Assembly: GCA_011033025.1 (NCBI GenBank)
Contig: WFMF01000013.1
Span: forward strand, 620,001-684,000
From: Beroe forskalii
Taxonomy: Eukaryota > Ctenophora > Nuda > Beroida > Beroidae
Reading direction: 5' to 3'
Length of the DNA stretch: 64,000 nt
Under the pieces are notes generated by a model. The model searched no databases, was not told where the DNA came from, and saw only the letters and a program-made list of their open reading frames with translations. A program made the translations under genes and the position numbers. This document shows positions 1 to 64,000 of this stretch, piece after piece (the stretch's first letter is position 1; each line of letters begins with the position of its first letter).

Positions 1-1184
1 CCCCATACTAACTTGGGCTCCCCCATACTAACTCAGGCTCCCCCTACTACCTCGGGCTCCCCACACTAACTCGGGCTACCCCATACTAACTCGAGCTATC
101 CCATACTAACTCGGGCTCCCCCATACTAACTCGGGCTCCCCCATACCATCTTGGGCTCCCCCGTTCTGTTCGGGCTCCCCCATACCAACTTGGGCTCCCC
201 GTGCTGTTCGGGCTCCCCATACCAACTTGGAGTCTCCCTTGTACTGTTCGGGCTCCCCCATACAGACTTGGGCTCCCCGTGCTGTTCGGGCTCCCTATAC
301 CATGTGGGCTCCCTGTACTATTTCAGGCTCCCCATAGCAACTTGGGCTCCCCCGTTCTGTTCGGGCTCTCCCATACCAACTTTGAGTCTACCTTGTACTG
401 TTCGGGCTCCCCCATACAGACTTGGGCTCCCCCGTGCTGTTCGGGCTCCCCTATACTAACATGGGCTCCCCCATGCGGTTCGGGCTCCCCATATCAACTC
501 TGGCTCCTCCATACAAACTTGGGCTCCCCCGTAATGTTTGGGCTCCCCCATACCAACTTGGGCTCCCCCGTGCTGTTCGGGCTCCCTTATACCAACTTGG
601 GCTCCCCCGTAATGTTTGGGCTCCCCCATACCAACTTGGGCTCCCCCGTGCTGTTCGGGCTCCCTTATACCAACTTGGGCTCCCCCGTACTGTTCGGGCT
701 CCCCCATACAGACTTGGGCTCCCCCGTGCTGTTCGGGCTCCCCTATACTAGCATGGGCTCCCCCGTGCTGTTCGGGCTCCCCCATACCAACTTGGGCTCC
801 CCCGTGCTGTTTGGGCTCCCCCATACCAACTCTGGCTCCCCCATACCAAGTCGAGCTCCCCCGTAATGTTCGGGCTCCCCCATACCCACTCAGACTCCAA
901 CACAATGTTAGTGCTGCTGCGTACAATCTTGGGCATCCACGCACTATTAATACTCCCCATGCCTATTTTGGACTTTGGGATCCCCTTCCTTTCAGCATAA
1001 GGGTTCTCTATTTGACTCAGGCTCTCCATCTACGTACGTCGGCTCCCCACACAGTTTTAAATGAAAAACATTATGAATAGTACTAAATCAATGGATTCTA
1101 TTAAATTAAAAAATTAGAATCAGGAATCCCAATGAATTAATTCTAAACAGTATTAGGAAATTTGAATAACATGATTATTGACTA

Positions 1185-2389
1185 AGGGATCGTTCACATA
1201 TTACGTAATCAGCCGAGGGGGGGAGGGGGTTTCCAAATGATTACGTTTGATTACGAGGGGGGAGGGGGGGTTTGGCCAATGATTACGCAATCAAAATATC
1301 CAAATTTTCATGAAAATTTCAAGGTTTTAAATGAAAATTTCACAAATTTTCATGAAAATTTCAAGAATTTTCATAAAAATTTCAAGAATTTTCATGAAAA
1401 TTTCAAGAATTTTCATGAAAATTTCAAGAATTTTTTATGAAAATTTAAAGGATTTCCGAATTTTTATTACCAAAAATTAACCATTTGCAGAAAAAATTGT
1501 CAAAATTTCATAATTATGATTAAAACATGATCTACTCTAACTCAATATGGTTCAGAATGTATAGTTACTTTAGTGCTGCCCATATACAGGAGGAATGTAC
1601 TCCATTCGTTGAACTCTTCCAAACCACTTCAGTGCCTCTTTGTATAAAAGGTTTGCTGCTCTGTGCTTGATCAGAGGTTCGGAGGCCTTTCTTTCCCTAG
1701 AGCTCTAGAGTTGATGCCAGAGCAGGTCTTGGCGTACATCCGCAGCTCCATTATCCAGAAATCAATCTTTTTGATGAAGGTGTAGGAAGCTGCAGTTGTC
1801 TGTAAAGTTGCCAGACTCTGATCTGGCACTTAGGGGCTAGGGCTGATCTGGATCTTGAGTTCTGTCGGCTTTGGTGGAAGATGAGAAGGACATGGATACT
1901 GAACTTTGGTTCCATCGGTTTTGAAGGAGGTTGAGGTGGGACCAAGACGTTGATTTCTGGCTCTTTAGTGGAACTGGGGGCCTCAGGTGTAGAGGTGGAG
2001 GAGGATGATCTGTTGGAGGTAAAGGAGGATGATGAGCAGATGAGGATGCGTTGGAGGAAGAGAAATAGGAGGAGGTGTTCATCTCATTGTCAGAGGAGTT
2101 GTCGTAGGCGAGATTTTTTCGTAGGAAAAATTAAAAGAAGCTTTGAATGTCATCTTCAGGTCGATGATGTTGATGATTGAATTGAAGCACACGATACTGT
2201 TCTAATTTTTTGTCAGTTAATATGGTTTTTGGTGACGTCAAAAAACTGAAGGAGGGGGGGTTGGGCCATGATTACGTAATTTTTTCCGAAAAAGAGGGGG
2301 GGTTTGGCCATGATTACGTTTGATTACGGAGGGGGGGAGGGGGGTAAAAAATGCCCAAAAATTGATTACGTAATATGTGAACGATCCCA
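1185..2389. mobile_element. Mariner-like (TA target) non-autonomous element nested in E1
   Basis: A perfect 26-bp terminal inverted repeat begins GGGATCGTTCACATATTACG at 1186 and is mirrored at 2363-2388. TA flanks both sides (1183-1184 and 2390-2391). The E3 copy of the same loop has the uninterrupted site with a single TA at 51659-51660, a natural empty site. The 1205-bp interior has G-rich subterminal repeats, a tandem block at 1303-1445 and no recognisable transposase. A stretch around 1750-2170 is open on both strands but matches nothing I know. Confidence 0.8.
1303..1445 (+). repeat. Tandem repeat, about 21-23 bp unit
   Basis: About six copies of a unit with the core TTTTCATGAAAATTTCAAG lie inside the mariner-like element. 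The open frame over it is a product of the repeat. Confidence 0.8.
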
Positions 2390-2391
2390 TA

Positions 2392-2591
2392 TTAAGAGAA
2401 CTTTGGATAATTGATAAAATCTTTGTAAGCGTCACTTCGTGCTTAGGAAAAGCCCGCCTCTGACACCCCAGAAAACCAGTAGATTAGGAAAGGGGCACGA
2501 GGGCGAGCCCTCGTTATTCAAATTTTCCAGCTCGCAATACCCTGAAAGCTCTAATTGGGACTGCTCCATGCGGGGCAATATCCTACGTATG
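2392..2591 (+). pseudogene. Transposase fragment, DDE_Tnp_4 type (E1 copy)
   Basis: Near 2538-2590 the plus strand reads TLKALIGTAPCGAISYV, the part of DDE_Tnp_4 (IS5/Harbinger-like) transposases just before the second catalytic aspartate block. The coding sequence is cut off where the foldback arm begins. E3 carries the following part of the same protein. In this stretch the E1 copy is in one frame, while E3 lacks bases that put it out of frame. Confidence 0.6.
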
Positions 2592-4926
2592 GTATTGGGG
2601 AGCCCGAACAGAACGGGGGAGCCCAAGATGGTATGGGGGAGCCCGAGTTAGTATGGGGGAGCCCGAGTTAGTATGGGGTAGCCCGAGTTAGTATGAGGGA
2701 TCGAGAGTTGGGGGAAAGTAGTATGGGGAGCCCGAGTTAGTATGGGGTAGCCCGAGTTAGTGTGGGGAGCCCAAGGTAGTAGGGGAGCCCAAGACAGTAT
2801 GGGGAGCCGAGTTTGGGGGGGGCCGAGTTAGTATGGGAAGCCCAAGTTGGTTTGGGGGAGCCCAAGTTAATAAAGGGGAGCCCGAGGTAGTATGGGGGAG
2901 CCCAAGTTGGTGTGGGGAGCCCATGTTAGTATAGGGGAGCCCAAACAGTACGGGGAGCCCAAGTTTGTATGGGGGGCCAGAGTTGGTATGGGGGAGCCCG
3001 AACAGCACGGGGGAACCCTTGTTAGTATAGGGGAGCCCGAACAGCACGGGGGAGCCCAAGTTGGTATGGGGGAGCCCGAACAGCACGGGGGAGCCCAAGT
3101 TGGTATGGGGGAGCCCGAACAGCACGGGGGAGCCAAAGTTGGTATGGGGGAGCCCGTACTGCACGGGGGAGCCCAAGTTGGTATGGGGGAGCCCGAACAG
3201 CACGGGGGAGCCCAAGTTGGTATGGGGGAGCCCAAACAGCACGGGGGAGTCTAAGTTGGTATGGGCGAGCCCGAACGGCACGGGGGAGCCCAAGTTGGTA
3301 TGGGGAGCCTGAAAAGCACGGGGGAGCCCATGTTAGTATGGGGGAGCCCGAACAGCACGGGGGAGCCCAAGTTGGTATGGGGGAGCCCGAACAGCACGGG
3401 GGAGCCCAAGTTGGTATGGGGGAGCCCAAGTTGGTATGGGGGAGCCCGAACAGCACGGGGGAGCCCAAGTTGGTATGGGGGAGCCTGATTAGAACGGGGG
3501 AGCCCAAGTTGGTATGGGGGAGCCCGAACTGCACAGGGGAGCCCGAGTTAATATGGGGGAGCCTGAGTTAGTATGTGGGAGCCCGAGGTAGTATGGGGGA
3601 GCCCGAGTTAGTGTGGGGGAGCCTGAGTTAGTATGGAGGAGTCCGAACAGAACGGGGGAGCCCAAGTTGGTATGGGGGAGCCCGAACAGCACGGGGGAGC
3701 TCAAGTTGGTATGGGGAGCCCGAAAAGCACGGGGGAGCCCATGTTAGTATGGGGAAAACAACAGCACGGGGGAGCCAAGTTGGTATGGGGAGCCCGAACA
3801 GCACGGGGAGCCCAAGTTGGTATGGGGGAGCCCGAACAGAACGGGGGAGCCCAAGTTGGTATGGGGGAGCCCGAACAGCACGGGGGAGCCCAAGTTGGTA
3901 TGGGGGAGCCCGATTAGAACGGGGGAGCCCAAGTTGGTATGGGGGAGCCCGTACTGCACGGGGGAGCCCGAGTTAATATGGGGGAGCCTGAGTTAGTATG
4001 GGGGAGCCCGAGGTAGTATGGGGAGCCCGAGTTAGTGTGGGGGAGCCTGAGTTAGTATGGAGGAGCCCGAGTTAGTATGGGGGAGCCCGAGTTAGTATGG
4101 GGAGCCCTAGTTAGTATGGGAGTATGGGGGAGCCCAAATTGGTATGGGAGCCCAAATTGGTATATGGGAGCCCAAGTTGGTGTGGGGGAGCCCGAGTTAG
4201 TATAGGGGAGCCCGAGTTGGTAGGTGGATTCCAAGTTAGTATGGGGGAGCCCGAGTTATCATAGGGGAGCCCGAGTTGGTAGGGGGAGCCCAAATAAGTG
4301 TGGGGGAGCCCAAGCTATGGCGAAGCCCAGGATTAGGTGGAGCCAAGTACGGTGAAGCCCAAGGTAAGGGTGAGCCTGGTATGGGTGATCCCATGTTTCA
4401 GGGATAGCCCAGAACATCAGTGTAGCCCAGGATAAGGTGGAGCCAGGTACGGTGAAGCCCAATGTAAGGGTGAGCCTGGTATGGGTGATGCCATGTTTGA
4501 GGGTGAGCCCAGAACATCAGTGAAGCCCGAGGTTTGGTGGAGCCTGGTATGGTGAAGCCCAAGATAAGGGTGAGTCTGGTACGGGTGAGCCCCTGTCGGG
4601 GTTATCCCAGAACATCCGTGAAGCCCGAGGATCGGGTGAGCCTGGTATGGCGAAGCCCAAGGTAAGAGCCTGGTACGGGTGAGCCCCTGTATCGGGGGTT
4701 ATCCCAAGGCATTGGTGAAGCCCGAGGTTCGGTGGAGCCTGGTATGGCGAAGCCCAAGGTAAGGGTGAGTCTGGTATGGGCGAGACCGGGTATAGAGGTG
4801 AGCCCCGGACAATCGGGGGATCCCTAGATTAGGGGAGCGGTGTATAGGGAGCTTTCATAAGAGGTTATCCCATGTGTAGGGGAAGCTTGGGTACGGTGAA
4901 CTCTGTAATTTGTGATACCTAGAATA

Positions 4927-4967
4927 GGGGGAGCCCTTGTCACCAAAACGGATACATGGGCTCCCCC
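4927..4967. other. Terminal hairpin of E1 right end
   Basis: GGGGGAGCCC (4927-4936) pairs with GGGCTCCCCC (4958-4967) across a 21-nt loop (TTGTCACCAAAACGGATACAT, split 20+1). The same hairpin occurs at the ends of E2 (left), E3 (right) and E5 (left), always followed or preceded by the end motif ACTTGCCAACCCCAT. Confidence 0.85.
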
Positions 4968-5094
4968 TACTTGCCAACCCCATACATTTGTACATTATGG
5001 GTGAATAAATTAGTGAAATGACAAAACGTAATCATCAAAACATTCCCAACTTTGTTGGGTCATGAATGGAAACTTCAGGATTTTTGCACAATAA

Positions 5095-6120
5095 CTGAGA
5101 ACAGGGCTCCAGAATACAATAAACCTGGAAATCCTCTTGATTTCATCAACAAACGCCCCTTTGCTCAGCACAGAAGATTACGATGTTACACACCCCACAC
5201 TTTTGGGAGAAGAAAGGAACTTCAGACCGTTCAGATTCGTGCTCATAGTTGCCTTCCGACCCAGCAAGGTATCTAAGGATAGACTGATTGTCCATTTAGG
5301 AAAGTATGGAACAAATTTTGGCAAGATGTTCGTTCCTTGTCCTTATGATAAGGATAGGACGTTTTTATATTTCGGATATAACAGTTACAGATCTTTAGAG
5401 GCGGCGGCCATGAATCAGGACATAAGTCCGTTAGATGTGTACCCATACGAGACCATCAAATCAGAAGACATGCCAGAAAACGATATTTTCGTTTACCCTT
5501 TCTCGGGACACGACAAGTTCTCCTATGGTACTCACATCGACTTCATATGCAGAGCACCGCTAAACTTCCAGTCAGTGTACGAATACTTCAGTGATACGTA
5601 CGGAGATGTGAACAACATAACGTCCCTCTACAACACGGACCACTATCAGAAAGTCAGGATCTCATTCCGGGACCAGTACGCCGTGTATCGGATGTTTTAC
5701 CGGCGGACCCGGTTTGGGCGGCTAACTCTGCCGCTTCCTTCCATTGACGGCTCTCAAGTGGATGCCGAGATCATAGTCCCCTGGCGAGACAGCCGACTCA
5801 GCGCTGGTATCCTGCAGGAGCGGTTAAACCGTCAAATGAAACACCAGGTTATCCTGGACCAAGTGAGAGAAGCCCCTGATTCAGCAGAGGGACTCCAGGA
5901 GTTTTGTAACGATTTCCTGGATGAAATGGGGTGTAATCCTGGGATTGTCTCTGCCTTTGTCATCCGACCTGGGTCTATTTCCCTGAAATTTGCTAATGAG
6001 TGGCATAGCGCACACGTGGCTCATCGATTGTTGAGATTAAAGGAAGAGGGCAGGCACTCGTATACTGTGAAGGTGAAACAGGATTGGTATGACTTGTTAA
6101 AGAAATATTTTCATGATTAA
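5095..6120 (+). CDS. Unrecognised protein, 3'-terminal coding exon
   Basis: The frame is open from 5095 (after a stop at 5092) to the stop at 6118-6120, about 341 codons. The first ATG in frame is near 5324; the in-frame TTG at 5137 is not a credible start. I infer a 3' splice site at CTCCAG ending at 5112 and a start in an upstream exon that is either beyond E1 or lost to it. Codon use and amino-acid composition look like a real globular protein: many aromatic and charged residues, no membrane segment. The middle (VRISFRDQYAVYRMF) and C-terminal (IVSAFVIRPG then FANEWHSAHVAHRLL) stretches look like alpha/beta repeats, but I cannot name the family. The gene sits between two foldback elements, 110 bp from E1 and 450 bp from E2. 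Confidence 0.7.
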   Translation: MRTGLQNTINLEILLISSTNAPLLSTEDYDVTHPTLLGEERNFRPFRFVLIVAFRPSKVSKDRLIVHLGKYGTNFGKMFVPCPYDKDRTFLYFGYNSYRSLEAAAMNQDISPLDVYPYETIKSEDMPENDIFVYPFSGHDKFSYGTHIDFICRAPLNFQSVYEYFSDTYGDVNNITSLYNTDHYQKVRISFRDQYAVYRMFYRRTRFGRLTLPLPSIDGSQVDAEIIVPWRDSRLSAGILQERLNRQMKHQVILDQVREAPDSAEGLQEFCNDFLDEMGCNPGIVSAFVIRPGSISLKFANEWHSAHVAHRLLRLKEEGRHSYTVKVKQDWYDLLKKYFHD

Positions 6121-6336
6121 ATCGTAGACTTTGCATTATGGAACCTTTGTTTTGGGTTTGATAGGTCATTTATGAATTGATAGGGATACAATATGTACTG
6201 TAACGTAAATGTTGTTTTTGTTGTGTAACTCTGTGAATTTATTTGATCGTCCATTTGATTTTCATGAAATCATCGTTTTTATCGTAGCGTTCAAAATTAT
6301 TGTGATGATTATTAATTACTCACTTTACAGTTTCAG

Positions 6337-6342
6337 AATAAA
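6337..6342 (+). promoter_or_regulatory. Likely poly(A) signal AATAAA
   Basis: The AATAAA hexamer lies 217 bp after the stop codon of the unrecognised gene. The rest of 6121-6573 is AT-rich and shows nothing else. Confidence 0.5.
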
Positions 6343-6589
6343 ACCGAAGTGACGTAATTTCGAAATATCCCTACAGTCTACATCTTTGTGAATAATCTAA
6401 TAAGCTAATACCGTTACAGTTTGGGGTTACCTACTGAGGGGGTACTGATAAGCTACATTTAATATTCATCTATTACGTTATCTAAGTATACAACAGTACC
6501 TACAGCAATATCATTGTACATTCAGAATTACCATCATAGTACGATGTACCAACTCAGTACTGGTTACTAATCTATGGGGTTGGCAAGTA

Positions 6590-6630
6590 GGGGGAGCCCA
6601 TGTATCCGTTTTGGTGACAAGGGCTCCCCC
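6590..6630. other. Terminal hairpin of E2 left end
   Basis: GGGGGAGCCC (6590-6599) and GGGCTCCCCC (6621-6630) form the stem. The loop is the reverse complement of the E1 loop, as expected for the opposite end. Confidence 0.85.
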
Positions 6631-8320
6631 TATTCTAGGTATCACAAATTACAGAGTTCACCGTACCCAAGCTTCCCCTACACATGGGATAACCTCTTAT
6701 GAAAGCTCCCCTATTCACCGCTCCCCTAATCTAGGGATCCCCCGATTGTCCGGGGCTCCTGGCTCTACACCCGGTCTCGCCCATACCAGACTCACCCTTA
6801 CCTTGGGCTTCGCCATACCAGGCTCCCCACCGGACCTCGGGCTTCACCAATGCCTTGGGATAACCCCGATACAGGGGCTCACCCACCAGGCTCACCCTAC
6901 CTTTGGGCTTGCCATAATAGGCTCACCTGATCCTCGGGCTTCACGGATGTTCTGGGATAACCCTGATGCAGGGGCTCACGTACCCAGACTCACCCCTTAT
7001 CTTGGGCTTCACCATACCAGGCTCCACCCCGAACCTCGGGCTTTACTGATGTTCTGGGCTCACCCTCAAACATGGCATCACCCATACCAGGCTCACCCTT
7101 ACATTGGGCTTCACCGTACCTGGCTCCACCTTATCCTGGGCTACACTGATGTTCTGGGCTATCCCTGAAACATGGGATCACCCATACCAGGCTCACCCTG
7201 CCTTGGGCTTCAATCGTACCGTACTTGGCTCCACCTAACTTGTGGCTCCACCATAACTTGGGCTCACCCCTGAAACATGGGATCGCCTATACGAGGCTCA
7301 CCCTTACCTTGGGCTTCACCCGTACTTGGCCTCCACCTTATCCTGGCTTCGCCATAGCTTGGGCTCCCCCACACTTATTTGGGCTCCCCCACCAACTCGG
7401 GCTCCCATATGATAACTCGGGCTCCCCCATACTAACTTGGGATCCACCTATCAACTCTGGGCTCTATACTAACCCTGGCCCCACACCAACTTGGGCTCCC
7501 ATATACCAATTTGGGCTCCCCCATACCAATTTGGGCTCCCCATACCCCATACCAACTAGGGCTCCCATACTAACTCGGGTCTCCCCCCATACTAACTCGG
7601 GCTCTCCATACTAACTCAGGCTCCCCCCACACTAACTCGGGCTCCCCCATACTACCTCGGGCTCCCCCACCAACTCAGGCCCCCATATTAACTCGGGCTC
7701 CCCCGTGCAGTACGGGCTCCCCATACCAACTTGGGCTCCCCGTTCTAATCGGGCTCCCCCATACCAACTTGGGCTCCCCGTACTTTCGGGCTCCCCCATA
7801 CCAACTTGGGCTCCCACTTGTTCTGGGCTCCCCCATACCAACTTGGGCTCCCCCGTGCTGTTCCGGGCTCCCCCATACCAACTTGGGCTCCCCCGTGCTG
7901 TTTGGGTTCCCCACCAACATGGGCTCCCCGGTGCTTTTCGGGCTCCCCATACCAACTTGGGCTCCCCCTGTCTGGCCTGGGCTCCCCATACCAACTTGGG
8001 CTCCCCTGTTCTGTTCTGGCCCCCATACCAACTGGGGCTCCCTGCATGCTGTTCGGGGACCCCCATACCAACTTGGGGCTCCCCGTTCTGTCTGGGCCCC
8101 CATACCAACTTGGGCTCCTCTGTGCTTTTCGGGCTCCCACACAAACTTGGGCTCCCCAAATGCTGTTTGGGCTCCCCCATACCAACAAGGGGCTCCCCTG
8201 AATGGGCCCCCCATTGTTGGGCCAACTTGGCTCCCCCCGTGGTTTGTTTGGAGGAGCCAGAGTTGATATGGGGGAGCCCGAACAGCACGGGGGAGCCCAT
8301 GTTAGTATAGGGGAGCCCTG

Positions 8321-9595
8321 ATCGATATCATTGGGAACGAAGGTCTAAATGGGGACGACAAAATCTCAAAGAATTTTATGTCATAGGTATTACTGAGTAT
8401 TTATTGAAAAAGTTCTAAAAAAAACTCACTTTCGCTCTTTTGGAAAAATTCTACACCATGCTCGATAGGTAGAGAGGTAGGTACATGTCATCCTATTTCC
8501 CCTTCCATATCTCACAACATGGCGTTATTTTTTAGAGGTTGATGCAGTGATCGTGGTAAGGCAATATGCTACATAATATGATGTAGTACTCTAATTTTCT
8601 CTCTTGTGTTCTACTTGGGACTCCCTGACGATAAGTCTAGCGTTACCCCCGCGGTATCGCGCCGTTCCCAACTTTCCATACGTAAAGCTATGATATTAAT
8701 GATTTTTGGAATCGGAGGACGTCTTTAATTAATCGAATTTGATGTTGTCCTCTGCTCACCTCGTTGTTGCGAAAAAGTGAAGGTTCAACGTAATCATCTC
8801 AACACATCTTTCTATAATAATTACGACATTTTAACCGCCGATTTATTTTGTGGGCATATTGGCGGATATCAAGCTTTGTGTATAATAATGCGATGTAGTA
8901 CTTTAATTTTTTTCAACCGCAATGAATATGTTAAATGAAAAGGCTCTGAGGGAGGATCAAAAACTTTAAAATGATTGTGATAATATTCATATACCATAAT
9001 ATTCAGATGGCGTATTATGTAATCTAATTTTATCATGATAGGTCGCAGAAGCTGTAAAGTGGGAGCTGTAAAGCCGAGCCATTGCTATATCAAAACTGAA
9101 TTTTGTTACTTTACACGTTGCCTTTTTCGCACTGCTAACTAATTGGATGTTAATAAATTTTCGATTTCAATCACATTGATTTTACGTCGCTGAGTACTTG
9201 AGTACTTCAATTAAGTAGATCCTAATCTGAATATCATCGATCGACGACATAATTTAGGTGGATATTATGCTTCATATTTTCTTTTTTTCTCAAGATATAT
9301 ATTACATGGGACCATCCAAGCCTGTTCTGTTCTAAAGAATGTTCCGTTCAAATTTTTTTAAAAATCCTGGTTTTTATTCATAAATCGCCAGATTAACTGA
9401 ATCTTAGGATAATTTGTAATTTTATATTGGTACCAGATGCTAATGTTGCTGTTTTGACGCGATTACTTTATTTATATGATGCATCTTGTACTCTCGTAAA
9501 TTCCAAAAAATTACCTAATTAATGGCAGTTAATTCAATTAGGACATCCTTTGAAATTTTTGGGGACGACCAATTAATTATGATATCGATCTGGGT
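8321..9595. other. Central loop of E2, no gene seen
   Basis: This 1.27-kb AT-rich spacer is unrelated by eye to the E1/E3 loop. Its two ends carry an inverted 12-mer, GATCGATATCAT at 8324-8335 and its complement near 9580-9591, right beside the arm arrays. There is no open frame of note. Confidence 0.7.
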
Positions 9596-11961
9596 AGGGG
9601 AGCCCAAAAAGCACGGGGGAGCCCGAGTTAGTATGGGGTAGCCCGAGTTAGTGTGGGGAGCCCGAGGTAGTAGGGGGAGCCCGAACAGCACGGGGGAGCC
9701 CAAGTTGGTATGGGGGAGCCCGAACAGCACAGAGGAGCCCAAGTTGGTATGGGGGAGCCCAAAAAGCACGGGGGAGTCCGAGTTAGTATGGGGTAGCCCG
9801 AGTTAGTGTGGGGAGCCCGAGGTAGTAGGGGGAGCCCGAACAGCACAGGGGAGCCCAAGTTTGTAAGGGGGAGCCCGAACAGAACGGGGGAGCCCAAGTT
9901 GGTATGGGGGAGCCCGAACAGCACGGGGGAGCCCAAGTTGGTATGGGGGAGCCCGAACAGCACGGGGGAGCCCAAGTTGTATGGGGAGCCCGAACAGCAC
10001 GGGGGAGCCTTCCAAGTTGGTATGGGGAGCCCGAACAGCACGGGGAGCCCAAGTTGGTATGGGGGAGCCCGAAGAACGGGGGAGCCTGTTGGTATGGGGG
10101 GGAGCCCGAACAGCACGGGGGAGCCCAAGTTGGTATGGGGAGCCCGAACAGCACGGGGAGCCCAAGTTGGTATGGGGGAGCCCGAACAGCACGGGGGAGC
10201 CCAAGTTGGTATGGGGGAGCCCGAACAGAACGGGGGAGCCCAAGTTGGTATGGGGGAACCCGAACAGAACGGGGGAGCCCAAGTTGATATGGGGGAGCCC
10301 GAACAGCACGGGGGAGCCCAATTTTTTGTGGGGAGCCCGAAAAGCACGGGGGAGCCCATGTTAGTATGGGGGAACCCGAACAGCACGGGGGAGCCCAAGT
10401 TGGTATGGGGGAGCCCGAACAGCACGGGGGAGCCCAAGTTGGTATGGGGGTCGGGGGAGCCCGAACAGAACGGGGGAGCCCAAGTTGGTATGGGGGAGCC
10501 CGAACAGAACGGGGGAGCCCAAGTTGGTATGGGGGAGCCCGATTAGAACGGGGGAGCCCAAGTTGGTATGGGGGAGCCCGTACTGCACGGGGGAGCCCAA
10601 GTTGGTATGGGGGAGCCCAAACAGCACGGGGGAGCCCAAGTTGGTATGGGGGAGCCCGATTAGAACGGGGGAGCCCAAGTTGGTATGGGGGAGCCCGAAC
10701 AGAACGGGGGAGCCCAAGTTGGTATGGGGGAGCCCGAAAAGCACGGGGGAGCCCAAGTTGGTATGGGGGAGCCCGAACAGCACGGGGGAGCCCAAGTTGG
10801 TATGGGGAGTCCGAACAGCAATGGGGAGCCCAAGTTGGCATGGGGAGCCTGATTAGAACGGGGGAGCCAAGTTGGCATGGGGAGCCTGTACTGCACGGGG
10901 AAGCCCGAGTTAATATGGGGGAGCCTGAGTTAGTATGGGGGAGCCCGAGGTAGTATGGGGGAGCCCGAGTTAGTGTGGGGGAGCCTGAGTTAGTATGGAG
11001 GAGCCCGAATTAGTATGGGGGAGCCCGAGTTAGTATGGGGAGCCCTAGTTAGTATGGGAGTATGGGGGAGCCCAAATTGGTATGGGGGAGCCCAAATTGG
11101 TATATGGGAGCCCAAGTTGGTGTGGGGGAGCCCGAGTTAGTATAGGGGAGCCCGAGTTGATAGGTGGATCCCAAGTTAGTATGGGGGAGCCCGAGTTATC
11201 ATAGGGGAGCCCGAGTTGGTAGGGGGGCCCAAATAAGTGTGGGGGAGCCCAAGCTATGGCGAAGCCCAGGATAAGGTGGAGCCAAGTACGGTGAAGCCCA
11301 AGGTGAGGGTGAGCCTCGTATGGGCGATCCCATGTTTCAGGGTGAGCCCAAGTTATGGTGGATCCTAGGATTAGGTGGAGCCAAGTACGGTGAAGCCCAA
11401 GGTAAGGGTGAGCCTGGTATGGGTGATCCCATGTTTCAGGGATAGCCCAGAACATCAGTGTAGCCCAGGATAAGGTGGAGCCAGGTACGGTGAAGCCCAA
11501 TGTAAGGGTGAGCCTGGTATGGGTGATGCCATGTTTGAGGGTGAGCCCAGAACATCAGTAAAGCCCGAGGTTCGGTGGAGCCTGGTATGGTGAAGCCCAA
11601 GATAAGGGTGAGTCTGGTACGTGTGAGCCCCTGTATCGGGGTTATCCCAGAACATCCGTGAAGCCCGAGGATCGGGTGAGCCTGGTATGGCGAAGCCCAA
11701 GGTAAGGGTGAGCCTGGTACGGGTGAGCCCCTGTATCGGGGTTATCCCAAGGCATTGGTGAAGCCCGAGGTCCGGTGGAGCCTGGTATGGCGAAGCCCAA
11801 GGTAAGGGTGAGTCTGGTATGGGCGAGACCGGGTGTGGAGGTGAGCCCCGGACAATCGGGGGATCCCTGGATTGGGGGGAGCGGTGTATAGGGGAGCTTT
11901 CATAAGAGGTTATCCCATGTGTAGGGGAAGCTTGGGTACGGTGAACTCTGTAATTTGTGAT

Positions 11962-12004
11962 CCCGGGAATAGGGGGAGCATTAATGCCTCCCCCTATTCC
12001 CGGG
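11962..12004. other. Variant terminal palindrome of E2 right end
   Basis: CCCGGGAATAGGGGGA and TCCCCCTATTCCCGGG are perfect inverted 16-mers around GCATTAATGCC, itself nearly palindromic. This replaces the usual hairpin. E3's left end starts in the middle of the same palindrome. Confidence 0.85.
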
Positions 12005-12026
12005 CTCCCATACTTGCCAACCCCAT

Positions 12027-12441
12027 TACTTACAAATAAGAGAATTAACATACTGCCCTCGTGATCTAGGTCGGACATGATCACTATGGCGTCCCTCGGG
12101 ACCCAAACGGATCTGAACATAGAAATAGTGCTCAACTTCATAGCAAATGATCTACCGAGGGTGGTCAGTCTGGAACTCGTGCCCAATATCATATCGATGA
12201 GCCTTGAAACGCAAGTCATTCTGTGTTGAAGCTCAATATACTTCGTTGTTCAATGCTCATTTGACTCGAAACGATTATCGCATGATTCTATGATTATTAA
12301 CTTCTTTGATTCCTTAGTCCTTACTTCCTTATTTCTTGATAATACTCGTACAAAATTTATTCAATCGTCTCTATCAGATTACGTCCATCTTTTTATATTC
12401 AGACTGTTGATCATAGCAAATTAAGCTATCTTTTTTTGGTC
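12027..12441. other. Upstream region of the zinc-finger gene
   Basis: AT-rich sequence with no repeat or open frame that I recognise. It presumably contains the promoter and 5' UTR of the next gene. Confidence 0.4.
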
Positions 12442-15437
12442 ATGACAAATAACAACTCAATAAATATTGCTAAATCAAACAAATCGCAGATGCTCACTAG
12501 ACCAGATTTATATCAAGATGGTAAGAATCTCCACCATTCTCTTCAACTGAAAATAAGAGAAATGGTCCAGTCCATTTTGGAAAAGACGATGCCGTTTTGG
12601 GACGAAATAAGAGAAACTTTGCCTGTGGATGGAAGACATGTGAAAGTCTCTAAAGAACCACCCAAGGTTGGATCTTGGTGTTTCTTTTGCAATAGGTTGA
12701 CTGATGAACATTATAGTATAGCAATTAGCATTACTGCATATAATGCTTTACAGTAATCTTTTAACATGGGTCGCTTCTAGTACTTTTTACTGTCTACTGT
12801 ATCCAGTGAAGTCTGAAGACTTGTTCCATATAAACCCAAGTAACAGAACCCGTAATACGAACAATCCTCAGGCAAACAGGAAAAGAAGCGCTGCTGCCCT
12901 GACTATACCAGCCTTAAAGCCGCTGTGTGAACTTTGCAAATCAGAGTGCAGCACCTTCATCGAGCTCTGTAATCACTACCTACAAGAGCACGGACAGAGA
13001 ACGGACAACAAGGTCGTACTGCAGTGCCCCATGTGCCAATTCAGCATCAAGAAAGTCAGGGGTATCACAGCTATACGGTAGTAGAATATAGCGTTTGCCC
13101 GCCAAGATTCGCAGAAACAATCCACCAGATAGCTGTAGTTTGATTAGTTATAAATAGCATCCGGAGCTTTACAACCTCTTTTTTTCAGCGTACGTAAATC
13201 ACCTCGAGAAGAAACATATCTACGCCACTGGTAAACCGGTTGAAAGACCAAACACTTACACTTGCAACTGGGGTGGTTGGTGTACCGCCATTTTCAACCA
13301 CCCGAGCTTGGTCGCTGAGGTAGTACTTTTTATATCAACTTCGTCAAGTTCTCATTAAATAAAATGGCTAATATCACATAACTGCCGAGCTGCATACCAC
13401 CCCTTTAAAGATAATAAAATCTTCTGAATCACATTCCATCCTTCAGATAATAGAACAATAATATCTTCTAAATCGCACACCATCTTTCAGATAATAACTT
13501 CATGATATCTTCTGAATCGCATACCTTCCTTCAGCACAAGAAGAAGCACCGGCGGTCGGGCTTCATTCCCAAGTGTCCCAGGTGCCATGTTATCTTTGAG
13601 TTCGACAGTCAGCTGGCATCCCACATGAGGAACTCTATTTCCTGCGGAATTGGAGCGTTTGGTCTTTCCACTCCTCCGTCAGGTCAGATTTCCTCGGTAT
13701 TTGCTCATCATATGTCTCGTTTTTTCCGCTCTATTACGCTGTCTGCCATATATCCATAATTTGGTTCCATCCCTCACTGTGCTGAATACTTTGGATAAAG
13801 TTGGCACCTACTTTTCTAGAAGGATTGTATCATTAAGTTGTTGCAGGATCTACCAGCACATCAGAGACTCCCTCCAACGCTACACCAGCCGACTCTACTC
13901 CTGAGTCAGCCCCTGCTACTCCAGCCCCTGCTACTCCGACCCTTGCTACTTCGGCACTTACAACTCCAGCCCCTACTACTCCAGCCCTTGCTACTCCATC
14001 CCCTGCTACACAGGGTCCAGCGCAGGGGAGCAGTGCAGCCAGCATGGTGGGGAATGCGTTACTCGCAGCCCTCGCTACCTCTCCTTCCACCAGTGCTGTT
14101 ACCACCACTAATACAACCCCTACCAGCAGTGCTGACGGTGCCGAGTCACAGCCAGGAAGTGCTTCAACCTTGATATCACAGCCTTTTTCTTTGTCTCTAA
14201 CCACACCAAACCCTGTTTTTATCATTGAGGAGAATTAATTTTCGTTCTTCAGAGTTTAGAATTGTTCGTCCACTTGAAAAGTACTGTTTGGAATACGTAC
14301 ATTATATCTTTCTTATTATTTGACAGGTTTTTATCATTGAGGAAAACCTTGTTATGGACGCAGAAACAGGAACCCCAGTACCAGTCAGTCAGTTTGTTGA
14401 GAAACGTAAGGCTGACAAGATGGCTGCAGGTGGTGGTGACAATGTCCTGCCACCCCCTATCAAGGTGGCTACTGGAAGACAACTCAGGTGCCACTTCTGC
14501 AACAGGTCATTCAAGTCTAGAACAATCCTTCACACCCACGTTCAGAAGGTAAGTTTCGTGAGAAAGTAGGAATCTCATTCGGGAATCGGAACAATTACCG
14601 TATCAAGTTTTATTGGGAATATTTGTTACTTTGTTACTCGGTTAGTTAAGAAGTCAGTTGTGGTTTCTTGATAACACTATACCGTAACAGTAATTTCTAT
14701 ATTTTTGTAACTCTCTGTAAATTACTGTATATTACTCGATTAAAGTAATAATTTATGAACTAATTAGTCTGACCTTATTGAATTTATTGAAGTTATGAAT
14801 AAGTCTTCTAATGCTAGCGGATAAATTCATTATTCAAAAAATTCTAAAGTAATCGTTCACGTTATTAATCAACTTCCCTCCCCAGTACCACCTCCAAAAG
14901 AGAACTATTTCCTGTACGAAATGTTACAAGCTCTTCGGTACCATGCAGGAGGTTGATTCCCACTTTAATCGTGTACATCGGACAAATCAGAACCAATCAC
15001 ATAACGCCAAATCCTCCAATCAACCCGTGAACCAATCAAAAAGCGCCAAATCCTCCAATCCGGAGCCTGAAATCAAGCAGGAACCCCCATCTTCGTCAGA
15101 GATGTCAGATCAGGGTGCATCTGATACTGATGATTCTGGTCAAGTACTTGCCAGCGTAGATCCAGCAACTTGTGAAAATACAGAACAATTTGATAATGAT
15201 TCCGAGAATAATGAAGCTGGCGTTGCCACAATCATGGAAGAAGAAATCGAAATAAAAGATGAAACGGAGGAGAGCGAGGGTTTTGTGATATGTCCGCCTG
15301 AATTCGTTTCACAAGAACAATTATCAGATAATGACGAAAATGAGTCAGATTTAACGATCAAAGTGGAAAAAACTGAATTGAAAACACGATCTGGTCGAAA
15401 AACTAGAGCCCCACAAGATTACAGCTCGGGATTATGA
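12442..15437 (+). CDS. C2H2 zinc-finger protein, 649 aa, seven exons
   Basis: Exons 12442-12715, 12807-13061, 13189-13319, 13535-13682, 13847-14214, 14327-14548 and 14886-15437 join in one frame with GT-AG introns, and three zinc fingers are completed only by splicing. Fingers in order: CELC...HYLQEH, CPMC...HLEKKH (exons 2-3), CNWGGWC...HKKKH (CX5C spacing, exons 3-4), CPRC...HX6C, CHFC...HVQKYH (exons 6-7) and CTKC...HFNRVH. Most show the X12 spacing. Exon 1 also has CFFC without partners. Exon 5 is a Thr/Ala/Pro-rich linker with repeated ATPA-like units. The C-terminus is acidic and ends in a basic RSGRKTRAPQ stretch. Probably a nuclear DNA-binding regulator; I do not recognise an orthologue. 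The start ATG is the first in frame; the TTG at 12436 is discounted. The intron after exon 5 has duplicated ends (see findings). Confidence 0.85.
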
Positions 15438-16263
15438 AGTAGTATTATGTTTACTGTTTGTTTCCCTCTTTTTTATTAATGGTTACGAAGTTTTGATGTT
15501 ACGTTTACGAAGTTTTAAAAGCTTCAGCTTGTCAGCCTATTGGGCTCGTGGGCTACCCGTTTTTTATAAGTTTGTTTATTTGTTTGTTGTATCCAAAGAT
15601 CCAACCTGTCCCCTTATCCATTGAAGAATCAGATGATATTATTATGTCATCATTATATAAAGATCTATAACTACCGTATTAGTATTTTTATCTTCAAACT
15701 ACAGTACAAAGGTGCTGCAATATGATCAACCATCTTAAAGGGATGGTAAAGTTTTCAGATGCAAATTTCCAATTTTATCTTATTCCGGTAAAAATAGCTA
15801 CTTCATGACCTCTAATAAGGTTCTAAACGTTTGTTTGTACAAACACGCCCTGTAATAACTCAATTAAGGCTGTAATATTTGCCCTGAAAAGGCACATGGA
15901 TGTTATGAGGTTATCATGTGAAACTCATTGGTTTTTGACAATAATTATGTATGGATTAAGGTTCTCCAATTAATTATGGACATACCGAATATTATTTTTT
16001 TGTATGCACATTTGTGGTTCCGCCACAATGATGCAATTAATGAGCGCGATATCACCTTAGGCTATATTGAAAGGTGGACCCTATGCCTTCTCGGCTTGCG
16101 GTTATGTATAATGTATGATAAATTTTCCGTTACAAATCTATTAATTAGTGGTCACAGGGCGCATATTGTGGAATGAAACAAATCACATACTTGTTTACAT
16201 GATATTTCGGTAACATTCAGGCTAAAATGAACAAAATCTATTTTTGGGCCCAAAACTATACCA
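15438..16263. other. Intergenic, 3' of the zinc-finger gene
   Basis: AT-rich sequence with short open frames only. I see no gene or repeat up to the Helitron cluster. Confidence 0.4.
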
Positions 16264-19200
16264 TCCCTTTAATAATAAAGTAAATTCACACGTGAATAAT
16301 GTTTGTGCGGGCGCACACCATTAAATTTGAGCTTGCCAAGTAAATATCAAGAGAAAGAAAGGCTAAGCCGGGATAAGCCGGGATAAGCCGGGCTTAGTCG
16401 CGCCGTTGCTATGGATACAGATATTCTGCACGTGCAGATTAATCGTGCGCGCGTTCTTTACGGTTTAATGCTGTTTTGATTTTTGGTGATTAAAATTTTT
16501 TGATGCGGTAAAAATAATTTAGTTGATTTGAAGATTTGAGTTGCGGGGTTTGAAATTTGCGAACGAGGTGCTGCGTAGCAGCGCCGAGTGAGCTCTGTGT
16601 ATGCAGGCCCAACGGGCCTGCTAGTCTTATATATAATTTGGAGATGGCACGTGAATTATGTCTGTGCGGGCGCACAGTTTAAATTTGAGCTTGCCAAGAA
16701 AATATCAAGGAAAACGAATGCAAACGGAAGAAATGAGGTGCCGTTGCTATGGAGTTGGATATTTGCGCACGTGCAACATAAAGTAGTTCGTAAAGTAGTG
16801 CTACTATTACGTTAGTGATTTAAGCTGTCGAGATGTTGCTTTTAAATGTTGATGTTTTTAAATTTTTAGTTCATGAGGCATGTAGGAATATTTTGGACGA
16901 CAGTTATCGGAAGTTTTGGAAAGTAGGAAGTTATTACAAAAACTATCTAAGCAGTAAAGTTCAACCGATGAAATAAATTCGCATCGAACGATGTTCGATC
17001 CTACGTCTCGGCGTGTTTCAAAATTAATGAGAAGTTCACGAATTTCGATTCAGAACACTTCACGTAAACGTAAGGGAAAATAAAATTGTTGAACTAACAA
17101 AACGCGACATGCGCGCGCATTTTAATCTTGCGCGCAACGCAGAAACTCTGCGCGCGTCGCAAAGTTATTTCAGATATAGTTACGAACTTACAAGACAAAA
17201 TGCGCGGCGTGAAATTATGAATTTGATTTTGCGCTTAGTCTGAGCCGAGTGAGCAATGTAATTGCAGGCCCATCGGGCCTGCTAGTCTATTACATAAAGT
17301 AAAGTCACACGTGAATAATGTTTGTGCCGCCGTATACAATTAAATTTGAGCTTGCCAAGATAATATCAAGAGAAATGAAGGCTAAGGTGGGCTAAGTTGC
17401 GCCGTTGCTATGGATACAGGTATTCTGCACGTGCAGATTATAATCAGTTCTATGCGAGTGCTTTCTGATACGTTGTTGATTGCTGCGTTTTAGCGTTTGA
17501 AAGAACGACGTGTTTACTGTTTTTCATTTGAAATTCAAGATCTGGAAATAGAGAACGGGTATGGCTGGCATCGTGGAGGCTATTTCCGTTAGCATCTCTT
17601 CATAAATCTGTGACAGACGTCGGTCGATTTAAATCAATGCTGAGTTGATGGTAACGGAAAAATGTGAATTTACAGCAATTTAAGATTGAACAAAATCAAA
17701 ATCAAATTGAATCGAATTTGGGCATAGCACATTGCGATTTTGGAATACTGCTCTTGGCATAAATCAATGCTTTGATTCAACGTTCAGTATGAGTACGATA
17801 CTCGGTTTTAATTTTCAGATTTAAATTCATCATACAAGAGCAAATTATAATGATCAAAACTTGCACGGTCCAGCATTACTAAAAGTAACCAACGAATAAT
17901 GGTAAATTTTGCTCCTTCATAAACTTTTTGAGAGCTTATAATTAATATTTGGTCCTGTATTATCTAGCAGGCCCAACGGGCCTTTCTAGTCTATTACATA
18001 AAGTAAAGTCACACGTGAATAATGTTTGTGCCGCCGTATACATGTACTTTAGAGGCGTAAGACGAACACGCAGACAATATAGAGCCCTGCGAGAGCAGGT
18101 ACTTATATAATATTTAAATGTCGACAGCGTAGCTGGAGACATTTAAATAATTTAGAGTGCGAGGCGAAGCGAAGCTGAGCCGAGTGCTCTAAATCATATT
18201 TCTGCGGTGAGTCTGAGCCTCTAAAGTACTATAGTACTCGAACGGTGTACAAAAGACACACCCTGTACACAACAAGCACACATTACCTTATATGGTAATA
18301 ATAGAAAATGCTTGTTAACACAAACAAAAAAGCGCATAACTTAGCCGTTTTTGAGCAATTTTGATCAAACTTTCAGGATATTACGGGCAAGATATGACCA
18401 ATACATTCCTGAGTAGCTAACATTTCTGACCCTCAGAAATTGAGATATGACAGATAAACCGGTGTTTTGTTTTAAAGTTACCGCTTAACAACTGGCTTTT
18501 CGGTCATAACTCCGCTTCTGGAGCTCAAAAATGAATCTAAACTTCACTGAGATGTTGCTTTTATGAAGCTCTAAATATCCTGAAAGTTTCATCAAGTTTG
18601 CTCAAAAAACCTCGGAGATATGCACATTTTTGTAACGCAAAAGCAAAGGTCGCGTAGATGTGTATTTAAATTGGTGTGTCATAACAAACACATGATATAA
18701 AGCGCGAGTAGAACACGACTCTACGCATATAGTACTACCCTTTAAATCGGTCAAAACTTGTCGTGAGACTACTATAATCAAATTTGAGCTTGCCAAGAGA
18801 TTATCAAGAGAAACGAAGGCTAAGCTGGGCTAAGTCGCGCCGTTGCTATGGATACAGATATTCTGCACGTGCAGATTATGATCAGTTCTGTGCGAGTGCT
18901 TTCTGATACGTTGTTGATTGCTGCGATTTAGCGTTTGAAAGAACGATGTGTTTAGTGTTTTTATTTGAAATTCAAGATCTGGAAATAGAGAACGGGTATG
19001 GCTTGCATCGTGGAGGCTATTTCCGTTAGCATCTCTTCATAAATCTGTGACAGACATCGGTCGATTTAAATCAATGCTGAGTTGATGGTAACGGAAAAAT
19101 GTGAATTTACAGCAATGTAAGATTGAAAAAAATCAAAATCAAATTGAATCAAATTTGGGAATAGCACATTGGAATACTGCTCTTGGCACAAATCAATGCT

Positions 19201-19417
19201 TTGATTCAACGTTCAGTATGAGTACGATACTCGGTTTCAATTTTCAGATTTAAATTCATCATACAAGAGCAAATTATAATGATCAAAACTTGCACGGTTA
19301 GGTCCAGCATCACTAAAAGTAACTAAAGAATAATGGTCAAGTTTGCTCCTTCATAAACTTTTTGAGAGCTTATTATTTGGTCCTGTATCATCTGGCAGGC
19401 CCAACGGGCCTTTCTAG
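16264..19417 (+). mobile_element. Four head-to-tail Helitron-like units
   Basis: The units are 16264-16624, 16625-17285, 17286-17989 and 17990-19417. Each starts with TC, continues with a conserved CACACGTGAATAATGTTTGTG-like stretch (21 positions, slightly variable) and ATTTGAGCTTGCCAAG, and ends with a GC-rich hairpin (AGGCCC-AAC-GGGCCT) a few bases before CTAG. Unit junctions read CTAG|TC. The outer boundaries are A|TC and CTAG|T, the A-T insertion rule of Helitrons (5' TC, 3' hairpin plus CTRR). No Rep/helicase coding is present, so they are non-autonomous. Units 3 and 4 are nearly identical outside the nested insertion. Confidence 0.75.
18043..18775. mobile_element. Insertion nested in Helitron unit 4
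   Basis: Unit 3 reads straight through GTATACA|ATTAAATTT, while unit 4 has 733 extra bases at that point. The insert starts with a 187-bp fold whose ends are GTACTTTAGAGGC (18044-18056) and GCCTCTAAAGTAC (18217-18229), with internal palindromes such as ATTTAAATGTC...GACATTTAAAT. The rest is AT-rich without coding. The family is unknown. Confidence 0.65.
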
Positions 19418-19844
19418 TGTCTCTATAATTATTAGTGATTAGTAAATGCGTAGAGTTAGAATGTTGATCCATCAGCTACTGTAGTTGGTGGATTTTTAAT
19501 TTGGTTAGTTGGCAACTTTCCTTTATTCTAATTTCTGGTTTTTATACATGTGCTGAAGTTATGAACTGTATCATTGGAAAAATATTCAGAAAATTTTACA
19601 GGAATTATTGCAGTTTGAAATCTCCTAACCTATAAAAAGTGTGAAAGTATAAATAACATTTTATTGCTTTACCAATAGCCAATGGTGCTGAGAAGAGTGA
19701 CCCGGATGCAGTGATACCTGACAACAATCTACTATTATATTGACATCAGATCCAGGAAAGCAGGAATTTGACTCCTGTTCCAGGAACTTGACAGGAGACC
19801 CTGTAACAACAGATCCAAGCACCTGAAGTATTAGACAATTGAAA
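19418..19844 (+). other. Likely 5' UTR/promoter of MOB4
   Basis: AT-rich sequence between the last Helitron unit and the MOB4 start codon. No other feature is visible. Confidence 0.35.
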
Positions 19845-22800
19845 ATGGAAACAGATAGAAGGAGCGAAGTTATTCTGCGGAGGATCAACCCTGGAACCAA
19901 ATATAAGGTCAGTTGTTACAATGTGATCTATTAACTCTGTTGACACGATCTGTCTGTCTATTTCAACAATGAAGCAATTAGCTCAATTTGGCTTAATAGG
20001 GTGATTGTAAGGGCATTAATCAGAACAGCAACAGTTTTTAATATCACTTTTCTATATTGAAGCAAAACGATTGGCATATAACTACTGCATGGTTGACTGG
20101 TCAGGTCATTATACTATTATAACCGATCAACATTCGGCAAACTACTTACTACATCTCACTGAATCAGTTATATTACTGTAGCTGTAGCTGTCGTAACACC
20201 GAGAATAGAGAATCATACTTAAATTCCCAAGTCATGCCCACTGTGTACGTACGCGATTATACTGTTTAAAATCAGTATCATGTACGTACAAATAGCGCTT
20301 GTGTGAGAATTTTCGAACCCGTCCATTACCTGTTTGTTCACCCCTTGGCATTACCCGTTCACTCAATCCTTGATCTTGACCATTCCCCGTTCATCCATTC
20401 TCTGTTCATCCATTTCCTGTCCATCCATTCCCGGTTCATTCCATGTTCATTCATTCCCTGTTCATTCTTTCCCTGTTCATTCATTCCCCGTTCACTCATT
20501 CCGCGTTCACTCATTCCCCTTTCACTCATTCCTCGTTCATTCATTCCCTGTTCATTCAGACACTCATTCCTTGCCCATTTCCCCGTTAACTCCTTCCTCT
20601 GCAGGACTTCTACTCGTGGCCTGATGAAGAGCTGGAGGAGATGGAGAGTACACTAGCCATCCAGCAGTACATCGCTCAGAGAGTCCGAGCTGACTTCACC
20701 AACTTGGAGGGCATCTTAGAGCTCCCGCTCAAAGTGGATGTCAACGTCTGGAATTACGAACATCTCAGGTTACATACCATTCGATATGTTATTTGGTGTG
20801 CTGTATTTGATGGAGACACAAAGAGCCAAAGAATTATTATAGGGATTGTTTGTTAAATTACTGTACGACACTACTTTATACAATCAAATTTTAGCTATGT
20901 AAGTTGGTAGAATAGTAGAACGACAAGTTGTTGAAGTTTCTGAACTGTGTTTTATAATTCTGTTTTCTGCCAGGCAGTTCTGTATGCAGTTGAATGAGTT
21001 GTGTGTGATGTTGCAGCCTGTCTGCAACGCTGAGACCTGTTCCCAGATGACAGCAACAGCTAGCTGGATATTTCTCTGTGCTGTAAGTCACCTGAGGAAA
21101 TGGTGATTTATCAATGTAACTATTTAATGGGAGGAGGGGTTTCAGAACGTTGGTTAAGCTTGGTTTTATTGGCTAAACTGGGGCTAACTTGTAGGAAACT
21201 TGATACAATGAGGAGATTTCAATATCCGATTTAGTATTAAATATAAGTCAACTAATGAGGTTTAATCTATCTATCCAATCGTCTGATATGACTTTGATTT
21301 TCGAAAGCTTCTGCTTTAAATAGTTCTTATATCATTGAACGTGTCCACCTCCAGTCTCCTGAAAGGCTGAAACTGACATGCGATTACTTGCAGGTGCACA
21401 AGGAGCCGAAGGAGTGCTGTGCTATAGACTACATCAGACACACTTTAGATGGGGCAGCTAACATCCTCAACAGCAACAAATACTTCCCTAGCCGGTAAGA
21501 ATACAGTGTCCTTTGCTTTGGCGTGATTTCTGTAAAAACTCTTGTCTGACTAAACTATTATGCACGTTGGCACGTAATAAGTCATAAATACAAGTTCCCA
21601 TTTAAAATCTAACGAACCTCTCCATTTCCTGATCCCACTGTTTCCCTAGCCGAGTGAACATCAAGGACAGTTCAGTGAACAAGCTGCCCTCCACTTGTAG
21701 ACGTGTTTACCGGATCTTCTCTCACGCTTACTTCCACCACAAGGCCATATACGACGACTTTGAGGTGGATAAGGGCTTATTAATAAGGGACAAACTTTTG
21801 ACTCGTTATTGATTTCTGGTATCCAATGGGCCACATCTTTTTTGATAGACTAGTTTCAGCCGCATCTTGATACCCTAGTTTCACCCGGCACTCTATCCCC
21901 TCAGAGTCGCACGTTGCTGTGTCACAGGTTTGACCGGTGGGTTAAGAAGTTTGATCTCATCACCCCTGACTTGCTTATCGTACCCCTTGATGACAACAGT
22001 GACAACAGAAGTGACAACTCTGACGGCGATGGGTAATTAGCTGGGATTTACTCTGAGGTTTTTCGAGATCAAACATAATATTTTCTATTTTTTCCGATAA
22101 GATGCATTACCCGTCGAATGAGAATGATTCTCAACTTGATCCTATTTCAGGTATGCCACGCTGATTAACAACTCTGTCATTGAGTCACCGAGCTACAAGG
22201 TCAGACCCTAAGTTACGAGTCCATGTGTGTGTGTGCGAGAGGGAGAAAGAGTGATGGAATGTGGAGAATGCTGGGAGTTTGTATTGTGTGACTTAAAGTG
22301 GGAACTCTGAATAATATGTGTGAAAGTGATTTCTATTATAATGCTAAACTGTGTGAAGACTGACTGAAGACTGACTGAAGTGGGACTATAGAATTTCCAA
22401 AATACAAATTTAAAACTATTGTATTTTAACATTATAATTATTTTGATAGCATAATTGGATCCACTCTTCCATTTGAATCTGAAAGTGAAAATAATGTAAT
22501 ATTTTTATCTTATTTAATTAAGTATATTACTAACTTACTAAGTATTTAAACTGAGTATTTACGGACTATCTTATTTTATATCCTAGCACTGCTCTTTTCT
22601 GAATTAATTGTGATTAATACCGTTATAAATTCTTCATTGTAATCAATGTTAGCCTTTGATATTTCGATATTTATTTCATTTTCCTCGAAGATAATTATAG
22701 ATCAACCTTCTTCATGGAGGAAAATTTGCTCAGTTTTCGATCAAATATCTCTGGATTGCGTTTCCTTATTTGCCCTGAAACTGATCTAATGATTCTTAAA

Positions 22801-22971
22801 ATTAGTTTTCAATTGCTTTTGAAAGCAGCATCTAAGTATCAAACACCTAATAATGACGTGATCACCCTATCGCAGGAAGACGAAGAAGGCCACTACGCTG
22901 TAATAGAGAAGTCTCCGCACAACTCATCAGGAGGTGAGAGCAGCTACTTACAATCATATCTGATCATATAA
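19845..22971 (+). CDS. MOB4: MOB4/phocein-like MOB kinase co-activator
   Basis: Exons 19845-19907, 20605-20768, 20974-21082, 21394-21494, 21650-21764, 21905-22032, 22151-22199 and 22876-22971 give 274 aa in one frame. The N-terminus ([21 protein letters not shown]) aligns with human phocein LRRNRPGTKAQDFYNWPDE. The MOB fold follows: [26 protein letters not shown], the zinc-site [15 protein letters not shown] and [53 protein letters not shown]4 is the phocein subunit of STRIPAK (striatin phosphatase-kinase) complexes in the cytoplasm. The body matches human phocein (225 aa) closely, but the acidic DNSDN tail and last two exons are extra. If the GG|GTAATT donor after exon 6 is not used, translation stops at once (GGG TAA), giving a protein of usual length. 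Intron 4 adds one Arg at SRRV and has duplicated ends. Confidence 0.9.
20330..20575 (+). repeat. CATTCATTCCCTGTT-type simple repeat in MOB4 intron 1
   Basis: Degenerate 10-15 bp units made of TTCATTC plus CCNTGT/CCCGT are repeated about 17 times just before exon 2. Open frames here are repeat products. Confidence 0.8.
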
Positions 22972-23944
22972 AATCATCAGAGCGTATTAAAACACACAGA
23001 AACACGCATTTCAATTTTGTCACATTTTGTTACAAGTGCCGGTAATTTGAGGGATACTCTCAGGTCATGAAAATGGTGACAAGTGGCATATCTCGAGTTC
23101 TGGAATAGATAGCCACACCAAATTTTGCAGGCACGTCAGTTGAATGTTTACTAGAAGAAATAAATCGCCATCTCAACAAAAAAGTCGATTTTTCGTCCGC
23201 GATGACCGATTTTACGTTTTTTACTGTATTTTCAGGCTATGTCAATATCGCAATATTACCTGACGAAATCGGAAATTTTGGATCAAAACCATGTTTTTAT
23301 GACTTTCTTTGACATTCTGAACGGTTTAAAAGTGATTCTGAACAAATTTGGAAAATTTTTGAAAATTTATTTTTTGTGTCACCATGATGTCATCATGTCA
23401 TCACTGTGTCATCATTGACTCTAAAACGGCTCAGACAGTGTCTAAGGACCTCATACTATGACATCTTATCACTAAAGTGAGTCAAAGTAGACAGAAACTC
23501 GTTATTTTGCTTTGTCACGTTTTTGTCACGTTTTTGTTACATGCCGGTAATTTGCCGGTAATTCGGCGGATTCATGAACTCCCTGAAATTACATTTACCG
23601 CCAAAACTAGAATTCCTTAAATCTTTCTACAAAATTTTGGCATATCAAATCGGCAACCATTCACCGAGAAACACTCAAAAACATAACTTAGTCGCTTATT
23701 AAAAAGAGTGATTAATGATTATTTCATCGATACCTACAGACCGTTTTCTGGCGCAGGATACATGTCGACGTTTTGTCCAAATTGGCAAAAATATTGGACA
23801 AAATTTTAACTCATCGAAACGGCTATCTTTCACCTAAATCAGTCAGATGAACATCTGAAATGCTTATTAAACCTAGCTGGTGGTCATTTCATCGGTAAAA
23901 ACCGTTTTATAGCCCAGGACATATTTCAACATTTTCTCCAAATA
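22972..23944. other. Intergenic, no gene seen
   Basis: AT-rich sequence with scattered short repeats (GGTAATTTGCCGGTAATT, GTCATCATGTCATCAC). Nothing coding is seen. Confidence 0.4.
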
Positions 23945-26350
23945 CAAATTACAGAGTTCACCGTACGGAGGCTTCCCCTAAACCTGGGATCACCTCTAAT
24001 CACGGACTCCCCTGTACACTGCTCCCCTTAATCTAGGGCTCCCCCGATTGTCCGGGGCTCACCTCTATACACGGTCTCGCCCATACCAGACTCACCCTAT
24101 TGCCGGGCTTCACCATACCAGGCTCCACCGGACCTCGGGCTTCACCAATGCCTTGGGATAACCCCGATACAGGGGCTCACCCGTACCAGGCTCACCCTTA
24201 CCTTGGGCTTCGCCATACCAGGCTCACCCGATCCTCGGGCTTCACGGATGTTCTGGGATAACCCTGATACAGGGGCTCACCCGTACCAGACTCACCCTTA
24301 TCTTGGGCTTCACCATACCAGGCTCCACCGAACCTCGGGCTTCACTGATGTTCTGGGCTCACCCTCAAACATGGCATCACCCATACCAGGCTCACCCTTA
24401 CATTGGGCTTCACCGTACCTGGCTCCACCTTATCCTGGGCTACACTGATGTTCTGGGCTATCCCTGAAACATGGGATCACCCATACCAGGCTCACCCTTA
24501 CCTTGGGCTTCACCGTACTTGGCTCCACCTAATCCTAGGCTCCACCATAACTTGGGCTCACCCTGAAACATGGGATCGCCGATACGAGGCTCACCCTTAC
24601 CTTGGGCTTCACCGTACTTGGCTCCACCTTATCCTGGGCTTCGCCATAGCTTGGGCTCCCCCACACTTATTTGGGCTCCCCCCACCAACTCGGGCTCCCC
24701 TATGATAACTCGGGCTCCCCCATACTAACTTGGGATCCACCTATCAACTCGGGCTCCCTTTTAACTCGGGCTCCCCCCAACTTACCAACTTGGGCTCCCC
24801 ATACCAATTTGGGCTCCCCATACTCCCATACTAACTAGGGCTCCCCATACTAACTCGGGCTCCCCCATACTAACTCGGGCTCCTCCATACTAACTCAGGC
24901 TCCCCCACACTAACTCGGGCTCCCCCATACTACCTCGGGCTCCCCCATACTAACTCAGGCTCCCCCATATTAACTCGGGCCCCGTACCAACAGCTCCCCA
25001 GGCTCCCCCATACCAACTTGGGCTCCCTGGTTCTAATTGGGCTCCCCATACCAACTTGGGCTCCCCCGTGCTGTTCGGGCTCCCCCATACCAACTTGGGC
25101 TCCCCCGTGCTGTTCGGGCTCCCCCATACCAACTTGGGCTCCCCGTTCTGTTCGGGCTCCCCCATACCAACTTGGGCTCCCCCGTGCTGGCCCCATACCA
25201 ACTTGGGCTCCCCGTGCTGTTGGGCTCCCCATACCAACTTGGGGGGCCCCGTGCTTTTGGGGCTCCCCATACTAACTCAGGCCCCCACACTATGGGGGAG
25301 CCCAGTTACTACCTCAGCCCCCATACTAACTCAGGCTCCCCCGAGTTAACTGGGGGCTCCCCCTGCAGTACAGGCTCCCCCATACCAACTTGGGAGCCCC
25401 CATACTAACTCGGCTCCCATACCAACTTGGGGCCCCCATACAGGGGGGGCTCCCCATACCATGGCCTGGGGGCCCCCATACTATGGGGAGCCCCCCATAC
25501 TAACTCAGGGGAGCCCAAGTTGGTATGGGGAGCCCTAGAGTACCAATGGGGGGCCCAAAGTATGGGGGATAGGTGGGATCCCCAAGTTAGTATGGGGGGA
25601 GCCTGAGTTATCAATAGGGGAGCCCCCCATGCTGGGGGAGCCCAAATCAAGTGTGGGGGCCCAAGCTATGGCGAAGCCCAGGATAAGGTGGAGCCAAGTA
25701 CGGTGAAGCCCAAGGTAAGGGTGAGCCTCGTATCGGCGATCCCATGTTTCAGGGTGAGCCCAAGTTATGGTGGAGCCTAGGATTAGTGGAGCCGCACGGT
25801 GAAGCCCAAGGTAAGGGTGAGCCTGGTATGGGTGATCCCATGTTTCAGGGATAGCCCAGAACATCAGTGTAGCCCAGGATAAGGTGGAGCCAGGTACGGT
25901 GAAGCCCAATGTAAGGGGTGAGCCTGGTATGGGTGATGCCATGTTTGAGGGTGAGCCCAGAACATCAGTGAAGCCTGAGGTTCGGTGGAGCCTGGTATGG
26001 TGAAGCCCAAGATAAGGGTGAGTCTGGTACGGGTGAGCCCTGTATCGGGGTTATCCCAGAACATCCGTGAAGCCCGAGGATCGGGTGAGCCTGGTATGGC
26101 GAAGCCCAAGGTAAGGGTGAGCCTGGTACGGGTGAGCCCTGTATCGGGGTTATCCCAAGGCATTGGTGAAGCCTGAGGTCCGGTGGAGCCTGGTATGGTG
26201 AAGCCCCAAGGTAGGGGTGAGTCTGGTATGGGCGAGACCGGGTATAGAGGTGAGCCCCGGACAATCGGGGGATCCCTAGATTAGGGGAGCGGTGTATAGG
26301 GAGCTTTCATAAGAGGTTATCCCATGTGTAGGGGAAGCTTGGGTACGGTG
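23945..26350. mobile_element. Foldback element E4, loop-less and end-truncated
   Basis: The left arm (23945 to about 25505, CCC orientation) meets the right arm (about 25505-26350, GGG orientation) with essentially no spacer, making a 2.4-kb inverted structure. The left end starts at CAAATTACAGAGTTCACCGT and the right end stops at GGGTACGGTG, so both terminal hairpins and the CTTGCCAACCCCAT motif are missing. The unit order matches E2 and E3. Confidence 0.8.
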
Positions 26351-27060
26351 GGTGGACTTGACGTCCATTGGACATCAATTGAATATGATGTCCATCGATA
26401 AAAATGTCCATTGGTGGTCAATAAATCCAATGGATCCATCGGAGTGGATCCAATGGACACGATATCCAAACATGGTTTGGTAGATGGACATCAGACTGGC
26501 ATTTTTGTTCAATGGATCTATTGTGTCCAAACAAATCACGGTCATACGAGCGAATTAATGCGGGAGACTCCCGGGAGTCCTCCGGGAGCCCTCAGGGAGT
26601 ACAGCAGATGAACTCCGAGAGTCCTCCGGGAATACTTCGAGAGTCCCCCGGGAGTCCTACGGGAGTACCCCGGGAGTCCTACTGGAGTACCCCGGGAGTC
26701 CTACTGGGTACCCGGGGTCCCTAGGGTGTACCCCGGGGAGTCCTGGGGGTACCCAGGGAGTCCTACGTGGGTGCCCGGGGTCCCACGGGTACTCCCGTGG
26801 GACTCAGGAATACCCCGTAAGGACTCAGGACTCAATGCAGGACTCCCGCAGTAATTCGCTCGTATGACCCAAATCACAAACACATAGCTTCATGGAGCAT
26901 AAAAATCTTAAAATCTATAAAAATTCGATTTCATAGATCCATTGGACACCATGTCCAATTTATCCATTGGGTCCAATGGATCCATTGGTTCCAATGGACA
27001 AAATGGATCCATTGGATCTAGAGTGGTTCAAAAATCATTTTCCTCATCCAATCAATAGAA
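26351..27060. repeat. TCCATTGGA/TCCAATGGA palindrome-rich region
   Basis: Short palindrome-like units (GTCCATTGGAC, TCCAATGGATCCA, ATCCATTGGA) recur on both sides of the 330-bp MITE at 26540-26869. They look like the remains of an inverted-repeat element into which the MITE inserted. The outer limits are uncertain. Confidence 0.55.
26540..26869. mobile_element. 330-bp foldback MITE with 8-bp target duplication
   Basis: The terminal inverted repeat GGTCATACGAGCGAATTA, then TGCGGGAG after one variable base, is flanked by the perfect duplication CAAATCAC (26532-26539 and 26870-26877). The interior is a minisatellite of about 15-bp units (CGGGAGTCC, ACGGGAGTACC). An 8-bp duplication fits hAT or related cut-and-paste elements; the TIR itself is not one I know. 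Confidence 0.85.
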
Positions 27061-27070
27061 GACAACGTTA

Positions 27071-27301
27071 ATGGGGTTGGCAAGTAGGGGGAGCCCATGT
27101 ATCCGTTTTGGTGACAAGGGCTCCCCCTATTCTAGGTATCACAAATTACAGAGTTCACCGTACCCAAGCCCCCCCTACACATGGGATAACCTCTTATGAA
27201 AGCTCCCCTATACACCGCTCCCCCCAATCCAGGGATCCCCCGATTGTCCGGGGCCCACCCCCACACCCGGTCTCGCCCATACCAGACTCACCCCATCGCC
27301 G
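27071..27301 (+). mobile_element. Foldback element E5, left end only
   Basis: The element starts ATGGGGTTGGCAAG with the standard hairpin, then the subterminal units in the usual order, and is cut by the assembly gap. The sequence after the gap is unrelated, so the arms and loop are missing from the assembly. Confidence 0.8.
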
Positions 27302-27401
27302 NNNNNNNNNNNNNNNNNNNNNNNNNNNNNNNNNNNNNNNNNNNNNNNNNNNNNNNNNNNNNNNNNNNNNNNNNNNNNNNNNNNNNNNNNNNNNNNNNNN
27401 N
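27302..27401. other. Assembly gap, 100 N
   Basis: Exactly 100 N, the conventional length for a gap of unknown size. It falls inside a foldback element. Confidence 0.98.
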
Positions 27402-28037
27402 TCTCAGCCTGCCAGTGTCTCTACCAATCTTAGAAAACCTACTTTCTGTTGCTTCTCAGACTGCAGGTTTCCTAAACTTTGCTCTTATACTTTCTGCTGG
27501 TATTCTCAGCCTGTAGATTTCCTAAACCTTACTATACCTTGTGCAGCTTTCCAGCCTTTCAGAGTTTCTATCAACCTTACTAAGTTAATATACCTTCCAC
27601 TGCTTCTCCGCCTGCCATATTTCCTACTGACCGATTTTGAGCAGTGCAACTGTCTCAACTTCTCAACACTATAAGCACTGCTTCAACTCTTCAATGCTTG
27701 AAATGTTAAAATGTATGAATTTGTTATAACCCTTCCCTTCACATGCTTAAATGTAATAAAATGAGAAATGGAAATGCTGAGGAAAAATAGCACTAATTCA
27801 TTACCTCATGGCATCAGAATTAGGGTGTAGAACAATGAAGACTCCTGCATTCTATAGACTGCATCCATCTGTAGTAGGTACAGAGTTCATGCTATCAGAG
27901 TGACTGGTAAACAAGTATACTGGTAAAATGACATTCCATTCAATTCAAAAAGTTACGGAGAACATGAGGGACTGAGGGAGGATATCATTCAGCATTACTT
28001 AAAGTATTTGATGTATATCAAATGAATCCCACATAAT
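27402..28037. other. Degenerate CTCAGCCTG repeat, then intergenic
   Basis: Positions 27402-27620 hold imperfect repeats of about 60 bp around TTCTCAGCCTG and TTTCCTAAACCTT. The rest is AT-rich without features. Confidence 0.5.
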
Positions 28038-28625
28038 ATGGGGGGGAGTTTCACTGTCCCAATTGTCCCTGTCCCAATTTACTTTATTTTGAGTTTGGGA
28101 CTGGTTTTTGGGACAATTGGGACAACTGGGACATTTGGGACAAACAAAAAGTTGGACAAATCAGTCATCTATCATTTTTACATTGATCAATGTTTTTCTA
28201 TCATACTACTATGCTAATAAGTACAAGTTTTGGTTGTGTGCTGCTATGTAACAAGCTGTAAGACAAAAACACTACACTCCCACTCAAGAACACAATCATT
28301 TGAGCCCCAGTTGTCTCTGTCACTTTTGTCCCAATTGTCCCAAATGTCCCATTTGTCCCAAATGTCCCAAATGTCCCAGTCCGTATTCACTTTTTTGAGT
28401 CCCATAATTGTTCCATTTTCTCTGTCCCATTTGTCCCAATTGTCCCATTTGTCCCAAATGTCCCAATTGTCCCAGTCCGAATTCACTTTTTGAGCCCCAT
28501 TTGTTCCATTTTCTCTGTCCCATTTGTCCCAATTGTTCCATTTGTCCCAAATGTCCCATTTGTCCCTGTCCCAATCCACTTTTTCTTGAGTTTGGGACAA
28601 TTGGGACAGTGACACCCCCCCCCCA
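28038..28625. mobile_element. Inverted-repeat element made of TGTCCCAAAT-type units
   Basis: The left end reads GGGGGGGAGTTTCACTGTCC and continues CAATTGTCCC. The right end is its complement, ending in a run of C. The interior is a tandem array of 9-10 bp units (TGTCCCAAA, TGTCCCATT). ATAAT flanks both sides (28033-28037 and 28626-28630), a possible short target duplication. It is built like the foldback elements but unrelated in sequence. Confidence 0.6.
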
Positions 28626-30221
28626 ATAATGAAATAATTTTCTTACAATCTAACATAATCAAGGGCTTCAAGCTCAGACAGCACAGCTCTTCGATTAGTA
28701 GGTATTCATAAATACATCGCACATTTTACTAACAACTAAGAGTATAGCAAGAGTATGGCAACTTAGTAATTTCATTGTTCATAACATTTAACTGAAACTA
28801 GACCATCAAGACCATATTGGAGTTATTCCCTTAAAATAGTATAGCAATGACTTCATAATGCAGCCATTGATATTATTTGATAATGAAATGAGACCCAAAT
28901 AAAGCATAACCACTGTTATCGGCATTGACATGGCATAAAAGTCAGTTTTATGCAGATTTCCTACAAACATATTTTTACCTAGCGCCCAAATATTGTAACA
29001 CTTACGCGTCGAGTAAAATCGCAACTTTTGTGCGCGGCGCACTCAAAAATCTGAAATCTTATAGTACCAATAATAAATCCAGTTTTGAACTGTATCTTAT
29101 GTGAAAAATTGCGGAAAAACGATGATATAAAATTTTTGGCATAAAAATGAGATTAAATGTACGTAATAACCCAATTTCAGCCGTCGCGCGCGCTCGCGCT
29201 TCTGAGCCGCGCACGGACACTTTACACGTGGAATCGCGATTGCGTCTAGTCGATCTCGTAATCTACTCAACAAGAGCTTTCTTTTGGTACCAAATTTGTC
29301 AATTTTAGAGAAATTTTTACATTTTGATTTTTATGTCCCTAAGCGTCTCCACTAGCTAAGCGTGGGAATTGTTGCGTTAAATCCACGAATTCGACAAAAT
29401 GACAATTCGTTTCGCGTAAAGTTAAGTTGGTCGTGTTCCCCGCGCCTTACGCAAAACAGAGCATTTTGTAGCAGAATTTGCCAATGTGCCAAAAATTGCG
29501 ACACAACATTGCCTGATGAAAAGCATACCAATCATCGGTTCAATGTATTGATACTGTGAGCTTTTCACGCAAAATTTACATGGCATGGCATATAGTTGCT
29601 TCGCAAAGGATATTTCCACAACCAAGCAAACTATGTACAACCAAAGAAATCATAGTTTCGTGAATATTTGGACTGGTAGTTCGACTACCAGTCCATAGCA
29701 CCATGCTAATATAACTAGTGGAAGAAGAAGTTCAACTACCGGTCCAATCAACAGTAAATCATATAAATGAGACAACTGGCAAGGAAAGAACCATAACGAG
29801 TGAAAAATAGAAATAAACGCAATAATAGAAAATTAAAATAAAATTAAAATATCTGATCAGAGATACGTGTTAGAACCATGTAGTCTGCCTCGTGCAGAGA
29901 CTCAAGAAAATAACTGCAGCTGGTTCTGCCACAGAACTGCGGCAAGGTCACTGAAAATTCCCACCGCAGCTCTGTTTGATACAATCTGTCAAGGACATGC
30001 CACAGCAGACAGCTCTGTAGGGTCGCAGGGCCGCTGAGATTTCTGTCACACAACTGCTTCGAATTGCGTCAAAAAGCTACAGCGGGTTCTGTCACAAATC
30101 AAAGATATTTTAACAATATGCAATCAAAAAGCAGACCCCATTTTGAATAACTCCATGATCAAGAAGTTCGCAAACCTCCTTTCTGAATGAGTGTGATAGA
30201 CATCATCACTGCCATGTGCTA
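28626..30221. other. Intergenic, no gene seen
   Basis: AT-rich sequence with a perfect 11-bp-stem palindrome, GGACTGGTAGT-TCG-ACTACCAGTCC (split as stem-loop-stem), at 29670-29694. A decayed relative lies near 29728. No coding is recognised. Confidence 0.45.
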
Positions 30222-30590
30222 TCACGTCTGCAAATGACACAGTGCCGTCCCACACACAATACAAAGCGTTCCCAGCAGTCCCCGAACACCAAACCGTCCC
30301 TCCCCCATAACTGCTCCCACCAGAGACGTAAAGAGCAGGGTCAGACTGTTCACTACGGGTACAGCCACCCCCAGATCTGTAGATCCGAGGAGGACGTAAA
30401 ACAGAACAGATCCCAGCTGGTTGGAAAGGAGCGATGCGATGTAGAGTGGTCGGCGTAGGAGGAACAGGACCTTGTCGAGGGTTGAGTGGCACTGCTCAAT
30501 ACCGACACTGTATCTCTTGATGAGAGGGTTAGTACTGCCCCACAGGAGGGAGACAAGGACCATCTTCAGGAGTGCAGGGTCAGGGAACAT
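30222..30590 (-). CDS. TMEM234: TMEM234-like membrane protein, 122 aa
   Basis: A single open frame on the minus strand. LLWGSTNPLIKRYSVGIEQ corresponds to human TMEM234 ALWGGTQPLLKRASAGLQR, and the NQLGSVLFYVLLGSTDLGVA then VPVVNSLTLLFTSLVG stretch corresponds to [20 protein letters not shown] then VPICNSLAIIFTLIVG. Four hydrophobic segments fit the EamA-like small multidrug/drug-metabolite fold of the family. The molecular function of the family is poorly known. The ATG at 30590 gives nine residues before the conserved WGSTNP region. An ATACAG just upstream could be a 3' splice site for a non-coding first exon. It is divergent from the SET-domain gene, 1.04 kb away. Confidence 0.8.
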   Translation of the reverse strand: MFPDPALLKMVLVSLLWGSTNPLIKRYSVGIEQCHSTLDKVLFLLRRPLYIASLLSNQLGSVLFYVLLGSTDLGVAVPVVNSLTLLFTSLVGAVMGEGRFGVRGLLGTLCIVCGTALCHLQT

Positions 30591-31632
30591 TCTGTATTTC
30601 TAAGGAGATAACTTCATCCTCAGTTAGTTAATTTAATACTTCATTTATCATTAATGATTAAATTGTAAGATTTTCTAAGTTACGTCAGTAAATCTGGAAT
30701 CAGGCATGGAATTTTTGAAAATCTTGAAGCATACTGATTTCCATGATCATTATATTAAGTTCATTCAATATTTCATATTTTCATGCATCTTGTAAATTTC
30801 TTATAACTTGTTCTATTATTGCTTACATGATGCATTTCCCCCAGAAACTAGAAAAACCGGTTTCCAGCTGCAACACTTAATTTCATGTAAATTTATCAGC
30901 ATCTCATATTTCAGGTTTAACCAGTTTTTCATTTGATTAAAATTATCTACCCAACATCCATTTTCCTCCAGTATTTTTGGCCGATTAAAAATCAAGTAAA
31001 ATGAGCTGCAAGTTTGCAAATCTGACTTACTGATTTTCCCACACAAATCAAATTCTCCGTGCACGTGGGGTCTCTTTCAGGTAAAACCGGTTATATGATA
31101 ACACTATCAATGGTAACCAAAAATAGGAACAATTATTGCGTCTCTTACGCAAAGCTGGTACGACTGGATTTATTAGGTAAAAAATGGGTCACGCATAATT
31201 GAAGGAAAGAAAATCACGCGCGTGGCTTCAGAAAGTTGGGTATTAAAGGCAGAGCAGGAGCTCGGAATACAAGCGACGGCAGACATCTGATTCGATCAAT
31301 CTTTGACTTTCTCTAGAATAGAGGTGAGTTGTACTTATACAATCAGTTTATAATTGTTGCTTTAGAGGTTTCTACTTTTCATTCAATAATTAATCCATGT
31401 ACCTTACCTTAGATAATAGTAAGTTCCTTGATAATTAATACGTAAGTGGCGTATATTTTCAGTGATTAATGATTATGTGTAACGCAAATGTGTGCACATG
31501 GATCGATTAAATGAGGGATCGAAAAATCGAAATACGAATTCAAATACTAAACAATGGCCACAGCAACTTCATCAAATGCCGTTCCCTAAAAGCCTAAATT
31601 TCTTTTCCTAACATTTTTGCTTTTCCACAGCC
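30591..31632. promoter_or_regulatory. Divergent upstream region of TMEM234-like and SET genes
   Basis: Contains two AACCGGTT palindromes (30855-30862, 31085-31092). A probable non-coding first exon of the SET gene ends at AGAG|GTGAGT near 31322 and is spliced to TTTCCACAG at 31630. Confidence 0.4.
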
Positions 31633-32569
31633 ATGAAAACGTACGGAGACTGTGATATCAGTGACCTTGGGTTTGAGCTGCAAATACCGACAAAGGAACA
31701 GAGAGACAAAGACAAGGTATGAACTAAATTTTTCAAATTTTATTCTGTGTTGAAGGAACAGTAAGAAAATATGATTTAACTTCATGAATAAATCAGACAA
31801 TAAATTTTAGACAATATAAATGCTTTAATGCAAAAAGATGACAGGAATTGGAAGAAATAATCCTAATTATTGAGAAATTGCTCGTTCCTCACGATTCACG
31901 GTCCGCAATTAAACGTCTCATTGAAACTACTTTACTCAGGTATGCTGCAGTGCAGTGACAGTCCGTAGTTCAGAGTACGGTGACGGAGCGTTTGCTACTC
32001 GTAACATCGCGCAGGGCGAGTGTTTGGAGTGGGGCCTGGTCCGACGACTCCCGGCTGACTTTGACGGCCACAAGAACGAGTTCATCTTCACCTGGTCGGA
32101 GGATCGGACGGTGTGGGCGGTCACCTCAGGGACTGCGACATTCCTCAACACGGCGGCTCCTGGACACGCTAACACTAAGGTATGTAGGTATATTACTTAT
32201 ATTAGAAGTGCAAATGCCTAGAAGGACCAGGGAATTTTAGTAAAAAGTTCAAGAGGCTGTGCACGAGAGTGGAGTTATCAATTATACACATCATTAATTT
32301 GAAACATGTCAAGCTCTATGATCTTAGTACAGCACGTTTTGACAGTATGGTTTTAATACTTTAATACTCCCTCTCTCGCTTGCCAGGTAATCAGGTTCTT
32401 TGAGGAGGACAGGTTTGAGATCTACGCAGTACGAGACATTAGTGAGGGGGAGGAGTTGACACACACTTACAGGTCCTTGAGCTGGAGGAAAGCCTTCAAA
32501 CCCCTAGCACATGCTCTGGGGGTGACAACAGAGCCACAGAGACACAGTGTCAAAGTTAGATCCGGGTGA
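31633..32569 (+). CDS. Small SET-domain protein, 168 aa, three coding exons
   Basis: Exons 31633-31716, 31940-32179 and 32387-32569 join in phase 0. Exon 2 opens the SET-like core: SSEYGDGAFATRNIAQGE (the YG.G.FA...I..GE pattern of SET N-terminal strands), and TATFLNTAAPGHANTK takes the place of the FLNHS.NPN motif. Exon 3 has FEIYAVRDISEGEELTHTYR, the I..GEEL...Y signature at the end of SET domains. The usual FINHSC/NH catalytic-pocket residues are altered (LNTAAPGHAN), so methyltransferase activity is uncertain. I cannot assign it to a named SET subfamily. The protein is little more than the SET core. Confidence 0.75.
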
Positions 32570-33916
32570 GGGGATAAGGAGAAAGGGACTTCCTGACCTT
32601 GTTGTTTTGAGTTCAGAAGACAGTAGCTCACAGACTGATATATTCTAATTCACAAACATTGTTAAATATTTATCAAGAAAAATTGTACAAAGTTTTTTGA
32701 TATTGATCTACTACTTTTCAGCGAATTTTAATTTTAGATCGAATTGAATGCTATTGAGTGTTTTTTTACAATTTGAGAGGCAATTATTTCTGAATATGAT
32801 TTATTATATTTTGATTTTTCATACAATTCAATGATAGTTCTTAATTTAGATATCGATAGAAGATACTTTAAATTACTAAAAATCAAATAAAATTATTCTT
32901 GCTAAATAGAAGAAGCATTAACCACAAACAATATTTGAATGCAAAATAAAGTACTGAATACAATTATTATTATAGTAAGTTTCATTCTTCAGTTTCCATA
33001 ATAAATTACAAAAGAGCTATTTGAATCTACGAACTTCAGTACAGAAGTACTGTGGTCCGATCCATCCATAACTTTTTGTCACAAAAAGCAAACAACTATA
33101 ACTATAAATCAATTTCTGATATAATTATGTAAACTTAATACATAAATAAATTAATCATCAGTATAATACACTGCCCTATGTTCTGTAAATAGTATCCTAT
33201 AAACATTGTGATTCACTGTAAACGCATAGAAAGCAATTAAAATAAGTTAAGTGCATGTTCATCTTTAAGAGTTTAAGCATTAAAATAACTTTTTATGTTC
33301 TTATTTCAAACCTAAAATTTTTACTAGATTCCATTCAAACCTGCTAAAATTGCAAGCATTCATTGATAATTCCATAAGAGAAGCTCGTTTTCTCGGGTAA
33401 TCAGTTTGTAAAAGTTTGTAGCAAACACAATCAAAAACACCGATTGTGATAAGTCCTACTGGAAAAGTTTTCTGATAAGAAATAAATCCCATAGTTCCAC
33501 TAATTAATAGACCTTCTTTGTAACCTACTTTCACATTGTATGATTAAAAAATTAATAAAGAAATAAAGTTCTATAGTTTCAGGTAAGTTTGCATCATCGA
33601 CACCTTGCAATTTGCATGGCACATCTACATATTTACATATTCTATTTCGTTTGAATAACTCACCATGCATGTAATTCTGACACCTTTACAAAATAACGTT
33701 ACAGCATAAACACAAATTACTATAAACAAGTAAACAATAATATTATTATGTGCCCCATGATTATAAAAACGGCGAATAAATTATTAGAACAGCTCCAAAG
33801 TCCTGCAATGTGCATTTTGGTAAATTTCCGGTAAAATTGATCTTCCTACTTTCCTACGACACATAACTTGCTGAACTGCAAGTCTGTTTTCAATTGAAAG
33901 CGCTCCTGATTACACC
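32570..33916. other. Intergenic, no gene seen
   Basis: AT-rich sequence with AATAAA hexamers around 32886 and 32944 that could serve the SET gene. Nothing coding is recognised. Confidence 0.4.
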
Positions 33917-34723
33917 CTATTCATCACTTCTCCCTCTTAACAAGGCCGGTAATTCTGACAAATCATCCAATATCACGTGAGCTCCGCACTCCTTCAAGGT
34001 TCCCTGATCCCCTACCCCCGTAGTGACGCCCACCACCAGTCCGAACCCCCCGTTCACCCCGAACCCCATGTCAGTGGGGGTATCCCCCACCATCACCACA
34101 TCAGAGGGATCCACCCCGAAGTGTCTGCACAGCTTGTCCGCAGCCTCCCCACTCGGTTTAGGTGGGTAGTCTGTGGAGGAGGCGCTCATGACGAAGTCCA
34201 CCTCAGCCTCCACACTCTCCAGGAATTGGTCCACCCCATCCGCTGTGTCTGCCGTTGCAATGGCAATGGAGTAGCCCTGGTCTCTGATGTGGGAGAAGAG
34301 GGAGGGGATGTCGGTGAGGGGGTGGTTGGCATCACTGTCCTCCCTGCACGTGTCTATGATGCGCGGCACCCACGTGTTGTCGTGCAGCATTCGCTCCAGA
34401 GACTCCTGGTATGCCACTCTGATATCCTGCTGGAGTTCTGTGAAGCTGTTCTCAGCAAAGGCACCTAGTCCGATTCTCTGCTGCTGCAAGTCCACCCCCA
34501 TCCCTTGGAGCAGGTTACTAATGTCCCGGTGAACTACGTTAGCAGTCCTATCAGTGAGTTGTGTTTGGAGACGGTAACACCACGCCAGCCAAGGCTTGTC
34601 AAACGCAAGCAGCGTCCCATCCTTGTCGAATATCACGAGTTTGTTAGGAGAGGAGGAGAGACATTGCTTGGTGAGGATAGAGGACAAAGAGCGGACAACT
34701 GCTGACGGATGCAGTCTCAACAT
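33917..34723 (-). CDS. HAD-family phosphatase, 268 aa
   Basis: Haloacid-dehalogenase fold: motif I VIFDKDGTLL (nucleophile and acid Asp) near residue 32, a helical cap domain with WLAWCYRLQ and AENSFTELQQDIRVAYQ, motif II IAIATAD, motif III Lys in YPPKPSG, and motif IV VVMVGDTPTDM. It ends with a C-terminal helix. The layout matches phosphoglycolate-phosphatase-like members; the substrate cannot be told. The start ATG at 34723 gives about 25 residues rich in Ser/Arg/Leu before the core, possibly a mitochondrial leader. It lies 0.7 kb downstream of SHMT on the same strand and is uninterrupted by introns. Confidence 0.85.
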   Translation of the reverse strand: MLRLHPSAVVRSLSSILTKQCLSSSPNKLVIFDKDGTLLAFDKPWLAWCYRLQTQLTDRTANVVHRDISNLLQGMGVDLQQQRIGLGAFAENSFTELQQDIRVAYQESLERMLHDNTWVPRIIDTCREDSDANHPLTDIPSLFSHIRDQGYSIAIATADTADGVDQFLESVEAEVDFVMSASSTDYPPKPSGEAADKLCRHFGVDPSDVVMVGDTPTDMGFGVNGGFGLVVGVTTGVGDQGTLKECGAHVILDDLSELPALLRGRSDE

Positions 34724-35416
34724 CCTATGAAATAGATATTTGAATCAAAACCTATCAAAACAAACAATAAGTATGATATTTTCCATGGAACAGACTGTTA
34801 TAATTGATGTCTTGGACCTATAAGCTCATTTAAAGGTACTTCAACTGTCCAATTTTCACAGAACTCTTTGGTGAGGTAGCATCTAGGCACGCATGAAAGC
34901 ACACAAGTTTAGCTATTGTAGTATAATTGTAGCAGGAAGCTGAGTTTGTATAAATTGCAATCAATGATAAGTTAACAAGTGATAGACTTTGATTTTGACA
35001 TGATAATAAACAGATATTTTTTAAATTCCAATCAAAGCAAGTCAACCAAATAAAATTGATCAACACTACAAAAGAGGAATTTCAGTATCGGAACCGACTA
35101 TTCTACCAACGTCACAAACTTTCAGCTCGATCAAACAATTCTAATAACCGATGCTTCATGATGGTTCAAAATGCCAACACCTCAAAGTAAATCTCAACGT
35201 TTCAATCATGTAAGCCTAAAAACATTTACTCATTTACAAAAAAACGTACATTATATTTTTGTCATCAACAAAATAACAGCAGACTTGTCTCCATCTAAAA
35301 TAAATGGAATTATTAAGAAAGTAAGAAGGTAAGAACATAATTTATATTTTAAAAAACATCAAGTTCGCAATTTTTAAATTGAGATAAAAATTAATGAATA
35401 AGTTAACACCAAACAA
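34724..35416. other. Between the SHMT stop and the HAD start
   Basis: AT-rich sequence that should contain the SHMT 3' UTR and the HAD promoter. No motif is singled out. Confidence 0.35.
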
Positions 35417-38400
35417 TCACATTTCGTCATGGCCAGGCATGGGGAAAGATAGAGCAAACTTTGTCACTCTTTCTCGGAGATCTGATATTTTGACTTGAGT
35501 TTCAGGGTCACATTCCGCAATTTCGTGGAATTCTTTGAGCAGCTTCGATTCTTGTTTGGAATGTACGAACTTAGCTATCTCCACTCCTGCAAAAGAAGGT
35601 ACTCAGTTGAAATCGTAAAAATTCACAATTCAAAAACAATGCAACTCTGTGATTATCATTTCACCTGTATTTTTTGCTTATTGCTAAGAACTGTCAGAAT
35701 TGTTTTTATAGGATTCAAATGTTCAAGAGTTTGCAGTAAATAAATTCTAATTCCGGATGAATAAAATAAGTGATAAGTTAAACAGATAAAAGAGTTAACA
35801 TCCACTAGTTTACTAACCCTCGTGAATGAATTGAGCGACTGTCTCGAAGTCCTCTTCCTTAAAGTTCCGTGTGGTGAGAGCTGCCGTACCCAGCCGTACA
35901 CCTCCTGGCCTGAATGTAGGTTTTATCAGGTTAACTATTGAATTTGAATAATTGCTTTGGTAGACTACCATGACTACTGAGGATTGAAGAAACACTCAGA
36001 AGAAGGGTTGTATTTGCCGGAGCATGACACTATGAAAACTGGAAAATGATTATTGCCCGGGGGCAGCTTTTTCGAGAAAATTACTCTCAAAACATGACTT
36101 ATCCCACTCGCTATTACATGGAACACCTCCTGGCCTGAAAGCGTTCTTGTCTCCAGGGACGGTGTTCTTGTTGGCTGTTATGCTGCACCTGTCCAGGATC
36201 CTGTCTACTCTGTTCCCGTCTATACCACTTGGTCTCAGGTCCATCAACACGATGTGATTATCTGTACCGTCCGACACGATCTTATAGCCCTTGTCTTGCA
36301 GAGACTTACACAGCACTTTAGCATTGGTCGCTACCTGGATATTCACGCTTTATGATGGACAGAAACTGAGAAAAGTGACTAAGAATAGGCGAACACTCAG
36401 AAAGTATTCGAAAATTCTGCTTAGTGTAAATCATAAACAAGTATTTCCCAGACCCAATCAAACCCACCTCACCACCCTTTTCCCCTCACCACCCCCTCTT
36501 CCCCTCACCACCCCTCTTCCCCTCACCACCCCCTCTTCCTCTCACAAGTCACCACCCCTCTTCCTCTCAAAGTAGTCCCTCACCACAACAAGTCACCACC
36601 CCCTCCCCTCACCACCCTCTCCCTCACCGCCCCTTCCTCACCCTCCCCTCACCACCCCCTCTTCCTCTCACCACCCTCTCCCCTCACCACTCCCTTCCCC
36701 TCACCTGTTCCTGATACTCCTTGAACTCTGGTGTATCCGCCTCTTTGAGCGCAGTAGCGACCCCCGCTATGATGTGATTATGAGGCCCGCCCTGCAGGGA
36801 CGGAAACACTGCGAAGTTGAAGTCATCTTCCTTGACATAGGGAATAAGGCCCTTCCCAGGGACCTCCCGACTGCCCTTCCGGAAGAAGATGATGCCGGAC
36901 CGCGTGCCCCGTAGCGTCTTGTGGGTGGTGGTGGTCACCACGTCGCAGTGGGGGAAGGGAGACTTGATCACTCCCGCGCACACCAACCCTGGGAGAGATA
37001 GGGGAGTTAGTGGGAGTGGGGGAAGGGAGACTTGATCACTCCCTCACACACCAACCCTGGGAGGAGGGATAAGGGAGTTGGCGGGGGAGCAACCCTGGGA
37101 GGAGGGATGGGGGAGTTAGTGGGAGTGGGGGAAGGGTGACTTGATCACTCCCTCACACACCAACCCTGGGAGAAGGGATAGGGGAGTTAGTGGGAGTGGG
37201 GGAAGGGAGACTTGATCACTCCCGCGCACACCAACCCTGGGGGAAGAGATAGGGGAGTTAGAGGGAGTGGGGAAGGGAGACTTGATCACTCCCGCGCACA
37301 CCAACCCTGGGAGAAGATAGAGTGCCAGTTGGGGGGGGGGAGATGGAGGGCTGGGAGAGGAGATCAGTGGGGAGAGGACTGCGTTGTCAGTTGACACTAG
37401 AAGGATGTGGTACTGATAGGCCGAGCTAAATAATGGAAGATTCGAAAGGGGCGAGGCTGAGAGTGATTTCAGGAATTGAAGAAAATCACCAAATATTTTC
37501 AGCACCCGGACAAAAAGCCCGATCAAAATATTCTTGCAGTTATACTCATTCTATGAGGGAACTTGATAGTATGTTGATAACGACTTATTTTGCTTACATG
37601 CATGCAAAACTGTTACATTACACTCGAATTCGATCAAGTGATAAGATCGTGTTCCAGTTCATTATATTTTCTATCTCTTCTTCACTGCTTTGTAAAGAAC
37701 TGCTGACGCTTGTAAACACTCACACTTTTTTAAACAAGTCTGGGTTTTGCTTGCAATCCGTGTTTTTGCCAATGTATAAGTCACTGTGCACTCCGAGAAC
37801 TAGAAAAACCGGTTTGGAGTTTCCAACTTAACCCTGCACAGTCATTATTGCCCTTATTATCAGCCGCAAGTTTAATTCTTCCATGCGTCATGAACTGGTG
37901 TGATGCCGATAAAACAAATACCAAATTTTATTTCAACGCTTTGAGTCGTGACTTCTCCTTAATTTCATTGAAGTAAATCTGAGTTTATCTTATCAGAACG
38001 AGAAAAACCGGTTTTCTTATTCAATTAACTAACATCATACATGAAAATGACGTTGGTGATAGAGACTTCAAGTACCAAAAAACCTCCGCTGCGGTCAGTA
38101 TAAATCAAGACATCAAAAATAGGAAAGAATCCCACAACTGACCACTTACGTCCTGCTATTCATGTTAATAAAGATTCACAGATAACTTACCACTGATTTT
38201 TTTTATTTCGAAGGTTTTACTTCCATTCCAACAGCTGTAACAGCCAATGACAGGAATCGAAGGGTTCAAATGACGGTTAAGGAAGTGTAATTCATACTTT
38301 CTTCGCCCGAGACTTCGCTGCACTACATTTAACCTCCTGCACAGTTTCCCACGCTCGGCTGAGTGAACCGTGTGGCTGCTAAGATGAGAATTCTCACCCT

Positions 38401-41302
38401 TAGCACGGTAGGCAAGGCCGGGAATCGAACCACCAACCTCGCGATTGAAAGTGCGACGCTCTAACCACTGCGCTACCTGGCCACTAAAATGAGCCATGTC
38501 GGCAAGGAACTGACATTTCACTACTTACCACTTATATGAGCCAAGTCAGCAAGGAACTAAAACTTCACAAACTACTTACCGCTGATATGCGCCATGTCGG
38601 CAAGGAACTGACACTTCATTACTTACCACTGATATGAGCCATGTCGGCAAGGAACTGACACATAATAACTTACCACTGATATGAGCCATGTCGGCAAGGA
38701 ACTGACACATAATAACTTACCACTGATATGAGCCATGTCGGCAAGGAACTGACACATAATAACTTACCACTGATATGTGCCATGTCGGCAAGGAACTAAC
38801 ACATAATAACTTACCACTGATATGTGCCATGTCGGCAAGGAACTGACACTTCATTACTTACCACTGATATGTGCCATGTCGGCAAGGAACTGACACATAA
38901 TAACTTACCACTGATATGAGCCATGTCGGCAAGGAACTAACACTTCATTACTTACCACTGATATGAGCCATGTCGGCAAGGAACTAACACTTCATTACTT
39001 ACCACTGATATGTGCCATGTCGGCAAGGAACTAACACTTCATTACTTACCACTGATATGAGCCATATCGGCAAGGAACTAACACTTCATTACTTACCACT
39101 GATATGTGCCATGTCGGCAAGGAACTGACACTTCATTACTTACCACTGATATGTGCCATGTCGGCAAGGAACTGACACATAATAACTTACCACTGATATG
39201 AGCCATGTCGGCAAGGAACTAACACTTCATTACTTACCACTGATATGAGCCATGTCGGCAAGGAACTAACACTTCATTACTTGCCACTGATATGTGCCAT
39301 GTCGGCAAGGAACTAACACTTCATTACTTACCACTGATATGAGTCATATCGGCTAGGAACTAACACTTCATTACTTACCACTGATATGAGCCATGTCGGC
39401 AAGGAACTAACACTTCATTACTTACCACTGATATGTGCCATGTCGGCAAGGAACTAACACTTCATTACTTACCACTGATACGAGTCATATCGGCTAGGAA
39501 CTAACACTTCATTACTTACCACTGATATGTGCCATGTCGGCAAGGAACTGACACTTCATTACTTACCACTGATATGTGCCATGTCGGCAAGGAACTGACA
39601 CATAATAACTTACCACTGATATGAGCCATGTCGGCAAGGAACTAACACTTCATTACTTACCACTGATATGAGCCATGTCGGCAAGGAACTAACACTTCAT
39701 TACTTACCACTGATATGTGCCATGTCGGCAAGGAACTAACACTTCATTACTTACCACTGATATGAGTCATATCGGCTAGGAACTAACACTTCATTACTTA
39801 CCACTGATATGTGCCATGTCGGCAAGGAACTAACACATAATAACTTACCACTGATATGTGCCATGTCGGCAAGGAACTGACACATAATAACTTACCACTG
39901 ATATGAGCCATGTCGGCAAGGAACTAACACTTCATTACTTACCACTGATATGAGCCATGTCGGCAAGGAACTAACACTTCATTACTTACCACTGATATGT
40001 GCCATGTCGGCAAGGAACTAACACTTCATTACTTACCACTGATATGAGTCATATCGGCTAGGAACTAACACTTCATTACTTACCACTGATATGTGCCATG
40101 TCGGCAAGGAACTAACACATAATAACTTACCGCTGATATGCGCCATGTCGGCAAGGAGCCACGCCCCTGTGATGTCGGCTATCTTCCTCATTCTTGCGTA
40201 GTCAATCTCCCGGGAGTAGGCGCTGGCTCCCGCTATTAGCATACGGGGCCGGAAGTAACGGACCTGAGAGAGACATGTGGTAGAGTTCGTCACATCAAAA
40301 CCTTCAGAATTCCTTCTTTCAAAATGTGTGATCCAGGAAAACTTTGCAGGTCAATCTGTCAATAAAACGCCGAGGTATTAAAGTTACTGTAGAAGTGAAG
40401 ATAGAAGATTTTCTTTAAAAACTGGGAATTAGACCTGGTCTTCGAGTTTATCGTAGTCTATGATCCCAGTCTTAGGATCCACGCTGTACGGCATGCTCTC
40501 AAAGTAGATGCTGGTGGCAGATATCCTCTTCTTGTCCGTCATGTAGCCGTGAGTGAGGTGGCCTCCGTCAGGCAGATCCAGGCCCATCACTCGGTCATGT
40601 GGCTTCAGCAGGGCCGTGGGAGATCAGTTATAATCACTTGTGATGAGTAGAATTGAAGAAAATCAATTTTAGTCGATTTACAAGCTGTGTTTCTTCAGAT
40701 GATATTCTTTAAATATAATCTCACAATATAACCTGACTATACACCTTCAATAGGGCCGTGTAGACTGCGAAGTTAGCAGGTGACCCGCTGTACGGCTGCA
40801 CGTTGACTCCCCACTCCTCCTCACTCAGCTTGAAGCACTTCAGGGCCCGCTTTATGCACAGGTTCTCAATCTGGTCCACGTACTCGTTACCCCCGTAGTA
40901 ACGAGCCCCGGGCAGCCCCTCGCTGTACTTGTTAGTGAGACACGAGCCCGCCTGCGGTTTTATAAGTGAGACACGAGCCCGCCTGCGGTTTTATAAATGA
41001 GACACGAGCCAGCCTGCGGTTTTATAAATGAGACACGAGCCAGCCTGCGGTTTTATAAATGAGACACGAGCCAGCCTGCGGGATTGCTAGTGAGACATGG
41101 GCCCGCCTGCGGGTTTGCTATTCTAAAAAGTACCAGCTAACAGTTTAGGTAGACTCACCGCTTCCATAACAGCTTTGGAAGTGAAGTTTTCGCTAGCGAT
41201 AAGTTCAAGGCAAGACTTCTGTCGTATCTTCTCCTGTTTGATCAGCTCGTAAAGCTCAGGGTCTGTGTCAGATAGTGCTGTGTTACCGTCACACTTAGAC
41301 AT
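35417..41302 (-). CDS. SHMT: Serine hydroxymethyltransferase, 465 aa, eight exons
   Basis: Exons in gene order: 41302-41159, 40951-40745, 40602-40435, 40263-40131, 36988-36705, 36334-36127, 35901-35818 and 35586-35417. All phases agree. The enzyme converts serine plus tetrahydrofolate to glycine plus 5,10-methylene-THF using PLP. Landmarks: [73 protein letters not shown] with the PLP lysine, [11 protein letters not shown], and the C-terminal [12 protein letters not shown]. The length fits the cytosolic type (human SHMT1 483 aa) and there is no leader. Introns 1, 4 and 5 have splice junctions repeated in tandem, and introns 2 and 6 have duplicated ends. Intron 4 is 3.1 kb and also holds a SINE. 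MTHFR, the next enzyme using its product, lies 1.6 kb upstream on the same strand. Confidence 0.95.
36464..36704 (-). repeat. SHMT: GTGAG-rich array at the SHMT exon 5 donor
   Basis: In gene orientation the donor CAG|GTGAGGGGAAGGGAGTG is followed by repeated 15-25 bp units, each beginning G|GTGAG and made of AGGGG. It offers about ten look-alike donors in the first 240 bp of the intron. Confidence 0.8.
36989..37330 (-). repeat. SHMT: Tandem copies of the intron 4/exon 5 acceptor junction
   Basis: Units of about 72 bp contain the intron end CTCCCAG followed by exon-like GGTTGGTGTG and GGGAGTGATCAAGTCTCCC, the first 36 or so bases of exon 5. Four full copies lie upstream of the true exon (near 37033, 37141, 37212, 37286), plus a partial one near 37085. 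Confidence 0.85.
38189..40130 (-). repeat. SHMT: About 34 tandem copies of the exon 4/intron 4 donor junction
   Basis: The period is 47 bp. In gene orientation each unit is 28 bp like the end of exon 4 (TCCTTGCCGACATGGC, then CATATCAGTG, coding LADMAHISG) plus 19 bp starting GTAAGT and ending TTAG. The true exon 4 donor is at 40131; the copies run from there to 38524, and one more is split by the SINE at 38203-38488. Confidence 0.95.
38203..38488 (-). mobile_element. tRNA-derived SINE inside the donor array
   Basis: In minus orientation it starts at about 38485 with a tRNA-like head: A box TAGCGCAGTGGTTAGAGCG and B box GGTTCGATTCC, about 70 bp in all. A non-tRNA body follows, and an A-rich tail (TTTTTTTTATTT on the plus strand at 38205-38216). 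It interrupts one array unit: ACTGAT on one side, ATGAGCC on the other. Confidence 0.75.
40952..41121 (-). repeat. SHMT: Five extra copies of the intron 1/exon 2 acceptor junction
   Basis: Period 31 bp. In gene orientation each unit reads TATAAAACCGCAG then GCGGGCTCGTGTCTCACT, that is intron end plus the first 18 bases of exon 2 (AGSCLT). The copies drift with distance from the true exon; the outermost two have lost the TATAAAAC part. Confidence 0.9.
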
Positions 41303-42900
41303 GGCTACCTTCCTACTCAAATTGTTAAGGTTAAAATGCTCGGAATATATCGAGATGGATTGATGGCGGCTTACGGAATTACTTTTGATTATAAATCTGA
41401 TTATAAAGAAATCGTTGATAATTGGGCTTTGGAATTAGCTATATCTTTGACCGCACTTTGTGAATAAGAACTTAAGTAAATCAGTTTCGTGAACCAAGCT
41501 AAATAAAACAACTTTCATTTAAGCAAAAAAACATAAAAAGTGTGCAGCTCAATTATATAAATTTACCAATTAATCTTCCTTTTTACAAAAAAGCGATGTC
41601 AATAAAATATAGACAGATAGAATCAGGGTCCACAGCGGAATACCAATTAAAAATAATCAAAAAATCCCAAAAATCCGGAAAAATCAGTCAAAACATCAGC
41701 ATATTTGTCACTTATGTCCTGTAACTTCATATAGTCAGTAAAAGATTGTCATACATATTCAGAATAACTTTCTACTAAGATTTCCAATACAATTCTAATC
41801 ATCATATTAGGCAGGTACCTATTCTTATCCTTTCATCGATACCTTGTGAATAATCTTACTCGTGAGCTATGATTGTACGGATTATGTTTACTAACCAACC
41901 TTTGCCTTGATAAAAGTCACACCAGTAGGCAGTACATACAATGTACCTTTTAATCAGGTACTAAAAGGTGACCTACAGCACGGGCCAGTGGCCACTGAGC
42001 TTGGTCATAAATATTATGCTCAAATGCTAGAAATCATGTAAAGCAGGCCGCAGATACACTACATCAATGTTTTTTGTGTGATAAAAGAATCATTGCTGTG
42101 TTCATCATAATTCACAATATAAATTCATTCGACAATAATCTAATTCTATTTTGAGAAATATCTGTGCAATTTATAATTTAATTTAGATCAGGAAAAACTG
42201 GTTTGCAGTCTTATCAGGGCGAAAATATAAAAAGAGCAGTGAAAATTCCTTATTAGTTTTATCGAAAAATATCTCGTTAAACGAATAAAGCAATAAAATA
42301 ATGTTATTTGCCGATACCGGAGAAACAGGTTTGTGATTTAATAGAATTACTTTCCGCACAGGTCCGATAACAACATTGTGTAAATGTTTCAAGAAATTTT
42401 AAATGTAAATTTGATGCCGTACACAGATGAATTGAACACAGCACCTAGATGATACTGGATAGAAATTGATAAACCGTAGTCATAACTCATGTATCTATAT
42501 AGTCAAAGATCATAATATCTGTGGTCAAGTCAGATGCTTCATGCTAAATCCACTAATATCAGTACCCGCATTGTATCACTAAAATGCAATGTCAAAACAA
42601 CAGACACTACACAGCTCCAAATTACTTTCCGTCATCGAAAAAGTGAAAAAAGTTATAGGTACATACAGAGCCAAGGATAAAAAGAAATTATTTGCAATAA
42701 TACGTTAAAATAGTTGTCAATATTAATTTTACTTTACCTAGATATATTAATTTTTAAAATGATGTCATAGTACTGAATTATTTTTTTCTAATGTTATACA
42801 TCTATGATGACTATACAGAGTATGCAGTATGCAGTATGAAATATCAGTACTTAACTCTTTTAACCTGACTTAAAACAATCCCACAGCGAACATAAAAGAC
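41303..42900. other. Intergenic between SHMT and MTHFR
   Basis: AT-rich sequence. It presumably holds the SHMT promoter near 41303 and the MTHFR 3' UTR near 42900. No repeat family is recognised. Confidence 0.4.
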
Positions 42901-45900
42901 CTAAGATGCTCTATTCAAACCAGCCCTGCCATTTGAGTTTTGATGATCGAGTATGTGCGTGAAATTGGAATCCAGCTTCCCGTTATTCCCATTGTTGAGA
43001 TCGGTACTTTCACTGGTTCTGTTCTTGTCAGCAATAACATCGTCCAGGAACTCCCAGAGGTTCTTACCTCCTGTAAAATGGTCAAATTAAGTGGTTGAGA
43101 GCCGGAATACTTTGGAAGAAATGTCGCTTCAAACAAAATACAATTCAAAACTATTATAGCACTATTGCCCTCATCCTCAGTATTTCGTGACAAGATGGAA
43201 ACCAAATCCTATGCAAATTATCAATAGCTTTTGATTGCGTTTATATCAACCCAATCGAATGACACTAAGAAAACACAAACCTGTCACAAAGTCATTGTCA
43301 ATTAGACAAACAAGATACATGTCATCCACAATCTCATCCAGAATCCTCCTTGAATCAGACTCCTTGCCATAGATCACTCCTGAAAAGATATGAATTTAAA
43401 GTAGGCTCAATTTATTCATGCACTGGAACATGACTAAGATCAATGTCTCAAGGGTGACATCCATTTTAACTGAACAATAAAATACCTTTGTAGGGTAAAA
43501 CGGGGGATATCAGTGAGTAAGTGCACAGACATATATGGTGAGAAAGTGCATTTAGCCAAATTTCAGAGATACCACCCACCCCATATTGCAGTTACTCACA
43601 ATAATCCAATTAATACTAAGTGATTTTTGAAAAATTTTCAGGCACCACCCCAAAATATCGGCTAATTTGAATATTTAGACAGTTATGACAGAATCTTATT
43701 TCAACAAAATGCAACATTTTGATGAATGGTAGATTTTGCACGCTAGATCAGATCAGCAAATGCAAATTTCTGCCTTGATATAATAATAAAAGAATAACTT
43801 TCTATAACTTTCTATTGGTTCACTAATACACCCGCATAAGCTATAAAATAGTGATAGGATAGGGATGCTTAATATATTATATTGTAACCAAAAGATATGG
43901 ACTGATCGGACTACAGCACTTCTGTACTGTAGTTCATAGCCTAAAATATGTATTGATAGCAATATGATCCCTTTCATGTTAGGAATGTTTAATTTGTTTT
44001 CTATAGTTCATTGGAGAAATTATGAAAAAATTATTATTCACGAGTCACGACAAGCTTGAATCTCAACCATAACAATCATGGTATGGATCTGCATACAAGA
44101 AGACAATAATAATTGCAAATTATGAATATTTAATAACCTAACAGTTTGATTTTATCATGGGAAAAACTGTTGATTGTCGAACATTCAAATTTTACAACGA
44201 AAAAGTACACGCACAACTTCACACGGTAAAACTCAGTAGGTATGGTCGTGTAGACGACAGAAAGCCGTATCAAAGTATTCTGGGATTGGCCGGGATTAGA
44301 AAAACATTCTAATCTCATTGAAGTTACTGTTATGCTTCAGTACCATTCAGTATTTTGTCTCCAGACCGGCTCAGTACACGATCATTATCCGCGCCAAGTA
44401 GATTGTGTAGAGAGTATAGAGATAGTAATGCTGATAATGTAATATCTTAATATGTATGTATGATATGGTGTAATCGTGTAATCAATATCTAAATGAACTG
44501 GCTAGATATAGTTCTGGATATAGTTCTATAATTAGTTGTGACTACAATTTTGAGATACAATCGTATACCACATCGAAATGCTTTGAAATACCTATATTTA
44601 CATCCCGACAAAGCTACATATATTGCAGTTTTTGCTGCACTTACTAACAAATGAGTAGGTGATATTCGCCATGACCTTGGGACACCACCCATTTTCCAAG
44701 AATTCCCTATGAGTAACTGCAATGTGAGTAACTGCATTTCTGAATTTTGGAGCACGACCACCACGTGAGTAAGTGGGCATAAGGTCTGTGCACTTACTCA
44801 CTGATATCCCCCGGGGTAAAAGATGAGTTTATAATATCCAAATCCATTGTGAGTAAAAACCATTAATAACCAACATACCCCACTTCTCCTGCCAAAGTGC
44901 GAAGGCTTCATCCTTCCAGATGAGGAAGGTTTTGTAGTCAGCAATCGTTGGTTGGAGGATTTCTCTTCCAGGGAACACGCCCCACGTCAAGGCAACAGAC
45001 GAGTTCTTTTTGTAGTTTGTGTAGCAGTGTGAGGATTTGCATTTCAGGTGGTCTGGTGTTTCAATAACCATGAAGATTATATATATTTGAAAAAAGGGTT
45101 ATATTATATATGTGCAATAATTAGTGGATATATAGCCATATAGGTGAAAATGAACTTGCTTGCTATCAACTTTCTTATATGAATGCCAAAGTGTGATACC
45201 TAAATGTTGATACTTTCATAGGAAACGGCAAAATACTCACCAGTCATTTCCAGATTTATTTGATATTGTGTAGCTCAGAACAGGATACTTTTTCAGTTTT
45301 TCAATTATCATTTTAGTGTCTTTGGCTTGTGCAAAGAATTCTATGTATGCTTTCTGGTATATGTATCCATTCTTTGGCCCCCAGCCAAAAGTTTGGTCAT
45401 TTGACTTAGCACAATTCACAGCTGGCTGAGAATTAACAGTGAACAAGTAGTTACTATTAAGTGTGAGAATTCTGTCTTGAATCAACATTGATTCTGGCTT
45501 AAGCTGATCATCTGCCCAAGGAAGGGACATAACATTGTAGCCTTGTCTGTTTGGAGTTCCTTTAACAAATGACATGAAGATGTCTCTGATGTCATCGATG
45601 TTCTTGATATCTTTACCCCACATCTCACGCAACTTCTTCGCATTAGCAGGCTTTGACATATAAAATAAATGATAATCATCTAAGTCACCAAAAGCGGGGT
45701 TACTAGAATTACCCCACCTGCCATTGGGAAATTCATCCCATTCCTTAGTTCTTGTCATATAACTCTTGGGTCTCATAGCCCAGTAGACTGGTCTCACATC
45801 CTCTGATGCCAGTCTGTCACTATTGCCTGTTGGCTGCCATGGAAAGTGCCTCCTACTATTATCCTTACTATATAGGGACAGTTCTTTAACAAGTTTATTT

Positions 45901-46880
45901 GGACCGATTTCTCGGTTTAGAGTGTATATATGAACACCAGGTGTTAGACTCAATTCAAACAATGATTCAATGAGTTCAACGCTGTAATTAACTCCAATTT
46001 CTCTGATTTTTTCATCATCATCTTTGTTATCTTCGATTGTTTCAGCTAGAAGCTTAGGAACAGCAACATTGCATGCAATTTTCTTGAGTTTTCGAAGTGA
46101 GTCATAATTCTGAATGGGCAATATACCAGCAATTATGGGGATGTTGATCCCAGCTTTGGCAGCATCATTGACAAATCTTTCGTACTTTTGAACATCAAAA
46201 ATAAGCTGGCTCACAATGAAATCTGCTCCTGCATCAACTTTCTGCTTTAGATGTACAAGTGACTCTTCATAAGTTGAGTCTGGATGTCCTTCTGGATAGC
46301 CAGCAACAGCTATCACAAATGTATCCCCAAATTCAGCTCGAATCCAAGCCACAAATTCAGAAGCATACTTGAATTCACTGTCAGAATTATTATCACCAGA
46401 AAGGGCCATTATATTTCGAATGCCATGAGACCTTGCTGTGGTTAAGATTTCTTTAAGATCTGAAGAATCTAGACCATCACTCGTTACATGCAACATTGCT
46501 TCAATTCCACAATAATTCACAGCAGTGGAAGCAATTGTCATTGAACTGCAAACTTTACTTGAGGCAGAAGATTTTCCAGCATGCCATGTTATGTCCATGA
46601 ATAAGGGTTTACCTTTGTTCATCCGATCCATTCTGCCAACCAAATTAGCAGCTCCATCAGATGTGCGAGGAGGGAAGAACTCTAGAGAATAAAACTTGGT
46701 GCCATTTTTAATTTTCGACTTTATTTTTTCTATAAGAGTCCTGTTATCATCATGACAATATTCAAAGTTTGTTGGGGATTCACACAGTTCAAATTTCATT
46801 TCACTGGAATCAGAAATTGATTCAACCTCCCAACGACTTTCCATGTCATCTTCTGCCATGAGGTTTCCAATGCAAGGCAT
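42901..46880 (-). CDS. MTHFR: Methylenetetrahydrofolate reductase
   Basis: Exons 46880-45241, about 45052-44876, 43379-43281 and 43070-42901 on the minus strand, roughly 700 aa. It reduces 5,10-methylene-THF to 5-methyl-THF with FAD and NADPH. Exon 1 carries the catalytic barrel ([38 protein letters not shown]) and most of the SAM-binding regulatory domain ([53 protein letters not shown]). Exon 2 has [14 protein letters not shown] and [17 protein letters not shown], exon 3 [13 protein letters not shown], and exon 4 a short divergent tail. The N-terminal Ser/acidic stretch resembles the phosphorylated region of animal MTHFR. The family loop ALRGDP reads ALSGDN here. The exon 1 donor (phase 2) and the obvious exon 2 acceptor do not match in phase, so that junction is unresolved. 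Intron 2 holds a 1.3-kb transposon. Confidence 0.92.
43501..44813. mobile_element. 1313-bp inverted-repeat transposon in MTHFR intron 2
   Basis: The terminal inverted repeat of about 30 bp begins CGGGGGATATCAGTGAGTAA (continuing GTGCACAGAC) at 43501 and is mirrored at the right end (to 44813). The 8-bp target duplication GGGTAAAA is perfect (43493-43500 and 44814-44821). There is no transposase coding, so it is non-autonomous. An 8-bp duplication fits hAT, P or Merlin-type elements; I do not recognise the TIR. Confidence 0.9.
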
Positions 46881-47498
46881 TTTAAATCCTGTTTAAAAAG
46901 TTAAAAGTCAGATTAACAATTATAATACCTTTTGTAGCACTATTTGATGAGGACATATACATTATACTGCCATGATACAGTAGAACAGCCCTAAATAACT
47001 GAATACAAACATGATGTGACGAAAAATTCACAATGAACAGCCATATTAATTGAATCATAAGAGATAATTTCATTCAAGCAAAATTCAACAAAAATAGTAC
47101 TCAGAGATCAATAAATGTTATTGCTTTTATGATAGAAATACCAGCAGCAAATCTCTACTCAACTGTCTTATAAATGGTAAGTAAGTGATAATAGGTCTTA
47201 AAGAATTCACCTTTTTCAATCATAGCTGATGTCAACCACTGCTACTAATATACTAATACATTATGCTCTGTTAAGCAAATGATAGTATGATATCACTTCT
47301 ATAGATTCAAAGAATTCTTTAAAATGTTAACTACCATCATCTACTAAGATACACATGAGTACATTTGAAATATTGGTCACAGACAAATTTAATTGGATGT
47401 TTGTCATTCATAACTGAGAAATTCATTTCATATTTGTATCATTACAATATAGATATCATTCTGTTATTAAGGGGTATGAAATTAGATGGAGTTTGATA
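46881..47498. other. Between YEATS4 stop and MTHFR start
   Basis: AT-rich sequence with no recognised motif. It contains the MTHFR 5' region and the YEATS4 3' UTR. Confidence 0.35.
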
Positions 47499-48122
47499 TC
47501 AGCCTTTCTTATTTTCCATCTCTTTTACTTCACATTTTAAGCTCTGATAAACCTCTCTCTGATTTTTCAGTCTTGCACTTAGATCTGATATTTCAGTCTT
47601 GATTTTTCTACGAGCTTCTATTATGGAAGTAAAAGTTTTGCGCTCAACTTCATCAAAGTTCATATGATGTTGGGAAAGATTAGGGTCTAATGGACGAGCA
47701 TTGACAAGTAGAGGGTACATGATTGAAGTTGGTTCAGTAAATATGATCTCATCATAATGTTCTGAAATAAGAGTCTTATCTTTGACAACAACAGAATCAT
47801 TATGGAATAGTTTCAGCAAATGATAAAATGTGACAGGCTTCTCTGATGGATCTTGAAAGAATACTTTGATCATTATTTCAAATTCACCCCAACCTGATTC
47901 ACTAACCCGATATGGTGGTTTAGATATGATCCTCATTGGCTGCGAATAGCTATCATGTAATTTGAAGTGAACCTTCTTCACATAAACACTCATATCTTCA
48001 CTTTTGAATGGCTTAAGATAAACAGTCCAAGAATGAGTATGTCCATCAGTTTCCCGTTTCCCACCCAGATAAGTACTTGTATTTCCAGTGACTACTGCCT
48101 TAACAATAGTTATTCCTCTGAC
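47499..48122 (-). CDS. YEATS4: YEATS4/GAS41-like protein, N-terminus missing
   Basis: From VRGITIVK (human VKGVTIVK, about residue 16) to the stop, 207 codons are uninterrupted. The YEATS domain shows the acyl-lysine reader residues: the HTHSW motif, HDSYSQP, and SGWGEFEI with the cage Trp, Glu and Phe. [25 protein letters not shown] and [10 protein letters not shown] follow the family closely. A C-terminal coiled coil follows ([20 protein letters not shown]). GAS41 is a subunit of the TIP60/SRCAP chromatin complexes and binds acetylated histone H3. The frame runs on upstream only into foldback E3 sequence (ATG at 48209), so that N-terminus is not native. A possible 3' splice site TGTCAG|AGG at 48118 suggests the first exon lies upstream, but it has no pyrimidine tract because E3 abuts it. 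Confidence 0.85.
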
Positions 48123-51100
48123 ATTAATGCTCCCCCTATTCCCGGGATCACAAATTACAGAGTTCACCGTACGGAGGCTTCCCCTAAACCTGGGATCACC
48201 TCTAATCACGGACTCCCCTGTACACTGCTCCCCTTAATCTAGGGCTCCCCCGATTGTCCGGGGCTCACCTCTATACACGGTCTCGCCCATACCAGACTCA
48301 CCCTATTGCCGGGCTTCACCATACCAGGCTCCACCGAAACTCGGGCTTCACCAATGCCTTGGGATAACCCCGATACAGGGGCTCACCCGTACCAGGCTCA
48401 CCTTATTGCCGGCTTCGCCATACCAGGCTCCACCAGATCCTCGGGCTTCACCAATGCCTTGGGATAACCCCGATACAGGGGCTCACCCGTACCAGGATCA
48501 CCCTTACCTTGGGCTTCACCATACCAGGCTCCACCCGAACCTCGGGCTTCACTGATGTTCTGGGCTCACCCTTCAACATGGGATCACCCATACCAGGCTC
48601 ACCCTTACCTTGGGCTTCACCATAACAGGCTCAATCGAACCTCGGGCTTCACTGATGTTCTGGGCTATCCCTGAACATGGGATCACCCATACGAGGCTCA
48701 CCTTTACCTTGGGCTTCACCGAACTTGGCTCCACCTTATCCTGGGCTTCACCATAACTTGGGCTCACCAAGATACATGGGATCGCCCATACGAGGCTCAC
48801 CCTTACCTTGGGCTCCACCGACCTTGGCTCCACCTTATCCCTGGGCTTCACCATAGCTTGGGCTCCCCACACTTACATAGGCTCCCCCTACCAACTTGGG
48901 CTCCCATATGATAACTCGGGCCCCATACTTACTTGGGATCCACCTTCCAACTTGGGCTCCCCTATACTAAATCGGGCTCCCCCACACCAACTTGGGCTCC
49001 CATATACCAATTTGGGCTCCCCCATACCAATTTGGGCTCCCCCATACTCCCATACTAACTAGGGCTCCCCATACCAACTCGGGCCCCCATACCAACTCGG
49101 CCCCCATACCAACTCAGGCTCCCCCATACCAACTCGGGCCCCCCATACCAACCTCGGGCCCCCATACCAACTCAGGCCCCCCATATTAACTGGGCTCCCC
49201 CGTGCAGTACGGGGCTCCCCCATACCAACTTGGGCTCCCCTGTTCTAATCGGGCCCCCATACCAACTTGGGCTCCCCTGTGCTGTTCGGGCCCCCATACC
49301 AACTTGGGCTCCCCCTGTTCTGTCTGGCCCCCCCAACTTGGGCCCCCCAACAACTGGGCCCCCCCGTGCTGTCTGCCCCCATACCAACTTGGGGCCCCCG
49401 TGCTGTGTCTGCCCCCATACCAACATGGGCCCCTGTGCTGCTGGGCTCCCCATACCAACTTGGGCTCCCCGTGCTGTTCGGCCCCCATACCAACTTGGGC
49501 CCTGTTCTGTCTGGGCCCCATACCAACTTGGGCTCCCCCGTTCTGTTCAGGCTCCCCCATACCAACTTGGGCTCCCCGTGCTGTCTGGGCTCCCCCATAC
49601 CAACTTGGGCTCCCCCGTGCTGTTCGGGCTCCCCATACCAACTTGGGCCCCTGCAGTTCGGGCCTGGGCCCCCATACCAACTTGGGCCCCTGTACCAACT
49701 CGGCCCCCATACCAACTTGGGCTCCCCTGCTGTTCGGGCTCCCCATACCAACTTGGGCTCCCTGTTCTGTTCGGGCCCCCCAACCCCCATACCAACTTGG
49801 GCCCCCTGTTGGCCTGCCCCCATACCAACTTGGGCTCCCCTGTGCTGTTTGGGCTCCCCATACCAACTTGGGCTCCCTGTGCTGTTCGGGCTCCCATACC
49901 AACTTGGGCCCCTGTTCTGTTCGGGCCCCCATACCAACTTGGGCCCCCCTGTTCGGGCTCCCCATACCAACTTGGGCTCCCCCACCCCCATACCAACTTG
50001 GGCAACTTCTGGGCTCCCCCATACCAACTTGGGGCCCCCATACTGTAACTTGGCCCCCCATACCAACTTCAGGCCCCCACACCAACTCGGGCCCCCATAC
50101 CAAACTTGGGCCCCCCATACTAACTCAGGCCCCCATACCAACTTGGGCCCCCTGCAACTTGGGCTCCCCGGGCCCCCATACCAACTTGGGCCCCTGTGCT
50201 GTTCGGGCTCCCCCATACCAACTTGGGCCCCTGTGCTGTTGGGCCCCCCATACCAACTTGGGCTCCCCTGTGCTGTTCGGGCTCCCCCATACCAACTTGG
50301 GCTCCCCCTGTGCTGTTCGGGCTCCCCATACCAACTTGGGCTCCCCTGTGCTGTTCGGGCTCCCCATACCAACATGGGCTCCCTGTGCTTTCGGCCCCCA
50401 TACCAACTTGGGCTCCCCTGTGCTGTCTGGGCTCCCCCATACCAACTTGGGCTCCCCCTGTTCGGGCTCCCCATACCAACTTGGGCTCCCCAGGCCCCAT
50501 ACCAACTGGGCCTCCCCCCTTCGGGCCCCCCATACCAACTTGGGCTCCCCAGTTCCCTGCCCCCATACAACTTGGGCTCCCCCCAGTGCTGTCCCCCCCC
50601 CATACCAACTTGGGCTCCCCTGTTCGGCTCTATACCAACTTGGGCTCCCCGTGCTGTTCTGGCTCCCCCATACCAACCATCCCCAGTACTGGGCTCCCCC
50701 ATACCAACTTGGGCTCCCAGTTTGCTGGGGCTCCCCCACCAACAAAATTGTTTGGGCTCCCTTTGGGTTCCCCCCCTTTGGGCTCCCCCATACCAATTTG
50801 GGCTCCCCATACTGTTGGGCTCCCCTCCCCCACCTTGGGCTCCCCCATTTCCCCCCCGACTCTTTGGGGCTCCCCTGGCCAACTCGGGCTCCCCTGTGCT
50901 GTTTGGGCTCCCCCATACTAAACTCAGGCTCCCCATACTATTTGGCCCTGCTGGCAGACCCCCATACCAATCTGAATCCCCATACCAACTTGGCCTCCTG
51001 TAACTGTTTGGGCCCCCCTGTGCAACTTGGGCCCCCTTTGCTCTGGCCCCCCATACAAGTCGGCTCCCCCCCCCCTGGCATATACCAACTCAGACTCCAA

Positions 51101-51330
51101 CACACTGTTAGTGCTGCCGCGTACAATCTTGGGCATCCATGCACCATTTATACTCCCCATGCCTATTTTGGACTTTGGGATCCCCCTTCCTTACAGTATA
51201 AGGGCTCTCTATTTGACTCAGGCTCTCCATCTACGTACGTCGGCTCTCCACACAGTTTTAAATGAAAAACATTATGAATAGTACTAAATCAATGGATTCA
51301 ATTAAATTAAAAATTAGAATCAGGAATCCC

Positions 51331-51660
51331 AATGAATTAATTCTAAACAGTATTAGGAAATTTGAATAACATGATTATTGACTATAAGACTTTTAATAAT
51401 TTTCAAAATAAATATATAAAATAAATCCTTAAATATATATCTGACTGTAATGAGATTTTCTGACACCACTCAGTACCCAATCAAGCATGCCGATTGCCGT
51501 GAAAGGAATGTTCCAGAGTACCAGTTTTAAATGAACCAGTAGACATCACATAGAATAGTTAGGCAAAAAAATAGATTTGATAAGAATTAAAGTACTGCAT
51601 TATCAAGACCAATGAATGAATTCTAAACAGTATTAGAAATGGGGACATGATTATTGACTA
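51331..51660 (+). repeat. Loop segment duplicated within E3
   Basis: A stretch of about 52 bp containing AATTCTAAACAGTATTAG and CATGATTATTGACTA occurs at 51331-51382 and again at 51611-51660, about 280 bp apart. E1 has it once. Confidence 0.7.
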
Positions 51661-52034
51661 TTAAGAGAACTTTGGATAATTGATAAAATCTCAAAAGTGT
51701 CATTTGTGCTTAGGAAAAGCCCGCCTCTGACACCCCAGAAAACCAGTAGATTAGAGGGGCACGAGGGCGAGCCCTCGTTATTCAAATTTTCCAGCTCGCA
51801 ATACCCTGAAAGCTCTAATTGGGACTGCTCATGCGGGCAATATCCTACGTATCAGAGGCCTTTCCGGGTTCACTGTCTGATAGAGAAGTTGTGTTATCCA
51901 GCAAAGTCTTGGACCAGATGGTTCCAGGGGATCTAATTCTGGCCGATAAGGGCTTCTCGGTGCAAGACATTTGTCCTGATGGTAATTATACGTTAATTAA
52001 GGCGTACCCTTTTTCTATTTTTTCATTCACCTAG
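51661..52034 (+). pseudogene. Transposase fragment, DDE_Tnp_4 type (E3 copy)
   Basis: The plus strand reads ISYVSEAFPGSLSDREVV and then MVPGDLILADKGFSVQD, the (V)S..YPG..SD.E and GD.ILADKGF blocks of DDE_Tnp_4 transposases (IS5/Harbinger-like, including ISL2EU), with the SD and AD catalytic-type acids. The preceding block NTLKALIGTA is in another frame owing to small deletions, and the sequence stops being coding after about 51985. It overlaps in homology with the E1 fragment and extends beyond it. Confidence 0.75.
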
Positions 52035-52083
52035 TTTGGAACGATTTTTGTCTTCAAAAGCATCAATTTGAGTCCGACCCAAA

Positions 52084-52457
52084 CAGGCCCGAAGCCAGGA
52101 TTTTTTTCCGGGAGGGGTACGGGGCCGAGCCCCTGCAAGGGGGTTAGGGGCGGAGCCCCCGAAAAATTTTAGGGAAATAAGGATGCTGCAGGATGATTTT
52201 TACAATAAAGAAATGTACAGGAAATGTACAGGACGATATTTGTCAAAATTAGAGCATCGAAAAAGTACACAATCAAATATAAATGAACTATAACAGTCAG
52301 AATAAGATTAAACTAGTAAACTGCCACTATTTTACCAAGCCAAAGTATATAATTATGATTATCAGTCAAAAAAAATTTATTCTATCTATTTTTTGAAATG
52401 GTAACTTTTCTTCCGAGGGGGCTGCAGCCCCCCTAGCCCCCTCTGTCTACGGGCCTG
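52084..52457. mobile_element. hAT-like MITE, 374 bp, in E3 loop
   Basis: The ends are CAGGCCCG and CGGGCCTG, with GC-rich subterminal CGGGAGGGG and CTGCAGCCCCC. The flanks GACCCAAA (52076-52083) and TACCCAAA (52458-52465) agree at 7 of 8 bases, as for the 8-bp duplication of hAT elements. A CAGG start is usual in hATs. Confidence 0.65.
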
Positions 52458-54645
52458 TACCCAAACTATTACTTGAATGTTTATCTCATCCCAATTTGGT
52501 ATGGGGAGCCCGAACAGCACGGGGAGCCCAAGTTGGTATGGGGAGCCCGAACAGAACGGGGGAGCCCAAGTTGGTATGGGGGAGCCCGAACAGCACGGGG
52601 GAGCCCAAGTTGGTATGGGGGAGCCCGAACAGCACGGGGAGCCCAAGTTGGTATGGGGAGCCCGAACAGAATGGGGGAGCCTCCAAGTTGGTATGGGGAG
52701 CCCGAACAGCACGGGGAGCCCAAGTTGGTATGGGGAGCCCGAACAGCACGGGGAGCCCAAGTTGGTATGGGGAGCCCGAACAGCACGGGGGAGCCTGTTG
52801 GTATGGGGAGCCCGAACAGCACGGGGAGCCCAAGTTGGTATGGGGAGCCCGAACAGCACGGGGAGCCCAAGTTGGTATGGGGAGCCCGAACAGCACGGGG
52901 GAGCCCAAGTTGGTATGGGGAGCCCGAACAGCACGGGGAGCCCAAGTTGGTATGGGGGAGCCCGAACAGCACGGGGAGCCCAAGTTGGTATGGGGGAGCC
53001 CGAACAGCACGGGGGAGCCCAAGTTGGTATGGGGGAGCCCGAACAGAACGGGGGAGCCCAAGTTGGTATGGGGAGCCCGAACAGCACGGGGGAGCCCAAG
53101 TTGGTATGGGGGAGCCCGAAAAGCACGGGGGGAGCCTGTTGGTATGGGGGAGCCCGAACAGCACGGGGGAGCCCAAGTTGGTATGGGGAGCCCGAACAGC
53201 ACGGGGGAGCCCAAGTTGGTATGGGGGAGCCCGAACAGAACGGGGGAGCCCAAGTTGGTATGGGGGAGCCCGAACAGCACGGGGGAGCCCAAGTTTGTGT
53301 GGGGAGCCCGAAAAGCACGGGGGAGCCCAAGTTGGTATGGGGGAGCCCGAACAGCACGGGGGAGCCCAAGTTGGTATGGGGGAGCCCGAACAGCACGGGG
53401 AGCCCAAGTTGGTATGGGGGAGCCCGAACAGAACGGGGAGCCCAAGTTGGTATGGGGGAGCCCGAACAGCACGGGGGAGCCCAAGTTGGTATGGGGGAGC
53501 CCGATTAGAACGGGGGAGCCCAAGTTGGTATGGGGGAGCCCGTACTGCACGGGGGAGCCCGAGTTAATATGGGGGAGCCTGAGTTAGTATGGGGGAGCCC
53601 GAGGTAGTATGGGGGAGCCCGAGTTAGTGTGGGGGAGCCCGAGTTAGTATGGAGGAGCCCGAGTTAGTATGGGGGAGCCCGAGTTAGTATGGGGAGCCCT
53701 AGTTAGTATGGGAGTATGGGGGAGCCCAAATTGGTATGGGGGAGCCCAAATTGGTATATGGGAGCCCAAGTTGGTGTGGGGGAGCCCGAGTTAGTATAGG
53801 GGAGCCCGAGTTGATAGGTGGATCCCAAGTTAGTATGGGGGAGCCCGAGTTATCATAGGGGAGCCCGAGTTGGTAGGGGGAGCCCAAATAAGTGTGGGGG
53901 AGCCCAAGCTATGGCGAAGCCCAGGATAAGGTGGAGCCAAGTACGGTGAAGCCCAAGGTAAGGGTGAGCCTCGTATGGGCGATCCCATGTTTCAGGGTGA
54001 GCCCAAGTTATGGTGGAGCCTAGGATTAGGTGGAGCCAAGTACGGTGAAGCCCAAGGTAAGGGTGAGCCTGGTATGGGTGATCCCATGTTTCAGGGATAG
54101 CCCAGAACATCAGTGTAGCCCAGGATAAGGTGGAGCCAGGTACGGTGAAGCCCAATGTAAGGGTGAGCCTGGTATGGGTGATGCCATGTTTGAGGGTGAG
54201 CCCAGAACATCAGTGAAGCCCGAGGTTCGGTGGAGCCTGGTATGGTGAAGCCCAAGATAAGGGTGAGTCTGGTACGGGTGAGCCCCTGTATCGGGGTTAT
54301 TCCAGAACATCCGTGAAGCCCGAGGATCGGGTGAGCCTGGTATGGCGAAGCCCAAGGTAAGGGTGAGCCTGGTACGGGTGAGCCCCTGTATCGGGGTTAT
54401 CCCAAGGCATTGGTGAAGCCCGAGGTCCGGTGGAGCCTGGTATGGCGAAGCCCAAGGTAAGGGTGAGTCTGGTATGGGCGAGACCGGGTATAGAGGTGAG
54501 CCCCGGACAATTGGGGGATCCCTAGATTAGGGGGAGCAGTGTATAGGGGAGCTTTCATAAGAGGTTATCCCATGTGTGTACTTAGAATAGGGGAGCCCTT
54601 GTCACCAAAACGGATACATGGGCTCCCCCTACTTGCCAACCCCAT

Positions 54646-57206
54646 TGATTCTGTGTTCTAGAACTCTTATTGATGAATATTCTAAGCGAACTGCGAAGTG
54701 AGAAGTTTAGCGCGCAGACATATGACAGATAGGCTGAATTGTTAAAAACGACGTTCGCGTGTCCTCAACTTCTTCAAGGTCTTCTTCGATGCTTTTGGGG
54801 ACACTGAGACATTCAAGAGTGTCTTTTCTCATTCGAAACTGGTTGCATGTTCCGTCTTTCAGCCAACTTGTTTAACCACTAGTTTTCTCATCTCGCGGTA
54901 CCAAATTTGCAGATGTGTGGGCCGAATGGAAAAATCTTGATAATTGACTGATTTTTGAAAGCATACACTATAATATTATGATGGTAACCAGAATTCCTTC
55001 CTACTATAAGAGGACTTGGGATACATTCTAAGAGTTCCAATATCACAAGAGCCCTTCAAAAAGATTGAGAATTGAGAATGAAACAGCTGCAACATGTTGT
55101 TAGCTCAGACTTTTGAAATCCTTTTAATCTAATTTAATCTATCTCATCTAGATCTGATTGAAACTAAGAGTTCGGCTAGAAGAAGTTATAGCATGTTTAG
55201 TAGTAATTCATAGGGCACCTGCAGCGAAACCATGAATGTTGGCGACAATTGCTTTTGCGGAGTTCTATTTTGATCCATTGCAATTCGTTTTTGACTGTTA
55301 TAAATTTTAGGAAAGGGCTTAAAACAAAACACCCAAAAATCAATGTGACACAATTTTCAATGCTTTTTTTTTCGTAGCATAGATATTGGAATGATATTTT
55401 TACGTGAAGAAAATTTTCCATATTTGTTTAGTGTTAACGATGACATATAAAATCAATATTTTCTATACGTTTTTGCAACGATTCTTCAGTATAGTACTTT
55501 TGAATAATTCTATTTTTGCTTCATGAAATTCATGTCCGGCAAAACAACTTTCTATCCTTTAAACCCAATCACAATGGATCAAAAGAGACCCGTGCTAAAA
55601 GTAATTGTCACCAACTTTCATGGTTTTGGCTGAGACGGAGGTAATCATATCACCAATCGTGTTTAACATTCTTGAGGATGAAAAAAATGATAGCTTGAAA
55701 GGTGTGTTACAAGAAATCTAATTATACTTTTTAAGGTGTTAAAGTTCCAATTGCTTTCTGAACATCCGGTAGTGTAACCTGTCTCCTATCATTACTCTAG
55801 GCAGCGCCATATCCGATTCTACGCGTCAATGATGGCTATGTGTTGAGAGTTACGTCATTATCATAGCTTAGAATGGTGTGTTCATGACGTTAAACGGCTT
55901 ACTTTTCGTGGCAAGCGTCATTGACGTATTCAAATGAACTGGGCTCTTCATTGAATTATATGTTAATTCCATTTTCCGTTAGCAGCAAGACTTTTCGTCA
56001 GAACTTTTTCCCGTTATATAACGCGATTTCAAATTTTCAAGCTGGGCTAGTCGGGGCTTCTTTTCAACGATGCCAACTTCATCTTGCTTTGTAATTTGCT
56101 TTGAAACACGGGAGACACCAAGGAAACATATATTGTTTTATCACACAAGTTCCGTACAGGTACTTGGAGAGTATATTATATGATATCTCAAAACGTCTGG
56201 AGAGGTGTGAACACGTTTTCTTGGTAGCTGGTAGATCTCACAATCACACGAAGCCACGAACAAACATATGGAGAACAAACGAACAAACACAAACGAACAG
56301 ACACACGAACAAACACAATATGGATTACACTTGAATGAACAAACGAACCAACACATTAAGAACCAGTCAGCGCGCGGCCCTCTGTGTGTGATATAATAAG
56401 ACATGTGTTCTAATATATCACAGAAGATTCTGTCACTTCAGATTCTGTTAAATTGGTGATAAAACGGCTTCTCATACTTCAGATGACACTTCATTATATT
56501 CGTATTGTGGAAGATGTAGGGTGTGTAAACGTTCCTGGAATTGTATACCATAAGATGACAGTCATTTTGTCATCTCCGAGGGCAATGATATGTATCAGAA
56601 TATTCTGCTGTGTGTAAATATTTTGAATGTTGTTAAAAGTTTAAAGATTTCATGTAGGTAAGTACCTATTTCTATCTACATACTACATGTATTATACAAC
56701 TTGTGATATACATGACTTGGGAGTGTTTGCTCCGATCTAGAGTTTAGGGCAAGTTGGTTTTTTGTTGCAAATTGTTATCTTGAAATATGACACTTTTGCG
56801 TTGTAGAAGCATACATATTCACATATTCACAGGAACATTTTAGCTGTTTATACCCTTCTCCAGGCTGAAGGCTTGGGCGTTAAGCGTGAGATTCCTAGGT
56901 ACAGACTAGGTAGTACTCAGAGTCCATTTAACACTTCCTCAAGCGTGAGATACCTAGGAACAGAGTAGGTAGTACTCAAAGTTCATTAAACACATAACAC
57001 TTTCTCACTTTACTTGATGAGCCATGAGTGAACGCCGCTCGTACTTTCATTTCACCCTCCTACACTTACATTAGTACATTGAATACATTGTTATCTAAGT
57101 ATCTACTCGATATGCTCATCAAAAGATTTAAACGTAGTATTAGTATTGCTAGTGTTTCTCAATGAATATTGATTTCCTAGTGTTATAATTTGTTTGCATT
57201 ATTTCC
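54646..57206. other. Intergenic, no gene seen
   Basis: AT-rich sequence. It holds an ACGAACAAAC-type simple repeat at about 56250-56350 and a roughly 55-bp direct duplication at 56880-56995 (each copy with GCGTGAGATNCCTAGG and TAGGTAGTACTCA). I looked here on the minus strand for a YEATS4 first exon and found none that convinces. Confidence 0.45.
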
Positions 57207-57425
57207 ATGGGTAAATTCATATCCAATCGTCGGAAGAGTGAAGACAAGATGAAGGCAAGATGATCCTGATCTACTCCTGTATAAAATGCATCGTTCATTC
57301 TTTCAAGTTCAGCAATGAATCGAAATAAAAGCTTGAACGATGTATTTTATGAAGGAGTAGATCAGAATCACCTAGCCATTTTTTATGTAACTTGTCTTCT
57401 GACGATTGGGTATGAATTTACCCAT
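57207..57425. mobile_element. 219-bp palindromic MITE
   Basis: Arms of about 88 bp pair imperfectly: ATGGGTAAATTCATA at the left end mirrors TATGAATTTACCCAT at the right end, and GATCTACTCCT pairs with AGGAGTAGATC. The loop is about 35 nt. It is flanked by direct repeats of the host context (TTGTTTGCATTATTTCC and a relative near 57608). Confidence 0.65.
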
Positions 57426-58300
57426 GAACCTTAAAGTAAAGACGATTAAACTTGTGTTTTAATTTGTTTTAATTTGCTCGCTTATGCTAGAGAACTTCGT
57501 GGAATTGAATTTCAACACACTGGTTCATTATTTCATTTCAGACTTTGTTTACACTAATTCCATGTATACATTATCCCAATGTATATTGATATCCTAGAAT
57601 TCAGAATTTGTTTACATTACTTCGATGAGGCTTGCGGTAATTTTCCTTTTGTGATCCACTCTTCGGCTTGCCTAGTTGATGTGATTAGCGAATTAGATGA
57701 AGTAGGAGGCAAATAGAAAGAAATATCTTCGTTACTACATACTGGGGATATTCCCCGATGTACGTTTTGTTCTGCAATTAAATTATCACTATTTATCGGG
57801 GATAGTCCCCGATTTACGTTTTTCCTGCAAATAATTTATCTCTTAACTTGTCCAAACTTGATATACCTACCGTCTTTTACTACCTTCGACAGGCGGTTCT
57901 CTCTTGCTGGTTGTACCTGATGTGGTCAAGAGAACCACATCTCATTTGATGGGGGAATACTTCATATCCCTTTTAAATAATTAACAGTTTCTACTTTGAT
58001 TCCTCGCAATGTTCGGCATCAAAATACGTTATTCCGAAGAATAACAGTTTTATTGTAACAATAAACGATGTTTGTAACAACGCTGATTAGTCCTTTTTCT
58101 CATCAGATTACAAAAGAAATCACTCAAGTTCTACACTCATAATATAATACCACACTCCCATAACACGTTTTCGTTATGCGTCTACCCTTCTTGCTCTCGT
58201 AAGGTGCATTGCAGCTAGACTGTTCAAAGCTAGGAGGATTTTACCGCACGCTTATTAAACTGAGCTTAATTATCTCAGTGGGTTGAGTGGTTTCAACATA
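57426..58300. other. Intergenic, no gene seen
   Basis: AT-rich sequence with two copies of a small stem (GGGGATATTCCCC, GGGGATAGTCCCC) followed by GAT-TACGTTTT at 57746-57765 and 57799-57818. No coding is seen. Confidence 0.4.
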
Positions 58301-58496
58301 CCTTAGGAGGTCTATTTATGGAGGTTGTAATTTGGGGATTTTTCGGAAACATCCCCATTTTCCCCACCATGACAGTTCAAAATGAAATCATTATCATATT
58401 TTAACTAGAGTAATGACTTGAGAAAGATCCCCAGTTTGCACCATACCAAATTTGCAGACACCAAAATTTTACCCCATTTAAATACACCTCCTAAGG
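58301..58496. mobile_element. TA-target MITE, copy 1
   Basis: The TIR is CCTTAGGAGGTSTATTTATG at the left, with AATACACCTCCTAAGG at the right, flanked by TA on both sides. A second copy lies at 59045-59247. Confidence 0.8.
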
Positions 58497-58873
58497 TATT
58501 TAGATCATTGAAAGATTGTTAAAGGTAGTATTTAATCCGAGGGCATTTCCAAGCTTCCCCACTTTCGGGCGCTGTTATAGTCCTCCATCATGAATCAAAA
58601 TTTGTGCTAATCAAACTAGTAGTCACAGTAATTCTGGTGCTGTAGTGATGATATATACCCAGTACCACATTACCAAAAAAATAAGTTATACGTTACTTTT
58701 GCTTTTGAATACGTAACACTCTTGTTAAACAGAAAATTCGCCTATGATCGATATCTCATACCTCATAAAGCCACGTAGATAGTTAGTTACAAATATTTTT
58801 AACACAAGTTACAGGATAGCTGTCACCAAACGCAGTCCATTCTCGCCTTTAACATCATACAATATCTCTCAGG

Positions 58874-61070
58874 ATGGGACTACGGAGTTGGAACAGGAAG
58901 TCATCCTATCTGATCGGGGGCCTCACAGTCACCATCATAGTGATACTGACCAGCCACTCCAATGTCGGGGAGGGGAATGGGGGCGCACAACTCTCTGAGG
59001 TTTCCAATTTTATTCCGTGTTTGTTTTAGATATGGTGCTGACTACCTTAGGAGGTGTATTTATGTTGAGTAATATTTTGGTGTTTACAAATTTGGAGGGG
59101 TGCAATTTTGGGATCTTTCTTAAGTCATTAATTACTCTAGTTAACATATGATAATGACGTCATTTTGAACTGTCATGGTGTGTGAAAAGATGGGGATTTT
59201 TCCGAAAAATCTTCAAATTACAACCTCCATAAATACACCTCCTAAGGTAATTACAATATTAACTTTATAGGCCTCTTTGGTGTATTAAAATTAGACATCT
59301 GTCTGAACATCTCAATTCCTACAGGAATGAAATATAAAAACCCTGCCAACCCCTACATATTTCCCATTTCAGATTGACAACTCCAGCAACAATCAGGAAT
59401 ACCCTGTTGCCAGTGACACCGACAAGTCTTCTTCCTTGGCACTGGAAATCAAACGAACTTCACTCAGGAAAATAGTCATTGCGAAACATGGTCTGAAAAG
59501 CGTCCAGGGACCGGGCGATGCTCAGCATAAAACACCTAATGCTGACATAAACTCAGATACAAATAATAGTGTTCAGGATGTGACACATAAACACTTTTCA
59601 GAAGAAGACACCCTTAATGGACCCATAGACGCAGTTTATCTTTGGGTGAATGGTTCAGATCCAGACTTCATTCGGAGACTTAATCATTACAAAGCAGTCT
59701 TTAATGCAGGAGAACCATTAGCAGAAAGTTCCGTGGGTGTAAGTCGTTTTAAGGACAATGGAGAACTTTTCTATTCCCTTAGATCACTCAACATGCATGC
59801 CCCATGGATCCGTAATGTCTATATCGTCTCATCAGACGGCCAGGTGCCCTCGTGGATGGACATCACTAACCCACGGATCAAAATCATCCCAGATTCCACA
59901 ATTTTTAGGAACCAAAGCCACACCCCAACATTCAGTTCTCCTGCCATTGAACTAAACATGCATAACATTCCTGGCTTATCAGAAAACTTCATCGAGTTTA
60001 ACGATGACTGGTTCCTCGGGCAACCCGTTACTCCGCAAGATTTCCTGACGCCGGATGGGGCGTACAAAATACGACGGGCGTGGCCGTCGCCAGCGTCGTG
60101 TAAGGAAACTGACGATAACTACGCTAAGTCACTGTGCCATGTCAATGCTATTTACGATTCTCTCTACGGCAAAACGGCAAGGAAGGTTATAGCCCATGCT
60201 CCAGCCATCTTTAACCGCGGTGTGATCCAGGATTTCCGATCCAGGTAAATTTACCTATTAATCGTCGGCATGGAAAATGTTGCGGAATGTACGTAAGTAT
60301 ATTAAATTCTATGTTTCAACTTGTTTCTACCAGTAGAATATGGTGTCCCAATAAATGATGGCGAGTGAAATATTTCCCCAAATTCGCATCATTCAATTTC
60401 CCGATTTATTCTAACCGATACTCTTGTCCGCAGTTTCCCACAAGAAGTTGAGTCCACATCTTCTAAGCACTTTCGCAGCCCTGACGATCTTCAATTCCAG
60501 TTCGCTTATTATTATTTCCTAATCAACGAGCCCAGATTTCGTAGTCTGACGGGCGCTCTGTCGGCAATTGATACCAATGCAGACACAATCATCTCATTGG
60601 ATGAATTAGAACAATTTCTTACCAGTAATCCCGATCATCTGATATCAGAGGAAACATGGTCGGAGATTCGACAAGCATTTTTGGGCTGCCAGATCGAGAC
60701 AAACAAAACATCCGTGGATGTATCTGATATCATGAACTGCGTCGAAATTTCGTACCAACTTGAAAGCAAAGTTGTCAGAGCTAAGAAGTACAGGCAGGAA
60801 ATAGTTAAGGAGGACGATGTAATCTTTGCTGCCATATCAAACGATTTAAAGTATGTTACAACAGCGTTAGACAAAACTCGGACTTCACCGAAAAAGTTCG
60901 TATCTCTCAATGATGATAGAAATCACGAAGATAAAAACGATGAAGAGGTTTCGAGGATATATACGAACTTTTTAGAAAATATGTTCCCTATCCCAAGTCC
61001 TTTTGAGCTTCCGAAAGGCGAACGAAATCAGTATTATTATCTTAAAGATTTTAATTTGGAGCAATTTTGA
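58874..61070 (+). CDS. Stealth-family GlcNAc-1-phosphotransferase, GNPTAB-like, 544 aa
   Basis: Exons 58874-58999, 59373-60244 and 60434-61070 join in frame. Exon 1 gives a short basic N-terminus and one hydrophobic segment (LIGGLTVTIIVILTS), a type II signal anchor placing the enzyme in the Golgi lumen. Stealth blocks: CR1 DAVYLWVNGSDPDF, CR2 FKDNGELFYSLRSLNMHAPW then IRNVYIVSSDGQVPSWM, CR3 NFIEFNDDWFLGQPV, then RSPDDLQFQFAYYYFL and a CR4-like FVSLNDDRNH. An EF-hand loop (IDTNADTIISLDELEQF) sits where human GNPTAB has DTDQSG. The C-terminus MFPIPSPFELP matches the end of the GNPTAB beta subunit. GNPTAB adds GlcNAc-1-phosphate to mannose on lysosomal enzymes. At 544 aa against 1256 in human, it lacks the Notch-like repeats, the DMAP region and the protease-site spacer. 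Intron 1 contains a MITE. Confidence 0.88.
59045..59247. mobile_element. TA-target MITE, copy 2, in intron 1 of the Stealth gene
   Basis: Same TIR as the copy at 58301 (CCTTAGGAGGTGTATTTATG and CATAAATACACCTCCTAAGG), TA on both sides, interior in the opposite orientation to copy 1. Confidence 0.8.
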
Positions 61071-61355
61071 ATTTTATGACGCCCTAAATCAATTCCCCCT
61101 TCCCTTATCGATCAGACATATATATTAAATTCGGAATGAGTGTTGAAGCTCGTTTGTTATCACAAAGTGCCTGACGATCATGATCTCCTGATTTGAAAGC
61201 TCCTGATTTTTAAAGCCTCCTGATTTTTAAAGCCTCCTGATTTCTAAAGCCTCTGAACTAATCATTTTACATCTGCACCTTGAGACAGCGCCCGCCAACT
61301 GTACAAATATGAAATAATTGAACATTTATCTTATTTCCACCTCCTAAAGTAGTAA

Positions 61356-61515
61356 CAGGGGCAGTTCGAACAGCAGTTTGTGTGTATTTTGTGTGCGCGG
61401 CTCAAGTTTGCGTGGCGTATAGACATTATCATATCACATAATCATGTAAGCCGCGCAAACTTACGCCGCGCACACAGTAGACGCGCGAACTGCAGTGTGA
61501 ACTGTCACCGTAATT
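61356..61515. mobile_element. Palindromic MITE, copy A
   Basis: About 155 bp with ends GGGCAGTTCGAACAGCAGTT and CTGCAGTGTGAACTGTCACC and inner GTGTGCGCGGCTCAAGTTTG paired with AACTTACGCCGCGCACAC. It is related to 62961-63117. Confidence 0.65.
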
Positions 61516-62960
61516 CTCACCAGTGATCAGTGAAATACTTTGATGTCGTACCCAATTGTATTTGTTGGATTGATTCAGTTTCTAATTTACCTAAGGCCAT
61601 ACATCGAACGATTTCTACCAAGGTACTTTTTATGTCTCATTATGTTTCATACTTGTTTGCTATTTTTCAATTATTTATGCTAATTACCTTATTGATAAGC
61701 AGTCGAGTTTAATCCTTGGGTTAAGTTAAATTTGGTTTTGAATTTCGATCAGAATTTGAGACATTTCAATACTTTGAAGTGGTTTCCTCATTAGTAAGGT
61801 TCCGTAATTTTAGCGACTACCCAATCACAAACTCAGTTCTCCGTAGTGAAACAAGATCAGCTCATTGAAATTTTCTACGTATATAAATTTTGATGAGGAT
61901 TTCCACTGTAACATTTTCGGTGAACAATTCTATGAGGTCTATTATCATAATATCCCCAACAGAACAGCGGGGTATTCTTTTAGTGTAAGTATCATTTCGT
62001 TTGTGTATGTCGTGTAGTAGAGAAAACAAGTTGATAGTTATTGTTTAGCCCAAATAACTCAGGTCACACAATTTACACTCAAGCACTATCATGCATTCAG
62101 TAAATACAATAGGGACCTCAATAGTAATTTATTACTTGATCTATTCCTTTGATAATCACTATCAGCAGAATAGCAGATCCTTTAATCGGTGGTGTAATCG
62201 ACCTTGTATGTCAGTATATATCTTTATAACGCTGAACATGAAGTATTCTGCTCCATATTGCAGCCAATGCTAAAGAATTGGAGGTGCTACAATGCCTAAT
62301 TTGCATTTGGAGCCGTTTAGTCGGGGGATCTGCTGGCTTATAATAGAGGGAGCGGGGTGCAGCCCCCGCCCCCGTACTTACATAAGATGCTTATTACGGC
62401 CCTAGTTTCAATGTACAAACTACCTATCCAGCTACAGCGGTAACGAAGGAGACGCGAGACATTGCAGATGCCCGCCCCTCAATCGTCACAATACCGAATT
62501 GTTTTTCAACTGTTTTGCAGCACGTCCTTATGCGATGATATTGTTACCAATTTAGTGTCAGAACGAATGGGTACTCGTCATCAGCTCCATTATATTACAT
62601 ACATACATTTTATCATTTGTAAGACATGCATTCGTCATACGATCATATAATACTGGCAGCACGTACCTATAATACATAACCTCTTCATGTTGCATTGCTT
62701 TTCCAAGTTGTGGAATGTGGAGGGAACACAGGCTAAGTTTACTTCCATATTGCGTTCCTAAGAACTTATATTTCAATGTCCTGATAAATTACTACCTTCA
62801 CACTATGAGAACTTTGCAGATGCTGCCGTGACGAAGTGGAGGCGGGAGCAAAGATCTCAAAGTGAGAAGGTATAACTCCAGACTCTGTCATGCTTGTACC
62901 ATTGCATCCTGATTTCAACCACCTTCCGCTAATTTGCATTATAGTCAACACTGAATCACA

Positions 62961-63117
62961 AGGGCAATTAGAACTGCACTTTAGATCGTCTTTTTGTGTG
63001 CACGGTTTAAATTTGCGCGGCGTATAAAAATATGAATGACATGTCTGTACCCCGCGTGAAAATCTAAGCTGCGCACACAAAAGCCGCGCAATCTGCAGTT
63101 CGAACTGTCACCGCAAT
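62961..63117. mobile_element. Palindromic MITE, copy B
   Basis: Same plan as copy A: GTGTGCACGG...TTGCGCGGCGTATA on the left, GCGCACACAAAAGCCGCGCA then CTGCAGTTCGAACTGTCACC on the right. Confidence 0.65.
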
Positions 63118-64000
63118 CAATTTGCGATTTGTATCTCATAACCATAATCATGGATTTCAATGCTGTGTATATTCACTGGTATTTGCATAACAAGGTTCTA
63201 CATGTACTAGGCAATGGGTAGCATCATACATATCTTTTTGTGTAGATATCTGATTTAAAAGGAGTGTATGCATCTAATTTAAGGGAGATCCTACAAAATG
63301 AGTAAGATACCTAGTTTATATTGCTTTGCACAATGTTTCACCTGTAGAATGTTTTTCATGCCGTGAATACCCAGACCTTGGGATAAGAAATTCTGTGTTG
63401 AACACGATTGTTCATTTCTTCATAGTTCTTTGAGAGACTAAAATCAAGGTTATAGAATATAGGAACGGAAAAACATGCCCAACTACATGGCCTCATGAAA
63501 ACGTAACATCTCTAGTCAATCCATTTGGGATGAGATTGAATGAAATATCAGAAATTGGAATTTCGCGATTGGGGGAGATTTGCCCCGAGATCTCGAAATA
63601 TGTTCGACACAATAGTGGTTGCAGTATTCGTACGTTATACGGTTGGTAATAATGGCTCGCCCCTTCGGGACTCGACATTGTCATTATTACTCACCGTATT
63701 ACTACACAAATGGGGTGGGAGTCTTAGCTCATCGTCTCTACAATACCGAAGATACAATGGCAGATTACTGTACGGGACACCGGAATAATTATTATTGTAT
63801 GCCTGATTTTGAGGATTTGTCCATGTCATTGTTAAATTGAGCTGATTTATATCGTGGCTTACAGAAGGATTTAAATCTGCTGAGTAATTAAAAATGCACG
63901 TACAGTTTAGAAGGTCGAGGTTATATGTACATATATCTCAGTCACTCTAAAATCTCTTAGAGCTAATATATGCTAGAGATCTTTGGGGGATTCAGTGCAT

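Follow-up and report, generated by a model that had tools for sequence, protein, structure and literature searches.

The SHMT gene and its surroundings

A complete SHMT gene lies on the minus strand of the window analysed here (the whole 64-kb stretch of Beroe forskalii DNA), running in eight exons from 41302 to 35417 and encoding a product of 465 amino acids without an internal stop. Exon matches were obtained in the window by tblastn with E. coli GlyA as query. The gene model places exon 1, which starts with the ATG and is supported by translation and homology as well, at 41159-41302, exon 2 at 40745-40951, exon 3 at 40435-40602, exon 4 at 40131-40263 (its authentic donor being at 40131/40130), exon 5 at 36705-36988, exon 6 at 36127-36334, exon 7 at 35818-35901 and exon 8 with the stop codon at 35417-35586, all on the minus strand. 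All seven introns of this model are GT-AG, and six of the seven are between 142 and 370 nt long. The identification as SHMT made in a first-pass annotation of the sequence was confirmed by Pfam (SHMT, E 1.3e-196). Among the best 60 of 85 matches to solved structures, the nearest to the product were mitochondrial SHMT chains, the best of which shares 64.2% identity with it over 461 columns; we take these best chains to be the human enzyme. The gene looks functional.

Pfam analysis of seven proteins in the window, SHMT included, identified MTHFR, YEATS, a HAD hydrolase and two Stealth stretches, with one protein falling into no family. MTHFR lies directly upstream of SHMT, also on the minus strand (45237-46892, where both the MTHFR and the MTHFR_C families are recognized, and about 42901-45063), and two folate-pathway enzymes are accordingly neighbours. 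Its first visible intron, placed by eye with a donor near 45241 and an acceptor near 45052, joins out of frame, and a MITE-like insert with apparent terminal inverted repeats and GGGGATATCAGTGAGTAAGTGCACAGAC-like ends was noted, again by eye, in an MTHFR intron at about 43501-44816. The Stealth domains CR1-CR2 and CR3-CR4 occupy two open stretches on the plus strand (59331-61070) that probably belong to one gene, presumably in the same family as the GlcNAc-1-phosphotransferase GNPTAB. TRF delineated large blocks, members of a dispersed family, in both orientations (1-909, 2592-4784, 6780-8200, 9597-11827, 24067-26236, 48261-50848 and 52490-54482), with internal tandem repeats of about 20/39 bp (GGGCTCCCCCATACCAACTT-type) and about 100 bp. 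Also visible by eye is a AACCGGTTTTTCTAGTT-like motif that recurs at about 37800-37820, 37995-38020 and 30840-30870.

Repeated splice junctions in SHMT

Intron 4 contains a donor-junction array of 47-bp units with a 6-unit higher-order pattern (38481-40130, minus strand), as defined by TRF, unit alignment and donor sites; the TRF call itself covers 38481-40157 with a period of 47, 35.6 copies and 92% matches. The first-pass annotation had described copies of the exon 4/intron 4 junction at 38189-40131, with about 35 near-identical donors and units made of 28 exonic bases, GTAAGT and 13 further intronic bases ending in TTAG. The unit alignment bears out the source and the composition of the unit, which comprises 28 exonic and 19 intronic bases (GTAAGT plus 13) in register with exon 4. 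The array likewise lies where it had been placed, although that span also takes in a 284-bp insert, and the TTAG ending applies to 21 of the 32 inner units, the other 11 ending in TCAG. As regards the donors, the junction 16-mer (CATATCAGTG|GTAAGT, allowing two mismatches at most) was found at 36 places in the 64-kb window, always on the minus strand and always within 38185-40140, whereas 100 dinucleotide shuffles averaged 0.02 occurrences and never gave more than 1. The array is therefore real, and the earlier figure becomes 36 donor sites, the authentic exon 4 donor and 35 further copies, one of which sites is GCAAGT and the remaining 35 GTAAGT.

The 32 inner units have an average identity of 93.4% and fall into 11 types. 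Divergence is greater in the units at the array edges than inside, a pattern expected when a minisatellite is homogenised internally. Three of the five variable exonic sites among the inner units are third positions, too few to judge selection on the coding sense of the copies, and this explanation was set aside. The order of the units tends to recur at lag 6, where 11 of 26 pairs are identical and the mean difference is 1.88, a degree of recurrence equalled by 27 of 5000 permutations over lags 2 to 12. Lags 9 (7/23) and 15 (8/17) are elevated too, and the higher-order arrangement is not one clean period; it points to a probable turnover in blocks.

Misassembly is frequent in long tandem arrays of near-identical units, and the copy number or even the entire array could have been produced in this way. 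The window does contain a run of exactly 100 Ns (27302-27401), which probably marks a scaffold gap whose length is arbitrary, and among the tandem copies of exon-intron boundaries described in amphioxus genes as mirages, one is reported to have been aberrantly assembled in a draft genome (PMC3087553). Against misassembly stand the 11 distinct inner unit types in their non-random order, the insert that interrupts the array and the occurrence of three separate arrays with different periods, and an artefact is in our judgement quite improbable. The exact donor copy number, which rests on one assembled copy, may be wrong.

The insert (38197-38480, 284 bp, minus strand) lies in the last donor unit and appears, on our reading of its tRNA-like head and A-rich tail, to be SINE-like. 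Beyond it, a junction search recovered a remnant of the donor array with the last GTAAGT copy (38185-38196, minus strand), and since the insert sits inside a unit the donor array is the older of the two. No second copy of the insert was found in the 64-kb window. A structured-RNA or tRNA explanation was rejected, given that ARAGORN found no tRNA and Rfam no family at its gathering threshold. The proximity of the insert to the array within intron 4 could suggest that a transposable element had captured the junction and supplied the units, an origin that the first-pass annotation had itself raised as the alternative to exon 4. The insert is, however, a later arrival, and all 37 of the 37 unit BLAST hits fall within 38481-40157, with none elsewhere in this window, which makes a transposon origin highly unlikely. 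An exact match to the 28-base unit pattern was not found in viral contigs either.

Two acceptor arrays had been missed by the first-pass annotation, and both were recognized by TRF and acceptor searches. At the 3' end of intron 4 (36989-37316, minus strand), 71-bp units include a pyrimidine tract, a CAG and 42 bases from the start of exon 5. Together with the authentic site there are six acceptors here, of which one is truncated, and CTAAC, a possible branch site, occurs no more than 25 bases upstream of four of the six. In intron 1 (40936-41116, minus strand), 31-bp units contain the first 18 bases of exon 2, again giving six acceptors with the authentic one. Both ends of intron 4 and the acceptor of intron 1 are thus arrayed, with three different periods (47, 71 and 31 bp) at three junctions of a single gene. 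A G-rich minisatellite of about 19 bp extends from the exon 5 donor (36467-36706, minus strand, TRF); it includes hardly any exonic part, and intron 5 holds 11 copies of GGTGAG.

Simple direct repeats were found at the boundaries of two other introns by repeat scoring. Intron 6 (35898-36139, minus strand) has a perfect 17-bp direct repeat, TTCAGGCCAGGAGGTGT, over both splice junctions, with copies at 36123-36139 and 35898-35914 and AG|GT at both ends. Intron 2 (40603-40760, minus strand) has the end of exon 2 repeated at its own 3' end, the two 16-bp copies (40745-40760 and 40603-40618) being identical at 14 of 16 positions. The scores are 34 for intron 6, where 200 shuffles reached at most 21, and 22 for intron 2, where they reached at most 18; no flanking direct repeats above the shuffle maxima were found in the remaining five of the seven SHMT introns. 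Counted over the whole gene, arrays that include exonic sequence occur at 3 of 14 junctions, and direct repeats flank 2 of 7 introns. In the adjacent MTHFR gene, a 17-base probe (up to three mismatches) detected no further junction copies in any of three introns, which were placed by eye and searched without a shuffle control; given this lack of copies in MTHFR, junction copying may be specific to the gene or the region.

Splice outcomes and the choice of sites

When every intron 4 donor was joined with every acceptor (36 x 6 = 216 pairings), a single pairing, that of the authentic outermost sites, gave an intact protein. In the other 215 the last junction lies over 55 nt downstream of a stop, so that nonsense-mediated decay would be expected. 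Intron 1 behaves similarly, with an intact reading frame from one of its six acceptors, the authentic one. The first-pass statement that only the first donor keeps the frame needs some qualification. By length alone every third donor (141 nt) restores the frame, but the extended exon has an in-frame read-through stop starting at its nucleotide 229, shortly after the third donor counted with the authentic one, which leaves the first as the only productive site. From the reading frame we infer that the first donor and the last acceptor would be the sites in use. The frame outcomes alone are no proof of selection, because most read-through into an intron would meet a stop.

These outcomes bear on whether the donor array could be a functional regulator, its copy number setting the fraction of productive SHMT mRNA or its 36 U1 sites providing a platform by which the transcript is protected or slowed. 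The perfect GTAAGT at 35 of the 36 donor sites would be compatible with such a role and, with 215 of the 216 pairings unproductive, array length could in principle tune output. Intact donors are, however, expected without selection where copies are homogenised, and long intronic extensions of any kind usually meet stops. Amphioxus mirages are moreover said, in the available parts of two reports, to leave splicing undisturbed (PMC3087553; PMC3902484). A regulatory function is on balance improbable.

Neither sequence nor predicted folding visibly favours the authentic donor over its copies. This donor reads GTAAGTT, a form common to nine others, while 23 of the 33 further units in the regular array carry GTAAGTA, which offers one more potential U1 pair than GTAAGTT. 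Its predicted accessibility is 0.0015, with the other 35 donors ranging from 0.0015 to 0.1076; none of these 35 is predicted to be less accessible than the authentic site (values rounded to four places), and sequestration of the inner donors by local RNA folding was accordingly rejected as an explanation of general validity. With no predicted advantage, the choice of the authentic donor must rest on position or on context that was not modelled. When duplicated donors compete in cis in classical experiments, the intron-proximal one is often preferred, the opposite of what is needed here.

Exon definition is the likely source of such a positional rule. The intron 3 acceptor would pair with the first donor met and the exon 5 donor with the acceptor closest to it, which would keep the exons as short as possible; the same rule would choose the first donor or the last acceptor in each of the three arrays. 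Introns as small as 142-370 nt are often taken to be spliced by intron definition, and exon definition is less secure in this gene because six of its seven introns are of that size.

Origin of the arrays and comparison with mirages

Canestro (2002) is reportedly the source of the name "mirages". The first-pass annotation had stated that no described gene has a donor junction expanded in this manner, a claim that does not stand, as the amphioxus mirages are a published precedent (PMC3087553; PMC3902484). In the text available, they are reported from Adh3 and the globins BflGb6 and BflGb9 (PMC3087553), to which a second paper adds PGBD5, with TnC also cited (PMC3902484), so that the cases published in these two papers are cephalochordate. 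The Adh3 data and RT-PCR of the globins suggest that regular splicing is kept despite the mirages (PMC3087553). As far as the available text goes, mirages are minisatellite-like tandem units across a 5' or 3' exon-intron boundary, with AG/GT signals retained in many of the copies, and the Adh3 units of 10-72 bp cover the 31, 47 and 71 bp found in SHMT (PMC3087553). As in mirages, exonic and adjoining intronic sequence is present in each of the 47-, 71- and 31-bp units, and the authentic junction lies at the edge and gives a normal open reading frame (465 amino acids, from one of the 216 pairings).

Some differences were apparent within the same sources. SHMT has 36 donor sites, compared with 3 and 6 units in two BflGb6 haplotypes (PMC3087553), and it is set apart from the amphioxus cases by having both ends of one intron and a third junction arrayed. 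A normal mRNA is a feature reported for amphioxus mirages; for SHMT it would follow from use of the outermost junctions. Length instability, between haplotypes or somatic, is a further mark of a mirage, and in the one assembled SHMT copy the higher-order pattern points to turnover in blocks. Judged by sequence-based features, the SHMT arrays appear to belong with the mirages, of which they would be unusually large examples. Literature searches, with subscription papers mostly outside their coverage, brought up no junction array in SHMT among the papers listed, as judged by title and abstract start.

Two other systems share parts of this picture, in so far as the available text describes them. 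Human segmental duplications contain variable repeats at exon-intron boundaries, on average four units of 30 bp, and like the SHMT arrays they represent minisatellite expansion at such boundaries that alters introns (PMC2812944). They make new introns or splice variants in recent paralogues, in contrast to the single SHMT gene with its one predicted productive pattern. Intron gain by tandem genomic duplication or repeat expansion likewise involves duplicated segments with splice signals that turn intronic (PMC2395259); the SHMT donor array, however, can be explained without a new intron, although introns 2 and 6 could be cases. Earthworm metallothionein was rejected as a precedent, its available description being of minisatellites in intron 1 and duplications of exon 4, not of junction arrays.

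Taking these comparisons together, we favour, with a probability of about 0.8, the reading of the donor array as a mirage that arose by mutation, is close to neutral and is tolerated since splicing keeps the outermost junctions. The array would have been founded when 47 bp spanning the exon 4/intron 4 junction were duplicated in tandem, and would then have grown by unequal exchange or slippage, also in multi-unit blocks. Independent founders of 71 and 31 bp would have arisen at the intron 4 and intron 1 acceptors, respectively. As long as the outermost junctions (first donor, last acceptor) were kept, all copies would leave with the intron, and other pairings would run into a premature stop and probably be removed by nonsense-mediated decay. 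The sequence itself shows the anatomy of the arrays, the higher-order pattern, the frame outcomes and the want of a visible advantage for the authentic donor; the mutation mechanism, exon definition, decay and near-neutrality are all parts of this scheme that we infer.

Why the arrays lie at junctions was examined with a simple null, in which exonic duplications usually break the protein, while intronic ones are silent and so are those across a junction, provided that the outer junction survives. After the intron lengths had been adjusted for the arrays, the probability that a junction is included came to 0.20 for a silent duplication of 31 bp, 0.30 for one of 47 bp and 0.41 for one of 71 bp, and to 0.025 for all three, figures that are rough, depend on assumed pre-array intron lengths and leave out the G-rich exon 5 donor array (0.13 alone). 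On this rough model strong targeting of junctions would be unneeded, and some real targeting is possible.

Boundary duplications might, beyond this, be a machinery of intron birth through which SHMT acquires or shifts its introns, with introns 2 and 6 as its older products. Intron gain from mirages has been proposed (PMC3087553, in the text available), the flanking direct repeats with AG|GT that would be looked for were found at intron 6 (17 bp, perfect), and this repeat and that of intron 2 (14/16) both exceed their shuffle maxima. The remaining five of the seven introns are nevertheless within their shuffles, and gene conversion or target-site duplication would also leave such flanks; intron birth is on the whole doubtful. 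A broader reading, put forward tentatively and at less than even odds, would be that junction-spanning duplication goes on in an animal lineage beyond the lancelets, at both ends of the same introns, and has left 36 x 6 site pairs to choose from. The spliceosome would resolve these by position (outermost sites, shortest exons) and not by strength, and some older events would have become introns 2 and 6.

With several boundary-duplication arrays, this one gene is relevant to the ways in which introns become longer and new ones arise. SHMT intron 4 is in addition a natural competition experiment, with dozens of donors predicted to be equal to or stronger than the authentic one and several complete-looking acceptors, and it could be used to test whether exon definition or the order of transcription decides between them.
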